NCBI RefSeq assembly: GCF_000014145.1
Contig: NC_008255.1
Location: forward strand, 1,427,501 to 1,491,500
Source of the DNA: Cytophaga hutchinsonii ATCC 33406
Lineage (GTDB): Bacteria > Bacteroidota > Bacteroidia > Cytophagales > Cytophagaceae
Reading direction: 5' to 3'
Length of the DNA: 64,000 bases
In this document: positions 1 to 64,000 of the stretch, in pieces
Layout of the letters: the number at the start of each line of letters is the position of its first letter
Numbering within the stretch: position 1 is the stretch's first letter
Notes under the pieces: model-generated
The model's database searches: none
What the model was told of the DNA's origin: nothing
What the model saw: only the letters and a program-made list of their open reading frames with translations
Translations under genes and position numbers: made by a program

Positions 1-1
1 T

Positions 2-835
2 AATCCGGCCAGCAGCGGTTTTGTAGATCTGGGTGTGTGTAATCTGCGCGGGGTGATCAAAGTGCATCTGGAATATCTGACAAACATGAACGTGAAATCT
101 TCTATGTCGACACGTATTCTGAAAGACAATACACTCTGGGGACTGATCGCGTGCCACCACCGTGAAAAGAAATTTCTGAATTTTGATCAGTGTTCGGTAT
201 TTGAAATGTTTTCAAATGTTGTTTCTACGCGTCTTTCCGCACTTGAGACCGAACAGAACCTGACAAAGACAACGGAAAACCAGGCCCTGATGAATTCGAT
301 CATTGAAGAGCTCTATTCACAGACGATGCTGATCAATGCCATTGATAATTGTGCAGCTTTAATCATGCAGCTGCTGGATTGCACCGGATTGGTGCATATA
401 CGTGAATCTAAGGTGAAATCATTCGGTGCCTGTCCGTCTGCATCCTCTATTCATGAACTGGTAATCTGGCTGCAGATGAAAAATTTTACAACGTTATACG
501 CTACCGCCGCATTAACCGAAGCGTATGAAGATGCAGCAGCCATAGCTTCCGTAGCCAGCGGCTTGCTGGCGTTTCCGGTCATTCCCGATAAAGGTGAATA
601 TATATTGTGTTTCCGTGCAGAGATCCTGCAGCGTATCGATTGGGGCGGGAATCCGAACGAAGCGATCCGGTTCAACGAAGATATGAAAACCTATCATCCG
701 CGGCATTCCTTTGAGATATGGAAGGAAGAGATCAAAAGCACAAGTCAGCCTTTTCAGGAATATGAAATGAATTTTGCAAAAGAGCTGCAGCGTATCTTTA
801 TTGAAACGCGGTTGAAAGAACAAAACAGACGATAG
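2..835 (+). CDS. bacteriophytochrome photosensory module, 3' part (5' end outside window)
   Basis: The open frame runs in from the left edge, so the true start lies upstream; the GTG at 35 is internal. Seen: the segment VHLEYLTNMNVKSSMST followed by LWGLIACHH is the conserved end of the phytochrome GAF domain, which binds the bilin chromophore. The stretch WGGNPNEAI followed by PRHSFEIWKEEIKSTS is the PHY-domain tongue and signature. The protein stops about 25 residues after the PHY domain, with no histidine kinase domain of its own. Known: bacteriophytochromes (PAS-GAF-PHY) sense red/far-red light and normally end in a kinase. Inference: this one is a detached light sensor that hands its signal to the CheB-CheR-kinase gene starting 7 bases downstream. 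The PAS domain and the bilin-binding cysteine cannot be seen here. Confidence 0.88.
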   Translation, partial: NPASSGFVDLGVCNLRGVIKVHLEYLTNMNVKSSMSTRILKDNTLWGLIACHHREKKFLNFDQCSVFEMFSNVVSTRLSALETEQNLTKTTENQALMNSIIEELYSQTMLINAIDNCAALIMQLLDCTGLVHIRESKVKSFGACPSASSIHELVIWLQMKNFTTLYATAALTEAYEDAAAIASVASGLLAFPVIPDKGEYILCFRAEILQRIDWGGNPNEAIRFNEDMKTYHPRHSFEIWKEEIKSTSQPFQEYEMNFAKELQRIFIETRLKEQNRR

Positions 836-842
836 TATATTG

Positions 843-3800
843 ATGGATATAAAATCAGACAATACACATTACATAGTTGGTATCGGGGCTTCGGCAGGAG
901 GTCTGGAAGCGTATAACGATTTTTTTGACAACGCGCCTGAAAACAGCCGGCTTTCGTATATTCTTGTACAGCATTTATCACCGGATTATAAAAGTCTGCT
1001 GGTAGATCTGCTGTCGCGCCACACGCACATGAAAATATACGAGGCCAGGAATGAAATGGAGATCCGGCCGAATTGTATCTATGTTATTCCGCCGGGCAAA
1101 AATCTTACGGTAGGTGAAGACAAGCTGATCATCCATGAAAAGGACAGTCTGGATAAAGGCCCGAACACGTCTATTGATACATTCTTTTATTCCCTTGCCG
1201 ATAAGTACGGCGACCGTGCCATTGCCATTGTATTGTCTGGCACCGGTACCGATGGTTCCCGCGGGATAGAAGCCATTAAGGATGCCGAAGGGCTTGTGAT
1301 CGTGCAGGACCCGCAGCTGGCTAAGTTTGACGGCATGCCGCGCAGCAGCATTGCAACCGGGCGTGCGGACCTGATCCTGCCTACTTCGAAGATGCACGTA
1401 GAGATTATTAATTATATCAATGAGCTGCCGGTTGTGAGCCTTATTGAAAATGAGATCGACCAGGGAGTGTTGAACAAAGTGCTGCATGTATTGCATAAGC
1501 AGACAGGATGTGATTTTCAGCAGTACAAGATGCCGACAATCCTTCGAAGGTTAACCCGCCGCCTGGCCTTCCTGAAAATATCTACCGTAGAAGATTATCT
1601 GCACTACATCATAGAGCATACACAGGAAGGGAAAATATTTTGTAAGGACCTGCTGATCGGTGTTACAAAGTTCTTCCGGGATAAAGAGGCATTTGACAGC
1701 CTGCGTGAAAAAGTGCTGATTCCGCTGATTGATTCAAAACATGATTTTGAAACCATAAAAGTTTGGGTGAGTGCCTGCAGTACAGGAGAAGAGGTATACT
1801 CCATTGCAATCCTGCTGCATGATCTTATCCAGCAGCGCAACCGCAACCTGGAAGTAAAGATTTTCGGCACCGATCTGGATGCTTCCCATATTGAAAAGGC
1901 TTCCAAAGCCGAATATCCGGAATTTATTAATAAGGAAATTCCGCTGGAATACCTGAGCCGGTATTTCACAAAAAGAGATAATGTCTATACAGTCATTCCT
2001 GAGATCCGCAAACAGATCGTATTTGCCCGGCATAATCTCATTACCGATCCGCCGTTTATTAAGAACGACCTGGTAAGCTGCCGGAACATGCTGATCTATG
2101 TAAATAACCAGCTGCAGAAGATCATTTTATCGAAGTTCAGTTTCGGGCTGAACAAGAACGGCTACCTGTTCCTGGGGCCGAGTGAAAGTATTTCTACCAA
2201 TAAGGATGCTTTTGTGGAGATGGACCGCAAATGGAAACTGTACAGCAAAGCAGACACGGAAGGCAAGAGCACTTATCCAGGACGTTATGAAGACAGGTTT
2301 GCCTTTCATACGAATATTAAGAAAGGTAAAACCACTGCTGTCGGGATGGCTGAAAGCAAGGCTCTTTCAGAAGCCGTGCACCAAACCATTCTGGAAGATT
2401 TTGCTGTGGTTGGTTTTTATCTGGACCGGCATTATATTATTCATGACACGATCGGGAACTATAAAAAATATCTGGTATTCCCGGAAGAAGGGTTGAAGTT
2501 CAATCTGCTGAAAATGCTTCCGGATGCGGTATCCATTCCGTTAAATACCGCCCTTATCAAAGCCTGGAAGAACAATGAAACTGTTCTGCTCAATAATCTG
2601 CATTATGAACTGAACGGTCAGTTCATCAGCCTGGTTATAAGTGTGCGTCCCGATAAAGAAGTGCAGGGTAACACACTGGTAATGTTCAATTCAACCCCGC
2701 ACATGTTCGATATTGGCGATAACAATGAGCACATGGAAGATGGTCCGAATAAGGAGCTGCTGACCAAACTCAAGCGGGAACTTAAGGAAAGCAAGTTTAA
2801 TCTGCAGACAGCTATTGAAGAACTTGAAACAACAAATGAAGAACTGCAGTCCAGCAATGAAGAACTGCTCTCATCCAATGAAGAGCTGCAATCGAGCAAT
2901 GAAGAGCTGCAGTCTCTGAATGAGGAACTGCACACATTAAATACCGAACATCAGCTCCGCATTCAGGAGCTGCTTGATCTCAACGACGATCTGAATAATT
3001 ATTTCCGGTGCAGCGACATCGGCCAGGTGATCGTTGATAAAGACATGCTGATCCGGAAATTCAACCCTGCCGCCGCAGGGCTTATTAATATCATAGAGAG
3101 TGATGTCTCACGTTCCATTACACACCTTACGACCAATTTCCGGTACGATAATTTTGAACGCGATATCAAACAGGCGCTGTTCGAGAACAAGATCATTGAA
3201 AAAGAACTGAATCTTGAAAACGGTGTAACGCTTCTTGTACGGATCTATTCCTATATCCGCAAGAACAATATCATTGACGGTGCGCTCATCAGCTTTATTG
3301 ATATCAGCGGATTTAAGAAGCTGAACAGTATTATCAATGGTGTATTCGATTCAAGCAAGAGTTCTATTCTTGCGCTTAGTGCATCCAGAAACAGGTCGGG
3401 AGAAATCTCTGAACTGTTCAGCATTACTTCCAATTCAGTTGCCAATGAGCTGTTCGGGAAAAATCTTTCGGAAGAGCACGTGCCGTTTTCTGCTGTAAGC
3501 ATGCATTTGTATGAGCTGATCTACAAAGATCTGGTGCGTGTGGTTGAAACCGGGAACAGTTTTGTAACCGAGCTGGGTTTAAACGATAAATGGTTTGATG
3601 TGTCTGCTGTAAAGATGATGGACGGGCTTGCGCTTACACTGAATGATATCAGTGACCGCAAGATGATGGAAGACCAGCTGCGTAAAAGTTATGGTGAACT
3701 CTTTGCCGCAAAAGAAAATCTGAAGACACTTAATTACAATCTGGAAACACGTGTCGCTGAACGCACACGTGAGCTTGCTACGAGCGAAGAACGTTTTCGT

Positions 3801-5696
3801 CTGGTATCAACCGTTACAAACGATGTGGTGGTAGACTGGAACTTTATGAATAATTCGATCTGGCTGAGTGATAATTATGAACGCCTTCTGGGATATAAAA
3901 AAGATACGTTTGAACTTACACGTAAATTCTGGCTCAGTAACATTCATCCGGAAGACCGCGACCGGATCAATAAGGCCGTTAATGCCTATATCAATACATC
4001 CCAAACACACTGGGAACTTGAATACAGGTATCAGCATGCAGACGGCAGCTATAAGCTGATCAATGACAGAGGCTATCTGATGCTGGATGAACACGGAACG
4101 CCGTACCGCATGCTGAGCTCGATGCTGGACATCACGGAGATACGCGATACCAAAAAAGATCTGAAGGAAAGTGAGATGCGTCTTAGCCTGGCGCTGGACG
4201 CGTCTAATATGGCGGCATGGCACATTGATATGGATACCAGACACATTGCTTATTCAGACACGCTTGCCGTTATATTCGGGTACCCGAAAGATACAACTCT
4301 GGTATGGAGTGATCTTGTTGCGCAGATTTATCCGGAAGATATGCATTTATATCAGACAGCCAGACAGCAAATGGAAACTACAGGACTGTATGAATATGAA
4401 ATACGTATTGTATGGCCCGATAACAGCATCAAATGGATTAAAACCATTGGTAAGATGTTGCTTGATTCAGATGGCAGTCAGCGGCGTATGATCGGTATCA
4501 CACGCGATATTACTAAAGATAAAGAGGCATCTCTGCAGCTGGAACAAATGGTTGTAAAGCGTACCGCTGAATTGCGCAAAAAGAATGAAGATCTTTCCCA
4601 GCAGAATGAGTTTATTGAAACCATCTTTGATGCTTCTGTAAATTCGATTGCGGTTGTTAATAAGGATCTGGTAATTACTTCTGTAAATAAAGCCTGTGAA
4701 GATATCTTCCTGATCAGACGTGAAGCGGCGATCGGTCAGAAATATACCGATGTGTTCAGTCAGTCTGAGGCCGTATTTGATTATGAAAATATTCTGAGCG
4801 TATTCTCCGGACAAAGCCTGCACAACAGTGTACTGATCAACCGCGGCCCGGAGACTAAGTATCTGGACAATTATTTTATCCCGCTTGCATATAACAATAT
4901 GGTTTACGGCGCATTGATCATTTCGCATGACATTACCGAGATCAATGCCGCCAACCAGAAGCTGAGCCAGATCAATAATCAGCTTATAAAATCCAACAGC
5001 GATCTGGAACAGTTTGCCTATATAGCGAGTCATGATCTGCAGGAACCGTTGCGGAAAATCCGTGTCTTTATTTCGCTGCTAAATCAGAAGCGGGCAAAAG
5101 ATGATGTAGATACGTATCTGCAGAAGATCGCAGCATCAGCCGAGCGGATGTCATCGCTGATAAAAAATGTTCTGGATTTTTCGCGCTTGTCTTATGACCA
5201 TAACGCGATGACAGATATAGACCTGAACAGTACGATCAGTTATCTGCTGGTTGATTTTGAACTGATCATAAAAGAAAAGGGTGCTGTGGTTCATGTCGGG
5301 AAGCTGCCGCACATCAACGGTATTGCGCATCAGATCAGTCAGCTTTTTTCAAATCTGCTGAGTAATTCACTAAAGTTCTGCGTGCAGAAACCATTGATAT
5401 CCATTGAGGCAATACAGCTTACAAATAAACAGGTACGGACATTTGAACAGCTTGATCCTTCACGGAAATATATTGTTATTTCTTTTAAAGATAATGGGAT
5501 CGGGTTTGAACAGAAGTATGCAGATAAGATATTCGGTTTCTTTTACCGCATGGCGCAAACAGAAATAAATTACAAAGGCAATGGAATCGGTCTGGCACTT
5601 TGTAAAAAGATTGTTGAGAACCATGGCGGGCTTATTAACGTGGAGTCTGAGATCGATAAAGGAACAACATTCAGGATCATTCTTCCGTTATTTTAG
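843..5696 (+). CDS. CheB-CheR fusion with multiple PAS domains and C-terminal histidine kinase
   Basis: A 1617-residue cytoplasmic signalling protein. Domains in order: CheB methylesterase about 10-190 (GASAGG with Ser17, QHLSPDY with His44, SGTGTDGS), without the usual receiver domain; CheR methyltransferase about 205-460 ([14 protein letters not shown]-binding motif, [10 protein letters not shown]); a Glu/Asn-rich coiled coil about 640-705 built on the repeat SSNEELQ; several PAS domains about 715-1370 separated by a second coiled coil near 950-985; HisKA with phospho-acceptor His1397 in [10 protein letters not shown]; HATPase about 1490-1615 ([14 protein letters not shown]). A TTG at 840 could also start it; ATG 843 is preferred. 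It follows the phytochrome module with a 7-bp gap and is very probably co-transcribed. Known: CheB/CheR hybrids with PAS-kinase tails occur widely outside classical chemotaxis operons. The output is unknown because no response regulator lies beside it. Confidence 0.93.
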
Positions 5697-5813
5697 CAGT
5701 TTTCAAAACGCATCTGCTGAAATATTTGTGTACGGGTTTTCAGCAGAGCAACGTTATACTCCCCGGAGGTCTGAATCAATTGATTGATGTGATTGAAATG
5801 GTTTATCTGTTCC

Positions 5814-5850
5814 TCTCAGCGTGGTCTGTGGCACACAGACCACGCTGAGA
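5814..5850. repeat. perfect 17-bp-stem hairpin downstream of the CheBR kinase
   Basis: The sequence is an inverted repeat with 17-bp arms around a 3-nt spacer; its core is GGTCTGTGGCACACAGACC. It could stop transcription from the kinase gene, but no T-run follows. The same core recurs at 5900-5959, so it is better described as a repeat family. Confidence 0.85.
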
Positions 5851-5872
5851 AATTGGTTGGTGACGCCCGGTA
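5849..5872 (+). repeat. 24-bp direct repeat, copy 1 (left of ssrA)
   Basis: An exact 24-bp match to 6604-6627. It begins GAAATTGGTTGGTGACG and ends CCCGGTA. Similarity continues imperfectly for another 15 bases (TGnTTGGnTGTTTA). Confidence 0.9.
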
Positions 5873-5899
5873 CTGATTGGCTGTTTATTCATACCCTCT

Positions 5900-5959
5900 C
5901 ACCATGGTCTGTGGCACACAGAACATTTGCTGGTGGTCTGTGTGCCACAGACCACGGTG
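5900..5959. repeat. imperfect inverted repeat carrying two more GGTCTGTGGCACACAGA cores
   Basis: The left arm from 5900 reads CACCATGGTCTGTGGCACAC. The right arm, ending at 5959, is its complement with one mismatch. About 12 nt separate the arms. It is the same core as the hairpin at 5814-5850. The 357-bp spacer between the kinase and ssrA holds these repeats and no recognisable gene. Confidence 0.8.
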
Positions 5960-6027
5960 GCAGTGAGCCTTAGTATTCGCTTTCTGTATTATTAGAACTT
6001 AAAATGGAACTTCTGTTTAAAAAAGGT

Positions 6028-6035
6028 TATATTTG
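6028..6035 (+). promoter_or_regulatory. candidate -7 element for ssrA
   Basis: TATATTTG fits the Bacteroidota -7 consensus TAnnTTTG and lies 18 bases before the mature tmRNA 5' end, which allows a short leader removed by RNase P. No convincing -33 TTG element is seen at the expected spacing. Confidence 0.45.
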
Positions 6036-6053
6036 TATCCCTTTACACGAAAT

Positions 6054-6454
6054 GGGGTCGACAGGAATTGACAGGTTGAGTGATTACGTGTGTAAGCATG
6101 CAGGCTCATGGGATGAGAGCCTTAAAAGATAGTTCCGAACAATAATTGGCGAAGAATCTTACGCCATGGCTGCTTAATTACGAACTAAGTTTGTAATAAT
6201 GAGCGTTGAGTGGAGCTGTTAAGAACAGCACCCGGCCACATCTCACACGGCTTCTGTTCTGCGGGCTGTGAACTGAGATGTCGAACAGCAGGACTAGGGG
6301 AGTACAAGTTGCGGGTGCTTCGCGAAATTAAGTAACTAAGGTTATAGTTGGGTGCCGGTGACCTGCTACAGCTCGAAAATGAACATCCGGCTAAGCATGT
6401 AGAAGATTCGATAGTGGCCTTCTCTGGACGAGAGTTCGAATCTCTCCGACTCCA
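6054..6454 (+). ncRNA. ssrA: tmRNA (transfer-messenger RNA)
   Basis: tmRNA rescues ribosomes stalled on broken mRNAs and adds a degradation tag. Seen: the 5' end GGGGTCGACAGGAATTGAC pairs with the 3' end CGACTCC to form a 7-bp acceptor stem with one G-U pair, and GAGTTCGAATCTC forms the T arm next to it. The tag reading frame GGC GAA GAA TCT TAC GCC ATG GCT GCT TAA at 6148-6177 encodes GEESYAMAA. The CCA end is not encoded after A6454 (the DNA reads CAC), so it must be added post-transcriptionally. The molecule is one piece of about 401 nt. A minus-strand open frame through it is an artefact. Confidence 0.97.
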
Positions 6455-6460
6455 CACTGA

Positions 6461-6500
6461 AAGACCTAACTAATTGATTATTAGTTAGGTCTTTGTTTTT
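6461..6500 (+). terminator. Rho-independent terminator of ssrA
   Basis: A 14-bp perfect stem (AAGACCTAACTAAT with ATTAGTTAGGTCTT), a 5-nt loop, and a T-rich tail begin just after the tmRNA 3' end. Confidence 0.92.
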
Positions 6501-6603
6501 TTTGTTCCAACACTGTTCCAATAAAACTTTTCTAAACGCCAACAGCGATTGTAATCATTATTCGTTATTCGCGAATTGAGAATTATAATAAGTTGTCCTT
6601 TTT

Positions 6604-6675
6604 GAAATTGGTTGGTGACGCCCGGTAATGCTTGGATGTTTACCTAACATTCAGACGGGCTAAACACCAACCAAT
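6604..6675. repeat. 24-bp direct repeat copy 2, forming a hairpin with its own inverted arm
   Basis: Positions 6604-6627 repeat 5849-5872 exactly. The end of the element, CACCAACCAAT at 6665-6675, is the complement of ATTGGTTGGTG at 6607-6617, and CCCG/CGGG pair inside it, so the copy forms a stem-loop of about 70 nt. The remaining spacer up to 6919 holds no gene I can recognise. Confidence 0.8.
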
Positions 6676-6919
6676 GCGAGTATGCGCGGTTACATTTTCA
6701 TCATTTCTTCTCCCTGTTCACTTTTCTAATCTACGTTCGTAGATATAAAGATTCCCTGTATTTATTGGATTCGCCAGAACAGTACTGCTGTATAACGGAT
6801 CTGTAGTATGCTTAACTATTCAAAAATAGTTGAACGTTAAAATGCTGTCTTACGCACAAGGCAGTTTTATAGGGTAAATAGTATGGAATAAAATTTTTGA
6901 ATCCTAAACGCAGAATACG

Positions 6920-9900
6920 ATGAAAATAAAAAGACAAATCAAGAACAGTATCCTTTTGTTTATACTGAATCTGTTTGCCGCCACTTCATTTGCTCAGATA
7001 CCGCTGGTGTATGAAGTAGAGAATACCGGTGCATCCTGTACTGCGCCTCCCTTACCGGCTGTGGCTCAGTTACCTTCCTATGCCATGCTGCCGGATCCTT
7101 TTGCCTGGTCAAACGGCAGCGGCAGAATTGCTAGCTTTGCTGACTGGTCGTGCAGAAGAAATGAGATCAAACGTGAAATTGAACAATACGAGATTGGTGT
7201 GAAACCGCCGAAACCCGCTAATATAACGGCTACTTATACCGGAGGTGTACTTACTGTGCGTGTTACTGAAAATGGCAAAACGCTTACGCTTACATCAAAC
7301 GTTACTATGCCAACCGGCACGGGACCTTTCCCTGTAGTGATCGGGATGAATGCCCGCACCGGACAGCTTCCGACAAATTTATTCAATGGTGTTATACAAA
7401 TACCATTCAACCACGATCAGGTTGCGAAATATACACAAGGGGACAGAGATCCATCGTATCCGTTCTTTCAGCTTTATCCCAACCTTACCAGTAACGGATA
7501 TTACAGTGCATGGGCATGGGGCATAAGCCGTTTGATTGATGGTATTGAACTTGTGCAGGCACAACTGAATGCCGATACAAAACGGATTGCTGTAACAGGC
7601 TGTTCCTATGCCGGTAAAATGGCGCTGTTTGCAGGTGCGTTCGATGAACGTATTGCCTTAACAATCGCACAGGAGTCCGGCGGCGGCGGTGTTAATGCGT
7701 GGCGTGTATCCGAGACGATTGGAAACGTAGAAAAAATAAGCAATACCAATTATGCCTGGTTTATGCAAAGCCTGAAAACAAACTTTCAGAATGGCAATGC
7801 AGTAAAACTTCCGTATGATCACCATGAATTAATGGCAATGATTGCACCTCGTGCTTTATTAGTATTGGGGAATCCGCCTTTTGAATGGCTGGGAGATGAA
7901 TCGGGTTATGTGTCGAGCAGAGCTGCTCAGGAAGTATGGACAACGCTTGGCGTGCCTGAACGGTTTGGATTTTCTTTCCGTGGCGGCCACGATCACTGCT
8001 CGCTGCCAAGTGCATCAAACGCAGAGGTTACAGCCTTTGTAGATAAATTCCTTCGGAATAGTACAACAGCGAATACCAATATTGCGGTACATTCTTTTCC
8101 CAATACCGATTATAATAAATGGATTGCCGCATGGAAAGGATATGTACTGCCTCCGGTAAATACTAATTCGCCGGCCGTTACGGTTACAGCTCCGGCAACA
8201 AATGCTTCTTACGCCGAAGGTGAACCGATAACAATCACTGCAACGGCAACACCAAAAACAGGGACGATCACGCAGGTAGAATTTTATCAGGGTACTACAC
8301 TATTAGGAACGGATGCAGCCGCACCTTATACATTTACATGGGCCAATGCACCCGCAGGAAAATATCAGATCACGGCAAAAGCCACTACTTCTGCCAGTCA
8401 TGCAGGTACTTCCGCTGCGATAACCGTTCTTGTAACCAAAGCCATTTTCCAGACAGGTACAGCGCCAGCCATTGACGGCACAGTAGATGCTGCATGGAGC
8501 AATTATACGGCTGTTCCGATCACAAATATATTGAGCGGTACGGTAAGTTCTGCCGCAGATCTTTCCGGTAACTGGAAAGCGATGTGGGATGCAACGAATT
8601 TGTATGTGCTTGTGCAGGTAACAGACGACGTGAAACGCAACGATGCCGGTACAGATGTATACAACGATGATGGGGTTGAAATCTATTTTGATTTTGGGAA
8701 CAATAAACCAATGGCGTATGGCGCAAACGATCATCAGTATACGTTCCGCTGGAATGATGCTACCGCAGCGTATGAAATAAACGGACATTCCGTTGCCGGT
8801 ATTACTAAAGGGAGCACCAATACAACGGGTGGATATATTATGGAAGTACGTATTCCATGGGTAACAATCGGCGGTGTACCAGCAGCAAACAGCCTGCACG
8901 GTTTTGATGTTATGATCAACGACGATGATAATGGTGCAGCCCGGGATAAAAAAATAGCCTGGACAGCTACGGCAGATGATACCTGGAACAATCCATCGCT
9001 GATGGGTACAATTGTTCTGAAAGGGCTGGATTGTACGCCTCCGGCAGCAACGATTACAGCAACAGGTGCAACAACTGTATGCAGCGGTACTTCTGTAACA
9101 CTGAATGCAAATGCGGGAACAGGTTTTACTTATATATGGAAAAAAGATGATACAGTTATCGCCGGAGCAACTGCCGCTTCATATGCCGCAACCACTTCCG
9201 GTTCCTATACGGTAACGGTTACATCCGGTGCATGTGCGGCAACATCCACCGCAACGTTAGTAACGGTAAATACAGCACCTGCCGCACCTACAGTTGCCGC
9301 AACCGTTGCGTATTGCCAGAATGAAACAGCAGCGGTATTAACGGCAACAGGTACCGGATTGAAATGGTATACAGCAGCAACGGGTGGTACATCAACAAAT
9401 GCACTGACACCGGAAACCGGAACTGCAGGTTCAAGGAACTATTATGTATCACAGACAACAAACGGCTGTGAAAGTGCACGGGCAGTAATTGCGGTAACCA
9501 TACATGCACTGCCGGCAGCAACGATCACAGCAGGTTCACCGACAACATTTTGTACAGGCGGCTCTGTACTGCTTACAGCCAGCACAGGTACTTCCTATGT
9601 CTGGAAAAGAGGTGCAACACTGGTTGGTACGGCTGCAACATATACAGCTGCTGAATCCGGTTCATACACGGTTGAAGTTACCAATGTCGCTACCTGCAAA
9701 GCAGTATCAACGGCAACAGCAGTAACAGTAACCACCGCACCTGCCGCACCTGCAGTTGCTGCAACCGTTGCATATTGTCAGAATGAAACAGCAGCGGTAT
9801 TAACGGCAGCAGGAAGCGGATTGAAATGGTATACAGCAGCAACGGGTGGTACATCAGCTGCTGCACTAATACCGGAAACAGGAACTGCAGGCTCAAGGAA

Positions 9901-10747
9901 CTATTATGTATCACAGACAACAAACGGCTGTGAAAGTGCGCGCGCAGTAATTGCGGTAACCATACATACCTTACCTGCAGCAACGATCACGGCATCCGGT
10001 TCTACAGCCATTTTACCGGGCGGCAGCGTATTGTTGAATGCAAACACGGGTACCGGTTTCGCCTATAAATGGTTTAGAGGTACAACTCAGTTAAGTATAG
10101 CTTCAGCATACGAAGCTAATACAGCAGGTGCTTATACCGTAGAGGTTACGAATGCAAACGACTGTAAAGCTGTATCTGCAGCAACGATTGTAACGTCAGC
10201 AACGAATCAGCCTTCGGTTATTACGATTACCTCTCCATTGCCTGATGCAACGATTAAAGGTGCAATAACTATTTCGGCAGACATTTCAGACGCAGATGGT
10301 GCTATTACACGTGTCGAGTTTCTGGATGGTACTACTGTGATCGGTACAGCTGCAGCAGCGCCGTATACATTTGTCTGGAATACGCCGGGCGCAGGAGAAC
10401 ATTCTATAACGGTTCGGGTTACGGATCAAAATGGCGGTGTAACAACTTCAGCACCGGTAACAATAACTTCTGAACAAATTACTACTGCTGTACAATCTGC
10501 CAATAGCATTCAGGCTTTTGTATATCCGAATCCTTCTGCCGGAGAAGTGTTTATTGAAACGGAAACCGATCTTTCAACGGCTGATTTTACGGTGGTTGAT
10601 GTATTGGGTAAAGAAGTATCCTTATCGGCCATGGTTACAGGAAATGGCGCAACGGTTGATCTGAGTAATTTAAGTGTAGGGACTTATGTATTACTTGTGA
10701 GAGACGGGAATTCCATTTTAAGAAAAAAAATAACACTTATAAAATAA
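6920..10747 (+). CDS. secreted CE15 glucuronoyl esterase with CBM9-like, Ig-like repeats and T9SS sorting domain
   Basis: 1275 residues. CE15 enzymes cleave the ester between glucuronoxylan side chains and lignin. Seen: signal peptide 1-25 (cut at SFA-Q); catalytic domain about 30-400 with the nucleophile motif GCSYAGK (Ser229), AQESGGGG (Glu252, 23 residues later, the spacing I recall for characterised CE15 enzymes) and GGHDHC (His357/359). Then a bacterial Ig (Big_7-like) domain about 417-506, a CBM9-like carbohydrate-binding domain about 508-705, Ala/Thr-rich Ig-like cassettes about 707-1090, a second Big_7-like domain about 1097-1190, and a type-A T9SS C-terminal domain from about 1200 (VYPNPSAGE to KKITLIK). 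Expected location: outside the cell or on its surface. It is first in a three-gene xylan cluster but has its own terminator. The activity call rests on motifs only. Confidence 0.9.
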   Translation: MKIKRQIKNSILLFILNLFAATSFAQIPLVYEVENTGASCTAPPLPAVAQLPSYAMLPDPFAWSNGSGRIASFADWSCRRNEIKREIEQYEIGVKPPKPANITATYTGGVLTVRVTENGKTLTLTSNVTMPTGTGPFPVVIGMNARTGQLPTNLFNGVIQIPFNHDQVAKYTQGDRDPSYPFFQLYPNLTSNGYYSAWAWGISRLIDGIELVQAQLNADTKRIAVTGCSYAGKMALFAGAFDERIALTIAQESGGGGVNAWRVSETIGNVEKISNTNYAWFMQSLKTNFQNGNAVKLPYDHHELMAMIAPRALLVLGNPPFEWLGDESGYVSSRAAQEVWTTLGVPERFGFSFRGGHDHCSLPSASNAEVTAFVDKFLRNSTTANTNIAVHSFPNTDYNKWIAAWKGYVLPPVNTNSPAVTVTAPATNASYAEGEPITITATATPKTGTITQVEFYQGTTLLGTDAAAPYTFTWANAPAGKYQITAKATTSASHAGTSAAITVLVTKAIFQTGTAPAIDGTVDAAWSNYTAVPITNILSGTVSSAADLSGNWKAMWDATNLYVLVQVTDDVKRNDAGTDVYNDDGVEIYFDFGNNKPMAYGANDHQYTFRWNDATAAYEINGHSVAGITKGSTNTTGGYIMEVRIPWVTIGGVPAANSLHGFDVMINDDDNGAARDKKIAWTATADDTWNNPSLMGTIVLKGLDCTPPAATITATGATTVCSGTSVTLNANAGTGFTYIWKKDDTVIAGATAASYAATTSGSYTVTVTSGACAATSTATLVTVNTAPAAPTVAATVAYCQNETAAVLTATGTGLKWYTAATGGTSTNALTPETGTAGSRNYYVSQTTNGCESARAVIAVTIHALPAATITAGSPTTFCTGGSVLLTASTGTSYVWKRGATLVGTAATYTAAESGSYTVEVTNVATCKAVSTATAVTVTTAPAAPAVAATVAYCQNETAAVLTAAGSGLKWYTAATGGTSAAALIPETGTAGSRNYYVSQTTNGCESARAVIAVTIHTLPAATITASGSTAILPGGSVLLNANTGTGFAYKWFRGTTQLSIASAYEANTAGAYTVEVTNANDCKAVSAATIVTSATNQPSVITITSPLPDATIKGAITISADISDADGAITRVEFLDGTTVIGTAAAAPYTFVWNTPGAGEHSITVRVTDQNGGVTTSAPVTITSEQITTAVQSANSIQAFVYPNPSAGEVFIETETDLSTADFTVVDVLGKEVSLSAMVTGNGATVDLSNLSVGTYVLLVRDGNSILRKKITLIK
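9275..9505 (+). repeat. 231-bp Ig-cassette repeat, copy 1
   Basis: Near-identical at DNA level to 9737-9967. It encodes the cassette with YCQNETAAVLTATG, LKWYTAATGGT and YYVSQTTNGCES. Equal length (231 bp) and a 462-bp offset show duplication of a two-cassette unit. Confidence 0.85.
9737..9967 (+). repeat. 231-bp Ig-cassette repeat, copy 2
   Basis: Second near-identical copy of 9275-9505 in the same gene. Related cassettes recur in both following genes, around 14390-14600 and 18960-20110. Confidence 0.85.
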
Positions 10748-10776
10748 TAATCACTCATAATTCAGTCAGCTGCGGC

Positions 10777-10806
10777 AGCCCTTCGTTTTAAACGGAGGGC
10801 TTTTTT
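10777..10806 (+). terminator. terminator after the CE15 gene
   Basis: A 12-bp stem (AGCCCTTCGTTT with AAACGGAGGGCT) is followed by six T residues. Confidence 0.92.
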
Positions 10807-10985
10807 ATGAGATATGCCGAAAGCTTAAAACGGAATGCTAAACGGGGAATGCTTACTGCCAGATCTATCCGTAGTTCACCACAATCTATAGAATGATTTA
10901 TAATGCAGATTGTCAGGCCCGGTTGAGCGCTTGACCATTCAGCAGTTTTTGAAAAAGTTTCTTTTTTATTGCTGTTCTTTTGGCT

Positions 10986-11022
10986 GTTCTTTTGCCTTTG
11001 CGCCGCGGCCGAGCAAAAGAAC
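10986..11022. repeat. inverted repeat in the spacer between the CE15 and GH10 genes
   Basis: GTTCTTTTGC and GCAAAAGAAC flank a GC-rich 17-nt loop. No T-run follows. The 478-bp spacer shows no gene; it presumably carries the promoter of the next gene, but I could not identify one with confidence. Confidence 0.6.
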
Positions 11023-11225
11023 CAAAAAATTAAGGCTGTTCACGGCGGCGAATCAAATAAGCTATATAGTATCTCGATCCTGAAATTAGTATAGATATAA
11101 CTGAATTTTTACTGTTTACAATTTTGCCCCGGGTTCGTAGCTCTGTAAATCCGTGTCTGGACCTTAGAATATGGATTATACAAACTCATCCTTCAGCTTA
11201 AAAACACGTTTAAATATAGAAACAT

Positions 11226-14200
11226 ATGAAGCATAGATTTATTGCCGCATTCTTCTGGGCTTTTTTTACATGGGTGTTAACGCCTCAGGCTTTTTCACAG
11301 GACCCCAATTTTCATATTTACCTTTGCTTCGGGCAATCGAATATGGAAGGGCAGGGACCGATTGAAGCGCAGGACCAGACTGTTGACAGCCGTTTCCGCG
11401 TGATGCAGGCAGTAAGCTGCACGGGTCAGCCTCAGAATGCCTGGCGGACAGCAACGCCGCCTATTGCGCGATGTAATACCAAAATAGGGCCATCGGATTA
11501 TTTTGGCCGTGAAATGGTTAAAAATTTACCGGCGAATATAAAAGTTGGTATTGTACATGTGTCTGTGGCAGGTTGTAAAATTGAACTGTTTGATAAAACA
11601 AATTACAATACCTATCTGAATAGTCTTTCATCCGCAGATCAATACATTAAAACAACTGCCGGTCAATACGGTGGTAATCCGTATGGCCGTTTGGTTGAAC
11701 TGGCAAAACTTGCACAGAAAGATGGTGTGATCAAAGGGATTCTGCTGCATCAGGGAGAGTCTAATACAGGTGATCAGGCCTGGGCTACTAAAGTAAATAA
11801 TGTATATAAAAATCTTCTTGCAGATCTTGGCCTTACCGCAGCGAATGTTCCGCTATTAGCCGGACAGGTTGTTGATGCGGCACAGGGCGGTCTTTGTGCC
11901 AGTATGAATACAACCATAAATGCGTTGCCGAATACCATACCAACAGCACATGTCATTTCTTCCAGCGGTTGTACCGATCAGTCAGATAATTTACATTTCA
12001 CAACAGCAGGATATAGATTGCTTGGAACAAGATATGCGCAAACCATGCTTTCCCTTCTGAATATAACTGCAGCGGCAGCCCCGGTAGTAACATTAACGGC
12101 ACCAACAGCAACCAGCTTTACAGCGCCTGCAAGTATTACCATTACCGCAACCGCAACCGATGCAGATGGAACAATTTCAGCTGTGAAATTCTATAACGGT
12201 AGCACCTTATTAAGTACGGTAACAACTTCTCCATATACATACAGCTGGACAAATGTTGGAGCAGGGACATACAGTATTACCGCGGTTGCAACGGATAACT
12301 CCGGCAGCAGCACAACTTCAACGGCTAAAAGTGTTACGGTAACAACTACTACATCAACAACTAACCCGATCGGGAAATGTAAAGGAAAATATTTCGGAAA
12401 CATTATTGCAAACAGTGTTCCTTCTACCTATACTACATACTGGAACCAGGTAACTTCAGAGAACTCCTCTAAATGGGGATCTGTAGAAAATACACAAGGT
12501 ACCTATAACTGGACAGGTTCAGATCTGGCTTACAACTGGGCAAAAAATAACGGCGGTTTATTCAAATACCACGCGTTTGTATGGGGTCAGCAGGCGCCCG
12601 GCTGGGTGTCAACAGCATCAGCAGCTACAATCACAGCGGCTGTACAGAATTATATCAAAGCATGTTCTACACACTATGCGCCAATGGGCGGGCTTAAAAT
12701 GATCGATGTGCTGAATGAGCCCGTAAACACAGCGATGCCTGGTAATATGAAGGCAGCACTTACAGCCGGTTACAAAGCTGAGCCAGCAAATGCCAACGAT
12801 CTGAACAACCCGTACGGATGGGTGATCTGGCCGTTCCAGCTTGCGCGTAAATATTTTCCGGATGCGGTATTGCTGATCAACGAATACAATGTTGAGATGA
12901 ACTGGAACAACTGCAGAGCTCCGTATCTGGAAATGGCCAATGCGGTAAAGAATGCCCCAAACCTTACGGACGGAAAGAAAAACCTGATTGATGGGGTAGG
13001 CTTGCAATGCCATGGCATTGATAATCTGACGGCAGCAAACTTTAAAGCCTGTATTGACGAGATCTGGACTAAAACCGGATTGCCGACACACATTACAGAA
13101 TTTGATCAGCAGGCAGATCCGAATGAAGCGAAACAAACGTCTGTATATTCTTCTTTAATACCTGTAGCCTGGGAGCACCCGCACGTAGCAGGGATCACAC
13201 TTTGGGGATACATACAGGGAACTACCTGGAGAAACGGTAACGGCACGTCCGGCGCAAACGGTACAGATTCAGGTATCATGTATGCAAATGGCACACCACG
13301 TCCGGCACTGACCTGGCTGATAAACTATATGGCGGGGAAGCCAAGTCTGTCGTGCTGTCCGGCACCGTTCCCGTTTGCAGACTGTTCAAGCGGCAGCAGC
13401 CCGGTAGTAAGCCTTACTGCTCCGGTAAACAATGCGACGTATGCGGCAGGGGCCACTGTTACATTAACTGCTGCGGCAACCGATGCCGATGGTACGATTT
13501 CTAACGTAGAATTTTATAGCGGTACAACTTTATTGGGAAGTAAAACAACAGCGCCGTATTCTTATAGCTGGGCTACTGTTGCTGAAGGCGTTTACACAAT
13601 TACAGCCGTGGCTACGGATAATTCAGGCAACAAAACCACTTCCACTGCCATAACAATCACCGTTGGTAATCCTAAAAAAGAATTGATCAACAATGGCGAA
13701 TTTGATAGCGGAACAACTGGCTGGACTTTGCAGAACAATAATAATGCAACAGGCACCATGTCGGTTGTAACCAATGGAAATTTATCCGGCACCAATTCAT
13801 TACGTGTGTGTCCTTCTTCAAATCCGGGTACTATTGAATGGCATGTGCAGGTAAGCCAGACAACACCGGTTGTTGCAGGTAAAACCTATCAGATAAGCTT
13901 TATGGCTAAGGCAGATGCTGCCCGACAGATGTCTGTGAACCTGCAGGAACTTGCAAGCCCTTATACAACCTATTTTTCACAGACAATTGATCTTACAACA
14001 GCTGCACAGACATTTAGCTTTACGTATACAGCAGATGTAACAGATGCAACCGCGCTGATGAAATTTTATGCAGGTGCAAACAGCATCTGTCTGAATATAG
14101 ATAAGGTATCTATGACTGAAGGCAACTTTGTCCTTACGCCAGTAATTACACCGGCAGGTTTAACAACGTTCTGTACAGGCGGCAACGTTATTCTGAATGC

Positions 14201-15470
14201 AAATACCGGTACCGGATATACCTATCAATGGAAAAAAGATGCAGCCGATATTACGGGAGCTACCGCTGCAGCTTATACAGCAACGCAATCCGGAAGTTAT
14301 ACCGTAACCATTACGGCAAACGGCCAGACAGCAACTGCTCCGGCTGTTGCTGTAACCGTAAACGCTTTACCCGCTGCACCTGCCGTTACAACACCTGTTA
14401 CCTATTGCGTAAATGCAACAGCTGTACCGGTAACGGCTGCAGGCACCGCCCTGAAATGGTATGATGCTGCAACAGGCGGGACAGTGGTAACCGCACTGAC
14501 ACCATCTACATCGGCTGCTGGTACTACAAATTATTATGCATCGCAAACTGTAAACGGATGTGAAAGCTCAAGAGCAACTCTGGTGGTAATTGTAAATGCC
14601 CTACCAGCGGCTGCAATTACTGCCGCAGGGGCCACAAACATCTGCCAGGGAAATTCAGTGATACTTACAGCCTCAGCGGGTACTTCTTATATCTGGAAAA
14701 ACGGGAATACGCAGGTTGGTACTACGGCAAGTTATACAGCCACAGCAGCTGGTTCGTATACGGTAGAAGTTACAAATGCTGGCGGTTGTAAAGCTGTTTC
14801 ACCAGTAACTACGGTTGCTGTAACCAGTATACCAGCGGCAACAATCACCGCAACAGGTTCAACAACATTCTGTCAGGGTGGTTCGGTACTGCTTACGGCC
14901 TCAGCGGGTAGTTCTTATATCTGGAAAAACGGCAATACACAGGTTGGTACTGCGGCAAGTTATACAGCAACAACAGCAGGTTCATACACCGTGGAAGTTA
15001 CCGGTTCAGGAAACTGCAAAGGAACGTCCGGAACAACAACGGTTACGGTAACGATTCCGACAATCTGGTTTGCGGATACAGATAATGATGGTTTAGGTGA
15101 TGCTGAAAACACACGTGCAGCCTGTGAAAAACCTGCCGGATACGTTTCAACAGCCGGAGATTTATGTCCTGCCGACCCTGCCAAAACAGTTCCGGGAACA
15201 TGTGGCTGCGGGCTGCCGGAAACCGATTGTATTTCAACAGATATAGACTTTTCTTCGGTTCAACAGGATTTTATGCTATTCCCGAATCCTGTAACGCTTC
15301 AGACCTTATATTTCTCTGAAAGCATCAGCGGAACGGTATACGATTCAAAAGGATCGCTGGTATTTTCATTTACAGAACTGGAATCCATTGATACAGGCAT
15401 ATTGGAAAATGGATTGTATCTGATCTATACAAAAACAGGTGATACCTATAAGTTTTTGGTTTCCAGATAG
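11226..15470 (+). CDS. secreted CE6 acetylxylan esterase + GH10 xylanase fusion, T9SS cargo
   Basis: 1414 residues. Seen in order: signal peptide 1-25; SGNH/CE6-type esterase about 28-280 with Ser38 in GQSNMEGQG, HQGESNTGD (175-183) and the Asp254-x-x-His257 pair; Big_7-like domain about 285-375; GH10 endo-xylanase about 380-705 with acid/base Glu498 (VLNEPV) and nucleophile Glu625 (HITEFD); second Big_7-like domain about 725-817; CBM4_9-like domain about 817-965 (NNGEFDSGTTGWTL); Ig-like cassettes about 966-1278; a calcium-binding-like DTDNDGLGD segment near 1283; C-terminal sorting domain from about 1347 (LFPNP). Known: CE6 removes acetyl groups from xylan and GH10 cuts the backbone, so one molecule can deacetylate and cleave. 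The sorting domain is more divergent than those of the two neighbours. Confidence 0.92.
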   Translation: MKHRFIAAFFWAFFTWVLTPQAFSQDPNFHIYLCFGQSNMEGQGPIEAQDQTVDSRFRVMQAVSCTGQPQNAWRTATPPIARCNTKIGPSDYFGREMVKNLPANIKVGIVHVSVAGCKIELFDKTNYNTYLNSLSSADQYIKTTAGQYGGNPYGRLVELAKLAQKDGVIKGILLHQGESNTGDQAWATKVNNVYKNLLADLGLTAANVPLLAGQVVDAAQGGLCASMNTTINALPNTIPTAHVISSSGCTDQSDNLHFTTAGYRLLGTRYAQTMLSLLNITAAAAPVVTLTAPTATSFTAPASITITATATDADGTISAVKFYNGSTLLSTVTTSPYTYSWTNVGAGTYSITAVATDNSGSSTTSTAKSVTVTTTTSTTNPIGKCKGKYFGNIIANSVPSTYTTYWNQVTSENSSKWGSVENTQGTYNWTGSDLAYNWAKNNGGLFKYHAFVWGQQAPGWVSTASAATITAAVQNYIKACSTHYAPMGGLKMIDVLNEPVNTAMPGNMKAALTAGYKAEPANANDLNNPYGWVIWPFQLARKYFPDAVLLINEYNVEMNWNNCRAPYLEMANAVKNAPNLTDGKKNLIDGVGLQCHGIDNLTAANFKACIDEIWTKTGLPTHITEFDQQADPNEAKQTSVYSSLIPVAWEHPHVAGITLWGYIQGTTWRNGNGTSGANGTDSGIMYANGTPRPALTWLINYMAGKPSLSCCPAPFPFADCSSGSSPVVSLTAPVNNATYAAGATVTLTAAATDADGTISNVEFYSGTTLLGSKTTAPYSYSWATVAEGVYTITAVATDNSGNKTTSTAITITVGNPKKELINNGEFDSGTTGWTLQNNNNATGTMSVVTNGNLSGTNSLRVCPSSNPGTIEWHVQVSQTTPVVAGKTYQISFMAKADAARQMSVNLQELASPYTTYFSQTIDLTTAAQTFSFTYTADVTDATALMKFYAGANSICLNIDKVSMTEGNFVLTPVITPAGLTTFCTGGNVILNANTGTGYTYQWKKDAADITGATAAAYTATQSGSYTVTITANGQTATAPAVAVTVNALPAAPAVTTPVTYCVNATAVPVTAAGTALKWYDAATGGTVVTALTPSTSAAGTTNYYASQTVNGCESSRATLVVIVNALPAAAITAAGATNICQGNSVILTASAGTSYIWKNGNTQVGTTASYTATAAGSYTVEVTNAGGCKAVSPVTTVAVTSIPAATITATGSTTFCQGGSVLLTASAGSSYIWKNGNTQVGTAASYTATTAGSYTVEVTGSGNCKGTSGTTTVTVTIPTIWFADTDNDGLGDAENTRAACEKPAGYVSTAGDLCPADPAKTVPGTCGCGLPETDCISTDIDFSSVQQDFMLFPNPVTLQTLYFSESISGTVYDSKGSLVFSFTELESIDTGILENGLYLIYTKTGDTYKFLVSR

Positions 15471-15483
15471 TAACTGTATTTCT

Positions 15484-15536
15484 AAATACCATAAAAAAAG
15501 GCCGTAACATTGTTACGGCCTTTTTTTATGGTATTT
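15484..15536 (+). terminator. terminator with 26-bp perfect stem
   Basis: Perfect complementarity spans 15484-15509 and 15511-15536; the GC core is GGCCGTAACA/TGTTACGGCC, with A- and T-tracts either side. The symmetry means it could work in both directions. Confidence 0.94.
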
Positions 15537-15642
15537 TACCGTTCTTTTGTTTACTTTTTTTACGCCTGTGCGTAGTTCCTGAAAGTTTGATGTTTGCACG
15601 GAATCAATATAATTCTGTGCTGTAATATATAACCGTTATACT

Positions 15643-18600
15643 ATGAAAAAATCTGTTTCTGTTTTTGTTGCCCTGTTTTGTTGTGCGTTTTTTTACGCAG
15701 TTTCATCGAAGGCTCAGATTCCAGCTGCATACCAGGTAGGTACATGGAAAAATTTTAAACCTGCCGCGGTAACGTACACATTTGATGATAACACCAGCAA
15801 TCAGATTCCGGTTGCCATTCCATTATTAAATACCTACGGTTTTAAATCGACCATATTTGCTGTAACGCAGAGCATGAGCCCGAACTGGGCAAACATGAAA
15901 ACGGCAGCCAATGCCGGACACGAGATCGGCAGTCATACTGTAACACATAATAACTTAAATGGCGCGGCTATATCTGCACAGGATACAGAGCTGAAGAATT
16001 CGCAGGCAACCATTAACAGTAATATCACTACGCAGAAATGTTATACGGTAGCGTATCCGAATTGTAATATCGGAGATGTATCAACCATTCAGAAATATTA
16101 CATTGCGGGAAGAACATGCAGCGGTCAGATCATACCGAGTTCGCCGACTGATTTTTATAATTTAAGTTCAATCATATGCGGCAATACAGGTGTAAACACC
16201 GCCAATGATATGAATACACGTGTCAACAGCGCAAAAACTTCAGGCGGCTGGTGTGTGTTTTTAATACACGGCATTGATGGCGATGGCGGTTATTCGCCGC
16301 TTGCATCGAGCGTACTGAGCAGTCACCTTTCTTATGTGAATACCAATACAGCCGATTATTGGGTAGGCACATTCGGTAACGTAGCTAAATACATTAAAGA
16401 ACGTAATGCCATGTCTATTGCAGAAACTACTGTAACAGCAGATTCCCTGAGAATGACGCCGACAGATAATCTGGACAATACCATTTATGATGCGGCTATA
16501 ACTATCCGCCGTCAATTGCCTTCAGGCTGGACTGCCGCGCGTGTTATGCAGGCAGGTACAATTATTACTTCGACAATTGTTACGGTTAATACTGTTAAGT
16601 ATGTACAGTTTGATGTGGTTCCGGATAAAGGTGTGTATACATTAGCGAATGCTGCTGTTACCAATCCGGGCTGTGCAACTGCTGCACCAACGGTTTCGCC
16701 GGTGTCATTTGTGCAGGGAGCTGCCGCAACGGCATTAACAGCTACCGGTACAGCATTAAAATGGTACGGTACAAATGCAACAGCCGGCACGGCCAGTACA
16801 ACAGCACCAACACCATCTACGACTGCAGCCGGTTCAACAACCTATTATGTTTCACAGACGCTAAACGGATGCGAAGGTCCGAGGGCAGCACTTGTAGTAA
16901 CCGTAACGGCTTCCGGTACAGGTAATACAAGCTGTAACGAAACAGGGCAGGGAGCATATTATACAGGCGTATACAGAAATATGTTCAAAGAATTGCTTAA
17001 TAAGACAGATGCAGAAGTAAAAGCAAAGGTTGATGCTGCTTTTCAGCATTTCTTCTACGGCAGTTCCACTCAAAAACTATATTATGAAGTAGGTACTGAT
17101 ATGGCTTATATACAAGATATCGCTAACAATGATGTGCGTTCAGAAGGGATGTCTTATGGCCTTATGATCTGTGTGCAGCTTGATAAAAAGGCAGAGTTTG
17201 ATAAATTATGGAAATGGACGAAGACTTATATGCAGCATAATTCAGGTAACCTGGATGGATTTTTCCGCTGGCAGTTAAATACAAACGGAGGCGTTATTGA
17301 TAATAATCCTGCACCAGATGGTGAAGCTTATTTTATAACGGCATTGTTTTTTGCTGCTAACAGATGGGGTAATGGAACCGGTATTTACAATTACAGTGCA
17401 GAAGCTCAAGCTGTATTAAGTAAAGTGCAGAGTAAGACAGGTGCCGGAGGCATAAACAGCTTATTCAATACCAATTCCAAGCTGATTACTTTTGGACCGA
17501 ATGGCGGATCGTATGATTTTACAGATCCTTCCTACAATCTGCCAGGGTTTTTTGAACTTTGGGGAAGATGGTCCACTTCAAATACTGCGTTCTGGCAACA
17601 GACACCTGCAGCGGCAAGAAAGCTGATCCGCGACGCTTCACATTCTACTTCGGGCCTTACAGCAGATTATTCTAACTTTGACGGTACGCCTAAAACAACA
17701 TCATTCAACAGCGACAGTCACCGGTTTATGTACGATGCGTGGCGCACCATTATGAACCTGGGTATGGATTATCACTGGTTTAAGGTAGATGCCCAGCAGC
17801 CTGTTATCGCAGAGAGGTATCTGAACTTTTTTAAAAATCAAGGTTCGAATTATAAAAATCATTACGACTGGAACGGATCAAATGCCGGCGGAGATCATTC
17901 AACGGGCCTTGTAGCCTGTAATGCCGTAGCGTCTTTAGCTGTTACAAATACAACACTTACTACTCCGTTTGTACAGGAATTCTGGAGTACAGGCCTTCCT
18001 ACCGGTACGTATAGATATTACGATGGTATGTTATACCTGCTTGGTATGTTAAACTGCTCCGGTAATTTCAAAGTATGGAAGCCTGAATGTCCGAATACCT
18101 GTGCGACACCTGCACCAACTGTTGCCGCAGCTGTTATTAATTACGACCTGAATGCTGCAGCTACAGCATTAACGGCAACGGGTACTGCTGTTAAATGGTA
18201 TACGGTGGCAACAGGCGGTACTGCTTTAACAACAGCACCAACACCTTCCACTTCGGTTACCGGAACAATGGTATATTATGCCGCACAGACATTAAATGGC
18301 TGTGAAGGCCCACGTGTTTCTGTAACAGTTAACGTAGTAAACAATTATAAAATATATAAAGTAAGTGCTCCGGTAGCGGTAGACGGTACGGTAGACGAAG
18401 TATGGAACAATGTAAATGTGCTGCCTGCTGCCGCAACTAAATTGTTGTCAGGTACCGTTACAAACAGCGCAGACTTATCGGGTAATTTTAAAGCACTATG
18501 GGATGATACTTACCTGTATATACTTGCTGATATTACGGATGATGTAAAAATAAGCGAAAGTACAAATGCTTACGATGATGACGGCGTAGAAGTTTATATT

Positions 18601-20889
18601 GATATTAATAATGATAAAGCAACAACTTATAGCACAAATGATTTTCAATATACATTTGGCTGGAATAAAGGAACAACGGTGAGTGTATTGCCTGCAGGCC
18701 GCTCTGTGGCTGGCATTACCTATACCGCGGTTGCACGTACCGGTGGTTATATTATAGAGGCCCGTATTCCATGGGCAACGATACAGGGCACGCCTGCTGC
18801 CGGCCAGCTTGTGGGTATAGACTTTATGATCAATGATGATGATGATAACGGTGTACGGGATGGAAAGCTTTCCTGGAATGCTGCTACAGATAATGCATGG
18901 CAGGATCCTTCCTTATTCGGTACGGCAATTTTACAAGGCGCGGTACCGTGTACAACACCAGCGGCACCAACAGTTACCGCAACAGCGGCGTATTGCCAGA
19001 ATGCACCTGCTACTGCATTGACGGCAACCGGTACCGGATTGAAATGGTATACAGCAGCAACAGGTGGTACATCTGCAGCTTCATTGACGCCGGAAACAGG
19101 AACTGTTGGCACAATAAATTATTATGTATCGCAAACAGTGAGCGGCTGTGAAAGTTCAAGAGCAGCGATTGCGGTAACGGTAAATGCCTTGCCGGCAGCA
19201 GTAATTACAACAGCAGGTGCAACCACATTCTGTGCAGGCGGTTCGGTAACACTTACATCAAGCACAGGTACTTCCTACGTATGGAAAAGAGGTACAACAC
19301 AGGTAGGCACAACTGCAACCTATGCAGCAACGGAATCCGGTTCTTATACGGTAGAAGTTACGAATGCAAATACATGCAAAGCAACATCAGCCGCAACAAC
19401 CGTAACGGTAAATGCAGCACCAGCGGCACCAACAGTGAGTGCAACCGCAGCGTATTGCCAGAATGCAGCAGCAGCTGCATTAACGGCAACCGGTACGGGA
19501 TTGAAATGGTATACAGCATCAACGGGCGGCACAGCTGCTGCAACGCTGATACCGGAAACAGCAACCGTTGGTTTAACCAATTATTATGTATCGCAAACTG
19601 TAAGCGGATGTGAAAGTCCGAGAGCAGTGATTGCGGTAACGATAAATGCTTTACCGGCAGCAACAATCACAGCAGGTTCTGAAACGACATTCTGCGCAGG
19701 CGGTTCTGTTACACTTACAGCCAGTACAGGTACTTCTTATGTATGGAAGAATGGAAACACACCGGCAGGTACAGCTGCAACGTATGTAGCAGCTTCAGCC
19801 GGCTCTTATACGGTAGAGGTAACAAATACGAACAATTGTAAGGCTGTTTCAGCAGCTACCGTTGTGGCGATAAATTCCTTACCGTCCGCTCCGGCGGTAA
19901 CGGCAACTGCAGCGTATTGTCAGCAGGCAACGGCTATTCCGTTGACAGCAACCGGAACTGCTTTGAAATGGTACGAAACAGCCAGCGGCGGAACTGCCCT
20001 GGCAAACACACCTATACCTTCAACAGCTGCAACAGGTAATACCAGCTATTATGTATCGCAGACAACAAACGGCTGTGAAAGTCCGCGCGCAATGATCACG
20101 GTAACAGTCAATGAATTGCCGGCAGCAACGATTACACCAACAGGTTCTACTGCTATTTTATCGGGAGGCAGTGTATTGTTAAATGCAAACACAGGTTCTG
20201 GCTTATCATATAAATGGTTTAGAGGAACAACTCCATTAAGCACGGCATCATCGTATGCCGCTACTTCAGCAGGCGATTATACCGTAGAGGTTACAAATGC
20301 GAATAACTGTAAAATGGTTTCTGCAGTAACTACTGTAACGGTAACAACCAATCAGCCTTCGGTTATTACGATCACATCGCCGGCAAACAACACAAATGTA
20401 TCTTCTCCGGTTTTGATTACGGTAGATGTCTCTGATCCGGATGGTTCTATTGAACAGGTTGAATTCCTGGATGGTGATATCGTAATCGGAACAGCTGCAT
20501 CAGAGCCATACAGCTTTACATGGAATGATCCGGGAACAGGATCACATACCATTACGGTGCGTGTTAAGGACAGCAACGGCGGTATTACTACTTCTTCTCC
20601 GGTGATCATCTTTACAGGAATTACAACAGGGATTTCATCCGGTAACAGCATGTACAGCAATGTATATCCTGTTCCGGCAAGAGATGAAGTAATTGTTGAA
20701 ACGGATCTGGATCTTTCAGGAGCAACGGTTAAAGTTGTAAGTATTTTGGGTGAAGAAGTTTCTTTGCCGGTTGCTATCAATGGAACAGATGCAAAACTGA
20801 ATGTAGCAGAACTGTCAGACGGAACATACATTCTGATTATCAATCAGCAGTCAAATGTTATCACAAAGAAAATCAGTATTATAAAATAA
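15643..20889 (+). CDS. secreted CE4 deacetylase + GH8 xylanase/exo-oligoxylanase fusion, T9SS cargo
   Basis: 1748 residues. Seen: signal peptide 1-25; CE4 (NodB-type) domain about 35-260 with TFDD (Asp48, Asp49) and the metal-binding SHTVTH (His98, His102); an Ig-like cassette about 340-425; a GH8 domain about 428-812 with the general acid Glu501 in RSEGMSYG and the likely base Asp698 in YDAWR, 197 residues apart; another Ig-like cassette; CBM9-like domain about 902-1100; a long run of Ig-like cassettes about 1105-1560; Big_7-like domain about 1570-1660; type-A T9SS domain from about 1672. Known: GH8 includes xylanases and reducing-end xylose-releasing exo-oligoxylanases, and CE4 includes acetylxylan esterases. 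Sequence alone does not decide endo- or exo-action, nor CE4 preference for xylan over chitin or peptidoglycan; the neighbours favour xylan. Confidence 0.9.
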   Translation: MKKSVSVFVALFCCAFFYAVSSKAQIPAAYQVGTWKNFKPAAVTYTFDDNTSNQIPVAIPLLNTYGFKSTIFAVTQSMSPNWANMKTAANAGHEIGSHTVTHNNLNGAAISAQDTELKNSQATINSNITTQKCYTVAYPNCNIGDVSTIQKYYIAGRTCSGQIIPSSPTDFYNLSSIICGNTGVNTANDMNTRVNSAKTSGGWCVFLIHGIDGDGGYSPLASSVLSSHLSYVNTNTADYWVGTFGNVAKYIKERNAMSIAETTVTADSLRMTPTDNLDNTIYDAAITIRRQLPSGWTAARVMQAGTIITSTIVTVNTVKYVQFDVVPDKGVYTLANAAVTNPGCATAAPTVSPVSFVQGAAATALTATGTALKWYGTNATAGTASTTAPTPSTTAAGSTTYYVSQTLNGCEGPRAALVVTVTASGTGNTSCNETGQGAYYTGVYRNMFKELLNKTDAEVKAKVDAAFQHFFYGSSTQKLYYEVGTDMAYIQDIANNDVRSEGMSYGLMICVQLDKKAEFDKLWKWTKTYMQHNSGNLDGFFRWQLNTNGGVIDNNPAPDGEAYFITALFFAANRWGNGTGIYNYSAEAQAVLSKVQSKTGAGGINSLFNTNSKLITFGPNGGSYDFTDPSYNLPGFFELWGRWSTSNTAFWQQTPAAARKLIRDASHSTSGLTADYSNFDGTPKTTSFNSDSHRFMYDAWRTIMNLGMDYHWFKVDAQQPVIAERYLNFFKNQGSNYKNHYDWNGSNAGGDHSTGLVACNAVASLAVTNTTLTTPFVQEFWSTGLPTGTYRYYDGMLYLLGMLNCSGNFKVWKPECPNTCATPAPTVAAAVINYDLNAAATALTATGTAVKWYTVATGGTALTTAPTPSTSVTGTMVYYAAQTLNGCEGPRVSVTVNVVNNYKIYKVSAPVAVDGTVDEVWNNVNVLPAAATKLLSGTVTNSADLSGNFKALWDDTYLYILADITDDVKISESTNAYDDDGVEVYIDINNDKATTYSTNDFQYTFGWNKGTTVSVLPAGRSVAGITYTAVARTGGYIIEARIPWATIQGTPAAGQLVGIDFMINDDDDNGVRDGKLSWNAATDNAWQDPSLFGTAILQGAVPCTTPAAPTVTATAAYCQNAPATALTATGTGLKWYTAATGGTSAASLTPETGTVGTINYYVSQTVSGCESSRAAIAVTVNALPAAVITTAGATTFCAGGSVTLTSSTGTSYVWKRGTTQVGTTATYAATESGSYTVEVTNANTCKATSAATTVTVNAAPAAPTVSATAAYCQNAAAAALTATGTGLKWYTASTGGTAAATLIPETATVGLTNYYVSQTVSGCESPRAVIAVTINALPAATITAGSETTFCAGGSVTLTASTGTSYVWKNGNTPAGTAATYVAASAGSYTVEVTNTNNCKAVSAATVVAINSLPSAPAVTATAAYCQQATAIPLTATGTALKWYETASGGTALANTPIPSTAATGNTSYYVSQTTNGCESPRAMITVTVNELPAATITPTGSTAILSGGSVLLNANTGSGLSYKWFRGTTPLSTASSYAATSAGDYTVEVTNANNCKMVSAVTTVTVTTNQPSVITITSPANNTNVSSPVLITVDVSDPDGSIEQVEFLDGDIVIGTAASEPYSFTWNDPGTGSHTITVRVKDSNGGITTSSPVIIFTGITTGISSGNSMYSNVYPVPARDEVIVETDLDLSGATVKVVSILGEEVSLPVAINGTDAKLNVAELSDGTYILIINQQSNVITKKISIIK

Positions 20890-20915
20890 AAATCAAATAC
20901 GTATTCTATACGATG

Positions 20916-20951
20916 AGCCTCAATCAGTTTTCTGATTGAGGCTTTATTTTT
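20916..20951 (+). terminator. terminator after the CE4-GH8 gene
   Basis: A 12-bp perfect stem (AGCCTCAATCAG with CTGATTGAGGCT), a TTTT loop and the tail TTATTTTT. Confidence 0.93.
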
Positions 20952-21082
20952 AAGGAAATTTTTGTATGCTGATTTTTTAAATAAAACATATGCAGGGTTG
21001 TAATTTCTTTTTCTCGCAAAGAAATCGTAAATACATAAAGAATTTCAGCAATTGCTGCTTTTTAACCCTTATCAATTAACCT

Positions 21083-21628
21083 ATGAACCGATTTATACTT
21101 TCTATACTTGCTGTTTTTATGACGCATATTCTGGTTGCACAATCAGCAGACTCCTTAATGAATGAAATTCAGATCAAAGCCCGAGCGATAAACCAACAGC
21201 GTACTTCCTATGATTCGGTAGTTATAAGAAGCTGGGAAAAAACTCCGGAAGGTGTTTCTGTAGTGGGGTATATGGAAAAGAAAGACATCAGGCTGATCTT
21301 TGTGACCTGGACGATCGAAACAGGTAAAAAAGAAATGTATTACTATTTTTTTCAGGGAAAGCTGATCTATGCATTTCAGCGAAATTACGCATATAACAGA
21401 CCTATCAGCTGGGATCAAAATAAAGCTCTCCAAAACGGGGATAAGGAATACTACGATCCGTTAAAAACAAAAATCAGCCGGACGCAATATTATTTTTCCA
21501 GAGAAAAGCTTTTTAAAACGATGGATGCAGACCAGGGTGAAATTATGGCAACACCTGAAATGAATCAGCTTACAGGAAAAGGATTGATTACAGATGCATA
21601 CAAATGGAAAAGAGAACTGATCAAATGA
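21083..21628 (+). CDS. unknown secreted protein
   Basis: 181 residues, not recognised. Seen: a signal peptide of about 19-20 residues (MNRFILSILAVFMTHILVAQ) and a mature part with many Tyr, Lys and Arg residues (KKEMYYYFFQGKLIYAFQRNYAYNRP). The central pattern of short alternating strands suggests a small beta-rich periplasmic protein. The stop overlaps the start of the following lipoprotein gene (ATGA), so the two are translationally coupled and may work together. Confidence 0.7.
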   Translation: MNRFILSILAVFMTHILVAQSADSLMNEIQIKARAINQQRTSYDSVVIRSWEKTPEGVSVVGYMEKKDIRLIFVTWTIETGKKEMYYYFFQGKLIYAFQRNYAYNRPISWDQNKALQNGDKEYYDPLKTKISRTQYYFSREKLFKTMDADQGEIMATPEMNQLTGKGLITDAYKWKRELIK

Positions 21629-22194
21629 AACATCACGGTATATTACTATTCGGTATCTTATTTGGTGCATGCAGCATAGATTCTCCATCTGAAGAAACGC
21701 ATAAGCATACAGATTCGATTACTCAAAATAATAAAGAAGAAAATACCATTCAAATACAGAAAGAACAGAAACTGAAAAAATCGGATGTGGATTTTTTGTC
21801 TGTCTGCGATTCTCTGGAGATCTGGAAAGGGGCTATTCAAGGTGTACCGCAATCCGATTCAACAGGTATTTATGTTATGGCGCAATGTGCAAGCAATGTT
21901 CATTTTGATCTCATTGTATACAGCGAACAGGAACTGTCTCTTGACGAAGCTTCTGATCGTACGAAAGGTACTGTTAAGGCCGGCGTACAAGGTGCAACGT
22001 ATTATGCCTTTAAAATTCCAAAACGTAAATCCATTAATCTGGAAGAAGAACTTGATACGTATGACTATTTTTTTCCGTGCGACGTGGATATATATAAGCG
22101 TTTTGAAGATGGCTGGTATCTGATTCAAACCAAACCCATTCAATCTGTAGAAGCATTAGGAAGGTTAAAACTGAATACTGTTTTTAATAAATAA
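21625..22194 (+). CDS. unknown lipoprotein, coupled to the preceding gene
   Basis: 189 residues from ATG 21625, chosen because it overlaps the preceding stop (ATGA) and opens directly into a signal peptide; the frame also holds an ATG at 21604 inside the preceding gene. Seen: MKHHGILLFGILFGAC, an atypical lipobox with Cys16, then a hydrophilic linker rich in Glu, Gln and Lys, and a globular part of about 140 residues I do not recognise. Likely in the periplasm or on the outer membrane. Confidence 0.7.
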   Translation: MKHHGILLFGILFGACSIDSPSEETHKHTDSITQNNKEENTIQIQKEQKLKKSDVDFLSVCDSLEIWKGAIQGVPQSDSTGIYVMAQCASNVHFDLIVYSEQELSLDEASDRTKGTVKAGVQGATYYAFKIPKRKSINLEEELDTYDYFFPCDVDIYKRFEDGWYLIQTKPIQSVEALGRLKLNTVFNK

Positions 22195-22221
22195 CAGTTT
22201 ATTTTATACCTAACTATTTGT

Positions 22222-22261
22222 CCTGTAAAGAGCAGATCAATGTTCTCTTACAGGTTTTTTT
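22222..22261 (+). terminator. terminator after the lipoprotein gene
   Basis: The imperfect stem CCTGTAAAGAG/CTCTTACAGG is followed by seven T residues. Confidence 0.75.
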
Positions 22262-22357
22262 ATTTAACATGGCTTTTATATAAGCATAATACATTATTCT
22301 GTAATAAGAATAAATTTCTACGCGGGATATTCGTATTCAATTTTGATTATAACCGCT

Positions 22358-22870
22358 ATGAAAGTAAGACATGCACAGCCATACAAAGGTGATATTATTC
22401 ATGTTGTAGTAGAAACACCTCAATATTCTTTAGAAAAATATGCATACGATCGGGATTTAAAAGCATTCAGCCTTAAAAAAACCTTACCGGCGGGCAGTGC
22501 TTTTCCATTTGATTTCGGATTTGTGCCAAATACCTTATGCGATGACGGAGATCCGGTTGATGCGTTGGTCTTAGTAGAAGGGGAGACATATCCGGGATGT
22601 ATCCTGGCTGCACGTTTAGTGGGTGTGCTTGAAGCGGTTGAAGCAGATAAAAATAATAAGCAGGTACGCAACGACCGGTTAATAGCTGTTTCTGTTGAAT
22701 CGCAGCTATATAAAAATATAACGGATGTTAAAGAGCTGGATAAAAAAATGATTCATTCTATAGAAGATTTTTTTACCAGTTATAACAAACAGGAAGGCAG
22801 AACATTTAAGCCATTGAAATGGAACAATGCAAAAGCAGCCCATAAAAAAGTGCTCACCTGCAAAGAGTAA
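22358..22870 (+). CDS. ppa: inorganic pyrophosphatase, family I
   Basis: 170 residues. Hydrolyses pyrophosphate to phosphate in the cytoplasm, pulling biosynthetic reactions forward. Seen: the family I signature DGDPVDALVL with its metal-binding aspartates, preceded by FPFDFGFVPNT, and the catalytic-type pattern YAYDRD near the N-terminus. Length matches bacterial family I enzymes. ATG 22358 is preferred to the TTG at 22343 because homologues begin close to the beta strand that follows. It is a single gene between a terminator and a SemiSWEET gene. Confidence 0.93.
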   Translation: MKVRHAQPYKGDIIHVVVETPQYSLEKYAYDRDLKAFSLKKTLPAGSAFPFDFGFVPNTLCDDGDPVDALVLVEGETYPGCILAARLVGVLEAVEADKNNKQVRNDRLIAVSVESQLYKNITDVKELDKKMIHSIEDFFTSYNKQEGRTFKPLKWNNAKAAHKKVLTCKE

Positions 22871-22938
22871 AATCAGCATACACCTGTAAATAGATTTATT
22901 TGCCGGAATTAACGGGGTGTTATTAATTACGGTTGCAT

Positions 22939-23223
22939 ATGGATTGGATTGTTGTTACAGGAGTTTGTGCAAGTATGTGCACCGCACTTTCGTTGCTGCC
23001 GCAACTGATAAAAGTCTTGCGTACCAAAAAAGCAGAAGATGTTTCGTATCTCATGCTGGCAGTGCTGTTTACAGGAGGTATTTTATGGATTGTTTATGGT
23101 GTAATGCGTGAAGACTGGATCATCATTGGTTCTAATACTATTTCTGTTCTTATTAATATAATCAGTTGCTGGGCCAGCATAAAATACCGGCCTAAAGATA
23201 AAATGATTAAAGAATTAATGTGA
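22939..23223 (+). CDS. SemiSWEET-type PQ-loop transporter
   Basis: 94 residues from ATG 22939 (a TTG at 22933 is also in frame). Seen: three hydrophobic segments (about 3-22, 38-57, 61-79) and the PQ motif LLPQLIKVLRTKKAEDVSY after the first. Known: bacterial SemiSWEETs are three-helix proteins that dimerise to move sugars across the inner membrane. The substrate cannot be inferred here. Confidence 0.87.
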   Translation: MDWIVVTGVCASMCTALSLLPQLIKVLRTKKAEDVSYLMLAVLFTGGILWIVYGVMREDWIIIGSNTISVLINIISCWASIKYRPKDKMIKELM

Positions 23224-23323
23224 TGCACCGGTTTCCTGCAATATTGATTCCTGCAAATTTTACAGCAACACTGGTTTTACGTATTTATGTAAATTCTGGA
23301 TATAATATTTAAGTTAAAATAAA

Positions 23324-24109
23324 ATGAATATACACGTAGATTTTGATGAGATTTTTCAACGCGCTGTTGATTGGATAATAAGTAATGGCCCGCGCATTGT
23401 TTTTGCTTTTGTACTGTTATTTATTGGTTTCTGGCTTATTAGAATGATTAAGAAATGGCTTAAGCGTACATTGCAAAAACGCCAAGTTCATTCTTCTCTG
23501 GAACCCTTTATTCAGAGCCTTGTTATTGCTGTGTTACATGTATTGCTGTTCTTATTTGTTATGCAGATGCTTGGTATACAGATGACCTTGTTTGCTGCAG
23601 CCCTTGCATCCTTTGGTGTAGCCATTGGTCTTGCGTTGTCGGGCACACTGCAGAATTTTGCAGGAGGTATCCTGATATTATTATTAAAGCCGTTTAAAGT
23701 AGGTGATAACATTGTTGCACAGGGACAGGATGGGATCGTAGAATCCATTCAGATTTTTTTTACCGTCATTACCACCTTTGATAATAAAACAGTTGTTATA
23801 CCAAATAGTAAATTATCAAATGAAATTATAGTGAACATGAGTCAGCAGGGTAACCGCCGTCTGGATCTGCTGATGAAGTTTCCCTATACAGCTGATGTCA
23901 CTAAGGTACAGGAAGTGATTGCGCATTCCATTAAAGATTCTACAGATATTCTGGAAGATCCCAAACCGAATATTGGTATTTCTTCTTTGGATATAGATGG
24001 CTTTGTGATTGTTGTTGAATTGTGGGTGAATGCGTTGTCTTATTACAATGTTAAAAATACTGTACAGAAGCGTATTCTGTTAGATCTTAAAGAAGCATCC
24101 CTGAAATAG
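23324..24109 (+). CDS. mscS: small-conductance mechanosensitive channel, MscS family
   Basis: 261 residues. Releases solutes under hypo-osmotic stress. Seen: N-terminal membrane segments (about 22-42 and 60-85) and the glycine/alanine-rich pore helix (AAALASFGVAIGLALSGTLQNFAGGILILLLKPF, about 90-123). The beta domain begins with KVGDNIVAQGQDGIVESI and includes TFDNKTVVIPNSKLSNEIIVN, and an alpha/beta C-terminal domain follows. Length and architecture match the minimal MscS type. Confidence 0.92.
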   Translation: MNIHVDFDEIFQRAVDWIISNGPRIVFAFVLLFIGFWLIRMIKKWLKRTLQKRQVHSSLEPFIQSLVIAVLHVLLFLFVMQMLGIQMTLFAAALASFGVAIGLALSGTLQNFAGGILILLLKPFKVGDNIVAQGQDGIVESIQIFFTVITTFDNKTVVIPNSKLSNEIIVNMSQQGNRRLDLLMKFPYTADVTKVQEVIAHSIKDSTDILEDPKPNIGISSLDIDGFVIVVELWVNALSYYNVKNTVQKRILLDLKEASLK

Positions 24110-24156
24110 TAAAAATGAAGTATTAAATAATCTTTCAACCAGCTAAACATACAACA

Positions 24157-25314
24157 ATGAAAGCAGCCGTATTTCATAAACCGGGTCATATCTCCGTAGA
24201 TACAGTAGAAGATCCTAAAATAGAAAAGAGTGATGATATCATTCTTAAAGTAACGTCAACGGCTATCTGTGGCTCTGATCTTCATATTTACGATGGCTTT
24301 TTTCCGCAAGCACGTCCGCTGATTATGGGCCATGAATTTATGGGCATTGTAGAAGAAGTAGGTAATGCGGTTACACATTTAAAAGCAGGTGACCGTATTG
24401 TTGTTCCTTTTCCGATTGCCTGCGGACATTGCTATTTCTGTAACCATGACATGCAGCCTAATTGTGAACACAGCAATCCCGAACATTACGGCCCCGAAGG
24501 AGATGTATTAAGCGGGAAAGGCGGTGGTTTGTTTGGTTATACAGATCTTTACGGCGGATATGCCGGAGGGCAGGCTCAATACGTACGTGTTCCGTATGCG
24601 GATTATTCGCCACGATTGGTGCCGGAATCGCTCAGCGATGAACAGGTTCTTTTTCTTACGGATATCTTTCCTACAGGTTGGTCAGCAATTGATTGGGCAC
24701 AGTTAAAAGGAGGTGAAACAGTAGCAATCTTTGGTTCAGGGCCGGTAGGACTGATGGCTCAAAAGGCAGCCTGGTTAAAGGGGGCAGGCCGGGTTATTGC
24801 GATTGATCCGTTGAATTACCGTTTAGCTAAAGCTAAAATGGTTAATAATGTAGAAACGCTGAATCCACATGAAGTTGATGTAATTGAGGCAATCCGCGCA
24901 ATGACAAATGGACGAGGTGCAGATGTATGCGTAGACGCAGTTGGAGTTGAGGCTGAACGGACGTTTTTTGATAAAGTAAAAGCGGTTGTCCGTTTTGAAA
25001 AAGGAACAGATAAAGTGCTTGAAAATTGTTTTAAAGCTGTACGCAGAGGTGGTACTGTTACAGTAGTTGGCGTATATGGAACACCCTATGATAATTTCCC
25101 TCTGCATACCATGTTTGATAAAGGACTTACAGTAAGACTGGGACAAGCTCCGGTACAAAAATATATTGATCATTTATTTACCCTTGTGCAAAATGAGAAA
25201 GTGGTATTAAATGATATTGTTACACACGTACTCCCTTTGTCACATGCATCCCATGCTTATGACATCTTTAAAAATAAACAGGAAGATTGCGTTAAGGTAA
25301 TTTTAAAGCCTTAG
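24157..25314 (+). CDS. zinc-dependent medium-chain alcohol dehydrogenase
   Basis: 385 residues. Seen: catalytic zinc ligands Cys38 (AICGSDLH) and His60-Glu61 (MGHEFMG); structural zinc cysteines 89, 92, 95 and 103; the Rossmann motif GSGPVGLM at about 193-200. The long C-terminal half with ADVCVDAVGVEAE and a 30-residue insert resembles glutathione-independent formaldehyde dehydrogenases and related threonine/sorbitol-type enzymes. NAD(P)-dependent oxidation of an alcohol or aldehyde hydrate in the cytoplasm is likely; the substrate is not certain. It precedes a Gfo/Idh/MocA gene by 64 bp in the same direction. Confidence 0.88.
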   Translation: MKAAVFHKPGHISVDTVEDPKIEKSDDIILKVTSTAICGSDLHIYDGFFPQARPLIMGHEFMGIVEEVGNAVTHLKAGDRIVVPFPIACGHCYFCNHDMQPNCEHSNPEHYGPEGDVLSGKGGGLFGYTDLYGGYAGGQAQYVRVPYADYSPRLVPESLSDEQVLFLTDIFPTGWSAIDWAQLKGGETVAIFGSGPVGLMAQKAAWLKGAGRVIAIDPLNYRLAKAKMVNNVETLNPHEVDVIEAIRAMTNGRGADVCVDAVGVEAERTFFDKVKAVVRFEKGTDKVLENCFKAVRRGGTVTVVGVYGTPYDNFPLHTMFDKGLTVRLGQAPVQKYIDHLFTLVQNEKVVLNDIVTHVLPLSHASHAYDIFKNKQEDCVKVILKP

Positions 25315-25378
25315 TCAACATAAATTCTTAAAGCATAAATGTTACAGCATTTCTTTTAAAATAACAAATCAATCAGCT

Positions 25379-26695
25379 ATGTCACAATCCATTTTAGAAA
25401 CACTTGAAACACCGGTTGAGCGGCGTCATTTTCTTTTTCGTTCTACACAAACTGTTTTATCCGTTGCGTTACTTGGGGGAGTAGCATCGTATGGCGCGGA
25501 CGCTTCAGGAACGATTGCCTCACACGATGCATTAACCAGTACCGGTCCTGAAAACGATATTACACTTCCTCCGCTTGATGCAAAAACAGAACAGGATAAA
25601 GGACCGCTACCTAATCCGCATCCGGTTGATCAGCGCATTGGGTATGCTATTGTAGGTCTGGGTCATCTTGCCTTGGAAGAAGTTCTGCCCGCATTCGGTG
25701 CATGCAAAAAATCCAAAGTGGTGGCACTTGTTAGCGGCGATAAAAAGAAGGCACTGATTGTTGCAAAACAGTACGGTGTTTCTGAAAAAAATATTTATGA
25801 TTATGAGAATTTCGATTCCATTAAAAATAATAAACAGGTAGATGTTGTTTACATCATTTTACCCAACGGCCAGCATGCAGAATTTACGATCCGTGCTGCT
25901 AAAGCCGGCAAACATGTATTGTGTGAAAAGCCAATGGCGAATTCTGTTGCGGAATGCGAACAAATGATTAAAGCATGTGAAGAAGCAAACCGCAAGTTAA
26001 TGATTGCTTACCGGGTGCAATATGAACCGAATAATACAGAAATTAAAAAACTTGTACGCGAACAGAAATATGGAAAGGTAACGAACATTGTTTCTGTTAA
26101 TAGCCAGAATATTGGTGATCCGAAGCAGTGGCGTTTGAATAAAAAACTTGCCGGTGGCGGAAGCCTGCCGGATGTTGGTATTTATTGTCTGAACACGATC
26201 CGCTTTCTGACAGGAGAAGAACCTACGGAAGTATATGCACAGATCAGTACCGATACATCAGATCCGCGGTTTAAAGAAGTAGAGGATATGGTAAATTTTC
26301 AGCTTACTTTCCCAGGAGGTGTAAGAGCTATGTGCAGTACCAGCTACAGCCAGCATCAATCGCGTAATTACAGAGTATACGCAGAACGTGCTTTCTTTGG
26401 AATGGACCCTGCGTTCTCCTATGGAGGACTACAGATGTACCGATCCTTTGCAGATGAGGATGCGGAAATTTATGAAACACCAAAACGGATGCCTAAAAAT
26501 CAGTTTGCATTAGAAATGGATCATTTGGCCGACTGCATCCGTCAGAATAAAAAACCATATACACCCGGGGAAGAAGGTTTGCAGGATATGAAAATCATTG
26601 AAGCCATTTATTTATCTGCCAGACAGAATAAACCTGTCAGTTTAGAAAAGCTGGAAGGCAAAGATTTATTCAGAGGTCCTGAACCGCAGAAATAA
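25379..26695 (+). CDS. Gfo/Idh/MocA-family oxidoreductase with Tat-like leader
   Basis: 438 residues. Seen: N-terminal ERRHFLFRSTQTVLSVALLGG resembles a twin-arginine signal (RRxFL plus hydrophobic stretch), followed by a Pro-rich linker; the Rossmann segment YAIVGLGHLALEEVLPAF from about 89; the family motif CEKPMANS near 180; and a C-terminal alpha/beta domain with GGGSLPDVGIYCLN. It resembles glucose-fructose oxidoreductases, which keep NADP bound and are exported by Tat. Inference: a periplasmic sugar oxidoreductase, possibly paired with the upstream dehydrogenase. The leader lies further from residue 1 than usual, so export should be checked. Confidence 0.85.
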   Translation: MSQSILETLETPVERRHFLFRSTQTVLSVALLGGVASYGADASGTIASHDALTSTGPENDITLPPLDAKTEQDKGPLPNPHPVDQRIGYAIVGLGHLALEEVLPAFGACKKSKVVALVSGDKKKALIVAKQYGVSEKNIYDYENFDSIKNNKQVDVVYIILPNGQHAEFTIRAAKAGKHVLCEKPMANSVAECEQMIKACEEANRKLMIAYRVQYEPNNTEIKKLVREQKYGKVTNIVSVNSQNIGDPKQWRLNKKLAGGGSLPDVGIYCLNTIRFLTGEEPTEVYAQISTDTSDPRFKEVEDMVNFQLTFPGGVRAMCSTSYSQHQSRNYRVYAERAFFGMDPAFSYGGLQMYRSFADEDAEIYETPKRMPKNQFALEMDHLADCIRQNKKPYTPGEEGLQDMKIIEAIYLSARQNKPVSLEKLEGKDLFRGPEPQK

Positions 26696-26765
26696 CAAGG
26701 TCTGAGAAATCTTTTAATCAATAATAATTTATACACTTAATTTATTCAACTAAACCAATACTGCT

Positions 26766-27134
26766 ATGATCACACAAATTCAAAATTTACCCGCCAATAT
26801 GGTAGGATTTAAAGCAACAAACGAAGTTACCCAGGAAGATTTTACCAATAAGGTTATTCCTACAGTAAAAGAACTGGTAGAAAAAACAGATACGCTTAAT
26901 TACATGCTTGTATTGGATACGTCTGTAAAAGATTTTACAGCAGGTGCCTGGTTTAAAGATGCTGTACTTGGCGTTAAAAATCTTACAAAATGGAATCGTG
27001 CCGCAATCGTATCAGATGAGAAAGGCGTGAAAACATTTACCGATGTATTCAGTGTACTGGTACCGGGAGAATTCAAAGTGTTTGAACACAAAGACCAGCA
27101 GAAAGCTATTGATTGGGTGTCGGGCTTGAACTGA
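26766..27134 (+). CDS. SpoIIAA-like (STAS-related) protein
   Basis: 122 residues. Seen: the order of strands and helices and segments such as MVGFKATNEVTQEDF, LNYMLVLDTSVKDFTAGAWFKD and WNRAAIVSDEKGVKTFTDVF match the SpoIIAA-like family, small cytoplasmic proteins of unclear role. No catalytic residues are apparent. It ends the plus-strand run before a bidirectional terminator. Confidence 0.8.
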   Translation: MITQIQNLPANMVGFKATNEVTQEDFTNKVIPTVKELVEKTDTLNYMLVLDTSVKDFTAGAWFKDAVLGVKNLTKWNRAAIVSDEKGVKTFTDVFSVLVPGEFKVFEHKDQQKAIDWVSGLN

Positions 27135-27150
27135 ATTTAAACACATCACA

Positions 27151-27193
27151 AAAGAAAGGCCGGTTAGCTAACACTAACCGGCCTTTCTTTTTT
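27151..27193. terminator. bidirectional terminator between convergent genes
   Basis: A perfect 17-bp stem (AAAGAAAGGCCGGTTAG with CTAACCGGCCTTTCTTT) and a 6-nt loop. T-tracts occur on both strands, so it can serve the plus-strand SpoIIAA-like gene and the minus-strand esterase gene. Confidence 0.93.
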
Positions 27194-27212
27194 AATACTA
27201 TTTGCTGACGGT

Positions 27213-28376
27213 TTATTTGTCGAATGCAGCTTTGATTTTTTTTACAGCCAGTGCCTGTGCATCTTTAGCCTGCGGAATAACTGCAGCCATACCAAAGAAT
27301 TCATGTGTTACACCTTTGTATAACTCATATTGAGAATCAACCTTTGCGTCTTTCAATTTCTTATTCAGCAATTCTCCTTCAGACTGCAACGGATCAATTT
27401 CTGCACCAATGATCAGTGTTGGTGGCAAGCCGTTCAGATTAGCACGTACTACACTGATGCGCGGGTCTTCAGATTGCTTAGGTGTGTTCAGGTAATTTTT
27501 AACAAACCATTCCATCATTGGTTTATTCAATGGTTTTGCTGCCGCATACGTAACATAGCTTTCAGCATTCAGGTCATTATTTACAACCGGGTAAATCAAT
27601 ACTTCATACAGCGGCATCTGAATTTTTTTATCACGTGCCAGGATGCTTACATTAATAGCAATATTGCCGCCTGCGCTTTCACCCACTAATGCAATCTTTG
27701 AAGCATCTGCATTAAGAGAAGCAGCATTTTTGATGATCCATTTATAGGCATCAAAGCATACATTATGTGCAGCAGGGAATTTATGTTCCGGACCTTTTGG
27801 GTATTCTACCGATACAACAACGGCTCCAGACTGTTCACATAAGCTTTGTGCGCTTGCACCGTATGCATCCAGATCAGCAATTACAAAACCGCCGCCATGG
27901 TAATAAACAATTACCGGATAAGGAGCAGTGCCTTGCTTAGGCGTATAAATGCGAATGGTTGTTGTACCTCCGGTAACAGGTATCTGCTTGTTTACGGTAT
28001 CACACAATGCAGGAGGCATCGTCATGTCATAATCTTTCATTACAGCTAGTACAGCGTCTGCAGGAGTAGGTTGCTGGCGTGCTTCTTTTGCATCAAGCGT
28101 TTCGATTGGTTTTCCGCCGAGGCTTTTAAGTTTTTCAATGACAACAAGCATTTCCGGTGTCATGGACTTGCCCCATTCAGGTGCTTCACCTGCTGGTTTC
28201 AGATCCTTCTTTTTGTTTTCCTTAACAATACTGTCTTTGGTTTCTTTCTGAATAACTTCAGTAGTTGTCTTTTTTTCAGCATGTTCGGAGCAACTTAAAA
28301 TGCTGAACATAAATATGCCTGCAACAGATGCTGCAACAATTCTTTTCGATTGTAACTGTGTAAATAGTGTTTTCAT
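27213..28376 (-). CDS. lipoprotein alpha/beta-hydrolase, hormone-sensitive-lipase family
   Basis: 387 residues. Seen: a lipoprotein signal with Cys29 (FSILSC), a charged linker about 30-70, the oxyanion-hole motif HGGG (160-163), nucleophile Ser234 in GESAGG, Asp in GAEIDPLQSEGE and His in GVTHEFFGM completing the triad. Known: this family hydrolyses short-chain esters and acyl groups. Expected location is the periplasmic or outer face of a membrane. The substrate is unknown; acetylated plant polysaccharide fragments are one possibility given the xylan cluster upstream, but nothing in the gene proves it. Confidence 0.9.
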   Translation of the reverse strand: MKTLFTQLQSKRIVAASVAGIFMFSILSCSEHAEKKTTTEVIQKETKDSIVKENKKKDLKPAGEAPEWGKSMTPEMLVVIEKLKSLGGKPIETLDAKEARQQPTPADAVLAVMKDYDMTMPPALCDTVNKQIPVTGGTTTIRIYTPKQGTAPYPVIVYYHGGGFVIADLDAYGASAQSLCEQSGAVVVSVEYPKGPEHKFPAAHNVCFDAYKWIIKNAASLNADASKIALVGESAGGNIAINVSILARDKKIQMPLYEVLIYPVVNNDLNAESYVTYAAAKPLNKPMMEWFVKNYLNTPKQSEDPRISVVRANLNGLPPTLIIGAEIDPLQSEGELLNKKLKDAKVDSQYELYKGVTHEFFGMAAVIPQAKDAQALAVKKIKAAFDK

Positions 28377-28535
28377 TTTCAGTAAAAATTTATAGGTTAA
28401 TGCCTGTAAATGTCTGCATAGTTTTGAATACGTGCCTTACATGCTTTAGTGAAATCGTTGCGTCATTTGCATGACATAATCGGGTGGGAATTTATCACAC
28501 GCATTAACGTATTTATCCGATCCCGGATTGAATTT

Positions 28536-31500
28536 CTATCGAACCAATTGTATATATCCGGTATAAGGTTCCGGATAAGCAGTGCTTTTGAGATCGATGA
28601 TGTAAAAATATGTTCCGTCCGGTAACGCTTCTCCGTTTCTGTAATTCGTTCCGTTCCATTGAAAAGCACCGTTCCCGGCTTTCCATACAATATTTCCCCA
28701 GCGGTTGTATATGGTACAGATTGCATTGGGATAATTTTCAATACGTTCGATGATCCAAGTGTCATTGGTGCCATCGCCATTCGGTGTAATGACATTTGGT
28801 ACACCGATTGGGTCTTCAACGGTGATGGTAACAATGCTTACCGCACTGCACGTGCCTGTTACATCGGTTGCTTTAAGTGTATAGGTAATGGTACTGACAA
28901 TCATTGCATCCGGATTTAATATATTCGCATTACTTAAACGTGTTGACGGTATCCATACATAATTTACCGAGCCGATAACCCTTCCCTGTAACTGAATGAT
29001 GCTGTTTTTTTGTACGGTCGTATCAGTGCCTGCATATGCAGCGGGTGTCACAGCCACATCAACCCGCACCAGATTAGAGGAATCCTGACTGCAGCTGGAA
29101 ATTGCTACACGTTTGTACCAGATAGAATCGTTTAAGCCGGGTGTTATATACTCTTTTGCGGTTGAAACCCCGGGAGCATCAAACCACGAAGCACCTTTGG
29201 TAATCGAAGCGATCCATTTGTACTGTATATTATTTCCTGTGGCAGTTGTCAATTCTTTTATCCTGATGGATGAACCCGAGCAGACTGCAGTATCTTTGCC
29301 AATAGTACCGGGTGTAAATGGTGCAGATACATTTAATACAACAGATGTTGTGTAGGCCTGGTCACATGTGCCCGGGCCCATGATTACACGTCTGCGGTAA
29401 TAGGTGGTATCTTGCAGCGGATTTGTTTCGCTGTAATTTATTGCTGTTGCGCCAGGTATATCCGTCCAGTTTATGTTATCCGCTGATTGCTGCCATTGAT
29501 ACAGTTCTGACCCGTTGCCACCCGTTCCTCCAGCAGCAGAACCAGTACTGAGAAGCGGTTGGGGCGGAATGGTATTGTAACAGATAGTTCCGTTAGCAGA
29601 CGTGATACTCCCCGGTATTACGCCGCTTGTTGTGATAACGGAGACTGTATCGCTGTATACAACGCCACAATTGCCGGACCTGTCTGCCCGTCTGAAATAG
29701 ATGGAAGAAGAAATCGCGGGAGGTTGATACGTAATAGCTGTTGCACCTGCTATATCCGTAAATGCGGACAGGTCTGAAGATGATTGCCATTGGTGGGCAT
29801 AGCTTCCGGTGCCGCCGCTATTGGCAAGAAGTTCCGTAAAAGGCAAGATCGTGCTTCCGGTGCAGATCAGCGTATCGCTGCCAATCCGTGCCGGTGTAAC
29901 GGGATCATATACAACAATGGTAATGGGTTGTGAACGTTCCGAACACAGGCTGGCAGGGCTTGCCGCGCCATCCTGTACAACCAGCTCATAGCGGCCGCTG
30001 TCAGCAGCTGTAACGGCATTCACGATCAGATCCTGATACATTGCTGACGGGCCCTGCACAGTTACGGTGCCGAGCGTGTTGGTTCGTACCCATGAATATA
30101 CATAACCAAACGTAGGAGGCACAGCAGGGAACGTAATTACATCTTTTTGCAAGATGAGTGTTGTACCCGCGCATAACTGATCGCTGCTGCCGGCTGCAAC
30201 TTTAATGGAAACAGCGTCTGGCTTACTGCAGTTGATGGCAACACAATTGTCCTGTACAACAATATGAAGGGATATAGAATCGAAACAGGTTGCAGCACCG
30301 TAACCATCCCGCACGATCAGATAATACGTGCCCGAATCGTCTTCCGCTACTGCACGGCTGGTTAACGGATAATCCGTATATGCGCCGGCAGAAGTTAAAA
30401 CAGTTGTACCGATTGTCTGCTGTACTTTTTTCCATGTAAAAACATAGCCACCATTTAAAGAAGCCTTTCCCGCAGTTATACTATCCAGATAGCCTTTAAG
30501 CTGAAACTGTTCATTAAAATTTTTGCATAGGGTGTCGTTCACAAGCGGATGAATACTGTCTAATATCGGTTTGTTGTTTACCCGTACCTTAAGAAAATTG
30601 GTTTTGACCGCAGGGCAATATGATACGGAATCTTTGCGTACATAATAGTTTGTTTGCACGGGTGTTCCCGGATCATAACTGATACCCGATGAAGCAGAAG
30701 CGATCTTTATAAGTGCCGGAACACCTGTTGTGTCTTTGGTTGTATACCATTGATAGGATAACTGGCCGCTAACACCGCTTCCCGGACGCACTTCTGTAAG
30801 CGGTGTTGCGGAAGCAGACAGGCAAAATTCCTGATTGGATTGTATGAGCGCTTTTGTATCCGGCGCTTTATTTATATGAATTTTTATCTGAACAGAATCT
30901 TTACATTTTTTTGCGGACATACCGTCTTGTGTAATTAAAATATATGTGCCTGAGTCGGAGAGGAAAGCCGCCATAGCAACAGACGGATAATGAGTCATGG
31001 AAGAACCTGCTGCAACTGCTGTAGAACTTGTAGCTGGCTCCTGAATTTTTTTCCAGGTAAAATAATAGCCGCCGTTTAATGACGCAGGAACGGGTATTGC
31101 CATATGCGGAATCAACTGAAAGGATTCTCCGGTACATAATGTATCACGCAGCAGAGAAGTTATCGGGTCGAGCTTCAGTGTGTTATTTACTCGTATGGTT
31201 ACTGCATTTGTCGGTACTGATGCACAGGCCCCGGAAGAATCGATTCTTCTGTAATAAAAGGTACCTGTTGCTGAGGCAGGTGTATAGCCGGCAGCTGTGC
31301 TACTGTAGGCCTGTACCGTTACCCATGGACCGGAAGCCGATGTGTTTGAACGCTGCCATGTATAATATTTTACGCTTGTGCCGCCTGTACTTGCAGTGCC
31401 TGTCAGAGCAGAAGCTGCGGTACCCAGGCAGATTTCCTGATCAGAGCTGATGATGCCGGCTACAGGTGCTGCATCCAGGATAATGGTAACGCTTGCTTCC

Positions 31501-32315
31501 TGGTAGCAGGCTGCTGTACTGTTGTTGCCATCTTCTACCCGTAAGGTATACATGCCTGCATCCGCAGCGGTTGTTACCGGTTTTGTAAACGGCGTGTATG
31601 TGCTGCTGGCGGGTGCAATGGCAGTGCCGTTCAGGTACCAGGTATAGTAATAATTTGTGTTCGCCGGACTTACAACCGCAGATATGCTGAGCGGACTTCC
31701 AAGGCAGTAATGTGTGGCAGCAGCAGGTGTTAGTGTAATGCCGGCAGGTGCTGTACAGGTTGGCGCATTATAAATAAATGAAATGTCGTCGTAGTAACCG
31801 TCGTTATCGCTGCTTGAAACACGTACACTGATCAGCCGGATGCGGACCGTACGTGTTCCGATTGGTGCATTACGTGTATCTGTATTGTTTGTCCATACAG
31901 AAAACACCGCACTTCCGGTATCGTACGTTTCCAGTACATTTCCTGAAACGTCGAGGTATTCAACAATGATCTGGGAACGATCCATGTCGTTACTGAATGG
32001 AGAGGTATTGCGGTATCCTCTGCGCCAGCCTGAAAACGTATAGCTTGCAGTTCCTGCATCAATGCGTGCAGCATTGGCTGATACGTCTATATCCTGATAC
32101 AGTTCGGAAGTTGCATTCACGGTATTTTCCGGATAAAAATGATACGAACCGCTGTGGGGTGGACGTTGGGCATCAATGGCCCAGTGATCGCCGGCTGTTT
32201 TTTGTGTCCAGCCCGTAGTAGTAGGAAGTTCAGCACCACCATTGATAACAAGTTCCTGAGCGATTGAGACTTGTAATCCAAGAAGCAGAAACAGTAACGG
32301 AACGAAGAATTTCAT
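28536..32315 (-). CDS. large T9SS type-B surface protein (gliding-motility-associated C-terminal domain)
   Basis: 1259 residues from ATG 32315, where a clean signal peptide begins (MKFFVPLLFLLLGLQVSIAQ); the frame extends 15 codons further upstream. Seen: an N-terminal carbohydrate-binding-like or jelly-roll domain about 20-195 (NGGAELPTTTGW, RPPHSGSYHFYP), many Ig/PKD-like repeats with paired cysteines (CLGTAAS, CSGSSI), and a type-B sorting domain over the last 85 residues (VPNVITPNGDGTND, CTIYNRWG, NGEALPDGTYFYIIDL). Known: this domain sends proteins through T9SS to the cell surface. No enzyme domain is visible, so an adhesin or substrate-binding role is the most that can be inferred. Confidence 0.9.
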   Translation of the reverse strand: MKFFVPLLFLLLGLQVSIAQELVINGGAELPTTTGWTQKTAGDHWAIDAQRPPHSGSYHFYPENTVNATSELYQDIDVSANAARIDAGTASYTFSGWRRGYRNTSPFSNDMDRSQIIVEYLDVSGNVLETYDTGSAVFSVWTNNTDTRNAPIGTRTVRIRLISVRVSSSDNDGYYDDISFIYNAPTCTAPAGITLTPAAATHYCLGSPLSISAVVSPANTNYYYTWYLNGTAIAPASSTYTPFTKPVTTAADAGMYTLRVEDGNNSTAACYQEASVTIILDAAPVAGIISSDQEICLGTAASALTGTASTGGTSVKYYTWQRSNTSASGPWVTVQAYSSTAAGYTPASATGTFYYRRIDSSGACASVPTNAVTIRVNNTLKLDPITSLLRDTLCTGESFQLIPHMAIPVPASLNGGYYFTWKKIQEPATSSTAVAAGSSMTHYPSVAMAAFLSDSGTYILITQDGMSAKKCKDSVQIKIHINKAPDTKALIQSNQEFCLSASATPLTEVRPGSGVSGQLSYQWYTTKDTTGVPALIKIASASSGISYDPGTPVQTNYYVRKDSVSYCPAVKTNFLKVRVNNKPILDSIHPLVNDTLCKNFNEQFQLKGYLDSITAGKASLNGGYVFTWKKVQQTIGTTVLTSAGAYTDYPLTSRAVAEDDSGTYYLIVRDGYGAATCFDSISLHIVVQDNCVAINCSKPDAVSIKVAAGSSDQLCAGTTLILQKDVITFPAVPPTFGYVYSWVRTNTLGTVTVQGPSAMYQDLIVNAVTAADSGRYELVVQDGAASPASLCSERSQPITIVVYDPVTPARIGSDTLICTGSTILPFTELLANSGGTGSYAHQWQSSSDLSAFTDIAGATAITYQPPAISSSIYFRRADRSGNCGVVYSDTVSVITTSGVIPGSITSANGTICYNTIPPQPLLSTGSAAGGTGGNGSELYQWQQSADNINWTDIPGATAINYSETNPLQDTTYYRRRVIMGPGTCDQAYTTSVVLNVSAPFTPGTIGKDTAVCSGSSIRIKELTTATGNNIQYKWIASITKGASWFDAPGVSTAKEYITPGLNDSIWYKRVAISSCSQDSSNLVRVDVAVTPAAYAGTDTTVQKNSIIQLQGRVIGSVNYVWIPSTRLSNANILNPDAMIVSTITYTLKATDVTGTCSAVSIVTITVEDPIGVPNVITPNGDGTNDTWIIERIENYPNAICTIYNRWGNIVWKAGNGAFQWNGTNYRNGEALPDGTYFYIIDLKSTAYPEPYTGYIQLVR

Positions 32316-32648
32316 TGCAGAAATAAATGTATGATAGATATATATACTTCCGGGCAGCATATTAGTAACACGTATGTGTATATTTTTTTTGATGATACAA
32401 GTGCCGGTATTCGTGCTGACAGGTTATTGACGATGGATGTGTGTTTCCGTTCATGCGTGTATTTGTCTATAATCAGCAAGGTTCAGGTCAATCCGGCATG
32501 TGTTAATAAGATACTGAAAAGTATCTGAAATAGCTATCCGGTATCTTGTGTTTGATATAATTCATCTTCTTTATCTCAATAAAAACAAGTAACTTATATA
32601 AAGGATTGTAAAATCAAACGTAACGGAAAGCTTTTGAAGGTAGCGTAT

Positions 32649-34991
32649 ATGAAAAGGATTATGAATTTTATTTTTAAGGTGTTGAAAACCATTTTTATAC
32701 AGCCATTTATCTGGTACGGATCTCTTTCCTGGCCGAAAAAAATACTCGTAGGTTTCCTGACAGTTTTTACGGGCTGTCTATTGATAGCCAGTCTGCCGGT
32801 TCTATTATTTTATTCCGTATCCACCGGTATGTTCGGCCATATGCCGGACGATAATGAATTGATGGCAATTAAAAATTACCAGGCATCAGAAGTTTATTCA
32901 GCAGACAGTGTTTTGTTAGGAAGATACTTTGTACAGAACCGTTCAGATGCAACGTACAAAGAAGTTTCTCATTATGTATTCGATGCCATTATTGCAACAG
33001 AAGATGCCCGATTTTACGAGCATACAGGTGTAGATACCAGAAGCTTACTTCGTGTTCTGTTTAAATCAATTTTATTGCGTCAGCAGGCTGGCGGCGGAAG
33101 TACGATTACGCAACAGCTCGCCAAAAATTTATTCGGACGTAAACAGTATGGATGGCTTACCATGCCCGTCAATAAGATCCGCGAAGCTATTATTGCCAAT
33201 CAGCTGGAAAAACTCTATTCCAAGAATGAGATCATTCTGCTCTATGTAAATACCGTTTCTTTTGGTGAAGATACGTATGGTATTAAAACAGCTACGCAAC
33301 GCTTTTTTAATATTGCCCCGTCGGCTCTTGCCCCTGAACAGGCAGCAGTACTTGCAGGCATGCTTAAGTCGCCAACCAATTACAATCCCCGTACCAGGCC
33401 TGCCAATGCGTTTACACGCAGGAATGTTGTTCTGGAACAGATGGAAAAATATAAGTATCTGTCTGTTGCTGAATCTGCGCAGCTGCAGAAAAAACCGTTG
33501 GTATTAAATTACAAACGCATGGATAACAGCGAAGGGCTGGCTCCTTATTTCAGAGAACGTTTAAAGACCGACTTGCTGGAGCTATTGTCAACGCGCAAAA
33601 AGCCGGATGGCTCCGCGTATGATCTGTATACGGATGGATTGAAAATATATACTACTATTCATTCCCGTTTACAGCAATATGCTGAAGAGGCTGCTGTGGA
33701 ACATTTAAAACGCATACAGCCCTTGCTTACCCGGCAGCTGGCGCGTACAAAGTTTTTTGATTCCAATAAAAAACTGCTTGCTGCTGAAATGAAAAAAACA
33801 AACCGCTATAAAGCGTTGGAAGCACAAGGCTTGTCTTCAAAAGAAATCATGACGCAGGTTCAAAAGAAAGATAGTCTGCGGATTAATACCTTATGGGGTG
33901 AACAGGTGAAATACCTATCACCGATGGATTCCTTGCAGCAGGTGCTGAGTTCGCTTCAGACAGGCATGTTGGTAGTTAATCCGCATACCGGAGCAATCAT
34001 GGCCTGGGTAGGAGGTGCTAATTTTAAACAGGTTCAATACGATCACATTCTTTCTCAGCGGCAGGTTGGTTCGGTTTTTAAACCGATTGTATATGCAGAA
34101 GGTTTGGTTAGCGGAATGAAGCCCTGCGATTTTATTTCCAACAAACAGATCACCTATACACAATATGAAGACTGGAAACCTGAAAACTCAGGTGAAAAAG
34201 AAAACGATCAGTATTCCATGGCCGGGGCGCTGGCGAATTCCATCAATACGATCAGTGTACAGATCTGTATGCAGGCGGGCATCAAGCAGGTGATTTCATT
34301 GGCACGTACCCTGGGCATTCAAAGCGATCTGCCTGCTAAACCTTCAATTGCTTTAGGCGTTGCCGATATCAGTTTGCTTGAATTGACAGGAGCTTACACG
34401 GCCTTTGCGAACAACGGCGTTAAATCCGGCCTGCAGTCTATTACATCTGTTTTGAATGCATCGGGAGAAAAAATATATCAGTCAAAAAATGTATATAAAA
34501 AATGTTTATCGCCAGAACAGGCACATACATTAACAAATATGTTATGCAATGTGGTGGATAAAGGCACAGCATATGAATTAAGAGATGTATATGGATTCCG
34601 TGGACAGATTGCCGGGAAAACAGGAACGACGCAGGATAATAAAGACGGCTGGTTTATGGGCTATACCAATGGATTTTTAGCCGGAGTGTGGGTGGGAGCG
34701 GATAATCCGGCCATACATTTTACATCCATGGCACAAGGCAGAGGAGCATCAACGGCAATGCCCATCTGGGCAGGTTTTTATAAGCGCGTACAAAAAGACC
34801 CTGCACTGAAATATTTAGTAACTAAAGATTTTCCTTTTGAAAATGACATCGCATGCGAGATGTATAAAGAAGATACATTTATGCAAAAGATTTTTCAGCG
34901 TAAACATAAAAAGAATAACAGCACCGGTCTGGAAGACACCCCAAAGGAGCGCACAAAGAAAAAGAAAGACCGCAAACGCCATTTGCCGTAG
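32649..34991 (+). CDS. class A penicillin-binding protein (transglycosylase/transpeptidase)
   Basis: 780 residues from ATG 32649 (TTG 32634 also possible). Builds peptidoglycan: polymerises glycan strands and cross-links peptides. Seen: one membrane helix about 27-58; GT51 transglycosylase domain with IATEDARFYEHTGVD and GGGSTITQQLAKNLF; transpeptidase domain with the nucleophile motif Ser475-V-F-K, an S-I-N motif in ALANSINTIS and KTGT at 657-660; a very basic C-terminal tail (KKKKDRKRHLP). Architecture fits PBP1A/MrcA of Bacteroidota. The 333-bp spacer before it, shared with the divergent surface-protein gene, shows no other gene. Confidence 0.93.
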   Translation: MKRIMNFIFKVLKTIFIQPFIWYGSLSWPKKILVGFLTVFTGCLLIASLPVLLFYSVSTGMFGHMPDDNELMAIKNYQASEVYSADSVLLGRYFVQNRSDATYKEVSHYVFDAIIATEDARFYEHTGVDTRSLLRVLFKSILLRQQAGGGSTITQQLAKNLFGRKQYGWLTMPVNKIREAIIANQLEKLYSKNEIILLYVNTVSFGEDTYGIKTATQRFFNIAPSALAPEQAAVLAGMLKSPTNYNPRTRPANAFTRRNVVLEQMEKYKYLSVAESAQLQKKPLVLNYKRMDNSEGLAPYFRERLKTDLLELLSTRKKPDGSAYDLYTDGLKIYTTIHSRLQQYAEEAAVEHLKRIQPLLTRQLARTKFFDSNKKLLAAEMKKTNRYKALEAQGLSSKEIMTQVQKKDSLRINTLWGEQVKYLSPMDSLQQVLSSLQTGMLVVNPHTGAIMAWVGGANFKQVQYDHILSQRQVGSVFKPIVYAEGLVSGMKPCDFISNKQITYTQYEDWKPENSGEKENDQYSMAGALANSINTISVQICMQAGIKQVISLARTLGIQSDLPAKPSIALGVADISLLELTGAYTAFANNGVKSGLQSITSVLNASGEKIYQSKNVYKKCLSPEQAHTLTNMLCNVVDKGTAYELRDVYGFRGQIAGKTGTTQDNKDGWFMGYTNGFLAGVWVGADNPAIHFTSMAQGRGASTAMPIWAGFYKRVQKDPALKYLVTKDFPFENDIACEMYKEDTFMQKIFQRKHKKNNSTGLEDTPKERTKKKKDRKRHLP

Positions 34992-35058
34992 GGGCGAATT
35001 GCATTCGCCCTGAAACGGGCAACCGTGAAGGTTGCCCCAACAACCGTCAAGATTCCCC
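34992..35058 (+). repeat. two hairpins and a degenerate ~22-bp tandem repeat after the PBP gene
   Basis: Hairpin 1 at 34992-35010 (GGGCGAATTGCATTCGCCC) starts one base after the stop codon. Hairpin 2 at 35017-35037 pairs GGGCAACC with GGTTGCCC. A degraded copy of hairpin 2's right part (CAACCGTCAAGATTCCCCCAA) follows directly. No T-run, so terminator function is uncertain. The rest of the 348-bp spacer is AT-rich and carries the palindromes listed next. Confidence 0.75.
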
Positions 35059-35270
35059 CAACAACTGTATTTGCAGTGCAGTGTATTATCCTATTTATAC
35101 GTAATATTTATTCATTTAATTGTATACTAATTGTATATATATTAAGTAGTTTTTATATATTAAAAACGGATGGGTTGTACGTAAATGTTTCATCTGTGGA
35201 TATATAGCTTATATAAACTATAAAACAATCTATATAATTATTGCAAGAATCTTCCATAATCATTTTGAAA

Positions 35271-35280
35271 TACTTAAGTA
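35271..35280. promoter_or_regulatory. palindrome TACTTAAGTA, site 1 (candidate operator)
   Basis: A perfect 10-bp palindrome 60 bases before the porin start and exactly 30 bases (about three helical turns) from site 2. Confidence 0.5.
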
Positions 35281-35300
35281 GTTTGATACTATTGTATAAA

Positions 35301-35310
35301 TACTTAAGTA
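35301..35310. promoter_or_regulatory. palindrome TACTTAAGTA, site 2 (candidate operator)
   Basis: Identical to site 1, and extended by one more symmetric base pair (ATACTTAAGTAT). It lies 30 bases before the porin ATG. A one-base variant lies upstream of ureD at 48414-48423. Confidence 0.5.
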
Positions 35311-35339
35311 TTCATGTTTAACATCAAACAACGAACAAA

Positions 35340-36707
35340 ATGATTAGTACATGTAAGTTTTTATCTACCATGGGGATATCGATGCTATTGACATCTGCAT
35401 CCTTTGCAAACGGTCCTCTAACGACAAATGAGGAAGATCCGATCAAAAAAAATGCAAAATCGAAGCAGGCCAAAAATGGTTCTGAGGTTTTTAAGACTAT
35501 GCAGAAAACGCCTAAAAATAAATACATACTCCGTGAAGTGCCAGGTTACTTTTTTGAAACAGGGACAGAAGCAACAGCACAAGCAGCTGCAGATACCACG
35601 CCATTCAAACCAAGTATTTCTGCCGGTGCGATCGTTCATATGATGGGTACGTATTCACAGGCAGGTTTTGGTCCGGGCACAAATTCAAGCGACCAATGGA
35701 ACAAAGGTTTCATGCTGTACAGAGCCAGGATCTTATTGGGCGGACAGTTATCTAAAAAGGGAAGTTTCTTTATGGAAACAGAAGTTCCTTCTGCAATCGG
35801 TACACGGATCGATTCAACAACAAAGAATGTAAAAGTATCGCCGATCATTTTAGATTGCCAGTACGAACATAAATTCAGCACGGCACTTACACTTATCGGT
35901 GGTATGCAGCTGGTTTCACATAACCGTAATGGTTTACAGGGCGCTGCCTCTTTACTGGCAAATGATTTTACCTTCTTCCAATACCCATATAACTTATTTG
36001 AGAACCAGCCGTTGCAAGGTAACTTCGGCCGTGATCTTGGGGTGAATGCCAGAGGTTATTTTTTAAATGAAAAACTGGAATACCGTATCGGGGTATTTAC
36101 CGGCCGTCGTGCAACAGATAATTCTCCATTGAGAACAGTTGGTCGTGTCGTATATAACTTTCTGGATGCAGATAAAAATTATTATTACTCAGGAACAAAT
36201 TTAGGAAACGGTAAAACAATTTCACTGGGTGCAGGTTTTGATGCGCAGGGTTCTTACTCGAATATCGGTGCGGATTTATTTGTAGACATGCCGGCTGGTA
36301 ACCCGGGTTCTGTTACGTTAAGCGCTGCATTCAGTTATATGACTGGTGGTACGAGCTTAACAGCAACAAACTCTTTTGCACGATTAATTCCGAAACAAAC
36401 AACACAATTACTTGAATTAGGATACTATTTCAAAGACATCAAATTACAGCCATATATCCGTTACGAAAATCAAAGCATCAACGCGGAAGATAATCAGGTT
36501 TTTGGAACTACAGATAAAAGTACGTTCAATAAATTAAATTCTTCTTCTGTATTTGGTGGTGGTTTGAACTACTTCTTTAATGGATACGGAACGAACTTAC
36601 GTTTATCTTATACTTCATTTACAAAAGGCGTGCTGAATACATCCGGAGAAGTTGATAAGAAATCATTCGGACAAATCTGGTTACAATTGCAATTCTTTAT
36701 TTTCTAA
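35340..36707 (+). CDS. outer-membrane porin-like protein at the head of the urea locus
   Basis: 455 residues. Seen: signal peptide about 1-24 (MISTCKFLSTMGISMLLTSASFA), a polar linker, then a beta-barrel-like pattern of alternating residues ending in the aromatic C-terminus LQLQFFIF, typical of outer-membrane barrels. Segments such as YRIGVFTGRRATDNSPL resemble phosphate-selective porin O/P-type proteins. It stands first in an apparent operon with a nickel permease and UrtA, 30 bp and 5 bp apart. Inference: it brings urea or short amides across the outer membrane. The family assignment is tentative. Confidence 0.75.
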   Translation: MISTCKFLSTMGISMLLTSASFANGPLTTNEEDPIKKNAKSKQAKNGSEVFKTMQKTPKNKYILREVPGYFFETGTEATAQAAADTTPFKPSISAGAIVHMMGTYSQAGFGPGTNSSDQWNKGFMLYRARILLGGQLSKKGSFFMETEVPSAIGTRIDSTTKNVKVSPIILDCQYEHKFSTALTLIGGMQLVSHNRNGLQGAASLLANDFTFFQYPYNLFENQPLQGNFGRDLGVNARGYFLNEKLEYRIGVFTGRRATDNSPLRTVGRVVYNFLDADKNYYYSGTNLGNGKTISLGAGFDAQGSYSNIGADLFVDMPAGNPGSVTLSAAFSYMTGGTSLTATNSFARLIPKQTTQLLELGYYFKDIKLQPYIRYENQSINAEDNQVFGTTDKSTFNKLNSSSVFGGGLNYFFNGYGTNLRLSYTSFTKGVLNTSGEVDKKSFGQIWLQLQFFIF

Positions 36708-36737
36708 TCATAGAAATTCAATTTAAACAAATTATAT

Positions 36738-37328
36738 ATGCTCACACCGATACTTATAGGTTTGTCCCACTCTGTTGAATCTGATCATGTAATTGCGGTA
36801 AGTAATCTGATCGATGTACGCCATGGCTTGCTGAAAGAAGCATTGCGAGGCGCATCATGGGGCCTTGGTCATACCGTATCTGTAATGGTTTCAGCATTTA
36901 TCTTATTGTTTATTAAAAACTCTGTAGAATTTTCTCCTGAATTTTCGCTGGAGTTACTGGTGGGAATTATGATGGTTGTTATTGGTGTGATACGCTTATT
37001 TGCCATCGCTGCTAAAAAACATATGCATCCTCACCGGGAAAATAAATATGTGTTTTTTAATGTAGGGATTATTCATGGCCTTGCAGGAAGCGGTACCATA
37101 GCTGTACTATTAACAAGCCAGTTTACTACCTTATACGAACAGACACAATTCCTTTTCTTATTTGGATTAGGCACAATCATCGGTATGGGAATTATTGCCG
37201 CGTTTTTTACACGGTTGAAATTTTTAAAACCTAAGTATTTGCTCGCATTCTCTTATATCATTGCTTCTGTGTCGGTGCTTTACGGCATAAAAATTATTTA
37301 CGAACAACTCTATACCTATATCAACTAA
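36738..37328 (+). CDS. UreH/HupE-type nickel permease
   Basis: 196 residues, an integral inner-membrane protein with about six helices. Seen: the nickel/cobalt transporter signature H-x4-DH in HSVESDHVIAVSN (helix 1), a second conserved set in RGASWGLGHTVSV, and a His-rich loop (KKHMHPHREN) near residue 100. Known: proteins of this type supply Ni2+ for urease and hydrogenase. Its place between the porin and UrtA, in a urease locus, fits nickel supply. 'UreH' here means the permease family, not the UreD homologue that shares that name. Confidence 0.85.
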   Translation: MLTPILIGLSHSVESDHVIAVSNLIDVRHGLLKEALRGASWGLGHTVSVMVSAFILLFIKNSVEFSPEFSLELLVGIMMVVIGVIRLFAIAAKKHMHPHRENKYVFFNVGIIHGLAGSGTIAVLLTSQFTTLYEQTQFLFLFGLGTIIGMGIIAAFFTRLKFLKPKYLLAFSYIIASVSVLYGIKIIYEQLYTYIN

Positions 37329-37333
37329 ATGTA

Positions 37334-38671
37334 ATGACTATGAAAACAGCACGATTAAACCTCATACAACTGTTCAAGTATGTATGCGTCTTACTGGCAG
37401 TAGGATTTTTATTAACAAGCTGCTCAGGCAGTGAAACAAAAACAGAAGGAGAAACTACTACTGACTCGACTAAATCAGAAGAAACAATTAAAGTAGGTAT
37501 TCTGCATTCGTTAAGCGGTACCATGGCTATTTCTGAAGTTTCATTAAAGGATGTTATTGAAATGGCGATCGAAGAGATCAATAATTCCGGCGGTGTATTA
37601 GGCAAAAAAGTAGAAGCCGTGATTGTTGATCCGGCTTCTGACTGGGATTTATTTGCAGAAAAATCCAAGGAATTGATTTTGGATAAAAAAGTTACTGCTG
37701 TATTCGGTTGCTGGACTTCTGTATCCAGAAAGTCTGTGCTTCCTGTGTTTGAAGAACATAATAATTTATTGTTTTATCCGGTACAGTATGAAGGCGAAGA
37801 ATGTTCCGCAAACGTTATCTATTCTGGTGCTACACCAAATCAGCAATTGATTCCGGCAGCAGAATATTTAATGAGCGAAAAAGGCGGCGGATATAAAAAA
37901 TTCTATCTGTTAGGTACGGATTATGTGTTTCCGAGAACAGCTAACAAAATTCTGAAAGCATTCTTATTATCGAAAGGTGTTCCAAAAGAAAATATCATTG
38001 AAGAATATACACCGTTCCACCACCAGGATTATCAGACAATTGTTTCTAAGATCAAGAAATTTGCTGCAGGCGGCAAAGCATGTGTATTGAGTACAGTAAA
38101 TGGTGACTCAAACGTTCCGTTCTACAAAGAATTCTCTAACCAGGGCTTAACTGCTGGTATCTGTCCGATCATGGCATTCTCTGTTGCTGAAGATGAACTG
38201 CGTTCTATGGATACAGAGTTTTTAGTGGGTCACTTAGCTGCATGGAATTATTACCAATCATTGGAGTCTCCTGAAAACAAAAAATTCGTTGCAGATTTCA
38301 AAGCATACTGTGCGAAAAAAGGATTGCCGGGCGGCGACAAACGTGTAACAGATGATCCGATCTGTTGGGCTTATACAGATGTTTATCTTTGGAAAAATGC
38401 GGTAGAAAAAGCAGGTACGACGGATATTGCAAAAATGCGTCCGGAATTATACGGACTTGAATTTTTATCACCAGGCGGCCCTGTAAAAATGAGCCCGATC
38501 AACCATCACCTTGAAAAGCCAGTATTGATCGGTGAGATCAGAAGCGATGGGCAGTTTGACATCATCTGGAAAAGTAACGGATTGGTATCTCCTGAACCAT
38601 GGTCTAAATTAACTTCGCCGAATAAGAGCTGTGATCATGTAAGCCACGGCGGTACATACAACCTTAAATAA
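37334..38671 (+). CDS. urtA: urea ABC transporter substrate-binding lipoprotein
   Basis: 445 residues. Binds urea or short amides in the periplasm and delivers them to UrtBC. Seen: lipoprotein signal with Cys30 (FLLTSCSGSE; Cys28 if ATG 37340 is used), and the family segments IKVGILHSLSGTMAISE, FGCWTSVSRKSVLPVFEEHNNLLFYPVQYEG and the C-terminal SPGGPVKMSPINHHLEKPVLIGEI, all characteristic of UrtA. Starts 5 bp after the nickel permease. It is followed by two hairpins rather than directly by urtB. Confidence 0.95.
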   Translation: MTMKTARLNLIQLFKYVCVLLAVGFLLTSCSGSETKTEGETTTDSTKSEETIKVGILHSLSGTMAISEVSLKDVIEMAIEEINNSGGVLGKKVEAVIVDPASDWDLFAEKSKELILDKKVTAVFGCWTSVSRKSVLPVFEEHNNLLFYPVQYEGEECSANVIYSGATPNQQLIPAAEYLMSEKGGGYKKFYLLGTDYVFPRTANKILKAFLLSKGVPKENIIEEYTPFHHQDYQTIVSKIKKFAAGGKACVLSTVNGDSNVPFYKEFSNQGLTAGICPIMAFSVAEDELRSMDTEFLVGHLAAWNYYQSLESPENKKFVADFKAYCAKKGLPGGDKRVTDDPICWAYTDVYLWKNAVEKAGTTDIAKMRPELYGLEFLSPGGPVKMSPINHHLEKPVLIGEIRSDGQFDIIWKSNGLVSPEPWSKLTSPNKSCDHVSHGGTYNLK

Positions 38672-38676
38672 TTCCC

Positions 38677-38714
38677 GCAGGGAAGAATAGCATTGAAAGG
38701 AATTTCTTCCCTGC
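38677..38714 (+). promoter_or_regulatory. hairpin 1 between urtA and urtB
   Basis: GCAGGGAAGAA at 38677 pairs with TTCTTCCCTGC at 38704. It lies just after the urtA stop. No T-run, so it may stabilise the urtA mRNA end rather than terminate. Confidence 0.65.
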
Positions 38715-38767
38715 CTGTTTAGCTGTCTTCATGATTAATAGTTTACAATAAGTTAAAAGGGTGATTA

Positions 38768-38820
38768 AGCTGGCTGTATGTTTGTGTGCAAGGAAACTGC
38801 AGCCAGCTCTTTTAACTTTT
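38768..38820 (+). terminator. hairpin 2 between urtA and urtB, terminator-like
   Basis: AGCTGGCTG pairs with CAGCCAGCT, followed by CTTTTAACTTTT. Possibly a partial terminator that lowers expression of urtBCDE relative to urtA. Confidence 0.6.
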
Positions 38821-38848
38821 ATTTCTCATTTACTTACCATGTAGTTCA

Positions 38849-40480
38849 ATGAAACATCTTCTATATATAACACTCTTGTTTTGGGGAAGTCTGGTTTCAG
38901 GATCTTCGTTACAAAAAGATTCTTTATCCTATTTTGTTCACGCGTCTATTTCCGGAAACGATTCAATAAAACAATTGTCTGTTAAACGTTTGGTAGAATC
39001 CGGTAATACCGATGTTTATCCGTTTCTGGCAGCTGTCTACGATAAAAAAATATATCTGTTCAAGGATCAGCCAGTAACAACAGGTGTCAGAACAACAGGA
39101 GAAGATGGTACAGATTTTTATGAAGTGTATACACTGTATCCGGTTAATGCTCCGGTAAAAGATGGTGCTGGTGTTATAATACTTCAGCCAATATCAAAAT
39201 TAAAAGAAGTTACGTTTGGCCGCAGCGAACGTTTATTGATCGGGCAGTTAGGCCCGTACTTAAATCTTTCAAGTGCTGACGCTGAAAAACGTAAGGCTGC
39301 CTACGGACAGTTTCAAGCCTTAAAAGATAAAGAAGCACTGCCGGCCTTATATGCAGCACGTGCAAAAGAAACATCTTCTGATGTTAAATCCATCGCTCAG
39401 GAGACTATTTTTTCCATTGAATTAAATGCATCTGCGGATGACAACAGAAAAAAAATATTGATTGACAGTCTCGTAATTAACTGGGGCTCCAATACAGAAT
39501 CAATCTTAGAAGCATATGAAGCTTCGGAAAAAAATCCGGAGTTAAAAGCATATGCCAAAGCTGCCATCGCTGATCTGAACGGAAAACACGAACGGTTGAG
39601 TGTTGTTCAGAATTTATTCAGCGGCTTAAGTTTAGGAAGTATCCTGATCATGGTTGCACTTGGTTTGTCCATCATCTATGGATTAGCGGGTATCATCAAT
39701 ATGGCGCACGGTGAATTCCTTATGATCGGGGCATACACTACATTTATTATTCAGAGTTTACTGCCCAAAGGTGATCTGTTCTTCTGGATCTCTTTGCCTG
39801 TTTCATTTCTGGTTGCAGGTGCCTTTGGGTTTATCATAGAACGGTTAATTATCCGGTATTTATATTCCCGTCCGCTGGAGAGTTTGCTCGCAACCTGGGG
39901 GGTAAGTCTTGTGCTCATCCAGTTTGCACGTACATTGTTTGGTGACCTTACCGCTGTACGCACACCTGCAGTACTGTCAGGCGGCTGGGAAATAACCTCT
40001 CATCTGGTTTTGCCATACAACCGGTTATTTATTATTGGCTTGTGCATCTTTATGATTGCCATTACTTATTATACATTATATAAAACGCGTTTGGGTTTAC
40101 GTGTACGTGCCGTGACACAAAACAGAAACATGAGTTCATGCCTTGGAATTGAAACAGGTAAAGTAGATGCCATTACATTCTTTCTCGGCTCAGGGCTTGC
40201 CGGTACAGCGGGCTGCGCCATGACACTGATCGGTAACGTTGTGCCGGATATGGGACAGACATATATCGTAGATTCGTTCCTGGTTGTCGTAACAGGTGGA
40301 GTAGGTAATATTGCCGGTACAATTGTATCGGGTTTCGGAATCGGTTTTATATTCAAAATACTCGAATCGTTCTTCGAAGCAGTGTACGGTAAAGTACTTA
40401 TTCTGGCCATCATTATTTTATTCTTGCAATTTAAACCTAAAGGTTTATTCCCTGACAAAGGCCGTATTGCTGAAGATTAA
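38849..40480 (+). CDS. urtB: urea ABC transporter permease UrtB with N-terminal extracytoplasmic domain
   Basis: 543 residues. Seen: signal-like N-terminus (MKHLLYITLLFWGSLVSGSS), a soluble region about 20-250 containing helical repeats (AAYGQFQALKDKEALPALYAARAKETS), then the branched-chain-type permease from about 255 (LSLGSILIMVALGLSIIYGLAGIINMAHGEFLMIGAY). Known: many UrtB proteins carry such an extension; its role is unclear. Forms the inner-membrane channel with UrtC. Confidence 0.93.
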   Translation: MKHLLYITLLFWGSLVSGSSLQKDSLSYFVHASISGNDSIKQLSVKRLVESGNTDVYPFLAAVYDKKIYLFKDQPVTTGVRTTGEDGTDFYEVYTLYPVNAPVKDGAGVIILQPISKLKEVTFGRSERLLIGQLGPYLNLSSADAEKRKAAYGQFQALKDKEALPALYAARAKETSSDVKSIAQETIFSIELNASADDNRKKILIDSLVINWGSNTESILEAYEASEKNPELKAYAKAAIADLNGKHERLSVVQNLFSGLSLGSILIMVALGLSIIYGLAGIINMAHGEFLMIGAYTTFIIQSLLPKGDLFFWISLPVSFLVAGAFGFIIERLIIRYLYSRPLESLLATWGVSLVLIQFARTLFGDLTAVRTPAVLSGGWEITSHLVLPYNRLFIIGLCIFMIAITYYTLYKTRLGLRVRAVTQNRNMSSCLGIETGKVDAITFFLGSGLAGTAGCAMTLIGNVVPDMGQTYIVDSFLVVVTGGVGNIAGTIVSGFGIGFIFKILESFFEAVYGKVLILAIIILFLQFKPKGLFPDKGRIAED

Positions 40481-40506
40481 TTATAACCTGTATCTGATCT
40501 GAGATT

Positions 40507-41598
40507 ATGAAAAAATATTTCAATAGTAATTCGTTGTTCTATATCATTCTTATCGGTGTGTTCTTAATTATTATGCCCATAGGAAATATGCTGGGTTTTG
40601 TTTCAAACAATACCATTTCGTTGTGGGGAAGATATTTTTGTTTTGCCATTGCTGCACTAGGTGTAGATCTGATCTGGGGTTATTCAGGTGTGTTGTCTAT
40701 GTGCCAGGCAGTTTTCTTCTGTCTGGGCGGTTATGCTATTGCCATGCACATGCTGCTGGTGGCAGGCGGAGAGGATCCTTCCGGAATCCCGGATTTCATG
40801 GTATGGAATCAGGTGGATGTATTGCCGGCCTTCTGGATACCTTTTCATTCCTTTGGTTTATCATTTCTTCTTGCGTTGCTGATTCCCGGAATCTTTGCAT
40901 TCATCTTTGGCTACTTCGTATTCAGAAGCCGCATCAAAGGGGTGTATCTGGCCATTATCACACAGGCGCTTGCGTTGGCTATGTGGTTGATTTTTCTCCG
41001 TAATGAAACCATGCTGGGCGGAACCAACGGCTTAACCGGGTTTAAAACATTGCTCGGTTTTTCGCTTTCCAGTCCATCAACCAAATTAGGTCTGTACATA
41101 GTATCCTTTCTGGTGATGTTCGGTTTATTTCTGTTCTGTAAATGGCTGGTAAACTCTAAGTTTGGTAAAGTACTGGTAGCGATCCGCGATAGTGAATCAC
41201 GGGTAAGTTATACGGCTTACAATGTTGTAAATTATAAGCTGGCCGTGTTTGTGATTGCAGCTGTGGTTGCGGCAATCGGAGGTATGCTGTATGTGCCGCA
41301 GACGGGTATTATCACGCCGGGCAGAATGGATGTAAAAGCATCTGTTGAAATGGTGATGTGGGTAGCATTGGGCGGAAGAGGAAGATTAAAAGGCGCAATC
41401 ATCGGAGCCTTGCTGGTGAATTATTTATACAGTGTCTGCACAAGTATGTTTCCGGAATCGTGGTTATACATATTAGGCGTGCTGTTTATACTCACGGTTC
41501 TTTTCTTTGAAAAAGGGTTCTGGGGATTAATTGAAATGCTCGAAAATAAAATCAATTCTTTATCATCAACTAAATCAGTTTCAAATACGAATTCTTAA
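40507..41598 (+). CDS. urtC: urea ABC transporter permease UrtC
   Basis: 363 residues, about ten membrane segments. Seen: RYFCFAIAALGVDLIWGYSGVLSMCQAVFFCLGGYA near the N-terminus and the permease EAA-like loop GKVLVAIRDSESRVSYTAYN near 225-245, both typical of UrtC/LivM. The gene lies 26 bp after urtB and 11 bp before urtD. Confidence 0.94.
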   Translation: MKKYFNSNSLFYIILIGVFLIIMPIGNMLGFVSNNTISLWGRYFCFAIAALGVDLIWGYSGVLSMCQAVFFCLGGYAIAMHMLLVAGGEDPSGIPDFMVWNQVDVLPAFWIPFHSFGLSFLLALLIPGIFAFIFGYFVFRSRIKGVYLAIITQALALAMWLIFLRNETMLGGTNGLTGFKTLLGFSLSSPSTKLGLYIVSFLVMFGLFLFCKWLVNSKFGKVLVAIRDSESRVSYTAYNVVNYKLAVFVIAAVVAAIGGMLYVPQTGIITPGRMDVKASVEMVMWVALGGRGRLKGAIIGALLVNYLYSVCTSMFPESWLYILGVLFILTVLFFEKGFWGLIEMLENKINSLSSTKSVSNTNS

Positions 41599-41609
41599 CC
41601 CGTACGATT

Positions 41610-42362
41610 ATGCTACTGAATGTAAAAAATCTTCATGTGTCTTTTGGAGGAGTAAAGGCGCTTAATCTTTCCGCCTTCAATATACAGCAAAACGAACTGC
41701 GTGTGATCATTGGCCCGAACGGTGCCGGTAAATCTACGTTCATGGATATCCTTTGCGGCAAAACAAAACCCAATGGCGGCGATGTTACTTTCAACGGAGA
41801 AGAGATATTAGGAAAAAAAGAAGTACGTATTGCGCAGATGGGTATAGGTCGTAAGTTTCAGAAGCCTTCTGTATTCCCAAGCTTATCGGTGTTTGATAAT
41901 ATGCTGCTTTCTGTGCGTATGCATAAAGGTTTGCTTACCTCTATGTTCTTTAAAATGAATACAGAAATAAAAGATCGCATAGAATCGGTAGCAGAAATGG
42001 TAGGCCTTGGCAAGCACCTGGAATTACTCGCGGGAAATTTATCACACGGACAAAAACAATGGCTGGAAATTGCGATCGTAATTCTGCAGGATCCCAAACT
42101 GATGCTGATTGATGAACCGGCAGCGGGTATGTCGGACGAAGAAACATACAAGACAGGAGAGCTGCTGACAAACCTTTCCAAAAAGCACAGTGTGATCGTT
42201 ATCGAACATGACATGGGTTTTGTGAAACAGATCGCACAGAATCTGGTTACCGTGCTTGTACGCGGGCAACTTTTAATGGAAGGCTCATTCGATCAGGTGC
42301 GCAACGATGAACGTGTGATTGATTCTTATTTGGGAAGAGCCAATACAGCACTGGAAAAATAA
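41610..42362 (+). CDS. urtD: urea ABC transporter ATP-binding protein UrtD
   Basis: 250 residues. Seen: Walker A GPNGAGKST at 35-43, the signature LSHGQKQWLEIA, Walker B LMLIDEPAAGMS, and the H-loop VIEHDM. The LivG-like length and the pairing with UrtE identify it as one of the two ATPases that power urea import. Confidence 0.94.
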   Translation: MLLNVKNLHVSFGGVKALNLSAFNIQQNELRVIIGPNGAGKSTFMDILCGKTKPNGGDVTFNGEEILGKKEVRIAQMGIGRKFQKPSVFPSLSVFDNMLLSVRMHKGLLTSMFFKMNTEIKDRIESVAEMVGLGKHLELLAGNLSHGQKQWLEIAIVILQDPKLMLIDEPAAGMSDEETYKTGELLTNLSKKHSVIVIEHDMGFVKQIAQNLVTVLVRGQLLMEGSFDQVRNDERVIDSYLGRANTALEK

Positions 42363-42419
42363 ATGATGAATAGCAGTATCATTCATCATTCATCATTTAT
42401 AATTCATAATTAAATACAC

Positions 42420-43133
42420 ATGAAAGATATTATACTTGAATCCAACGATCTACATGCTGCTTACGGACAGAGTATGATTTTATGGGGTTTAAATTTTAAA
42501 GCAGAAAAAGGTAAAGTAACAACCATTATGGGGCGCAATGGTGTTGGTAAAACAACTTTGTTGAAAACCATTATGAGTCTGGTGCAGGTATCTAAAGGTA
42601 CAATCACCTACAAAGGCGAAGAAATACAAACACTACCTTCTTTTAAAAAAGCAAACATGGGGATCGGTTATGTGCCGCAAGGGAGAGAGATCATTCCAAA
42701 ACTTACCGTGTATGAAAATATCAAACTAGGCATGGAAGCATTGGGAAGTAAGTCGAAAGCTAAAATTCCGGAAGATGAAATTTATGCCATGTTTCCGATC
42801 TTAAAAGATTTCAGGAAACGTCTGGGTGGCAACTTAAGCGGCGGGCAGCAGCAGCAGCTGGCAATTGCCCGGGTGCTTGTGAGTAATCCTTCGCTCATCT
42901 TATTAGACGAACCTACAGAAGGCATACAGCCATCCATTGCACAGGAGATCGGGCAGGTATTGAAAAACCTTGCAGCCGAAAAAGGAATTACCATTTTACT
43001 GGTAGAACAAAAAATTGATTTTGCAAAACAGATCACCGACTACTATTATTTTATGGACCGCGGCAGAATGTTAATGGAAGGAAGCAAAGATGAATTGGAT
43101 CTGGATGATATCCGGAAATATTTATCGGTGTAG
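42420..43133 (+). CDS. urtE: urea ABC transporter ATP-binding protein UrtE
   Basis: 237 residues. Seen: Walker A GRNGVGKTT at 38-46, signature LSGGQQQQLAIAR, Walker B LILLDEPTEGIQP, LivF-like length. It is separated from urtD by 57 bp containing short CATTCATCATT-type direct repeats. Confidence 0.94.
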   Translation: MKDIILESNDLHAAYGQSMILWGLNFKAEKGKVTTIMGRNGVGKTTLLKTIMSLVQVSKGTITYKGEEIQTLPSFKKANMGIGYVPQGREIIPKLTVYENIKLGMEALGSKSKAKIPEDEIYAMFPILKDFRKRLGGNLSGGQQQQLAIARVLVSNPSLILLDEPTEGIQPSIAQEIGQVLKNLAAEKGITILLVEQKIDFAKQITDYYYFMDRGRMLMEGSKDELDLDDIRKYLSV

Positions 43134-43139
43134 TCGCCA

Positions 43140-43224
43140 GCTACTAGCTGCTAGTTTCTAGACACTAGAACAAATACAATGCATAGTTATAATAACCAAT
43201 AATCCGGCACTAGCAACTAGTGCC
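43140..43224. repeat. CTAG-rich spacer with hairpin before ureAB
   Basis: Six CTAG tetramers occur within about 77 bp (43144, 43151, 43158, 43164, 43210, 43217). GGCACTAG at 43206 and CTAGTGCC at 43217 form a perfect 8-bp stem with loop CAA, 17 bases before the ureAB start, close to the ribosome-binding region. Confidence 0.7.
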
Positions 43225-43241
43225 CGGAAACTAAACAATAT

Positions 43242-43988
43242 ATGAGACTTGCACCGAAGGATATTGAAAAGTTAATGCTGCACAATGCCGGAGTTCTTGC
43301 ACAGAAAAGATATGCCAGAGGTATTCTGCTAAATTACCCGGAAACCATTGCACTTTTATCTGCACAGCTTTTAGAGTTTATCCGTGAAGGATACAGTGTT
43401 GCTGAGCTGATGGATCTTGGCATGAAGATTCTTGGCGTAGACGATGTAATGGATGGCGTTGCGCAGATGGTAGACGAAGTACAGATAGAAGGTACATTTC
43501 CGGATGGTACAAAACTCGTAACGGTCCATCATCCTGTCTGTAATCAAAACCTGTCAAATGGTTATGCCCTGTATGGTTCCGGATTAACAAAGTCAGCATC
43601 AAAACTGCTTATTGATAATACGATCAATCCAACACCAGGTGCAAAAGAATATGCCGCCGGTACGATCGAATTGAACGCAGGCAGAAAAACGAAAATACTT
43701 GATGTGATTAACTCCGGCGACAGGCCGGTACAGGTTGGTTCACATTATATTTTTTCAGAAACAAATGCGGCGCTGAAGTTTGACCGTGTCGGAGCAATCG
43801 GCTACCGACTTGATATACCGGCAGGCACAGCGGTACGCTTTGAACCGGGTGAGAAGAAAACGGTGCAGGTAGTTGAGATTGCCGGGCAGCAAATCGTATA
43901 CGGAGGAAATGGGTTGATCGATGGCGGTATCACAGAAGATGATATTCCGCAGATCAAGCAGCGCATGCAGGAAAAAGGATTTATTTAA
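43242..43988 (+). CDS. ureAB: urease gamma-beta fusion subunit
   Basis: 248 residues. Seen: the gamma part about 1-100 ([35 protein letters not shown]) joined to the beta part about 120-240 ([41 protein letters not shown]). Known: the same fusion is the small subunit (named UreA) of Helicobacter; most bacteria have separate UreA and UreB. It assembles with UreC, whose gene starts 12 bp downstream. Confidence 0.95.
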
Positions 43989-44000
43989 ACCATACACGTT

Positions 44001-45713
44001 ATGTCATATATACTATCAAGAAAAAGTTATGCAGACATGTTTGGCGTAACTACCGGAGATAAAATCACCTTAGGCGACACCAATCTTCTGGTGCGCGTTG
44101 AAAAGGATCTTACGGTGTATGGAGAAGAATGTAAATTCGGCGGCGGCAAGGTATTACGCGACGGCATGGGACAGGCTTCCGGCTATAAATCGGATGATGT
44201 ATTAGACTTACTTATTACCAATGCATTGATCATTGATTATACAGGTATTTATAAAGCTGACATCGGTATTAAGAACGGACACATTAAGGCAATCGGTAAA
44301 AGCGGCAATCCACATATCATGCCGGGTGTGCACCCGGATATGATTGCAGGAACGGTTACGGAAGTAATTGCAGGGGAAGGTATGATCATTACTGCAGGCG
44401 GGATTGATAATCACATCCATTACATCTGTCCGCAGCAGATGAACGAAGCGCTCGCTTCGGGTATTACAACCTTTATCGGCGGCGGCACCGGTCCTGCAAC
44501 AGGAACAAAAGCAACTACCTGTACACCCGGTGCCTTTCACATTGAAATGATGTTGAAAGCAACCGATAACATCCCGATGAATATTGGATTTCTTGGTAAA
44601 GGGAATACTTCCCATCCGGAAGAGATCGAAGAACAGATCAAAGCTGGCGCGCTTGGTTTAAAGCTTCATGAAGACTGGGGTACAACACCCGCTGCTATTG
44701 ATAACTGTTTGTCAGTAGCAGAAAAATACGACGTACAGGTGTGTATTCATACGGATACCTTAAACGAAAGTGGTTTTGTGGAATCCAGCCGCGCAGCATT
44801 CAAAGGCAGAACAATTCATACCTATCACACAGAGGGTGCAGGCGGCGGCCACGCGCCTGATATTATAGTGTTATGCGGAGATCCGGATGTACTGCCTTCT
44901 TCAACCAATCCGACAAAACCATTTACAGTAAATACCATTGATGAACACCTGGATATGCTGATGGTTTGTCACCATTTAGACCGGAACATTCCCGAAGATG
45001 TGTCCTTTGCGGAAAGCCGTATCCGTGGCGAGACAATTGCTGCTGAAGATATTCTGCATGATATGGGTGCCTTGTCAATGCTGTCGTCTGATTCACAGGC
45101 AATGGGCAGAGTAGGAGAAGTAATCTGCCGTACCTGGCAGACAGCACATAAAATGAAAGAGCAACGCGGTTTGCTGGAAGAAGATAAACAGATTGACGCG
45201 GATAACTTTCGTGTAAAAAGATATATTGCCAAGTATACGATCAACCCGGCGATCGCGCACGGCTGCAGTCATGTGATCGGTTCGGTTGAAGTAGGTAAGC
45301 TGGCAGACCTTGTTGTCTGGCAGCCGGATTTCTTCGGAAGCAGACCGGAATTGATTTTAAAAGGAGGCGTAATCGTACAGGCGCAGATGGGGGATCCCAA
45401 TGCATCCATACCAACGCCGCAGCCTTTCTTCTCAAGGCCTATGTTTGGTGCGATGGGTAAAGCAACAGGAGCAACCTCATTAGCATTTGTTTCGGCAGCG
45501 TCGGAAGAAACCGTAAACGGATATGGGCTGAATAAAAAAGTCACTCCGGTTGTGGGCTGCCGTTCTGTGAAGAAAAAAGACATGAAGCTGAATGATTTTC
45601 TTCCGGATATTAAAGTAGATGCAGAAACGTACAAAGTAACCGTCAACGGTGAATGGATCACCTGCGCACCGGCAAAGAAGCTGCCGCTGGCACAGCTTTA
45701 CAATTTGTTTTAA
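44001..45713 (+). CDS. ureC: urease alpha (catalytic) subunit
   Basis: 570 residues. Hydrolyses urea to ammonia and carbamate at a two-nickel centre. All active-site residues are present at a constant offset of +4 from the Klebsiella enzyme as I recall it: His138 and His140 (NHIHY), carbamylated Lys221 (LGLKLHED), His250 (CIHTD), His276 (YHTEG), catalytic His324 (VCHHLD) and Asp364 (SSDSQ). It should therefore be catalytically competent after nickel loading. Confidence 0.97.
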
Positions 45714-45721
45714 ATATGAAT

Positions 45722-45759
45722 CAGGCTGAAAGCCTCATATTTCATAGCTTGGGCCCAAG
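45722..45759 (+). repeat. partial copy of the urease-region repeat (between ureC and ureF)
   Basis: CAGGCTGAAAGCCT followed by CTTGGGCCCAAG, in the same order as the fuller copy at 47491-47535. The 188-bp ureC-ureF gap contains no ureE. Confidence 0.75.
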
Positions 45760-45901
45760 TAAAAGCAGATACGGAATTATCTGATCCTCGATAGAAGTCC
45801 AACGCCATTGTTGGTGTTCCGCAAGAACAACTCTTTGTGTAGTGAACAAAAGACAAAGCGGGTCACCAACAATCATTTAACAGTAAGTTAAACGAATACA
45901 C

Positions 45902-46603
45902 ATGATTTCATCCAAAGACAATACACATTTATTCCTGCTCCTTCAGATGGCGGACTCTGCGTTCCCTGTAGGAGGTTTTGCGTATTCATATGGATTGGAA
46001 TCGGCTGTGAAACATAATTTAATATCAGACGGAAAAGGTTTGCGCGAATATCTGTTGACGTTCTCTGAACAATTGATCGCATTTGACTTTCCGTTTATTG
46101 CTGCGGCACATCAGCAATCAATTACTTCTATAAATATAGCAGATTTGAAATCTTTGCTGCAGGTCTACAAATCGATGTTGCTGAACCCACCTTTGTCGAA
46201 GGCAGGATGCGTCATGGGCAGGAACTGGCTGAAGATCTGTAAACAGATTACAAACAGTTACCTGATGGATGAAACGGAAGAAGTATTTCGCAAAGAAAAT
46301 TTAACATTTGAATTTCCGATCGTTTTCGGATTAAGCATGCAGGCGTCAAATTTTACATTGTCACAAACCTTGTTCCTGTATTTCTACATGTCGATCCGCG
46401 ATCAGATCAGCGCGCTGATCCGTTTGGGATCTGCCGGCCCTTCTATGGCGCACACGGAACTGCAACAGGTTTTACATCTTTTCACCATTCGTATTGAATC
46501 TTATATTCCAGTACATTACTCCACTGCTTATAAATCAGCCTATCTGCTGGAGCTTGCACAACTCTCGCACGATCGGGTTTACTCTAAATTATTTCAAAAC
46601 TAA
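45902..46603 (+). CDS. ureF: urease accessory protein UreF
   Basis: 233 residues. Seen: the characteristic start LLLQMADSAFPVGGFAYSYGLESAV and RLGSAGPSMAHTELQQ in the C-terminal half, with an all-helical pattern. Known: UreF bridges UreD-bound urease and the GTPase UreG during nickel insertion. UreG follows 12 bp downstream. Confidence 0.94.
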   Translation: MISSKDNTHLFLLLQMADSAFPVGGFAYSYGLESAVKHNLISDGKGLREYLLTFSEQLIAFDFPFIAAAHQQSITSINIADLKSLLQVYKSMLLNPPLSKAGCVMGRNWLKICKQITNSYLMDETEEVFRKENLTFEFPIVFGLSMQASNFTLSQTLFLYFYMSIRDQISALIRLGSAGPSMAHTELQQVLHLFTIRIESYIPVHYSTAYKSAYLLELAQLSHDRVYSKLFQN

Positions 46604-46615
46604 AACGTTACTGTT

Positions 46616-47350
46616 ATGACCCTTTTAAAAATGTACCGCCATTTAGATCATTTCGATTCTCCAGGCCATTTTCATCACCGGGAATTGATTCATGAAAAAA
46701 GAAATTTTAAGAAACGTGCTTTTACCGTTGGTATCGGTGGACCAGTAGGGACCGGGAAGACAGCCTGGCTAATGCAGATCTGTAAAGCATTGCGCGATAA
46801 AATGAATATAGCTGTTGTTACCAATGATATCTTTACCAGCGAAGATGCCGAATTTCTGATCCGTAACGAAGCACTTTCAAAAGACCGTATCATTGGCGTT
46901 GAAACAGGAGGCTGTCCGCATGCAGCCATACGAGAAGATGTTTCACAAAACATGTATGCATTGGAAGAATTAATGAAACGCTTTCCCGATGTAGAATTAT
47001 TGTTTGTAGAAAGCGGAGGAGATAATTTAGCCGCACACTTTAGTAAAGAGCTGGTTGATTATTCAGTGTATGTGATTGATGTTTCAGGTGGAGACAAGAT
47101 TCCCCGTAAAGGAGGCCCGGGTATTACGCAGGCTGATTTATTGGTAATCAACAAAATTGACCTGGCACATTTAGTAAATGCAGACCTATCGGTCATGGAA
47201 CGCGATTCTAAAAAAATGCGCGGCGATGGACCTTTTTTATTTGCCCGTGCAAAAGACTGCTTCGGCATTGATGAGATTATCAATCATATATTAACTGCGA
47301 GAGAAAAAGCACTGGAAGCAAAGCCTGTGTATTCGTTACGGAAAGAGTAG
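46616..47350 (+). CDS. ureG: urease accessory GTPase UreG with His-rich N-terminus
   Basis: 244 residues, about 40 longer than the minimal enzyme. Seen: N-terminal extension with seven His in residues 9-26 ([18 protein letters not shown]); P-loop [10 protein letters not shown] at 41-50; [27 protein letters not shown] with the nickel-binding Cys-Pro-His; VVNKIDLA-type G4 motif (VINKIDLA). Known: UreG hydrolyses GTP to drive nickel delivery, and His-rich tails of UreE or plant UreG store nickel. Inference: this tail may take over the UreE role, since no ureE is visible. Confidence 0.95.
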
Positions 47351-47364
47351 TATAGTGCTGCTTT

Positions 47365-47535
47365 CTTGGGGCGATGCCCCAAGTTTTATTATCACAGGCT
47401 TTCAGCCTGAGTATAGCTGCTATAATTTAATAAGTATGTTATATTGTAGCAGCTGATTTTTTACATGGTACAGATTTTTATCTGATATCACAGGCTGAAA
47501 GCCTGACATATCAGAACTTGGGGCATCGCCCCAAG
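47365..47535. repeat. nested inverted-repeat element between convergent ureG and ureD
   Basis: Four hairpins in mirror order: CTTGGGGCGATGCCCCAAG (47365-47383), CAGGCTTTCAGCCTG (47395-47409), CAGGCTGAAAGCCTG (47491-47505), CTTGGGGCATCGCCCCAAG (47517-47535). The outer pair and inner pair are reverse complements of one another, so the whole unit is a 171-bp inverted repeat around about 81 bp of AT-rich DNA. It may also act as a bidirectional terminator. Confidence 0.85.
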
Positions 47536-47548
47536 AATTTCATGCAAA

Positions 47549-48406
47549 TTAATTCCTTCCTTCAAACGGATTAAAACCCAATAACTCTTTATCAGACATA
47601 TGTTCTGCCAGTGCTTTAACAAAGGGCTGCAGCAGATCATTGTTTTTTGCTGAACAACGGATCATAAATACCTGTTCGTTAACTTTTACCGCACTGCCTA
47701 TACGAATCAGTGATTCGGATTTATTTTCAATGTGCTCATGAAAATATTGTGCAGCTAAAAAACGCAGCTGTGTTTCAATGGATTTTACACGAGTCAGATT
47801 TTCATCGCCTGCTAAAAAGATATTGATGTATGAAGAGTGATCCAGAAAAGCTCCCGGTGAATTCATGTTGTTTTGTGACGGATCCATTTTAAAACGGTCC
47901 CATACAATCGGTACACCATTCGATTCTATTTTTAATTCTGTAAAGAAAGAGTCAAAAGCAAAACGCTCGCCATTCAGTATGCGTCCGGCTTCAAACCAAT
48001 CAATTACTAACAGTACCGCATTTTTTTCAAGTTTCCAGAAAAGATGCTGTTCGAATATGCTTTTTTGATGCGGCACTACCGGATCACCCATAAATACCAC
48101 GAGTGCGTTCTCGCCAACAGTACCGGTAATGGTTTGTTTGCATGTTTTTCCATGCTCCGACCGATAGATACGGGTATTCGCCTGGCTTGAAAAAGCAGAT
48201 ACGGTATCCGCTTTACAATCAATCGTAAGGTCAATCGAATCACCTTCCACAAAACCACCTCCATAATTTGAAAACACCAGGTGGCATGCTTTGTTTTTTT
48301 CAAGGGCGAAAATTTTCAACGGACGGAAAATCTTTGAACCAGTAACAGAACTTTTACCATGAATAGTTGAAATTTCAAGTATGGAATGCGTTGTATCTTT
48401 AACCAT
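47549..48406 (-). CDS. ureD: urease accessory protein UreD
   Basis: 285 residues. Seen: FSNYGGGFVEGDSIDLTIDCKADTVSAFSSQANTRIYRS, the UreD core with the conserved Gly-rich and TQ/QAxxKIYRS-like patterns, and GENALVVFMGDPVVPHQKSIF. Known: UreD (called UreH in Helicobacter) binds apo-urease and recruits UreF/UreG. It is encoded on the opposite strand, converging on ureG, with its promoter facing the two-component pair. Confidence 0.92.
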   Translation of the reverse strand: MVKDTTHSILEISTIHGKSSVTGSKIFRPLKIFALEKNKACHLVFSNYGGGFVEGDSIDLTIDCKADTVSAFSSQANTRIYRSEHGKTCKQTITGTVGENALVVFMGDPVVPHQKSIFEQHLFWKLEKNAVLLVIDWFEAGRILNGERFAFDSFFTELKIESNGVPIVWDRFKMDPSQNNMNSPGAFLDHSSYINIFLAGDENLTRVKSIETQLRFLAAQYFHEHIENKSESLIRIGSAVKVNEQVFMIRCSAKNNDLLQPFVKALAEHMSDKELLGFNPFEGRN

Positions 48407-48413
48407 AAAGTAA

Positions 48414-48423
48414 TACGTAAGTA
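48414..48423. promoter_or_regulatory. TACGTAAGTA, one-base variant of the urea-locus palindrome
   Basis: It lies 8 bases upstream of the ureD start and in the 87-bp divergent spacer before the sensor kinase. It differs at one position from TACTTAAGTA found twice before the porin gene. Confidence 0.4.
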
Positions 48424-48493
48424 TTTACTGTATATATACTAAAAAAAGCCTTTTAAAGTTCGTTATTTTAACTGAAATTTAAGTAATTTTAAA

Positions 48494-50344
48494 ATGATAG
48501 CAGGACTACTTACGTTTATGAAGCTTTTTGAAAAAGAAATTGGTATAGTCGGGCAAGAGCAGAAGCTTTTTAAATACTCTGCTTATATGTATGCCATTGC
48601 ATTGTCTTTGATTGCAATGATTACCATATTAAGTCAGATCTTAATTCAACAATACTTAAGTAGCCAGGTTACGGATTCCCACGTCATTAATATTGCTGCG
48701 CGTCAGCGTACATACAGTCAGTCGCTAAGCAAAACCGCATTGCTGATCGAGTCCGGGAATGATATAGAAACCAATCGGAAAGAGTTTGCAAATACCTTAC
48801 GCCAATGGCAAAAGTCGCACGAAGCGCTCAAAGGCGGCGGCAGTGATTTTATGAACCTTCCGGCCAATGACCGGGATGAGTTAAAAGAAATGTTCGGCAT
48901 TATTGAAGAACCGTATGCCGCTATTTTAGGTGCTTCCAACGGCATGCTCAAGGAACTGTATAGCCCGAAAGCACTTGACTCCATGAATCTGAAAGCATAC
49001 ATAAGAACCATTCTTGAAAATGAACGCATGTATTTATTGGGCATGGAACTGATTGTATTTGATTACGATCGTTTTTACCGGAATGGGGTGAAGAAGTTAA
49101 AAGAAATTGAATATATTCTGTTATACATCGTGTTGGTAAGCTTGTTTCTGGAAGCCGTTTTTATTTTTTATCCGCTAGCCGTTCGTGTGAAACAAAACAT
49201 GAAGGATTTGGTAGAGTCGGAAACAAATGCCAAGAATCTGGCCACGCAGCTGCAGGAAGCGAACACGATACGAGAACAATCGCATAAAGAATTCCGGGAT
49301 ATAAATTATGCCCTTGAAAAGGCCACGTACGTTGTAAAGACCGATCAATACGGGCACATTATTTATGCCAACGATAAGTATTGCCACGTTACGCGCTACA
49401 ACATGGGTGAGCTGATCGGAAAGCCTTTGTTCTATAACAATATGGGCGGCAAGGAAAGTATCATCTACGAGCATATAAATAATCAGGAGCGTCGCAAAGA
49501 AGTATGGCAGGGAGAGATCTTTGATCATGCTTCCGATGGTACAGGCTTCTGGCTCGATGTTACCATGATGCCGATCATAGATAATAAAGGTTCGTTGTAT
49601 CAGTTTCTGGTTGTTTGCACAGATATTACAAAACGTAAAAATACAGAACGGGAGTTACTGCTGCTTACAGAAGAAAAAATAAAACGTCAGGGAGCAGAGC
49701 AAAAAATAATTTCATATTCTATCATTAACGGACAGGAAAAAGAACGCACCCGCATTGCTGCGGAAATTCACGATGGTATCGGACAAATGCTTACAAGTCT
49801 GCGTATGAAGATGGAGATGATCGAAAATAAAAATACACATCTGGGTAGTGATATAACCGAACTTACCGATCTGTTACAGATGGTCATTAATGAAACGAAA
49901 AAAATATGCTCAGATCTCTTGCCAAGTGTACTGGATGATTTTGGTTTGAGCGCAGCCATCCGCGAGTTACAGAAGATGTGCTCAGCAACAACTGAAATGT
50001 CCTTTGATCTGGATGATGAACTGGAACCGCATGCCTTACCGCGTGAAGTGGAAATAGGTATATTCCGTATTTTACAGGAAGGGCTAAATAATGCCATTAA
50101 ACATTCAAAAGGATCAAACGTTTTTATTCATATTAGTAATGACGAAAAAAATGTACATTTATTTGTGAAGGATAACGGGAAAGGATTTGATTTCGATGAA
50201 AAAAAATTATTAAGCCGAGAATTTATAGCAAAGTCTAACGGGTTGCGTAATATGAAAGAGCGTGCAGAATTATTAGGCGGTAAATTTGTAGTAAAATCGC
50301 TGATCGGAGAGGGCACAACACTTCAGGTACAGATACCTATTTAA
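48494..50344 (+). CDS. membrane sensor histidine kinase, NarX/LiaS-like (HisKA_3)
   Basis: 616 residues. Seen: membrane helix about 30-52; an extracytoplasmic helical domain about 55-205 with HVINIAARQRTYSQSLSKTALLIESG, like the type IV pilus/NarX-type (PilJ) sensor; second helix about 212-233; coiled coil; PAS domain about 275-400 (VVKTDQYGHIIYANDKYCHVTRY); HisKA_3 with His426 in RIAAEIHDGIGQML; HATPase about 525-616 (EGLNNAIKHS, DNGKGFDF). Divergent from ureD and followed by a cognate-type NarL response regulator. The NarX-like sensor suggests a small ligand; nitrogen status is plausible but unproven. Confidence 0.92.
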   Translation: MIAGLLTFMKLFEKEIGIVGQEQKLFKYSAYMYAIALSLIAMITILSQILIQQYLSSQVTDSHVINIAARQRTYSQSLSKTALLIESGNDIETNRKEFANTLRQWQKSHEALKGGGSDFMNLPANDRDELKEMFGIIEEPYAAILGASNGMLKELYSPKALDSMNLKAYIRTILENERMYLLGMELIVFDYDRFYRNGVKKLKEIEYILLYIVLVSLFLEAVFIFYPLAVRVKQNMKDLVESETNAKNLATQLQEANTIREQSHKEFRDINYALEKATYVVKTDQYGHIIYANDKYCHVTRYNMGELIGKPLFYNNMGGKESIIYEHINNQERRKEVWQGEIFDHASDGTGFWLDVTMMPIIDNKGSLYQFLVVCTDITKRKNTERELLLLTEEKIKRQGAEQKIISYSIINGQEKERTRIAAEIHDGIGQMLTSLRMKMEMIENKNTHLGSDITELTDLLQMVINETKKICSDLLPSVLDDFGLSAAIRELQKMCSATTEMSFDLDDELEPHALPREVEIGIFRILQEGLNNAIKHSKGSNVFIHISNDEKNVHLFVKDNGKGFDFDEKKLLSREFIAKSNGLRNMKERAELLGGKFVVKSLIGEGTTLQVQIPI

Positions 50345-50387
50345 ACTAACTAACTAACTAACTAACTAATTAATTAATTATTTTTTT
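50344..50387 (+). repeat. tetranucleotide repeat (AACT)6(AATT)3 + T-run between kinase and regulator
   Basis: Six perfect AACT units run straight into three AATT units and then A and T7. The tract begins at the last base of the kinase stop codon and ends 20 bases before the regulator ATG. Confidence 0.95.
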
Positions 50388-50407
50388 AATAAAAAACTAA
50401 CCGTATT

Positions 50408-51091
50408 ATGTTGACTAAAAAGATTAAAGTTTTTATTGCTGATGATCATGAAATATTCAGAGATGGTGTACGGCAGCTGATCTCAAATGAATCGGACATG
50501 GAAGTTGTAGGTACCGCTTCTTCAGGTGAAGAGGCGTTGGAACTGCTTAAGGATAACCACGCCGATGTTGTTATCATGGATATCCGCATGTCAGGTATGA
50601 ATGGTTTGGAAACAAGCCGTGCTATTCTTAAGAACGACAGCAATACGCATATTCTCTTCTTCAGCTTATATGATCGGGATGATTATGTTGTGACCGCACT
50701 GGAAATGGGTGCAAGCGGCTACATACTAAAAGATACCAGTAATAAAATATTTCTGAAAGGCATTCGCGCCGTTTCAAACGGACAGTTTTATTTTACAGGT
50801 GATGTTACGGATGTATTGATAAAAAAATACAAGGAATTAAAAGACGTGAAGAATACGCCTGAAATATCATCAAGCTCTATTCAGTCTTCGTTATCTAAAA
50901 GAGAATATCAGATTTTAAATAGGATCCGCGAAGGGAAAACGAATAAAGAAATTGCGGAAGAATATAATTTAAGTGTGCGTACGGTTGAAACACACCGAAT
51001 GAATATTCTCCGGAAATTTAATGTCAGCAATTTTGATGAATTGATAAAAAATACCGATGAGGTATTGGGGACAGAAGGGAATGAAGAATAA
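50408..51091 (+). CDS. NarL/FixJ-family response regulator
   Basis: 227 residues. Seen: receiver domain with acidic pair Asp12-Asp13 (ADDHE), phospho-acceptor Asp58 (VVIMDIRMSG) and Lys in YILKDTS; LuxR-type helix-turn-helix about 157-215 (LSKREYQILNRIREGKTNKEIAEEYNLSVRTVETHRMNI). Known: this family binds inverted repeats, often of TAC...GTA type for NarL relatives. Partner of the kinase encoded 63 bp upstream. Confidence 0.95.
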   Translation: MLTKKIKVFIADDHEIFRDGVRQLISNESDMEVVGTASSGEEALELLKDNHADVVIMDIRMSGMNGLETSRAILKNDSNTHILFFSLYDRDDYVVTALEMGASGYILKDTSNKIFLKGIRAVSNGQFYFTGDVTDVLIKKYKELKDVKNTPEISSSSIQSSLSKREYQILNRIREGKTNKEIAEEYNLSVRTVETHRMNILRKFNVSNFDELIKNTDEVLGTEGNEE

Positions 51092-51100
51092 TAAGTAACT

Positions 51101-51134
51101 TGGCGTATGTGTTTTTAATGAAGCTTATACGCCA
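51101..51134. terminator. weak inverted repeat at the convergent regulator/unknown-gene junction
   Basis: TGGCGTAT and ATACGCCA flank an 18-nt loop; it overlaps the 3' end of the minus-strand gene. Weak as a terminator. Confidence 0.4.
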
Positions 51135-51984
51135 TTTTACTTTTAGAATAGTCAATGAAATAATAATTACCGCTTATAAAACCGCTTTTAGGAAATTCTT
51201 CACCGTTATGAAGGATTTCAATATCATTCAGTTTTATAGGCATTAAGATTGTTTTTAAAAATTCAACTTCGCTGGAAGAAAAGGTTTGTCCGATTTCAAC
51301 CGTTGCGCCATTCGCAATGTCAATACGCAGATCCTGAACAAATGGTATTTTTAATTTGGTATGAATGCCATTATCATCCGTAGTATGAATGACAAGTGCA
51401 TTTTTATTTCTTGAAATATGCTGAATATTTTTTTCAATAAAAGAACAGATAGTAGACTTCTCAATCTTATTCAGGTTAGGATCTTTTTTGTAAATCAATG
51501 AAAATTCTTTGCCGGAAATATAATCCCCGTTTTTAAATGTATTATAAAAATTCGTTAACCGTATACGGGCATTGGCAGAATAATTCGGATGAAAATCTGC
51601 TGCTGTTAGTTCTCTGCCGATTATTTTTTTTACAGGAAGGTCAGTTATCCTGTCGATCGGTGTATCACCGTTTTTTGTCTTAGCGGTTGTGGCTGTAATA
51701 GTTGCTGACCTGCCTGTAATACGGGTTCTGTGTTGTAGTGTATGTGCATGCCGTTCACTTGAAATACTGCTGTCCCATACCGCGCTTCCTGAACTGGATT
51801 TTTCCGGAATGTTGCTGGAGGAAGAGGAATCTCTTTCAAATTCTACGTCTTGAAAAGAAGTGTTATCTATCGTGGAATCATAAACAATCGGTAAGGTATC
51901 ATACGTGTTGTAAAAATAAAACCCAACACACAGACATAAGATTGAAAATGCCAATAAAAAAAGACGTGTTTTTTTTGAAATCAT
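51115..51984 (-). CDS. unknown single-pass membrane-anchored protein
   Basis: 289 residues, not recognised. Seen: one N-terminal membrane segment (LFLLAFSILCLCVGFYFYN, about 8-26), a Ser-rich, low-complexity linker about 45-110 (RDSSSSSNIPEKSSSGS), and a globular C-terminal domain of about 170 residues from ITDLPVKKIIGREL with a Lys/Asp/Asn-rich composition. The layout suggests a domain held in the periplasm by an inner-membrane anchor. Convergent with the response regulator and not obviously co-transcribed with it. Confidence 0.7.
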   Translation of the reverse strand: MISKKTRLFLLAFSILCLCVGFYFYNTYDTLPIVYDSTIDNTSFQDVEFERDSSSSSNIPEKSSSGSAVWDSSISSERHAHTLQHRTRITGRSATITATTAKTKNGDTPIDRITDLPVKKIIGRELTAADFHPNYSANARIRLTNFYNTFKNGDYISGKEFSLIYKKDPNLNKIEKSTICSFIEKNIQHISRNKNALVIHTTDDNGIHTKLKIPFVQDLRIDIANGATVEIGQTFSSSEVEFLKTILMPIKLNDIEILHNGEEFPKSGFISGNYYFIDYSKSKMAYKLH

Positions 51985-52014
51985 AAAGCTTAGAAGAAGC
52001 CCTGCTATAAAAAC

Positions 52015-52049
52015 AAAAAGACTGGCTTACGAATAATACAGTCTTTTTT
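52015..52049 (-). terminator. terminator of the ACT-like gene (minus strand)
   Basis: AAAAAGACTG at 52015-52024 pairs with CAGTCTTTTT at 52039-52048. Read on the minus strand, the stem is followed by CTTTTTGTTTTT. Confidence 0.65.
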
Positions 52050-52071
52050 GATAATTATAGTAAGGATATTT

Positions 52072-52308
52072 TTAGCTGAGTTTATTGACTGATTTAATAT
52101 CCTGAATACGAAGCATGTTTTTGTAGACGCGTTCTACGTCGTTTTCTTCTGTTTCAAATTCAATCGTGCATGTAGCATCTAGATTGTCAGCTTGTTTGTA
52201 ATTTAAGCTGATAACCGAAAGACCTCTTTTACGGATCGGCAATAAGATACGGTCAATGGTTTCAGGAGAGTGATGACACTCAATTTGCCAGTTATTTCGA
52301 ACTTTCAT
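52072..52308 (-). CDS. small ACT-domain-like protein
   Basis: 78 residues. Seen: WQIECHHSPETIDRILLPIRKRGLSVISLNYKQ, then ATCTIEFETEENDVERVYKNMLRIQDIKSVNKL; this beta-alpha-beta-beta-alpha-beta order and the spacing match an ACT domain like that of acetolactate synthase small subunits (IlvM type). It is a single ACT unit without an enzyme. Divergent from hisC by about 150 bp. Known: ACT domains bind amino acids and regulate biosynthetic enzymes. Which enzyme it serves is unknown. Confidence 0.7.
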   Translation of the reverse strand: MKVRNNWQIECHHSPETIDRILLPIRKRGLSVISLNYKQADNLDATCTIEFETEENDVERVYKNMLRIQDIKSVNKLS

Positions 52309-52459
52309 GGCTTTTTTTACTTGGGTTGCTATTAATAACTACTAACAAATATAGCTATAAATTTAACTTTTTTTATATAAAAGACGATTTCATTTAGCCT
52401 TGTGGGTGTCTTCAATCTATAAATTTCGTAGTTTTACAGTTTATTAGATAATTAATAGA

Positions 52460-53506
52460 ATGGCATTTTCATTAGATTCGATTTTAAGGGATAATATTAA
52501 GAACGCAAAGCCATATTCTTCTGCAAGGGATGAATATAAAGGGACGGAAGGCATCTTTTTAGATGCAAATGAAAACCCATATGGTTCTGCCATACAAAAG
52601 ATGGTTAACCGGTACCCGGATCCATTACAACGTGATGTTAAAACAGCTTTGTCTGCACTTAAAAACGTTTCTGCTGAACATATATTCTTTGGAAATGGCA
52701 GTGATGAACCGATCGATCTATTGATACGCGCCACCTGTCAGCCTGGTAAAGACAGTATCCTGATCTTGCCTCCCACATACGGTATGTATGAAGTGAGCGC
52801 AGGCATTAACGATGTAGATATTATTTCTGTTCCGCTTACAAAAGCCTTCGACCTGGATGTTGACGCAATTCTTGCTGCTGTAAAGACTCATACAAAAATC
52901 ATTTTCATCTGTTCGCCTAATAATCCTACAGGCAATCTGATGAGTGAAGATAAAGTGAAACGTATTTTAAACGCATTCTCCGGAATTGTTGTGGTGGATG
53001 AAGCATACATTGATTTCGCCGATACAAAAGGCTTTGTGCCCTTATTGGATCAGTATCCGAATATGGTGGTACTGCAGACATTTTCCAAAGCATGGGGAAT
53101 GGCAGCGTTGCGTTTAGGTACTGCCTTTGCATCCAAAGAAATCGTTTCTGTGCTGAATAAGATCAAGCCGCCATACAACATCAACCTGTTAACGCAGGAA
53201 GCAGCATTGGAAGCATTGCAGAATGTTTCTGTGAAAGATGAGATGGTGTACAAAATATTAAAACAGCGGGATTGGTTGCGTGAGGAATTAAGTAAACTTC
53301 CTGTTTGTCTGGAGTTATATCCGTCCGACGCGAACTTTATATTGATGCGTACCGCGGATGGGAAAAAAGTGTATGATTACTTAGTTGAGCATATTGTAAT
53401 CACCAGAGACCGTTCAAAGATCATTCTATGTGAAGGTTGTGTGCGTATTACAGTAGGTACAGAGGCGGAAAATAAACGTTTGCTGGATGTTTTAAAAACA
53501 TATTAA
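52460..53506 (+). CDS. hisC: histidinol-phosphate aminotransferase
   Basis: 348 residues. Converts imidazole-acetol phosphate to histidinol phosphate with PLP. Seen: LDANENPYGS near the N-terminus, SPNNPTGNLMS, VVDEAYIDFAD, and the PLP-lysine Lys210 in TFSKAWGMAALRLG, followed by KPPYNINLLTQ. First gene of the his run; hisB follows after 21 bp. Confidence 0.96.
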   Translation: MAFSLDSILRDNIKNAKPYSSARDEYKGTEGIFLDANENPYGSAIQKMVNRYPDPLQRDVKTALSALKNVSAEHIFFGNGSDEPIDLLIRATCQPGKDSILILPPTYGMYEVSAGINDVDIISVPLTKAFDLDVDAILAAVKTHTKIIFICSPNNPTGNLMSEDKVKRILNAFSGIVVVDEAYIDFADTKGFVPLLDQYPNMVVLQTFSKAWGMAALRLGTAFASKEIVSVLNKIKPPYNINLLTQEAALEALQNVSVKDEMVYKILKQRDWLREELSKLPVCLELYPSDANFILMRTADGKKVYDYLVEHIVITRDRSKIILCEGCVRITVGTEAENKRLLDVLKTY

Positions 53507-53527
53507 TTCCATTAGAAATTTATAGAT

Positions 53528-54646
53528 ATGAAAAAGAAAGCATTATTTATCGATCGGGATGGAACCATCATTACAGAGCCCGCGGATGAACAGATTGACT
53601 CGTTAGAGAAACTGGTATTTCTTCCAAGGGTATTAACAGCACTGTCTAAAATTGCTGTTGAAACAGATTACGAATTGGTAATGGTTACCAATCAGGATGG
53701 CTTGGGCACAAACTCTTTTCCTGAAGAGACCTTCTGGCCGGCACAGAATAAAATGTTGAAAACGCTGGAAGGTGAAGGCATTGTATTCAAACGCATTCAC
53801 GTAGACCGGTCTTTTCCTAAGGACAACCTGCCGACGCGCAAGCCGGGTATTGGCATGCTTACTGAATACATGAACGGCACGTATGATCTTGAAAATAGTT
53901 TCGTAATCGGTGATCGCGTAACGGATGTGCAGCTTGCTAAAAATTTAGGAACAAAAGCGATTTATATAACACCGTCTACAAAGGCCCTGGATTGGGGACT
54001 TGGAGAATTGAAATATGCACTTGCTACAGATGACTGGATGGAAATTTATAAATTCCTGGTAAAGTCTGAACGTATAGCACGTGTTAACAGAAAGACAAAC
54101 GAAACAGACATTACTATTTACCTGGATCTGGATGGTGAAGGTAAAGGTGTAATGAATACAGGTCTTGGTTTCTTTGATCACATGCTGGATCAGCTATGCA
54201 AGCACTCCGGCATAGACCTGTCTGTTGAAGTGAAAGGTGATTTACACATCGATGAACATCACACGATTGAAGATACCGCTTTGGCACTTGGTGAAGCATT
54301 TCTGCTGGCATTGGGCTCCAAGCGTGGAATTGACCGTTACGGCTTTCTATTGCCGATGGATGAAGCACTGGCTCAGGTAGCCATTGATTTTTCAGGCAGA
54401 AGCTGGCTGGTATGGGATGCGGAATATAAACGTGAGAAAATCGGAGACATGCCTACAGAAATGTTCTTTCACTTCTTTAAGTCGTTTTGTGATACAGCAA
54501 AATGTAATTTGAATATTAAGGTTGAGGGGGATAACGAACATCATAAGATCGAAGCAACATTCAAGGCATTTGCAAAAGCGATTAAAGCAGCCATCAGAAA
54601 AGATCCTGCGAATACACGTATTCCAAGCACTAAAGGAGTATTGTAG
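53528..54646 (+). CDS. hisB: bifunctional histidinol-phosphatase / imidazoleglycerol-phosphate dehydratase
   Basis: 372 residues. Seen: N-terminal HAD phosphatase with the DxD pair Asp9/Asp11 (FIDRDGT) and [12 protein letters not shown]-terminal dehydratase from about 178 with [34 protein letters not shown] and the final [14 protein letters not shown]. It performs two steps of histidine synthesis. Between it and hisH lies a large inverted repeat. Confidence 0.97.
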
Positions 54647-54674
54647 GATGCGACTTGTTAATTGTGTGTATAGT

Positions 54675-54747
54675 TTGCCGTGGTTGTGTCTTTTCGACCA
54701 ACCACCTAGCCAGCAAGTGATTGGTCGAAAAGACACAATCACGGCAA
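54675..54747. repeat. 27-bp inverted repeat between hisB and hisH
   Basis: The left arm 54675-54701 (starting TTGCCGTGGTTGTGTC) and right arm 54721-54747 are complementary except for one position that becomes a G-U pair in RNA; the loop is 19 nt. It starts 28 bases after the hisB stop and ends 21 bases before the hisH ATG. No T-run follows. Confidence 0.92.
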
Positions 54748-54768
54748 TTTAGCTTATTACGTAAAAAA

Positions 54769-55350
54769 ATGAAACTAGCAATAGTAAAATACAATGCGGG
54801 TAATATTCAATCCGTCATATATGCGTTAAATCGTTTAGGCATTGAGCCTGTATTGACAGATGATGTAGATGAATTGAGATCTGCAGATAAAGTATTGTTT
54901 CCGGGTCAGGGTGAAGCATCTAATGCGATGAATTACCTGCGCAGCAAAGGACTGGATCAGGTGATTAAAGATCTGAAACAACCGGTGTTTGGTATTTGCA
55001 TCGGTCAGCAGCTATTGTGCGAACATTCAGAAGAAAACAATACAGATTGTTTGGGAATTATTCCTGCTAAAGTAAAGAAGTTTCCTCCTTTGGATAAAGT
55101 ACCCCAGATCGGCTGGAACACGGTTACAGAATTGAAAAGCCCTTTGTTTAAAGGGATAGCAGAAGAGAGCTACGTGTATTTTGTACATAGCTATTATGTA
55201 GAGTCAAATGCGTATCAGATAGCAACAACAAATTACATTCTCCCGTATGCGTGTGCCCTGCAGAAAGATAATTTCTACGCGGTACAGTTTCACCCGGAAA
55301 AAAGCAGCGACGTGGGAGAACAAATATTGAAAAATTTCATAGAGTTGTAA
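54769..55350 (+). CDS. hisH: imidazole glycerol phosphate synthase, glutaminase subunit
   Basis: 193 residues from ATG 54769; the frame is open further upstream into the inverted repeat, but homologues start at MKLAIVKYNAGN. Seen: nucleophile Cys77 in GICIGQQLLC and His175/Glu177 in VQFHPEKSS. Produces ammonia for HisF. Confidence 0.95.
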   Translation: MKLAIVKYNAGNIQSVIYALNRLGIEPVLTDDVDELRSADKVLFPGQGEASNAMNYLRSKGLDQVIKDLKQPVFGICIGQQLLCEHSEENNTDCLGIIPAKVKKFPPLDKVPQIGWNTVTELKSPLFKGIAEESYVYFVHSYYVESNAYQIATTNYILPYACALQKDNFYAVQFHPEKSSDVGEQILKNFIEL

Positions 55351-55400
55351 GGAATGAGTGCGCATCTTTACACTTTACACGTAAAACGTTACATTTCTAA

Positions 55401-56123
55401 ATGATACAGATAATTCCCGCAATAGATATAATAGATGGCAAGTGTGTGCGGTTAACACAGGGCGATTACAATCAGAAAAAAGAATATCATTCCAATCCGG
55501 TTGAAGTAGCTAAGATGTTTGAAGATGCAGGTATTCAACGCTTGCATTTAGTGGATCTGGATGGTGCAAAGAAAAAACAGATCGTTAATTATAAAGTACT
55601 TGAAAATATAACCGCTGCAACAAAATTGTCAGTAGACTTCGGAGGCGGTCTGCAGTCAGACGAAGATCTTAAAATCGCATTTGATGCAGGTGCCAGACAA
55701 ATTACAGCAGGTAGTATTGCTGTTAAAAATCCGGAAAAAGTTCAGCATTGGCTGACACAGTTTGGTAAAGAATGCATCATTCTCGGAGCAGATACTAAAT
55801 CAGGAATGATTGCTGTACATGGCTGGCAGGAAACATCTGACCTGAGTATTCAGCAGTTAATGAATCAGTTCATACCCTTTGGTATTTCATATTCCATTTG
55901 TACCGATGTCGCAAAAGATGGTTTGCTGCAAGGCCCTTCGTTCGATTTATATAAACAATTAAACGAAGAATTTAAGCAGATTAACTGGATTGCCAGCGGC
56001 GGTGTCGCAGAGCTTGCTGATATTGAAAAGTTAAACGATATGGGTATCTATGGAGTAATTGTTGGCAAAGCTTTCTATGAAGGAAGGATAACATTGCAGC
56101 AATTAGCGCAATTCAATGCGTAA
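55401..56123 (+). CDS. hisA: phosphoribosylformimino-AICAR phosphate isomerase
   Basis: 240 residues, a beta/alpha barrel. Seen: IPAIDIIDGKCVRLTQGDY at the N-terminus with the catalytic Asp8, VDFGGGLQSDED, and WIASGGVAELADI in the second phosphate-binding half. It lies between hisH and hisF, as is usual. Confidence 0.96.
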   Translation: MIQIIPAIDIIDGKCVRLTQGDYNQKKEYHSNPVEVAKMFEDAGIQRLHLVDLDGAKKKQIVNYKVLENITAATKLSVDFGGGLQSDEDLKIAFDAGARQITAGSIAVKNPEKVQHWLTQFGKECIILGADTKSGMIAVHGWQETSDLSIQQLMNQFIPFGISYSICTDVAKDGLLQGPSFDLYKQLNEEFKQINWIASGGVAELADIEKLNDMGIYGVIVGKAFYEGRITLQQLAQFNA

Positions 56124-56229
56124 ACGTTCTTTATTTAACTGCTTTTTGTGGTTGGATGAATTATAAATAGCAACATGAAATTGATCCGGATTTCTTAAAA
56201 CGTAATACATAAAACTTAATACTTAAAAC

Positions 56230-56985
56230 GTGCTTACAAAACGTATCATACCTTGTCTGGATGTTAAAGACGGAAAAACAGTAAAAGGAGTAAATTTCTT
56301 AAACCTGAGAGATGCCGGTGATCCTGTTGAATTGGGCGCTTTGTATTCTCAGCAAGGGGCAGACGAACTTGTATTTTTAGATATCACAGCTACATTGGAA
56401 AAAAGAGGTACACTGGTTGAACTTGTTAAGCGTGTAGCACAACATATAAATATTCCCTTCACTATTGGCGGTGGTATTGGTTCCATTGAAGATGTGTCCG
56501 CTTGCCTGAATGCCGGTGCAGATAAAGTTTCTGTAAACTCTTCTGCAATTAAAAATCCCGCATTGATTGATCAGTTGTCTAAGGAGTTTGGTAATCAATG
56601 TATCGTTGTTGCAATCGATACCCGAAACGTTGGGGGAATGAATCTGGTTCATTCACATGGAGGCACAAAACCTACAGACCTGGATACGATTGCATGGGCG
56701 AAAGAGATGCAGGAACGTGGCGCAGGAGAATTACTTCTCACGTCAATGGATAAGGATGGAACCAAAGCTGGTTTTGCAAATGAATTGACAGCATATATAT
56801 CTACACATGTTTCCATTCCCATCATTGCATCAGGCGGTGCCGGTACGATGGAACATTTTACAGATGTATTTACACTCGGGAAAGCAGATGCTGCCTTGGC
56901 TGCAAGCATTTTCCACTTTAAAGAAATTGCTATACCTGAATTAAAATCATATTTATCCGGAAAAGGGATTCATATGAGAAAGTAA
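56230..56985 (+). CDS. hisF: imidazole glycerol phosphate synthase, cyclase subunit
   Basis: 251 residues starting at GTG 56230. Seen: [19 protein letters not shown] with catalytic Asp, [27 protein letters not shown] and [13 protein letters not shown]. Works with HisH to form the imidazole ring. The usual following gene, hisI(E), is not present. Confidence 0.96.
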
Positions 56986-57051
56986 TAGATAGAATTGTAT
57001 CGTTTTATTTTTTTATTCGTATAACGTAGCGTTATACATTACACGTTAAAA

Positions 57052-57789
57052 ATGCGCACATTAGGAATTATTGGTTTTGGTGGTTTTGGACAGTTTATGG
57101 TGAAGCATTTGCAACCCTATATTTCTGTGACCGTTCATGATTTAACAGATCTCTCGCATATTGCCGCTGAACACAAGGTAGAGTGGGGTACATTGCAGGA
57201 AACTGCATCTAAAGATATTGTCATACTTGCAGTGCCGGTTCAGTTTTTAGAATCCTTATTGCTTGAAATTAAAGACTATCTAAAAGCAGAAGCACTTATT
57301 GTAGACGTTTCTTCTGTAAAGGTAAAACCCATCGAATTAATGCTTAAGCATCTGCCGCTGACTGTAGATATATTAGGCACACACCCGCTGTTTGGTCCAC
57401 AAAGCGGTAAGAATGGGATTAAGGGGCTGAATATGGTTGTTTGTCCTGTGCGTTCTAAAAAAATGCGTGCAATAACCCATTTTTTACGTAATGTCATTCA
57501 ATTGAACGTGCTTGAACGTACACCGGAAACACACGATAAACAAATGGCCTATGTACAGGCATTGACACATTTCATCGGCAGATCAATCAATGAAATGGAT
57601 ATTCCGGATGTAGAACAAAAGACACCCGCATACCAGTATCTGTTAGATATAAAAAGAAATTTAGGAGGCGATTCCATGGATCTTTTTTTAACGATTGAAT
57701 TGGAAAATCCATATGCAAAAAAAGTACGTGAAGAATTTATGGGCGCGTTGAAAAGTCTGAATGATCGGTTGGAACACATTAAAAGATAG
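57052..57789 (+). CDS. tyrA: prephenate dehydrogenase
   Basis: 245 residues, rather short for the family. Converts prephenate to 4-hydroxyphenylpyruvate for tyrosine synthesis. Seen: NAD-binding GFGGFG near the N-terminus, ILAVPVQFLESLL, VDVSSVKVKPIELM, GTHPLFGPQSG with the conserved His, and HDKQMAYVQALTHFIGRS. No chorismate mutase or ACT domain is attached. It follows hisF by 66 bp and is presumably read through from the his genes. Confidence 0.85.
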   Translation: MRTLGIIGFGGFGQFMVKHLQPYISVTVHDLTDLSHIAAEHKVEWGTLQETASKDIVILAVPVQFLESLLLEIKDYLKAEALIVDVSSVKVKPIELMLKHLPLTVDILGTHPLFGPQSGKNGIKGLNMVVCPVRSKKMRAITHFLRNVIQLNVLERTPETHDKQMAYVQALTHFIGRSINEMDIPDVEQKTPAYQYLLDIKRNLGGDSMDLFLTIELENPYAKKVREEFMGALKSLNDRLEHIKR

Positions 57790-57853
57790 AAAGTACTAAG
57801 TATATAGTATTAAGTACAAGTCGTTTCATAATTAATATGTCAATTTAAATATA

Positions 57854-57895
57854 AAAATGAAGTCCCGCTATATTTAGCGGGACTTCATTTTTTTT
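57854..57895. terminator. bidirectional terminator between convergent tyrA and gltA
   Basis: A stem of about 17 bp (AATGAAGTCCCGCTA with TAGCGGGACTTCATT) with A-tract before and T-tract after, usable from both sides. Confidence 0.94.
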
Positions 57896-57912
57896 CTACT
57901 ATGTACTATGTA

Positions 57913-59196
57913 CTATTTTCTCTTATCAATACTAACGTAATCTCTTTCTGTATAACCTGTGTAGATCTGTCTTGGTCTGCCGATAGGTTCTTTAGCATCT
58001 CTAAGTTCTTTCCACTGAGCAATCCAGCCCGGAAGACGGCCGATAGCAAACATAACGGTAAACAAGTCGCTGCGTAAACCTAACGCTTTGTAAATAATAC
58101 CAGAGTAGAAATCGACGTTTGGATATAATTTGCGTTCTACGAAATATGGATCACTTAGCGCGGCCTGCTCAAGTTCTTTTGCAATTTCTAATGCAGGATC
58201 CTTTACCCCTAATTTATTTAAGATATCATCACACGCTTTTTTGATGATTTTTGCACGCGGATCAAAGTTTTTATAAACTCTGTGTCCGAAGCCCATTAAA
58301 CGAACTTCTTTTGTTTTAACCTTGGCGATATAATCTTTAGTAGAAATTCCTGAAGCTTTTATTTCTTCAAGCATTTCAATTACTTCCTGGTTTGCACCAC
58401 CATGTAGCGGCCCCCACAGTGCGTTGATACCTGCAGCAATAGAAGAATATAAACTTGCATGCGCAGAACCTACAATACGTACAGTTGACGTAGAGCAGTT
58501 TTGTTCGTGATCAGCATGCAGGATAAATAAGGTGTTTAATGCTTCAACAACAACCGGGTCAAGTTCAAAATCTTCATTGGGCTGGCCGAACATCATGTAT
58601 AGGAAATTTTCACAGTATCCTAATTTTGGTTTCGGATACATTAATGGCTGACCTTTAGAATTTCTGTATGACCATGCAGCAATTGTTGGTAATTTAGCCA
58701 TCAAACGTACAATTGTCATATCAACTTCATCATCATTAGCTGTTGGATCAATTGAACCGGGATAATAAGCGGTTAAAGAACTTACTGCCGAAGATAAAAC
58801 CCCCATTGGGTGAGCAGATGACGGAAAACCATCAAATACCTTTTTAATGTCTTCGTGAAGGTTTGTGTGTTTTCTGATGCGTTCTTTGAAATTCTCTAAT
58901 TGAGATGTAGTCGGAAGTTCACCGTATATAAGTAAATAGGAAACTTCCAAGAAGGAAGCTTTAGAAGCAAGCTGCTCAATAGGGTAGCCTCTGTAGCGTA
59001 AAATACCTTGTTCTCCATCTAAAAATGTAATAGCACTTTTGGTAGCGCCAGTGTTTTTGTAACCAGTATCTAAAGTAACATAACCCGTCAAATCTCTAAG
59101 TTTCGCAATATCAATTGCTTTTTCGCCTTCAGATCCTTCAATTACAGGGAATTTATAACTTTTACCGTCTAATATTATTTCCGCTTCCTTCGACAT
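57913..59196 (-). CDS. gltA: citrate synthase
   Basis: 427 residues, the length I recall for the hexameric Gram-negative type. Condenses acetyl-CoA and oxaloacetate in the TCA cycle. Seen: LHADHEQNCSTSTVRIVGS, GPLHGGANQEVIEML with the active-site His, MGFGHRVYKNFDPRA with the second His, and NVDFYSGIIYKALG with the catalytic Asp. The N-terminal ILDGKSYKFPVIEGSEG is the beta-rich part typical of this type. Confidence 0.97.
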   Translation of the reverse strand: MSKEAEIILDGKSYKFPVIEGSEGEKAIDIAKLRDLTGYVTLDTGYKNTGATKSAITFLDGEQGILRYRGYPIEQLASKASFLEVSYLLIYGELPTTSQLENFKERIRKHTNLHEDIKKVFDGFPSSAHPMGVLSSAVSSLTAYYPGSIDPTANDDEVDMTIVRLMAKLPTIAAWSYRNSKGQPLMYPKPKLGYCENFLYMMFGQPNEDFELDPVVVEALNTLFILHADHEQNCSTSTVRIVGSAHASLYSSIAAGINALWGPLHGGANQEVIEMLEEIKASGISTKDYIAKVKTKEVRLMGFGHRVYKNFDPRAKIIKKACDDILNKLGVKDPALEIAKELEQAALSDPYFVERKLYPNVDFYSGIIYKALGLRSDLFTVMFAIGRLPGWIAQWKELRDAKEPIGRPRQIYTGYTERDYVSIDKRK

Positions 59197-59740
59197 GATA
59201 TTTAGTATATATTTAATTAGATTGATAAAACTTTTAACTCTTAAAAATACATATGGATTGTTAAATTATAAAATATTGAAGGGTAAAATATTTCATATTC
59301 CCGATAAATATAAATCATTTTACTTTTTATGATTTGAAATTCAAGAGAACCTTGCAATACCTGCGCAACCATCAATCTAAAAAATTGAATTTATTTCTAA
59401 TTCTGATTTTTTATTACATTATTTATATTGCATAATAGCGGTTATATGTAAAAAAGGAAGGTTAATATTTTGTTACTTTTAGTATATTTTATTGTCCTTA
59501 TTAAATAATAAACATTTTTTTCAGGTGGTAATAGGGTAGTAAAAGCGATACATTGAATGGTGATTTAATTATTGTAATCTATTTATAATTAAATATTTGG
59601 TTATTTGTTTATAAAATTCTGAAGGAATGTTGTAGATTTATAAGATTTAATTTGTATCCTTGTGGGATTTTAACGTCCGAAATAATACATCAAATGGATT
59701 TTAAGGTTAATCAAACTAATTAAACAAGAAGTTAAACAAT
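59197..59740. other. 544-bp AT-rich divergent intergenic region
   Basis: It separates gltA (minus) from the outer-membrane gene cluster (plus). It must hold both promoters. I found no exact TAnnTTTG element, no open frame and no repeat I can support. Confidence 0.5.
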
Positions 59741-61984
59741 ATGTCTAAAAGCATGCGAGTAAGGGTTCTTACATTGCTCCTAGTTTTAGGTTATGGCAAC
59801 GTTTCGGCGAGCAATCATGGAGATAATGATAGTGCTCGTGTTACGAATTACACGCCGGTTGCAACTTCAACATCTGGTAAAAAATGGTTCACATTTTCAC
59901 CCGCGTTGAAAAGTTCTGCATATCAAACCGAAGAATCTGGAACAAAGCAATATAAGAGATGGACTGGTTTAAAGTATTCCGGTTATATCAGATCTTATAA
60001 TCAGTTTCGAACAATGCCGCAACATAACCCATTGGCTCCGCAAGCCGATCAGTTATTAACGGTAAATGGTCTTGACATTGTAAACAGAGTTTACACAGGT
60101 TATCAGGAACCAATGTTCTTATTACGTTTGGAAGGTACTCCAACCGCTAAAACCTGGTTCCAGATTGAGTACTCATTTGATAATCAGATGATGGGTATCA
60201 TTCGTGAGGACAGCATAGCCAATCAGGTGCCTGGTATCGGGCAAACAACCAACCGCAGAGCGATGGTATATCGTATCATGCAATTTAAAGGATACGCAAA
60301 CACCAAAGTAGGGGATTTTACCCTGGTTGCAGGTGGTGGTGTAAACTGGGCAAAATTAAGTCCGTTTACATTGGCCAACTATCAGTATCGTGATGATATG
60401 TTTGAGCGTTATCCGTGGCAGCCGGAAGGAAATTCATTTGGTTCATATACACGTTTTTACAACGAGCAGAACATTGCCCGTGATCAGCGTTGGGGAAATA
60501 CAGGTACGCAAGGGTTTATGTTATCCGGTAAAAATTTACCTAAAGGATTTGGTTTTACATTCATTGTAGGTAAGTCAGATAACTCAGGTGGTTTCCAGAC
60601 ATATTTAACTAAAACACCTAAAAACTTAATTGCTATACGTGTTGACAAATCTATAGGCGTACATAAAATCGGGTTAAACTTCTTTGATCAGTTCGGTACT
60701 TATGATAACGTTGGCTTCAGATTAGATCCAAGATACGATGCAACAGTTGATCCGCACTACTTAGGCTCTAAAGTAAGACAGCAGATTATTACAGCAGATG
60801 GCAAATTCAATTTTTCTAAATTCAAGATCTATACAGAAGTTGGTATAGGCCGTTTCCAGGATGGTTTATTTACGGATAGAGATTACGAATTGCTATTCAA
60901 TAAAAAACAGGAAAAGGATTCTATTACAGGCTTGAACTACAACTGGAACAATCCATTAAAAGCACACTGCTTTAACTTCCAGTTTGATGTATTAAAATCA
61001 TGGTTTGGTGTACCGCTTTCAGCTCAGGTATTCTCCGTTAGAAAATCCGTTGCAAACGTAAACAGTGAGTCCTTAAACACGGCAAACAACCACACGGTTC
61101 CAACACCAACAAACATCAATACAAACAATGATATCACTGTTTTCCCGGGAGCAATTTTAGATGTTGGTCAAATGGCTAACAACAGATGGGGAACAAACAT
61201 TAAGCATGAAAGTGCTTATGGTAAATTGAAAGTATCAGCTGCATGGGCGTTCAACAAAGAATGGGAAGATGTTTCAGGTTTATTTTCAAACAGAGGTAAC
61301 AGTATCTCTTACTGGCACCAGACAAACTCATTCACTACATCACGTTTTACATATTTCCAGAAATATGCAGGTCCTTACCAACGTAATACCAGCATCTACA
61401 GAAGAGTATATGAATCGTATGGTATCACAGATACGGTAGTTGATTACTTGAAAATGTATCAGACACTTAATTTGAATTTAGCTTATAAGTTGAAATTCTT
61501 TGGTCGTGATTTGATCTTAAATAACTTCAATACCTATAACTCGGTTACAGATGATAACTTTAACCCGATCCCTGTATTTACAGACAAGGCGTTCCTGAGA
61601 ACATTCTATGAAGAGTTAATGGCATTCTACAACATCCATCCTAAAGTAACACTGGTAAGTTTTGGTAGCTTTGAAAAAGTAACAGGTAATAACCGTGTTG
61701 AAAAAGCATACACTACTTCTGGTACTACTGCACAAGGAATTGAATATTCTCCTGGAGATGTAATCAAAGATATCTATAACAACCCGATCCTGAGTACTAC
61801 ATCCGATCAGGGTGCAACAGTACAACAGGTAAGCTGGGGTTATGGACTTGGAATCGATTACGATTTCTCCAGCAGAGCAGGCCTTTATGTTCGAAACAGA
61901 TGGTTTGGTCAGAATGATAAAAACTTCACCCTTAACAAGTACAAAGGGATGGAAACAACAGTTGAATTAAAAATATTTTTCTAA
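59741..61984 (+). CDS. unknown outer-membrane beta-barrel-like protein
   Basis: 747 residues, family not recognised. Seen: signal peptide about 1-24 (MRVRVLTLLLVLGYGNVSAS), many amphipathic strands rich in Tyr, Phe, Trp and Asn (GYIRSYNQFRTMPQHNP, TWFQIEYSFDNQM), and the C-terminus TTVELKIFF with the terminal Phe usual in outer-membrane barrels. Followed by a second barrel-like gene after 15 bp and a lipoprotein gene, so the three are probably one operon. No TonB box or plug domain is evident. Confidence 0.75.
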   Translation: MSKSMRVRVLTLLLVLGYGNVSASNHGDNDSARVTNYTPVATSTSGKKWFTFSPALKSSAYQTEESGTKQYKRWTGLKYSGYIRSYNQFRTMPQHNPLAPQADQLLTVNGLDIVNRVYTGYQEPMFLLRLEGTPTAKTWFQIEYSFDNQMMGIIREDSIANQVPGIGQTTNRRAMVYRIMQFKGYANTKVGDFTLVAGGGVNWAKLSPFTLANYQYRDDMFERYPWQPEGNSFGSYTRFYNEQNIARDQRWGNTGTQGFMLSGKNLPKGFGFTFIVGKSDNSGGFQTYLTKTPKNLIAIRVDKSIGVHKIGLNFFDQFGTYDNVGFRLDPRYDATVDPHYLGSKVRQQIITADGKFNFSKFKIYTEVGIGRFQDGLFTDRDYELLFNKKQEKDSITGLNYNWNNPLKAHCFNFQFDVLKSWFGVPLSAQVFSVRKSVANVNSESLNTANNHTVPTPTNINTNNDITVFPGAILDVGQMANNRWGTNIKHESAYGKLKVSAAWAFNKEWEDVSGLFSNRGNSISYWHQTNSFTTSRFTYFQKYAGPYQRNTSIYRRVYESYGITDTVVDYLKMYQTLNLNLAYKLKFFGRDLILNNFNTYNSVTDDNFNPIPVFTDKAFLRTFYEELMAFYNIHPKVTLVSFGSFEKVTGNNRVEKAYTTSGTTAQGIEYSPGDVIKDIYNNPILSTTSDQGATVQQVSWGYGLGIDYDFSSRAGLYVRNRWFGQNDKNFTLNKYKGMETTVELKIFF

Positions 61985-61999
61985 AATATATTAGTATAG

Positions 62000-63820
62000 A
62001 TGTCAACAATGGGAACATTTGCTAAAAAAGTTCTAATACTAGCAGCAATGACTGCTGGTACGATGATGGTTTCAAACGCTCAGGTAGTTTATTGGAACGG
62101 ATTAGGTCGTGCGTTAGTAACAGGAAGTTACTTAAACGGAAATATCTTAAAGCCTTATTCAGATAGTACTGATCAGGCAAATATTGTTACTCAATACAAA
62201 GATTCAACATCTGCGAGAAAATCAACAGATGGTTACACGATCTTTGATTTGGGTGTAAATGCTCAGCCAAATGAAGCATTAAGAGCCAGTGCAACATTAC
62301 GTTTGTCTAACAGCTTTGGTGGTTTCTACGGTGATGGTTCTCAGTTTATCTTCCGTCAATTACGTTTAGACGGTATCATAGGCAAAAAAGTGAAATATGA
62401 AATTGGAGATATTGATCTAGAATTGAGTAAGTATACCATCTTCAACTCAAATGAAATCTACAATGATTATGAATCAGATATCATTGCGCAACGCAGAAGT
62501 GTGGTAGAATACGAAAACTTCAACTTCGGTAACAAATGGCGTTTACAAGGTGCACACATTGAAACAGGTCTTCGTTTCGAACAAGGGATTGAAAAGCTTG
62601 GCTTACGTGCATTTGCTACAAGAAACAGAAGATACACACCTTCAATTACACCGGATCGTTATATGATGGGCGGCAGAGTTGAATTGGTTCAAAGCAGAAT
62701 GTTACAGGTTGGTGGTAACTACGTGTACATCTTTGATGCTGCAGGTACGGTATCATCTCCGGGTTTAACAAATCAAAACCAGGTTCTAACTGGTGACTGG
62801 AAAGTAACACACTACATGGATAAAATTGATTTGTCTTTCTATGGTGAAGCTGGTAAGTCAAACAATAAATATGCAGTTATTGAAAAAGATTCTGTTAAAA
62901 CAGATGATTATTTCTATGATTTAGGTTTATCTGCAAAATATAAGCCGTGGTTATTGAAGTTGTTTGTTAACTACAGAAATGTAGGCGCTGATTTCTTCAG
63001 TTCCGGAGCACAAACAAGAAGAGTGAATGATTACGGTTATAACGGTCCTCATGGAAACAATACATTAGGAATGTTTGATCAGGTTCAGAACAATGCTGTT
63101 CAAAGAGCAACAATAGGTGGAGCTACGTTACTTGATTATGTATCTGATCAGAACCTGCGCAACCTGAATTTGAAAAATACACTTATGGCATTTAACCCTG
63201 CCTACAACAACATTACTCCTTATGGCCAGGCAACAGCAAACCGTAAAGGTTTAACAATAGGTGCTTCATTGGGTAATGCTGAAAAAGTAGTAAAAGCAGA
63301 TTTCGTTGCTGACTTATTATCTGAAGTTGCTTCTCAAGGCGATACCGTTGATAATGCTTTACGTAAATTTACTGGCTTAAAAGGTGGTGCTATGGTTAAC
63401 ATACACAAGTTGTTACGTTTTGAAAAGAACATAATATTTACTGCCGGCGCACGTTATGAAAAAACAACACGAGGTGGCGTAAGTCCGGTTGACCTTCAAT
63501 CTACGTTAATAGATTTAGGTTTAACAGTTGAAGTTGTTAAGAACCTTGACCTTATCGGTGGTATTAAGACAATCACAGCAAAAGGAAATGAATATATCTA
63601 TGTACGAAATGATTTCAATCAGATCAGAACAGATAATCCGTTCTCAAATTACAAACTTGATCAGTCTCAGTTCCTGTCTACGTTCGGTGCAAGATACAGA
63701 TTCAGCAAAAACACCTACTTTACAGTTAATGGAGTAACACAGAGTGTTAAATTTGATGATGCATCTTACAACAACTATAAGATCAATCAGATTTTCTTTA
63801 ACTACACAATGATATTCTAA
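62000..63820 (+). CDS. second unknown outer-membrane protein of the same operon
   Basis: 606 residues, family not recognised. Seen: signal peptide about 1-27 (VLILAAMTAGTMMVSNAQ); then a strand-rich, Asn/Tyr/Arg-rich body (LRASATLRLSNSFGGFYGDG, FGNKWRLQGAHIETGLRFEQ); C-terminus FFNYTMIF with terminal Phe. ATG 62009 is an alternative start. Spacing of 15 and 20 bp to its neighbours supports co-transcription. Confidence 0.75.
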   Translation: MSTMGTFAKKVLILAAMTAGTMMVSNAQVVYWNGLGRALVTGSYLNGNILKPYSDSTDQANIVTQYKDSTSARKSTDGYTIFDLGVNAQPNEALRASATLRLSNSFGGFYGDGSQFIFRQLRLDGIIGKKVKYEIGDIDLELSKYTIFNSNEIYNDYESDIIAQRRSVVEYENFNFGNKWRLQGAHIETGLRFEQGIEKLGLRAFATRNRRYTPSITPDRYMMGGRVELVQSRMLQVGGNYVYIFDAAGTVSSPGLTNQNQVLTGDWKVTHYMDKIDLSFYGEAGKSNNKYAVIEKDSVKTDDYFYDLGLSAKYKPWLLKLFVNYRNVGADFFSSGAQTRRVNDYGYNGPHGNNTLGMFDQVQNNAVQRATIGGATLLDYVSDQNLRNLNLKNTLMAFNPAYNNITPYGQATANRKGLTIGASLGNAEKVVKADFVADLLSEVASQGDTVDNALRKFTGLKGGAMVNIHKLLRFEKNIIFTAGARYEKTTRGGVSPVDLQSTLIDLGLTVEVVKNLDLIGGIKTITAKGNEYIYVRNDFNQIRTDNPFSNYKLDQSQFLSTFGARYRFSKNTYFTVNGVTQSVKFDDASYNNYKINQIFFNYTMIF

Positions 63821-63840
63821 TTTTAATAAAAATTAAGAAC

Positions 63841-64000
63841 ATGAATATATTCAAACATAGTTTGTTTGCTGTAGCCCTTTTAATCGGTATAACTTCTTGT
63901 AAAAGAAGTTATACCGATTCTAAAGTGGTTGGCCCGACAAACATAGCTGCAAGTGAAAATTTCTCTTGCGGGGCGTTAACTACTTCATTTGGTACATCGG
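63841..64000 (+). CDS. lipoprotein, 5' part (3' end outside window)
   Basis: 53 codons visible. Seen: a lipoprotein signal peptide with Cys20 (LLIGITSC) followed by KRSYTDSKVVGPTN. Family cannot be told from this fragment. The codons for the lipobox region lie inside a perfect inverted repeat (63882-63919). Confidence 0.8.
   Translation, partial: MNIFKHSLFAVALLIGITSCKRSYTDSKVVGPTNIAASENFSCGALTTSFGTS
63882..63919. repeat. perfect 17-bp inverted repeat within the lipoprotein leader
   Basis: AATCGGTATAACTTCTT, a GTAA loop, then AAGAAGTTATACCGATT. It lies 41-78 bases after the ATG, across the lipobox codons. Confidence 0.95.

Follow-up and report, generated by a model that had tools for sequence, protein, structure and literature searches.

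A conserved candidate operator at the urea locus of Cytophaga hutchinsonii and its association with a NarL-type two-component system

The word TACnTAnGTA stands before the urea genes of Cytophaga hutchinsonii, and is found again at the corresponding promoters of other Bacteroidota genera that carry the same sensor kinase/response regulator pair. This recurrence beside the same pair in many relatives indicates that the adjacent NarL-family regulator very probably binds the word. The explanation that best accounts for the data as a whole, and which we regard as likely, is that the word would be the DNA-binding site of the response regulator encoded at 50408..51091 (+), driven by the kinase encoded at 48494..50344 (+).

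The urea locus and the copies of the word

The first gene of the urea operon encodes a porin-like outer-membrane protein (35340..36707, +; NCBIfam porin_ExtI, E 1.8e-21, below the cut-off of that family). It is followed by a small membrane protein (36738..37328, +), which had no match in the family search and which we take to be HupE/UreH-like, and by the third gene, urtA, which encodes the binding protein of the urea ABC transporter (37334..38671, +; TIGR03407). The urtB, urtC, urtD, and urtE genes (38849..43133, +) come next, the first two recognized by family match and the last two assigned on the basis of gene order and sequence. The ureAB (fused gamma/beta) and ureC genes (43242..45713, +) were also recognized by family match, while the two genes that we take to be ureF and ureG from their position and sequence (45902..47350, +) are retained in related loci. 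The ureD gene (47549..48406; PF01774) lies on the minus strand.

Two exact copies of the palindrome TACTTAAGTA, at 35271..35280 and 35301..35310, are found 30 bp apart (start to start), as claimed in a preliminary description of this DNA; they are separated from the ATG at 35340 by 59 and 29 bases, respectively. A one-base variant, TACGTAAGTA, which the same description had placed just upstream of ureD, was located at 48414..48423, between ureD and the kinase gene and 7 bases from the ureD start at 48406; the corresponding position is occupied by TACTTAAGTA in all four Sporocytophaga-type loci. A third exact TACTTAAGTA, overlooked in the preliminary description, is found at 48653..48662, within the kinase open reading frame (codons Y54-L55-S56), where its function is uncertain. 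No strand is assigned to any of these four copies.

In the window, that is, the whole stretch of 64,000 nucleotides analyzed here, three exact copies were observed, against a mean of 0.07 in 100 dinucleotide shuffles, none of which contained as many; the preliminary description had expected well under one. The broader pattern TACKTAMGTA occurs four times in the window, against 0.16 expected from shuffles. When one mismatch is allowed, the window is not special (five copies vs. 2.73 expected, with 19 of 100 shuffles as high). The whole 4.43 Mb genome contains four exact copies (14 for the pattern read backwards), the fourth being upstream of an operon encoding a His-rich protein and a TonB receptor. 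The TACKTAMGTA pattern is found in 11 places (60 backwards), six within open reading frames and five intergenic, of which one is before narK, one before the His-rich/TonB-receptor operon, and three at the urea locus. The preliminary description would have been refuted by a common word that lacks enrichment near nitrogen genes, and this check did not refute it. A genome scan allowing one mismatch was discarded as too noisy (123 places vs. 449 in the backwards control).

The intragenic copy is also present, as TACTTAAGTA, in the three Sporocytophaga-type kinases examined (3/3), and as TACCTAAGTA in G133. Identical codons are retained in nine of the 273 three-codon windows of identical amino acids shared by the C. 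hutchinsonii kinase and two from Sporocytophaga, and the 48653 site is among them, which is suggestive of constraint at the DNA level. The Tyr-Leu part of this site is conserved as protein in many of the kinases (the alignment covered 25 of the 46 named loci).

Conservation among the Bacteroidota

The conserved form of the operator is TACnTAnGTA, in which position 4 is mostly T, G, or C. It was found in 32 of the 36 porin upstream regions of kinase-bearing Bacteroidota urea loci, with 0.49 expected from shuffling, often as a pair of sites 30–35 bp apart. The four promoters without it come from MAGs, and in two further promoters the motif is found only at -235/-246. This count omits by hand four close congeners (L015, L016, L023, and L024, all with the motif) and three loci that repeat others (L020, L025, and L026), and is confined to loci in which the stretch includes a porin. 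Across 46 kinase loci, the 45.6 kb that lie upstream of urea genes contain 105 occurrences of the motif, compared with 27 in 889 kb elsewhere. An unbiased count of dyads (gaps 0–16) recovered TAC-N4-GTA in 18 of 22 thinned promoters, where 1.8 were expected, and the two leading dyads, CGT-N2-GTA and TAC-N4-GTA, are two views of TACGTAnGTA. This presence at the urt/ure promoters across species is what the operator of a regulon for urea uptake and urease would show. That an A+T-rich palindrome has clustered here by chance, as might be suggested by the lack of enrichment in the window when a mismatch is allowed, can be rejected with near certainty, given the conservation upstream of the porin in distant genera, the dyad count, the rarity of the word in the genome, its concentration at the locus, and the window shuffles.

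The motif also follows the kinase/regulator pair in Flammeovirga, even though the regulator gene has moved there. The only relative found with a urea locus and without such a kinase (E<=1e-60), the single genome G051, has no motif at its porin promoter. Twelve distant UrtA-like matches (46–52% identity; L072–L083) were considered as further kinase-less controls and rejected, as none had matches to urtB, urtC, urtD, ureA, or ureC in the stretch examined; they were left uncounted because they are unlike urea loci. Three of these have a porin-like match, and L072 has a 27% ABC-ATPase match.

Outside the urea genes, the motif is present at the His-rich/TonB-receptor operon of C. hutchinsonii and of all four Sporocytophaga-type genomes, and is absent from the TonB operon of two Cytophaga-genus genomes that lack both UrtA and the urea kinase. 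It is also absent from this operon in G133, a kinase-bearing genome in which another gene lies immediately before the His-rich one, and from the remotely related TonB homologues (45% identity) found in G118 and G077, which also have the kinase. The regulon seems to be wider than the urea genes, and the operon may have a role in metal supply, plausibly of nickel for urease, a proposal for which the case is evenly balanced. The total number of TACKTAMGTA places in the two kinase-less Cytophaga-genus genomes (8 and 14) is not clearly below that of the kinase-bearing genomes (11, 9, and 11). The places inspected individually were all of those in C. hutchinsonii, G130, and G187, six of the eight in G015, and, in G076, narK only.

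The two-component system and the direction of control

The regulator combines a receiver domain (PF00072, E 2.4e-28) with a GerE/LuxR helix-turn-helix (PF00196, E 3e-19), which makes it NarL/FixJ-type, and matches the structures of NarL (1a04, E 2.2e-31) and VraR (5hev, E 1.7e-32); it is the presumed binder of the operator. The preliminary description was right about this family, and mistaken in placing the gene beside ureD, given that the kinase gene lies between them. The kinase has a PilJ/NIT-type sensor (PF13675, E 2.6e-9), followed by PAS, HisKA_3, and HATPase_c domains. A profile of 27 sensors matched PilJ 7zjr (E 1.8e-5) and 6gcv (E 0.0022) in the PDB, and matched NarQ 5iji weakly (E 0.039, profile positions 15–60 only), while a single-sequence sensor search of the PDB recovered no NarX or NarQ. 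The sensor model consists of four helices (mean pLDDT 76), and a Foldseek search with this model ranked NarQ 5jgp fifth (E 0.046), with nothing at E<=0.001. Nitrate binding has a G-x-x-R signature in which both G and R are invariant, according to the available text of PMC8199190. In the 26 aligned urea-locus kinases, R72 is invariant (26/26) and position 69 is A in 15, G in seven, T in two, and S in two, with A in C. hutchinsonii; the glycine is thus replaced in 19 of the 26, unlike in the nitrate-type kinases, all five of which, among those examined, retain it.

A candidate -33 element, TTTG (35264..35267, +), is separated by a 19-bp spacer from a candidate -7 element, TACTATTG (35287..35294, +), which agrees with TAnnTTTG at five of six positions. 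The combined score is 9/10, a value that is reached in 54 of 780 shuffles (7%). Site 1 lies in this spacer, and site 2, a short distance 3' of the -7 element, covers the likely start of transcription. In four Sporocytophaga-type genomes and G133, the -7 element likewise stands at +16 relative to site 1. In the 26 paired promoters analyzed, from which single-site and widely spaced loci were excluded, site 1 lies between -33 and -7, and site 2 just past -7, in all 16 promoters outside the Chitinophaga type, while the core promoter is unclear in the 10 of the Chitinophaga type. No convincing core promoter was found for the ureD, kinase, and His-rich genes, with best scores of 6–8/10, not above those of shuffles. 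The overlap of both close sites with the core promoter suggests repression, and we lean toward repression, rather than activation, of the urea operon. Repression of frdA by NarL in E. coli acts through a site at -4/+6, as described in PMC4549865.

Under the preferred reading, the regulator would bind as dimers to both sites upstream of the porin gene, with one dimer filling the spacer between -33 and -7 and the other lying over the start region, three turns of the helix farther on. The dimers would thereby most likely repress porin-urtABCDE-ureABCFG until the kinase is switched by its periplasmic sensor domain. The copy between ureD and the kinase gene, and possibly also the intragenic copy, may contribute to the control of ureD and to autoregulation, and further targets may include the His-rich/TonB-receptor operon and, perhaps, narK.

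Activation is frequent among nitrogen-uptake operons that have a dedicated regulator next to them, and the adjacent regulator might bind these sites in order to activate the urea operon, for example under nitrogen limitation or in the presence of urea. The exact sites of Flammeovirga, which are 232–233 bp apart, and a third site farther upstream in the Dyadobacter loci and L034, would fit this arrangement, as would the nitrate operators, found 29–31 bp upstream of the -7 centre, an activating place, in five of the six narK promoters with both GTA-[AT]4-TAC and TATATTTG. The consistent overlap of the close sites with the core promoter in the 16 promoters above argues against activation, which is considered unlikely.

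A nitrate-type paralogue is found at C1:1528463, beside narK; its kinase is 32% identical to that of the urea locus, and the recognition helices of the two regulators are near-identical. The urea and nitrate regulators might therefore share all the sites, in which case the motif would mark a single hierarchy for nitrate and urea, with cross-talk, and not an operator specific to urea. The presence of TACGTAAGTA before narK in three Cytophaga genomes, two of them without the urea kinase, is consistent with such sharing, as is the overlap of urea operator site 2 with a nitrate-type GTATAAATAC (35294–35303). The two promoter sets nevertheless prefer opposite arrangements, with TAC-N4-GTA in 18 and GTA-N4-TAC in five of the 22 thinned urea promoters, against five and 21, respectively, of the 30 narK promoters. 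By these counts, the mirror arrangement is the one favoured in the paralogous nitrate system. Full sharing is considered unlikely. Another regulator must read the narK copy in the kinase-less Cytophaga, and the word could be bound by a factor from another locus, such as a general regulator of nitrogen or of metals, the latter being hinted at by the His-rich/TonB operon. We consider this improbable, given that the motif tracks the kinase/regulator pair across genera, including Flammeovirga, and is absent both from the urea locus of G051 and the TonB operon of the kinase-less Cytophaga, while the near-identical helix of the nitrate regulator could explain the narK copy.

A broader and decidedly tentative picture, taken jointly, is that two paralogous PilJ/NIT-kinase/NarL-type systems of one phylum share the TAC half-site and a nearly identical recognition helix, with the mirror-image geometry of their operators, rather than the sequence, separating their pathways. 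The urea dimer would repress within the core promoter and the nitrate dimer activate upstream, the urea pocket, without the nitrate glycine, would read another signal, perhaps urea, and the regulon would supply nickel through the TonB receptor.

Relationship to known systems

No regulator or operator for urea in the Bacteroidota is described in the titles and abstract openings of the open-licence literature surveyed. The 10-bp word, the sensor, and the regulator are proposed here as a testable control switch for urea use in this group. A putative operon for metal import is part of the predicted regulon, and the direction of control is predicted from the promoter geometry. The urea and nitrate pair also offers a natural system in which to study target discrimination between related response regulators.

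A palindrome of TAC and GTA half-sites before a urea transporter operon is also known from the cyanobacteria, in which the urt genes are controlled by NtcA. This is a CRP-family protein with the site GTA-N8-TAC, unlike the REC-GerE regulator and the TAC-N4-GTA found here, and GTA-N8-TAC is not among the best 12 dyads (gaps 0–16).

The system also resembles NarX/NarQ-NarL/NarP of E. coli, which likewise combine a PilJ/NIT-type sensor and HisKA_3 kinase with a REC-GerE regulator, and operators built from TAC/GTA half-sites. The preliminary description had likened the word to the inverted repeats of NarL, which is supported by the half-sites, though not by their spacing. The NarL operator consists of inverted heptamers with 2 bp between them (7-2-7), with TAC-N10-GTA in an engineered site, and this protein is known both to repress at the start site and to activate from positions upstream (in the available text of PMC4549865). 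Here, the arrangement is TAC-N4-GTA, with no TAC-N10-GTA among the same 12 dyads, and the targets are urea uptake and urease. The urea-locus kinase also has a PAS domain, unlike NarQ and NarX, which have HAMP and GAF-like domains (PMC8199190, as available). In this, it resembles the narHK/narRR nitrate sensors of the Bacteroidetes, which have no HAMP or GAF-like domain and sometimes have a PAS domain, according to the same source. The narK-adjacent paralogue looks to be of the narHK/narRR kind, while the pair described here differs in its place at a urea locus (PMC8199190 deals with genes for nitrate, with 0 occurrences of "urea" in its main text), in the divergence of its kinase from the nitrate paralogue, and in an operator that mirrors that of the nitrate promoters.

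The motif at the urea locus and across the genome

The urea locus opens with a porin gene (35340), followed by the genes for a small membrane protein, urtABCDE, ureAB, ureC, ureF and ureG; ureD lies after ureG on the opposite strand, and is followed by a PilJ/NIT-type sensor kinase (48494-50344) and a NarL-family response regulator (50408-51091), both on the plus strand. The two copies of the palindromic 10-mer TACTTAAGTA that the preliminary description had placed before this locus are present at 35271 (site 1) and 35301 (site 2), as is the variant near ureD, TACGTAAGTA at 48414. An additional exact copy, beyond those of that description, lies within the kinase gene (48653-48662), and may represent either an intragenic operator or merely conserved coding sequence. 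Fewer than one chance copy had been anticipated in the window, and this held: 0.07 are expected and three exact copies are observed, which is far from chance, an excess that vanishes when one mismatch is permitted.

Other features of the locus include UrtB (38849-40480), of 543 aa, in which the match to the UrtB model begins at residue 254, so that roughly the first 250 aa form an N-terminal extension; the UrtB ORFs are similarly long in many relatives. Two near-palindromic CTTGGGGC...GCCCCAAG elements lie between the convergent ureG and ureD (47360-47545), and may form a bidirectional terminator or belong to a dispersed repeat, while the gap between the kinase and regulator genes contains a short tandem run of TAAC-like units (50345-50372).

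In the C. hutchinsonii genome, a single contig (C1) of 4,433,218 bp, the exact TACTTAAGTA occurs four times, three at the urea locus and once at C1:1164896. The pattern TACKTAMGTA has 11 places, versus 60 for the same pattern read backwards: four at the urea locus, one before narK, one before an operon encoding a His-rich protein and a TonB-dependent receptor, and five others. These five, together with the kinase copy, are inside ORFs, and thus all five intergenic places belong to the urea, nitrate or His-rich/TonB genes, which bears out the association with nitrogen genes that a genome scan might have contradicted. The place at 2841772 falls only about 39 bp past the start of its ORF; if that start has been miscalled, it would lie upstream instead. 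The looser TACNTANGTA has 73 places, versus 231 backwards, and the pair TACTTAAGTA-N15..30-TACTTAAGTA was found in a single genome, C. hutchinsonii itself, at the porin promoter, in a sample of 395 genomes of the class.

The related G130 and G187 have nine and 11 TACKTAMGTA places, respectively, each with four at the urea locus, one at the His-rich/TonB operon and one further intergenic, the remainder being inside ORFs. The kinase-less G015 and G076 have eight and 14; six of those in G015 were examined, with one found at narK and five inside ORFs.

Conservation of the motif and its tie to the kinase

UrtA is present in 24 of 390 genomes of the order, and 12 stretches with close relatives were fetched for comparison. 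In four Sporocytophaga-type genomes of the same family (genus g5, including G089 and G187), a pair of TACGTAAGTA copies spaced by 31 bp precedes the porin, and TACTTAAGTA lies between ureD and the kinase; TACTTAAGTA also occurs inside the kinase in all three whose kinase falls within the stretch. A kinase profile search recovered 46 loci, from Sporocytophaga, Dyadobacter, Chitinophaga, Reichenbachiella, Flammeovirga, Wenyingzhuangia and others, with urt genes near the kinase in 45; the remaining one is a contig of 7.7 kb on which the kinase is terminal. Across these loci, the motif occurs 2.3 times per kb in the regions that precede porin, hupE, urtA, ureA, ureD or kinase, compared with 0.03 times per kb in the remaining sequence.

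Among 36 porin upstream regions tested, out of 59 partly overlapping loci, 32 contain at least one TACNTANGTA, where shuffling gives 0.49, and 28 contain two or more, where shuffling gives 0.005. Those with none (L044, L047, L069 and L070) are all metagenome-assembled genomes, and L044 has TACTTAAGTA before the kinase instead. To limit the dependence between closely related species, 34 regions were thinned to 22 for an unbiased search of trinucleotide dyads, in which the two leading signals were TAC-N4-GTA (18/22, 1.8 expected) and CGT-N2-GTA (16/22, 1.1 expected), which are views of one word. Of 102 distinct site 30-mers, 93% have T, G or C at position 4; the fixed letters are set by the choice of pattern.

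The reading of the motif as the putative operator of a dedicated two-component urea regulon is well supported by these sequence comparisons. In G051 (98% complete), the stretch carries porin-hupE-urtA-E-ureABCFG, and this one genome has neither a kinase-profile match at E<=1e-60 nor a motif at the porin promoter. The second test of the tie is the His-rich/TonB operon (L005:4033-6851; C1:1162032-1164850), which is preceded by the only TACTTAAGTA outside the urea locus, paired with TACGTAAGTT 33 bp away. A motif pair, 22-23 bp apart, precedes this operon in all four Sporocytophaga-type genomes, and two genomes of the genus Cytophaga without UrtA, whose sole kinase match is of the nitrate type, keep the operon and lack the motif. 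Counting against a simple rule, in the kinase-bearing G133 another gene immediately precedes the His-rich gene and the motif is absent, and the distant TonB homologues (45%) of G051, G118 and G077 also have none, even though G118 and G077 possess the urea locus and its kinase. Urease requires nickel, and given this need and the 19 histidines among the 154 residues of the protein, a nickel role might be guessed; the operon is a candidate metal (nickel?) importer co-controlled with the urea genes.

Some Chitinophaga loci (L034, L057-L065) combine urt genes, kinase and regulator with no urease match within the stretch; L057-L065 also have a shorter kinase match (a 466-aa ORF in L058). In Chitinophaga rupis (L039) and Chitinophaga sp. 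GbtcB8 (L041), a urea transporter-kinase-regulator cluster is followed by the nitrate assimilation genes nasA, narK and nirD.

Promoter geometry and the direction of control

Bacteroidota promoters have TTTG near -33 and TAnnTTTG near -7, according to PMC7366714. When 26 promoters with paired sites were searched for these elements, the best pair fell at a constant place in 16 of 16 from C. hutchinsonii, four Sporocytophaga-type genomes, G133 and ten Dyadobacter, the distance from the start of site 1 to the start of the -7 element being 16 bp in six promoters and 19 bp in ten, with a -33/-7 spacer of 19-20 bp; this constancy did not extend to the ten Chitinophaga-type promoters. The scores, at 8-10 of 10, are modest on their own (shuffles reach 9 in 54/780 and 10 in 0/780), and it is therefore the constancy of place that carries the argument. 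It puts site 1 within the spacer and site 2 just beyond -7.

According to PMC4549865, NarL represses frdA when bound at -4/+6 and activates napF from positions between about -40 and -49, which by analogy suggests repression at the urea sites: the regulator would fill the -33/-7 spacer at site 1 and sit just past -7 at site 2, repressing the urea promoter. By the same analogy, the narK sites look activating. Six narK promoters have both GTA-[AT]4-TAC and TATATTTG, with centres 29-31 bp apart in five and 20 in C. hutchinsonii.

The nitrate paralogue and the sensor domain

The genome encodes one other PilJ/NIT-type kinase, with its regulator, beside narK and the nitrate reductase genes. The top dyad of 30 narK upstream regions is GTA-N4-TAC (17/25 after thinning, 1.7 expected), as in TTGAGTATAATTACTCAA, and GTA-[AT]4-TAC is found at narK in 20 of the 26 genomes that have a match to a PilJ/NIT-type kinase, versus one of four without, that one being 69% complete. 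Recognition helices are nearly alike between 43 urea-locus and four nitrate regulators, and together with the preferred dyads this indicates one half-site in opposite arrangements, TAC-N4-GTA for urea and GTA-N4-TAC for nitrate. Exceptions occur in both sets, with GTA-N4-TAC in 5/22 urea promoters, TAC-N4-GTA in 5/30 narK promoters, and both arrangements at narK in three Cytophaga genomes. The narK promoters (L012:2100-2240; L089-L118) share an 18-bp palindrome around GTA-N4-TAC, a mirror of the urea motif.

The sensor domain is modeled as four helices (mean pLDDT 76), for which Foldseek returned NarQ entries at E 0.046 or worse, among other helical bundles. In PMC8199190, the G-x-x-R motif is a defining feature of nitrate sensors. 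All five nitrate-type kinases examined retain its glycine. In the alignment of 26 urea-locus kinases (that of C. hutchinsonii and 25 of the 46 loci), the arginine is retained in all 26 and the glycine in seven. The urea branch thus differs from the nitrate sensors, as characterized in that source, in mostly lacking the glycine, and its ligand may differ from theirs, with urea as an obvious candidate.
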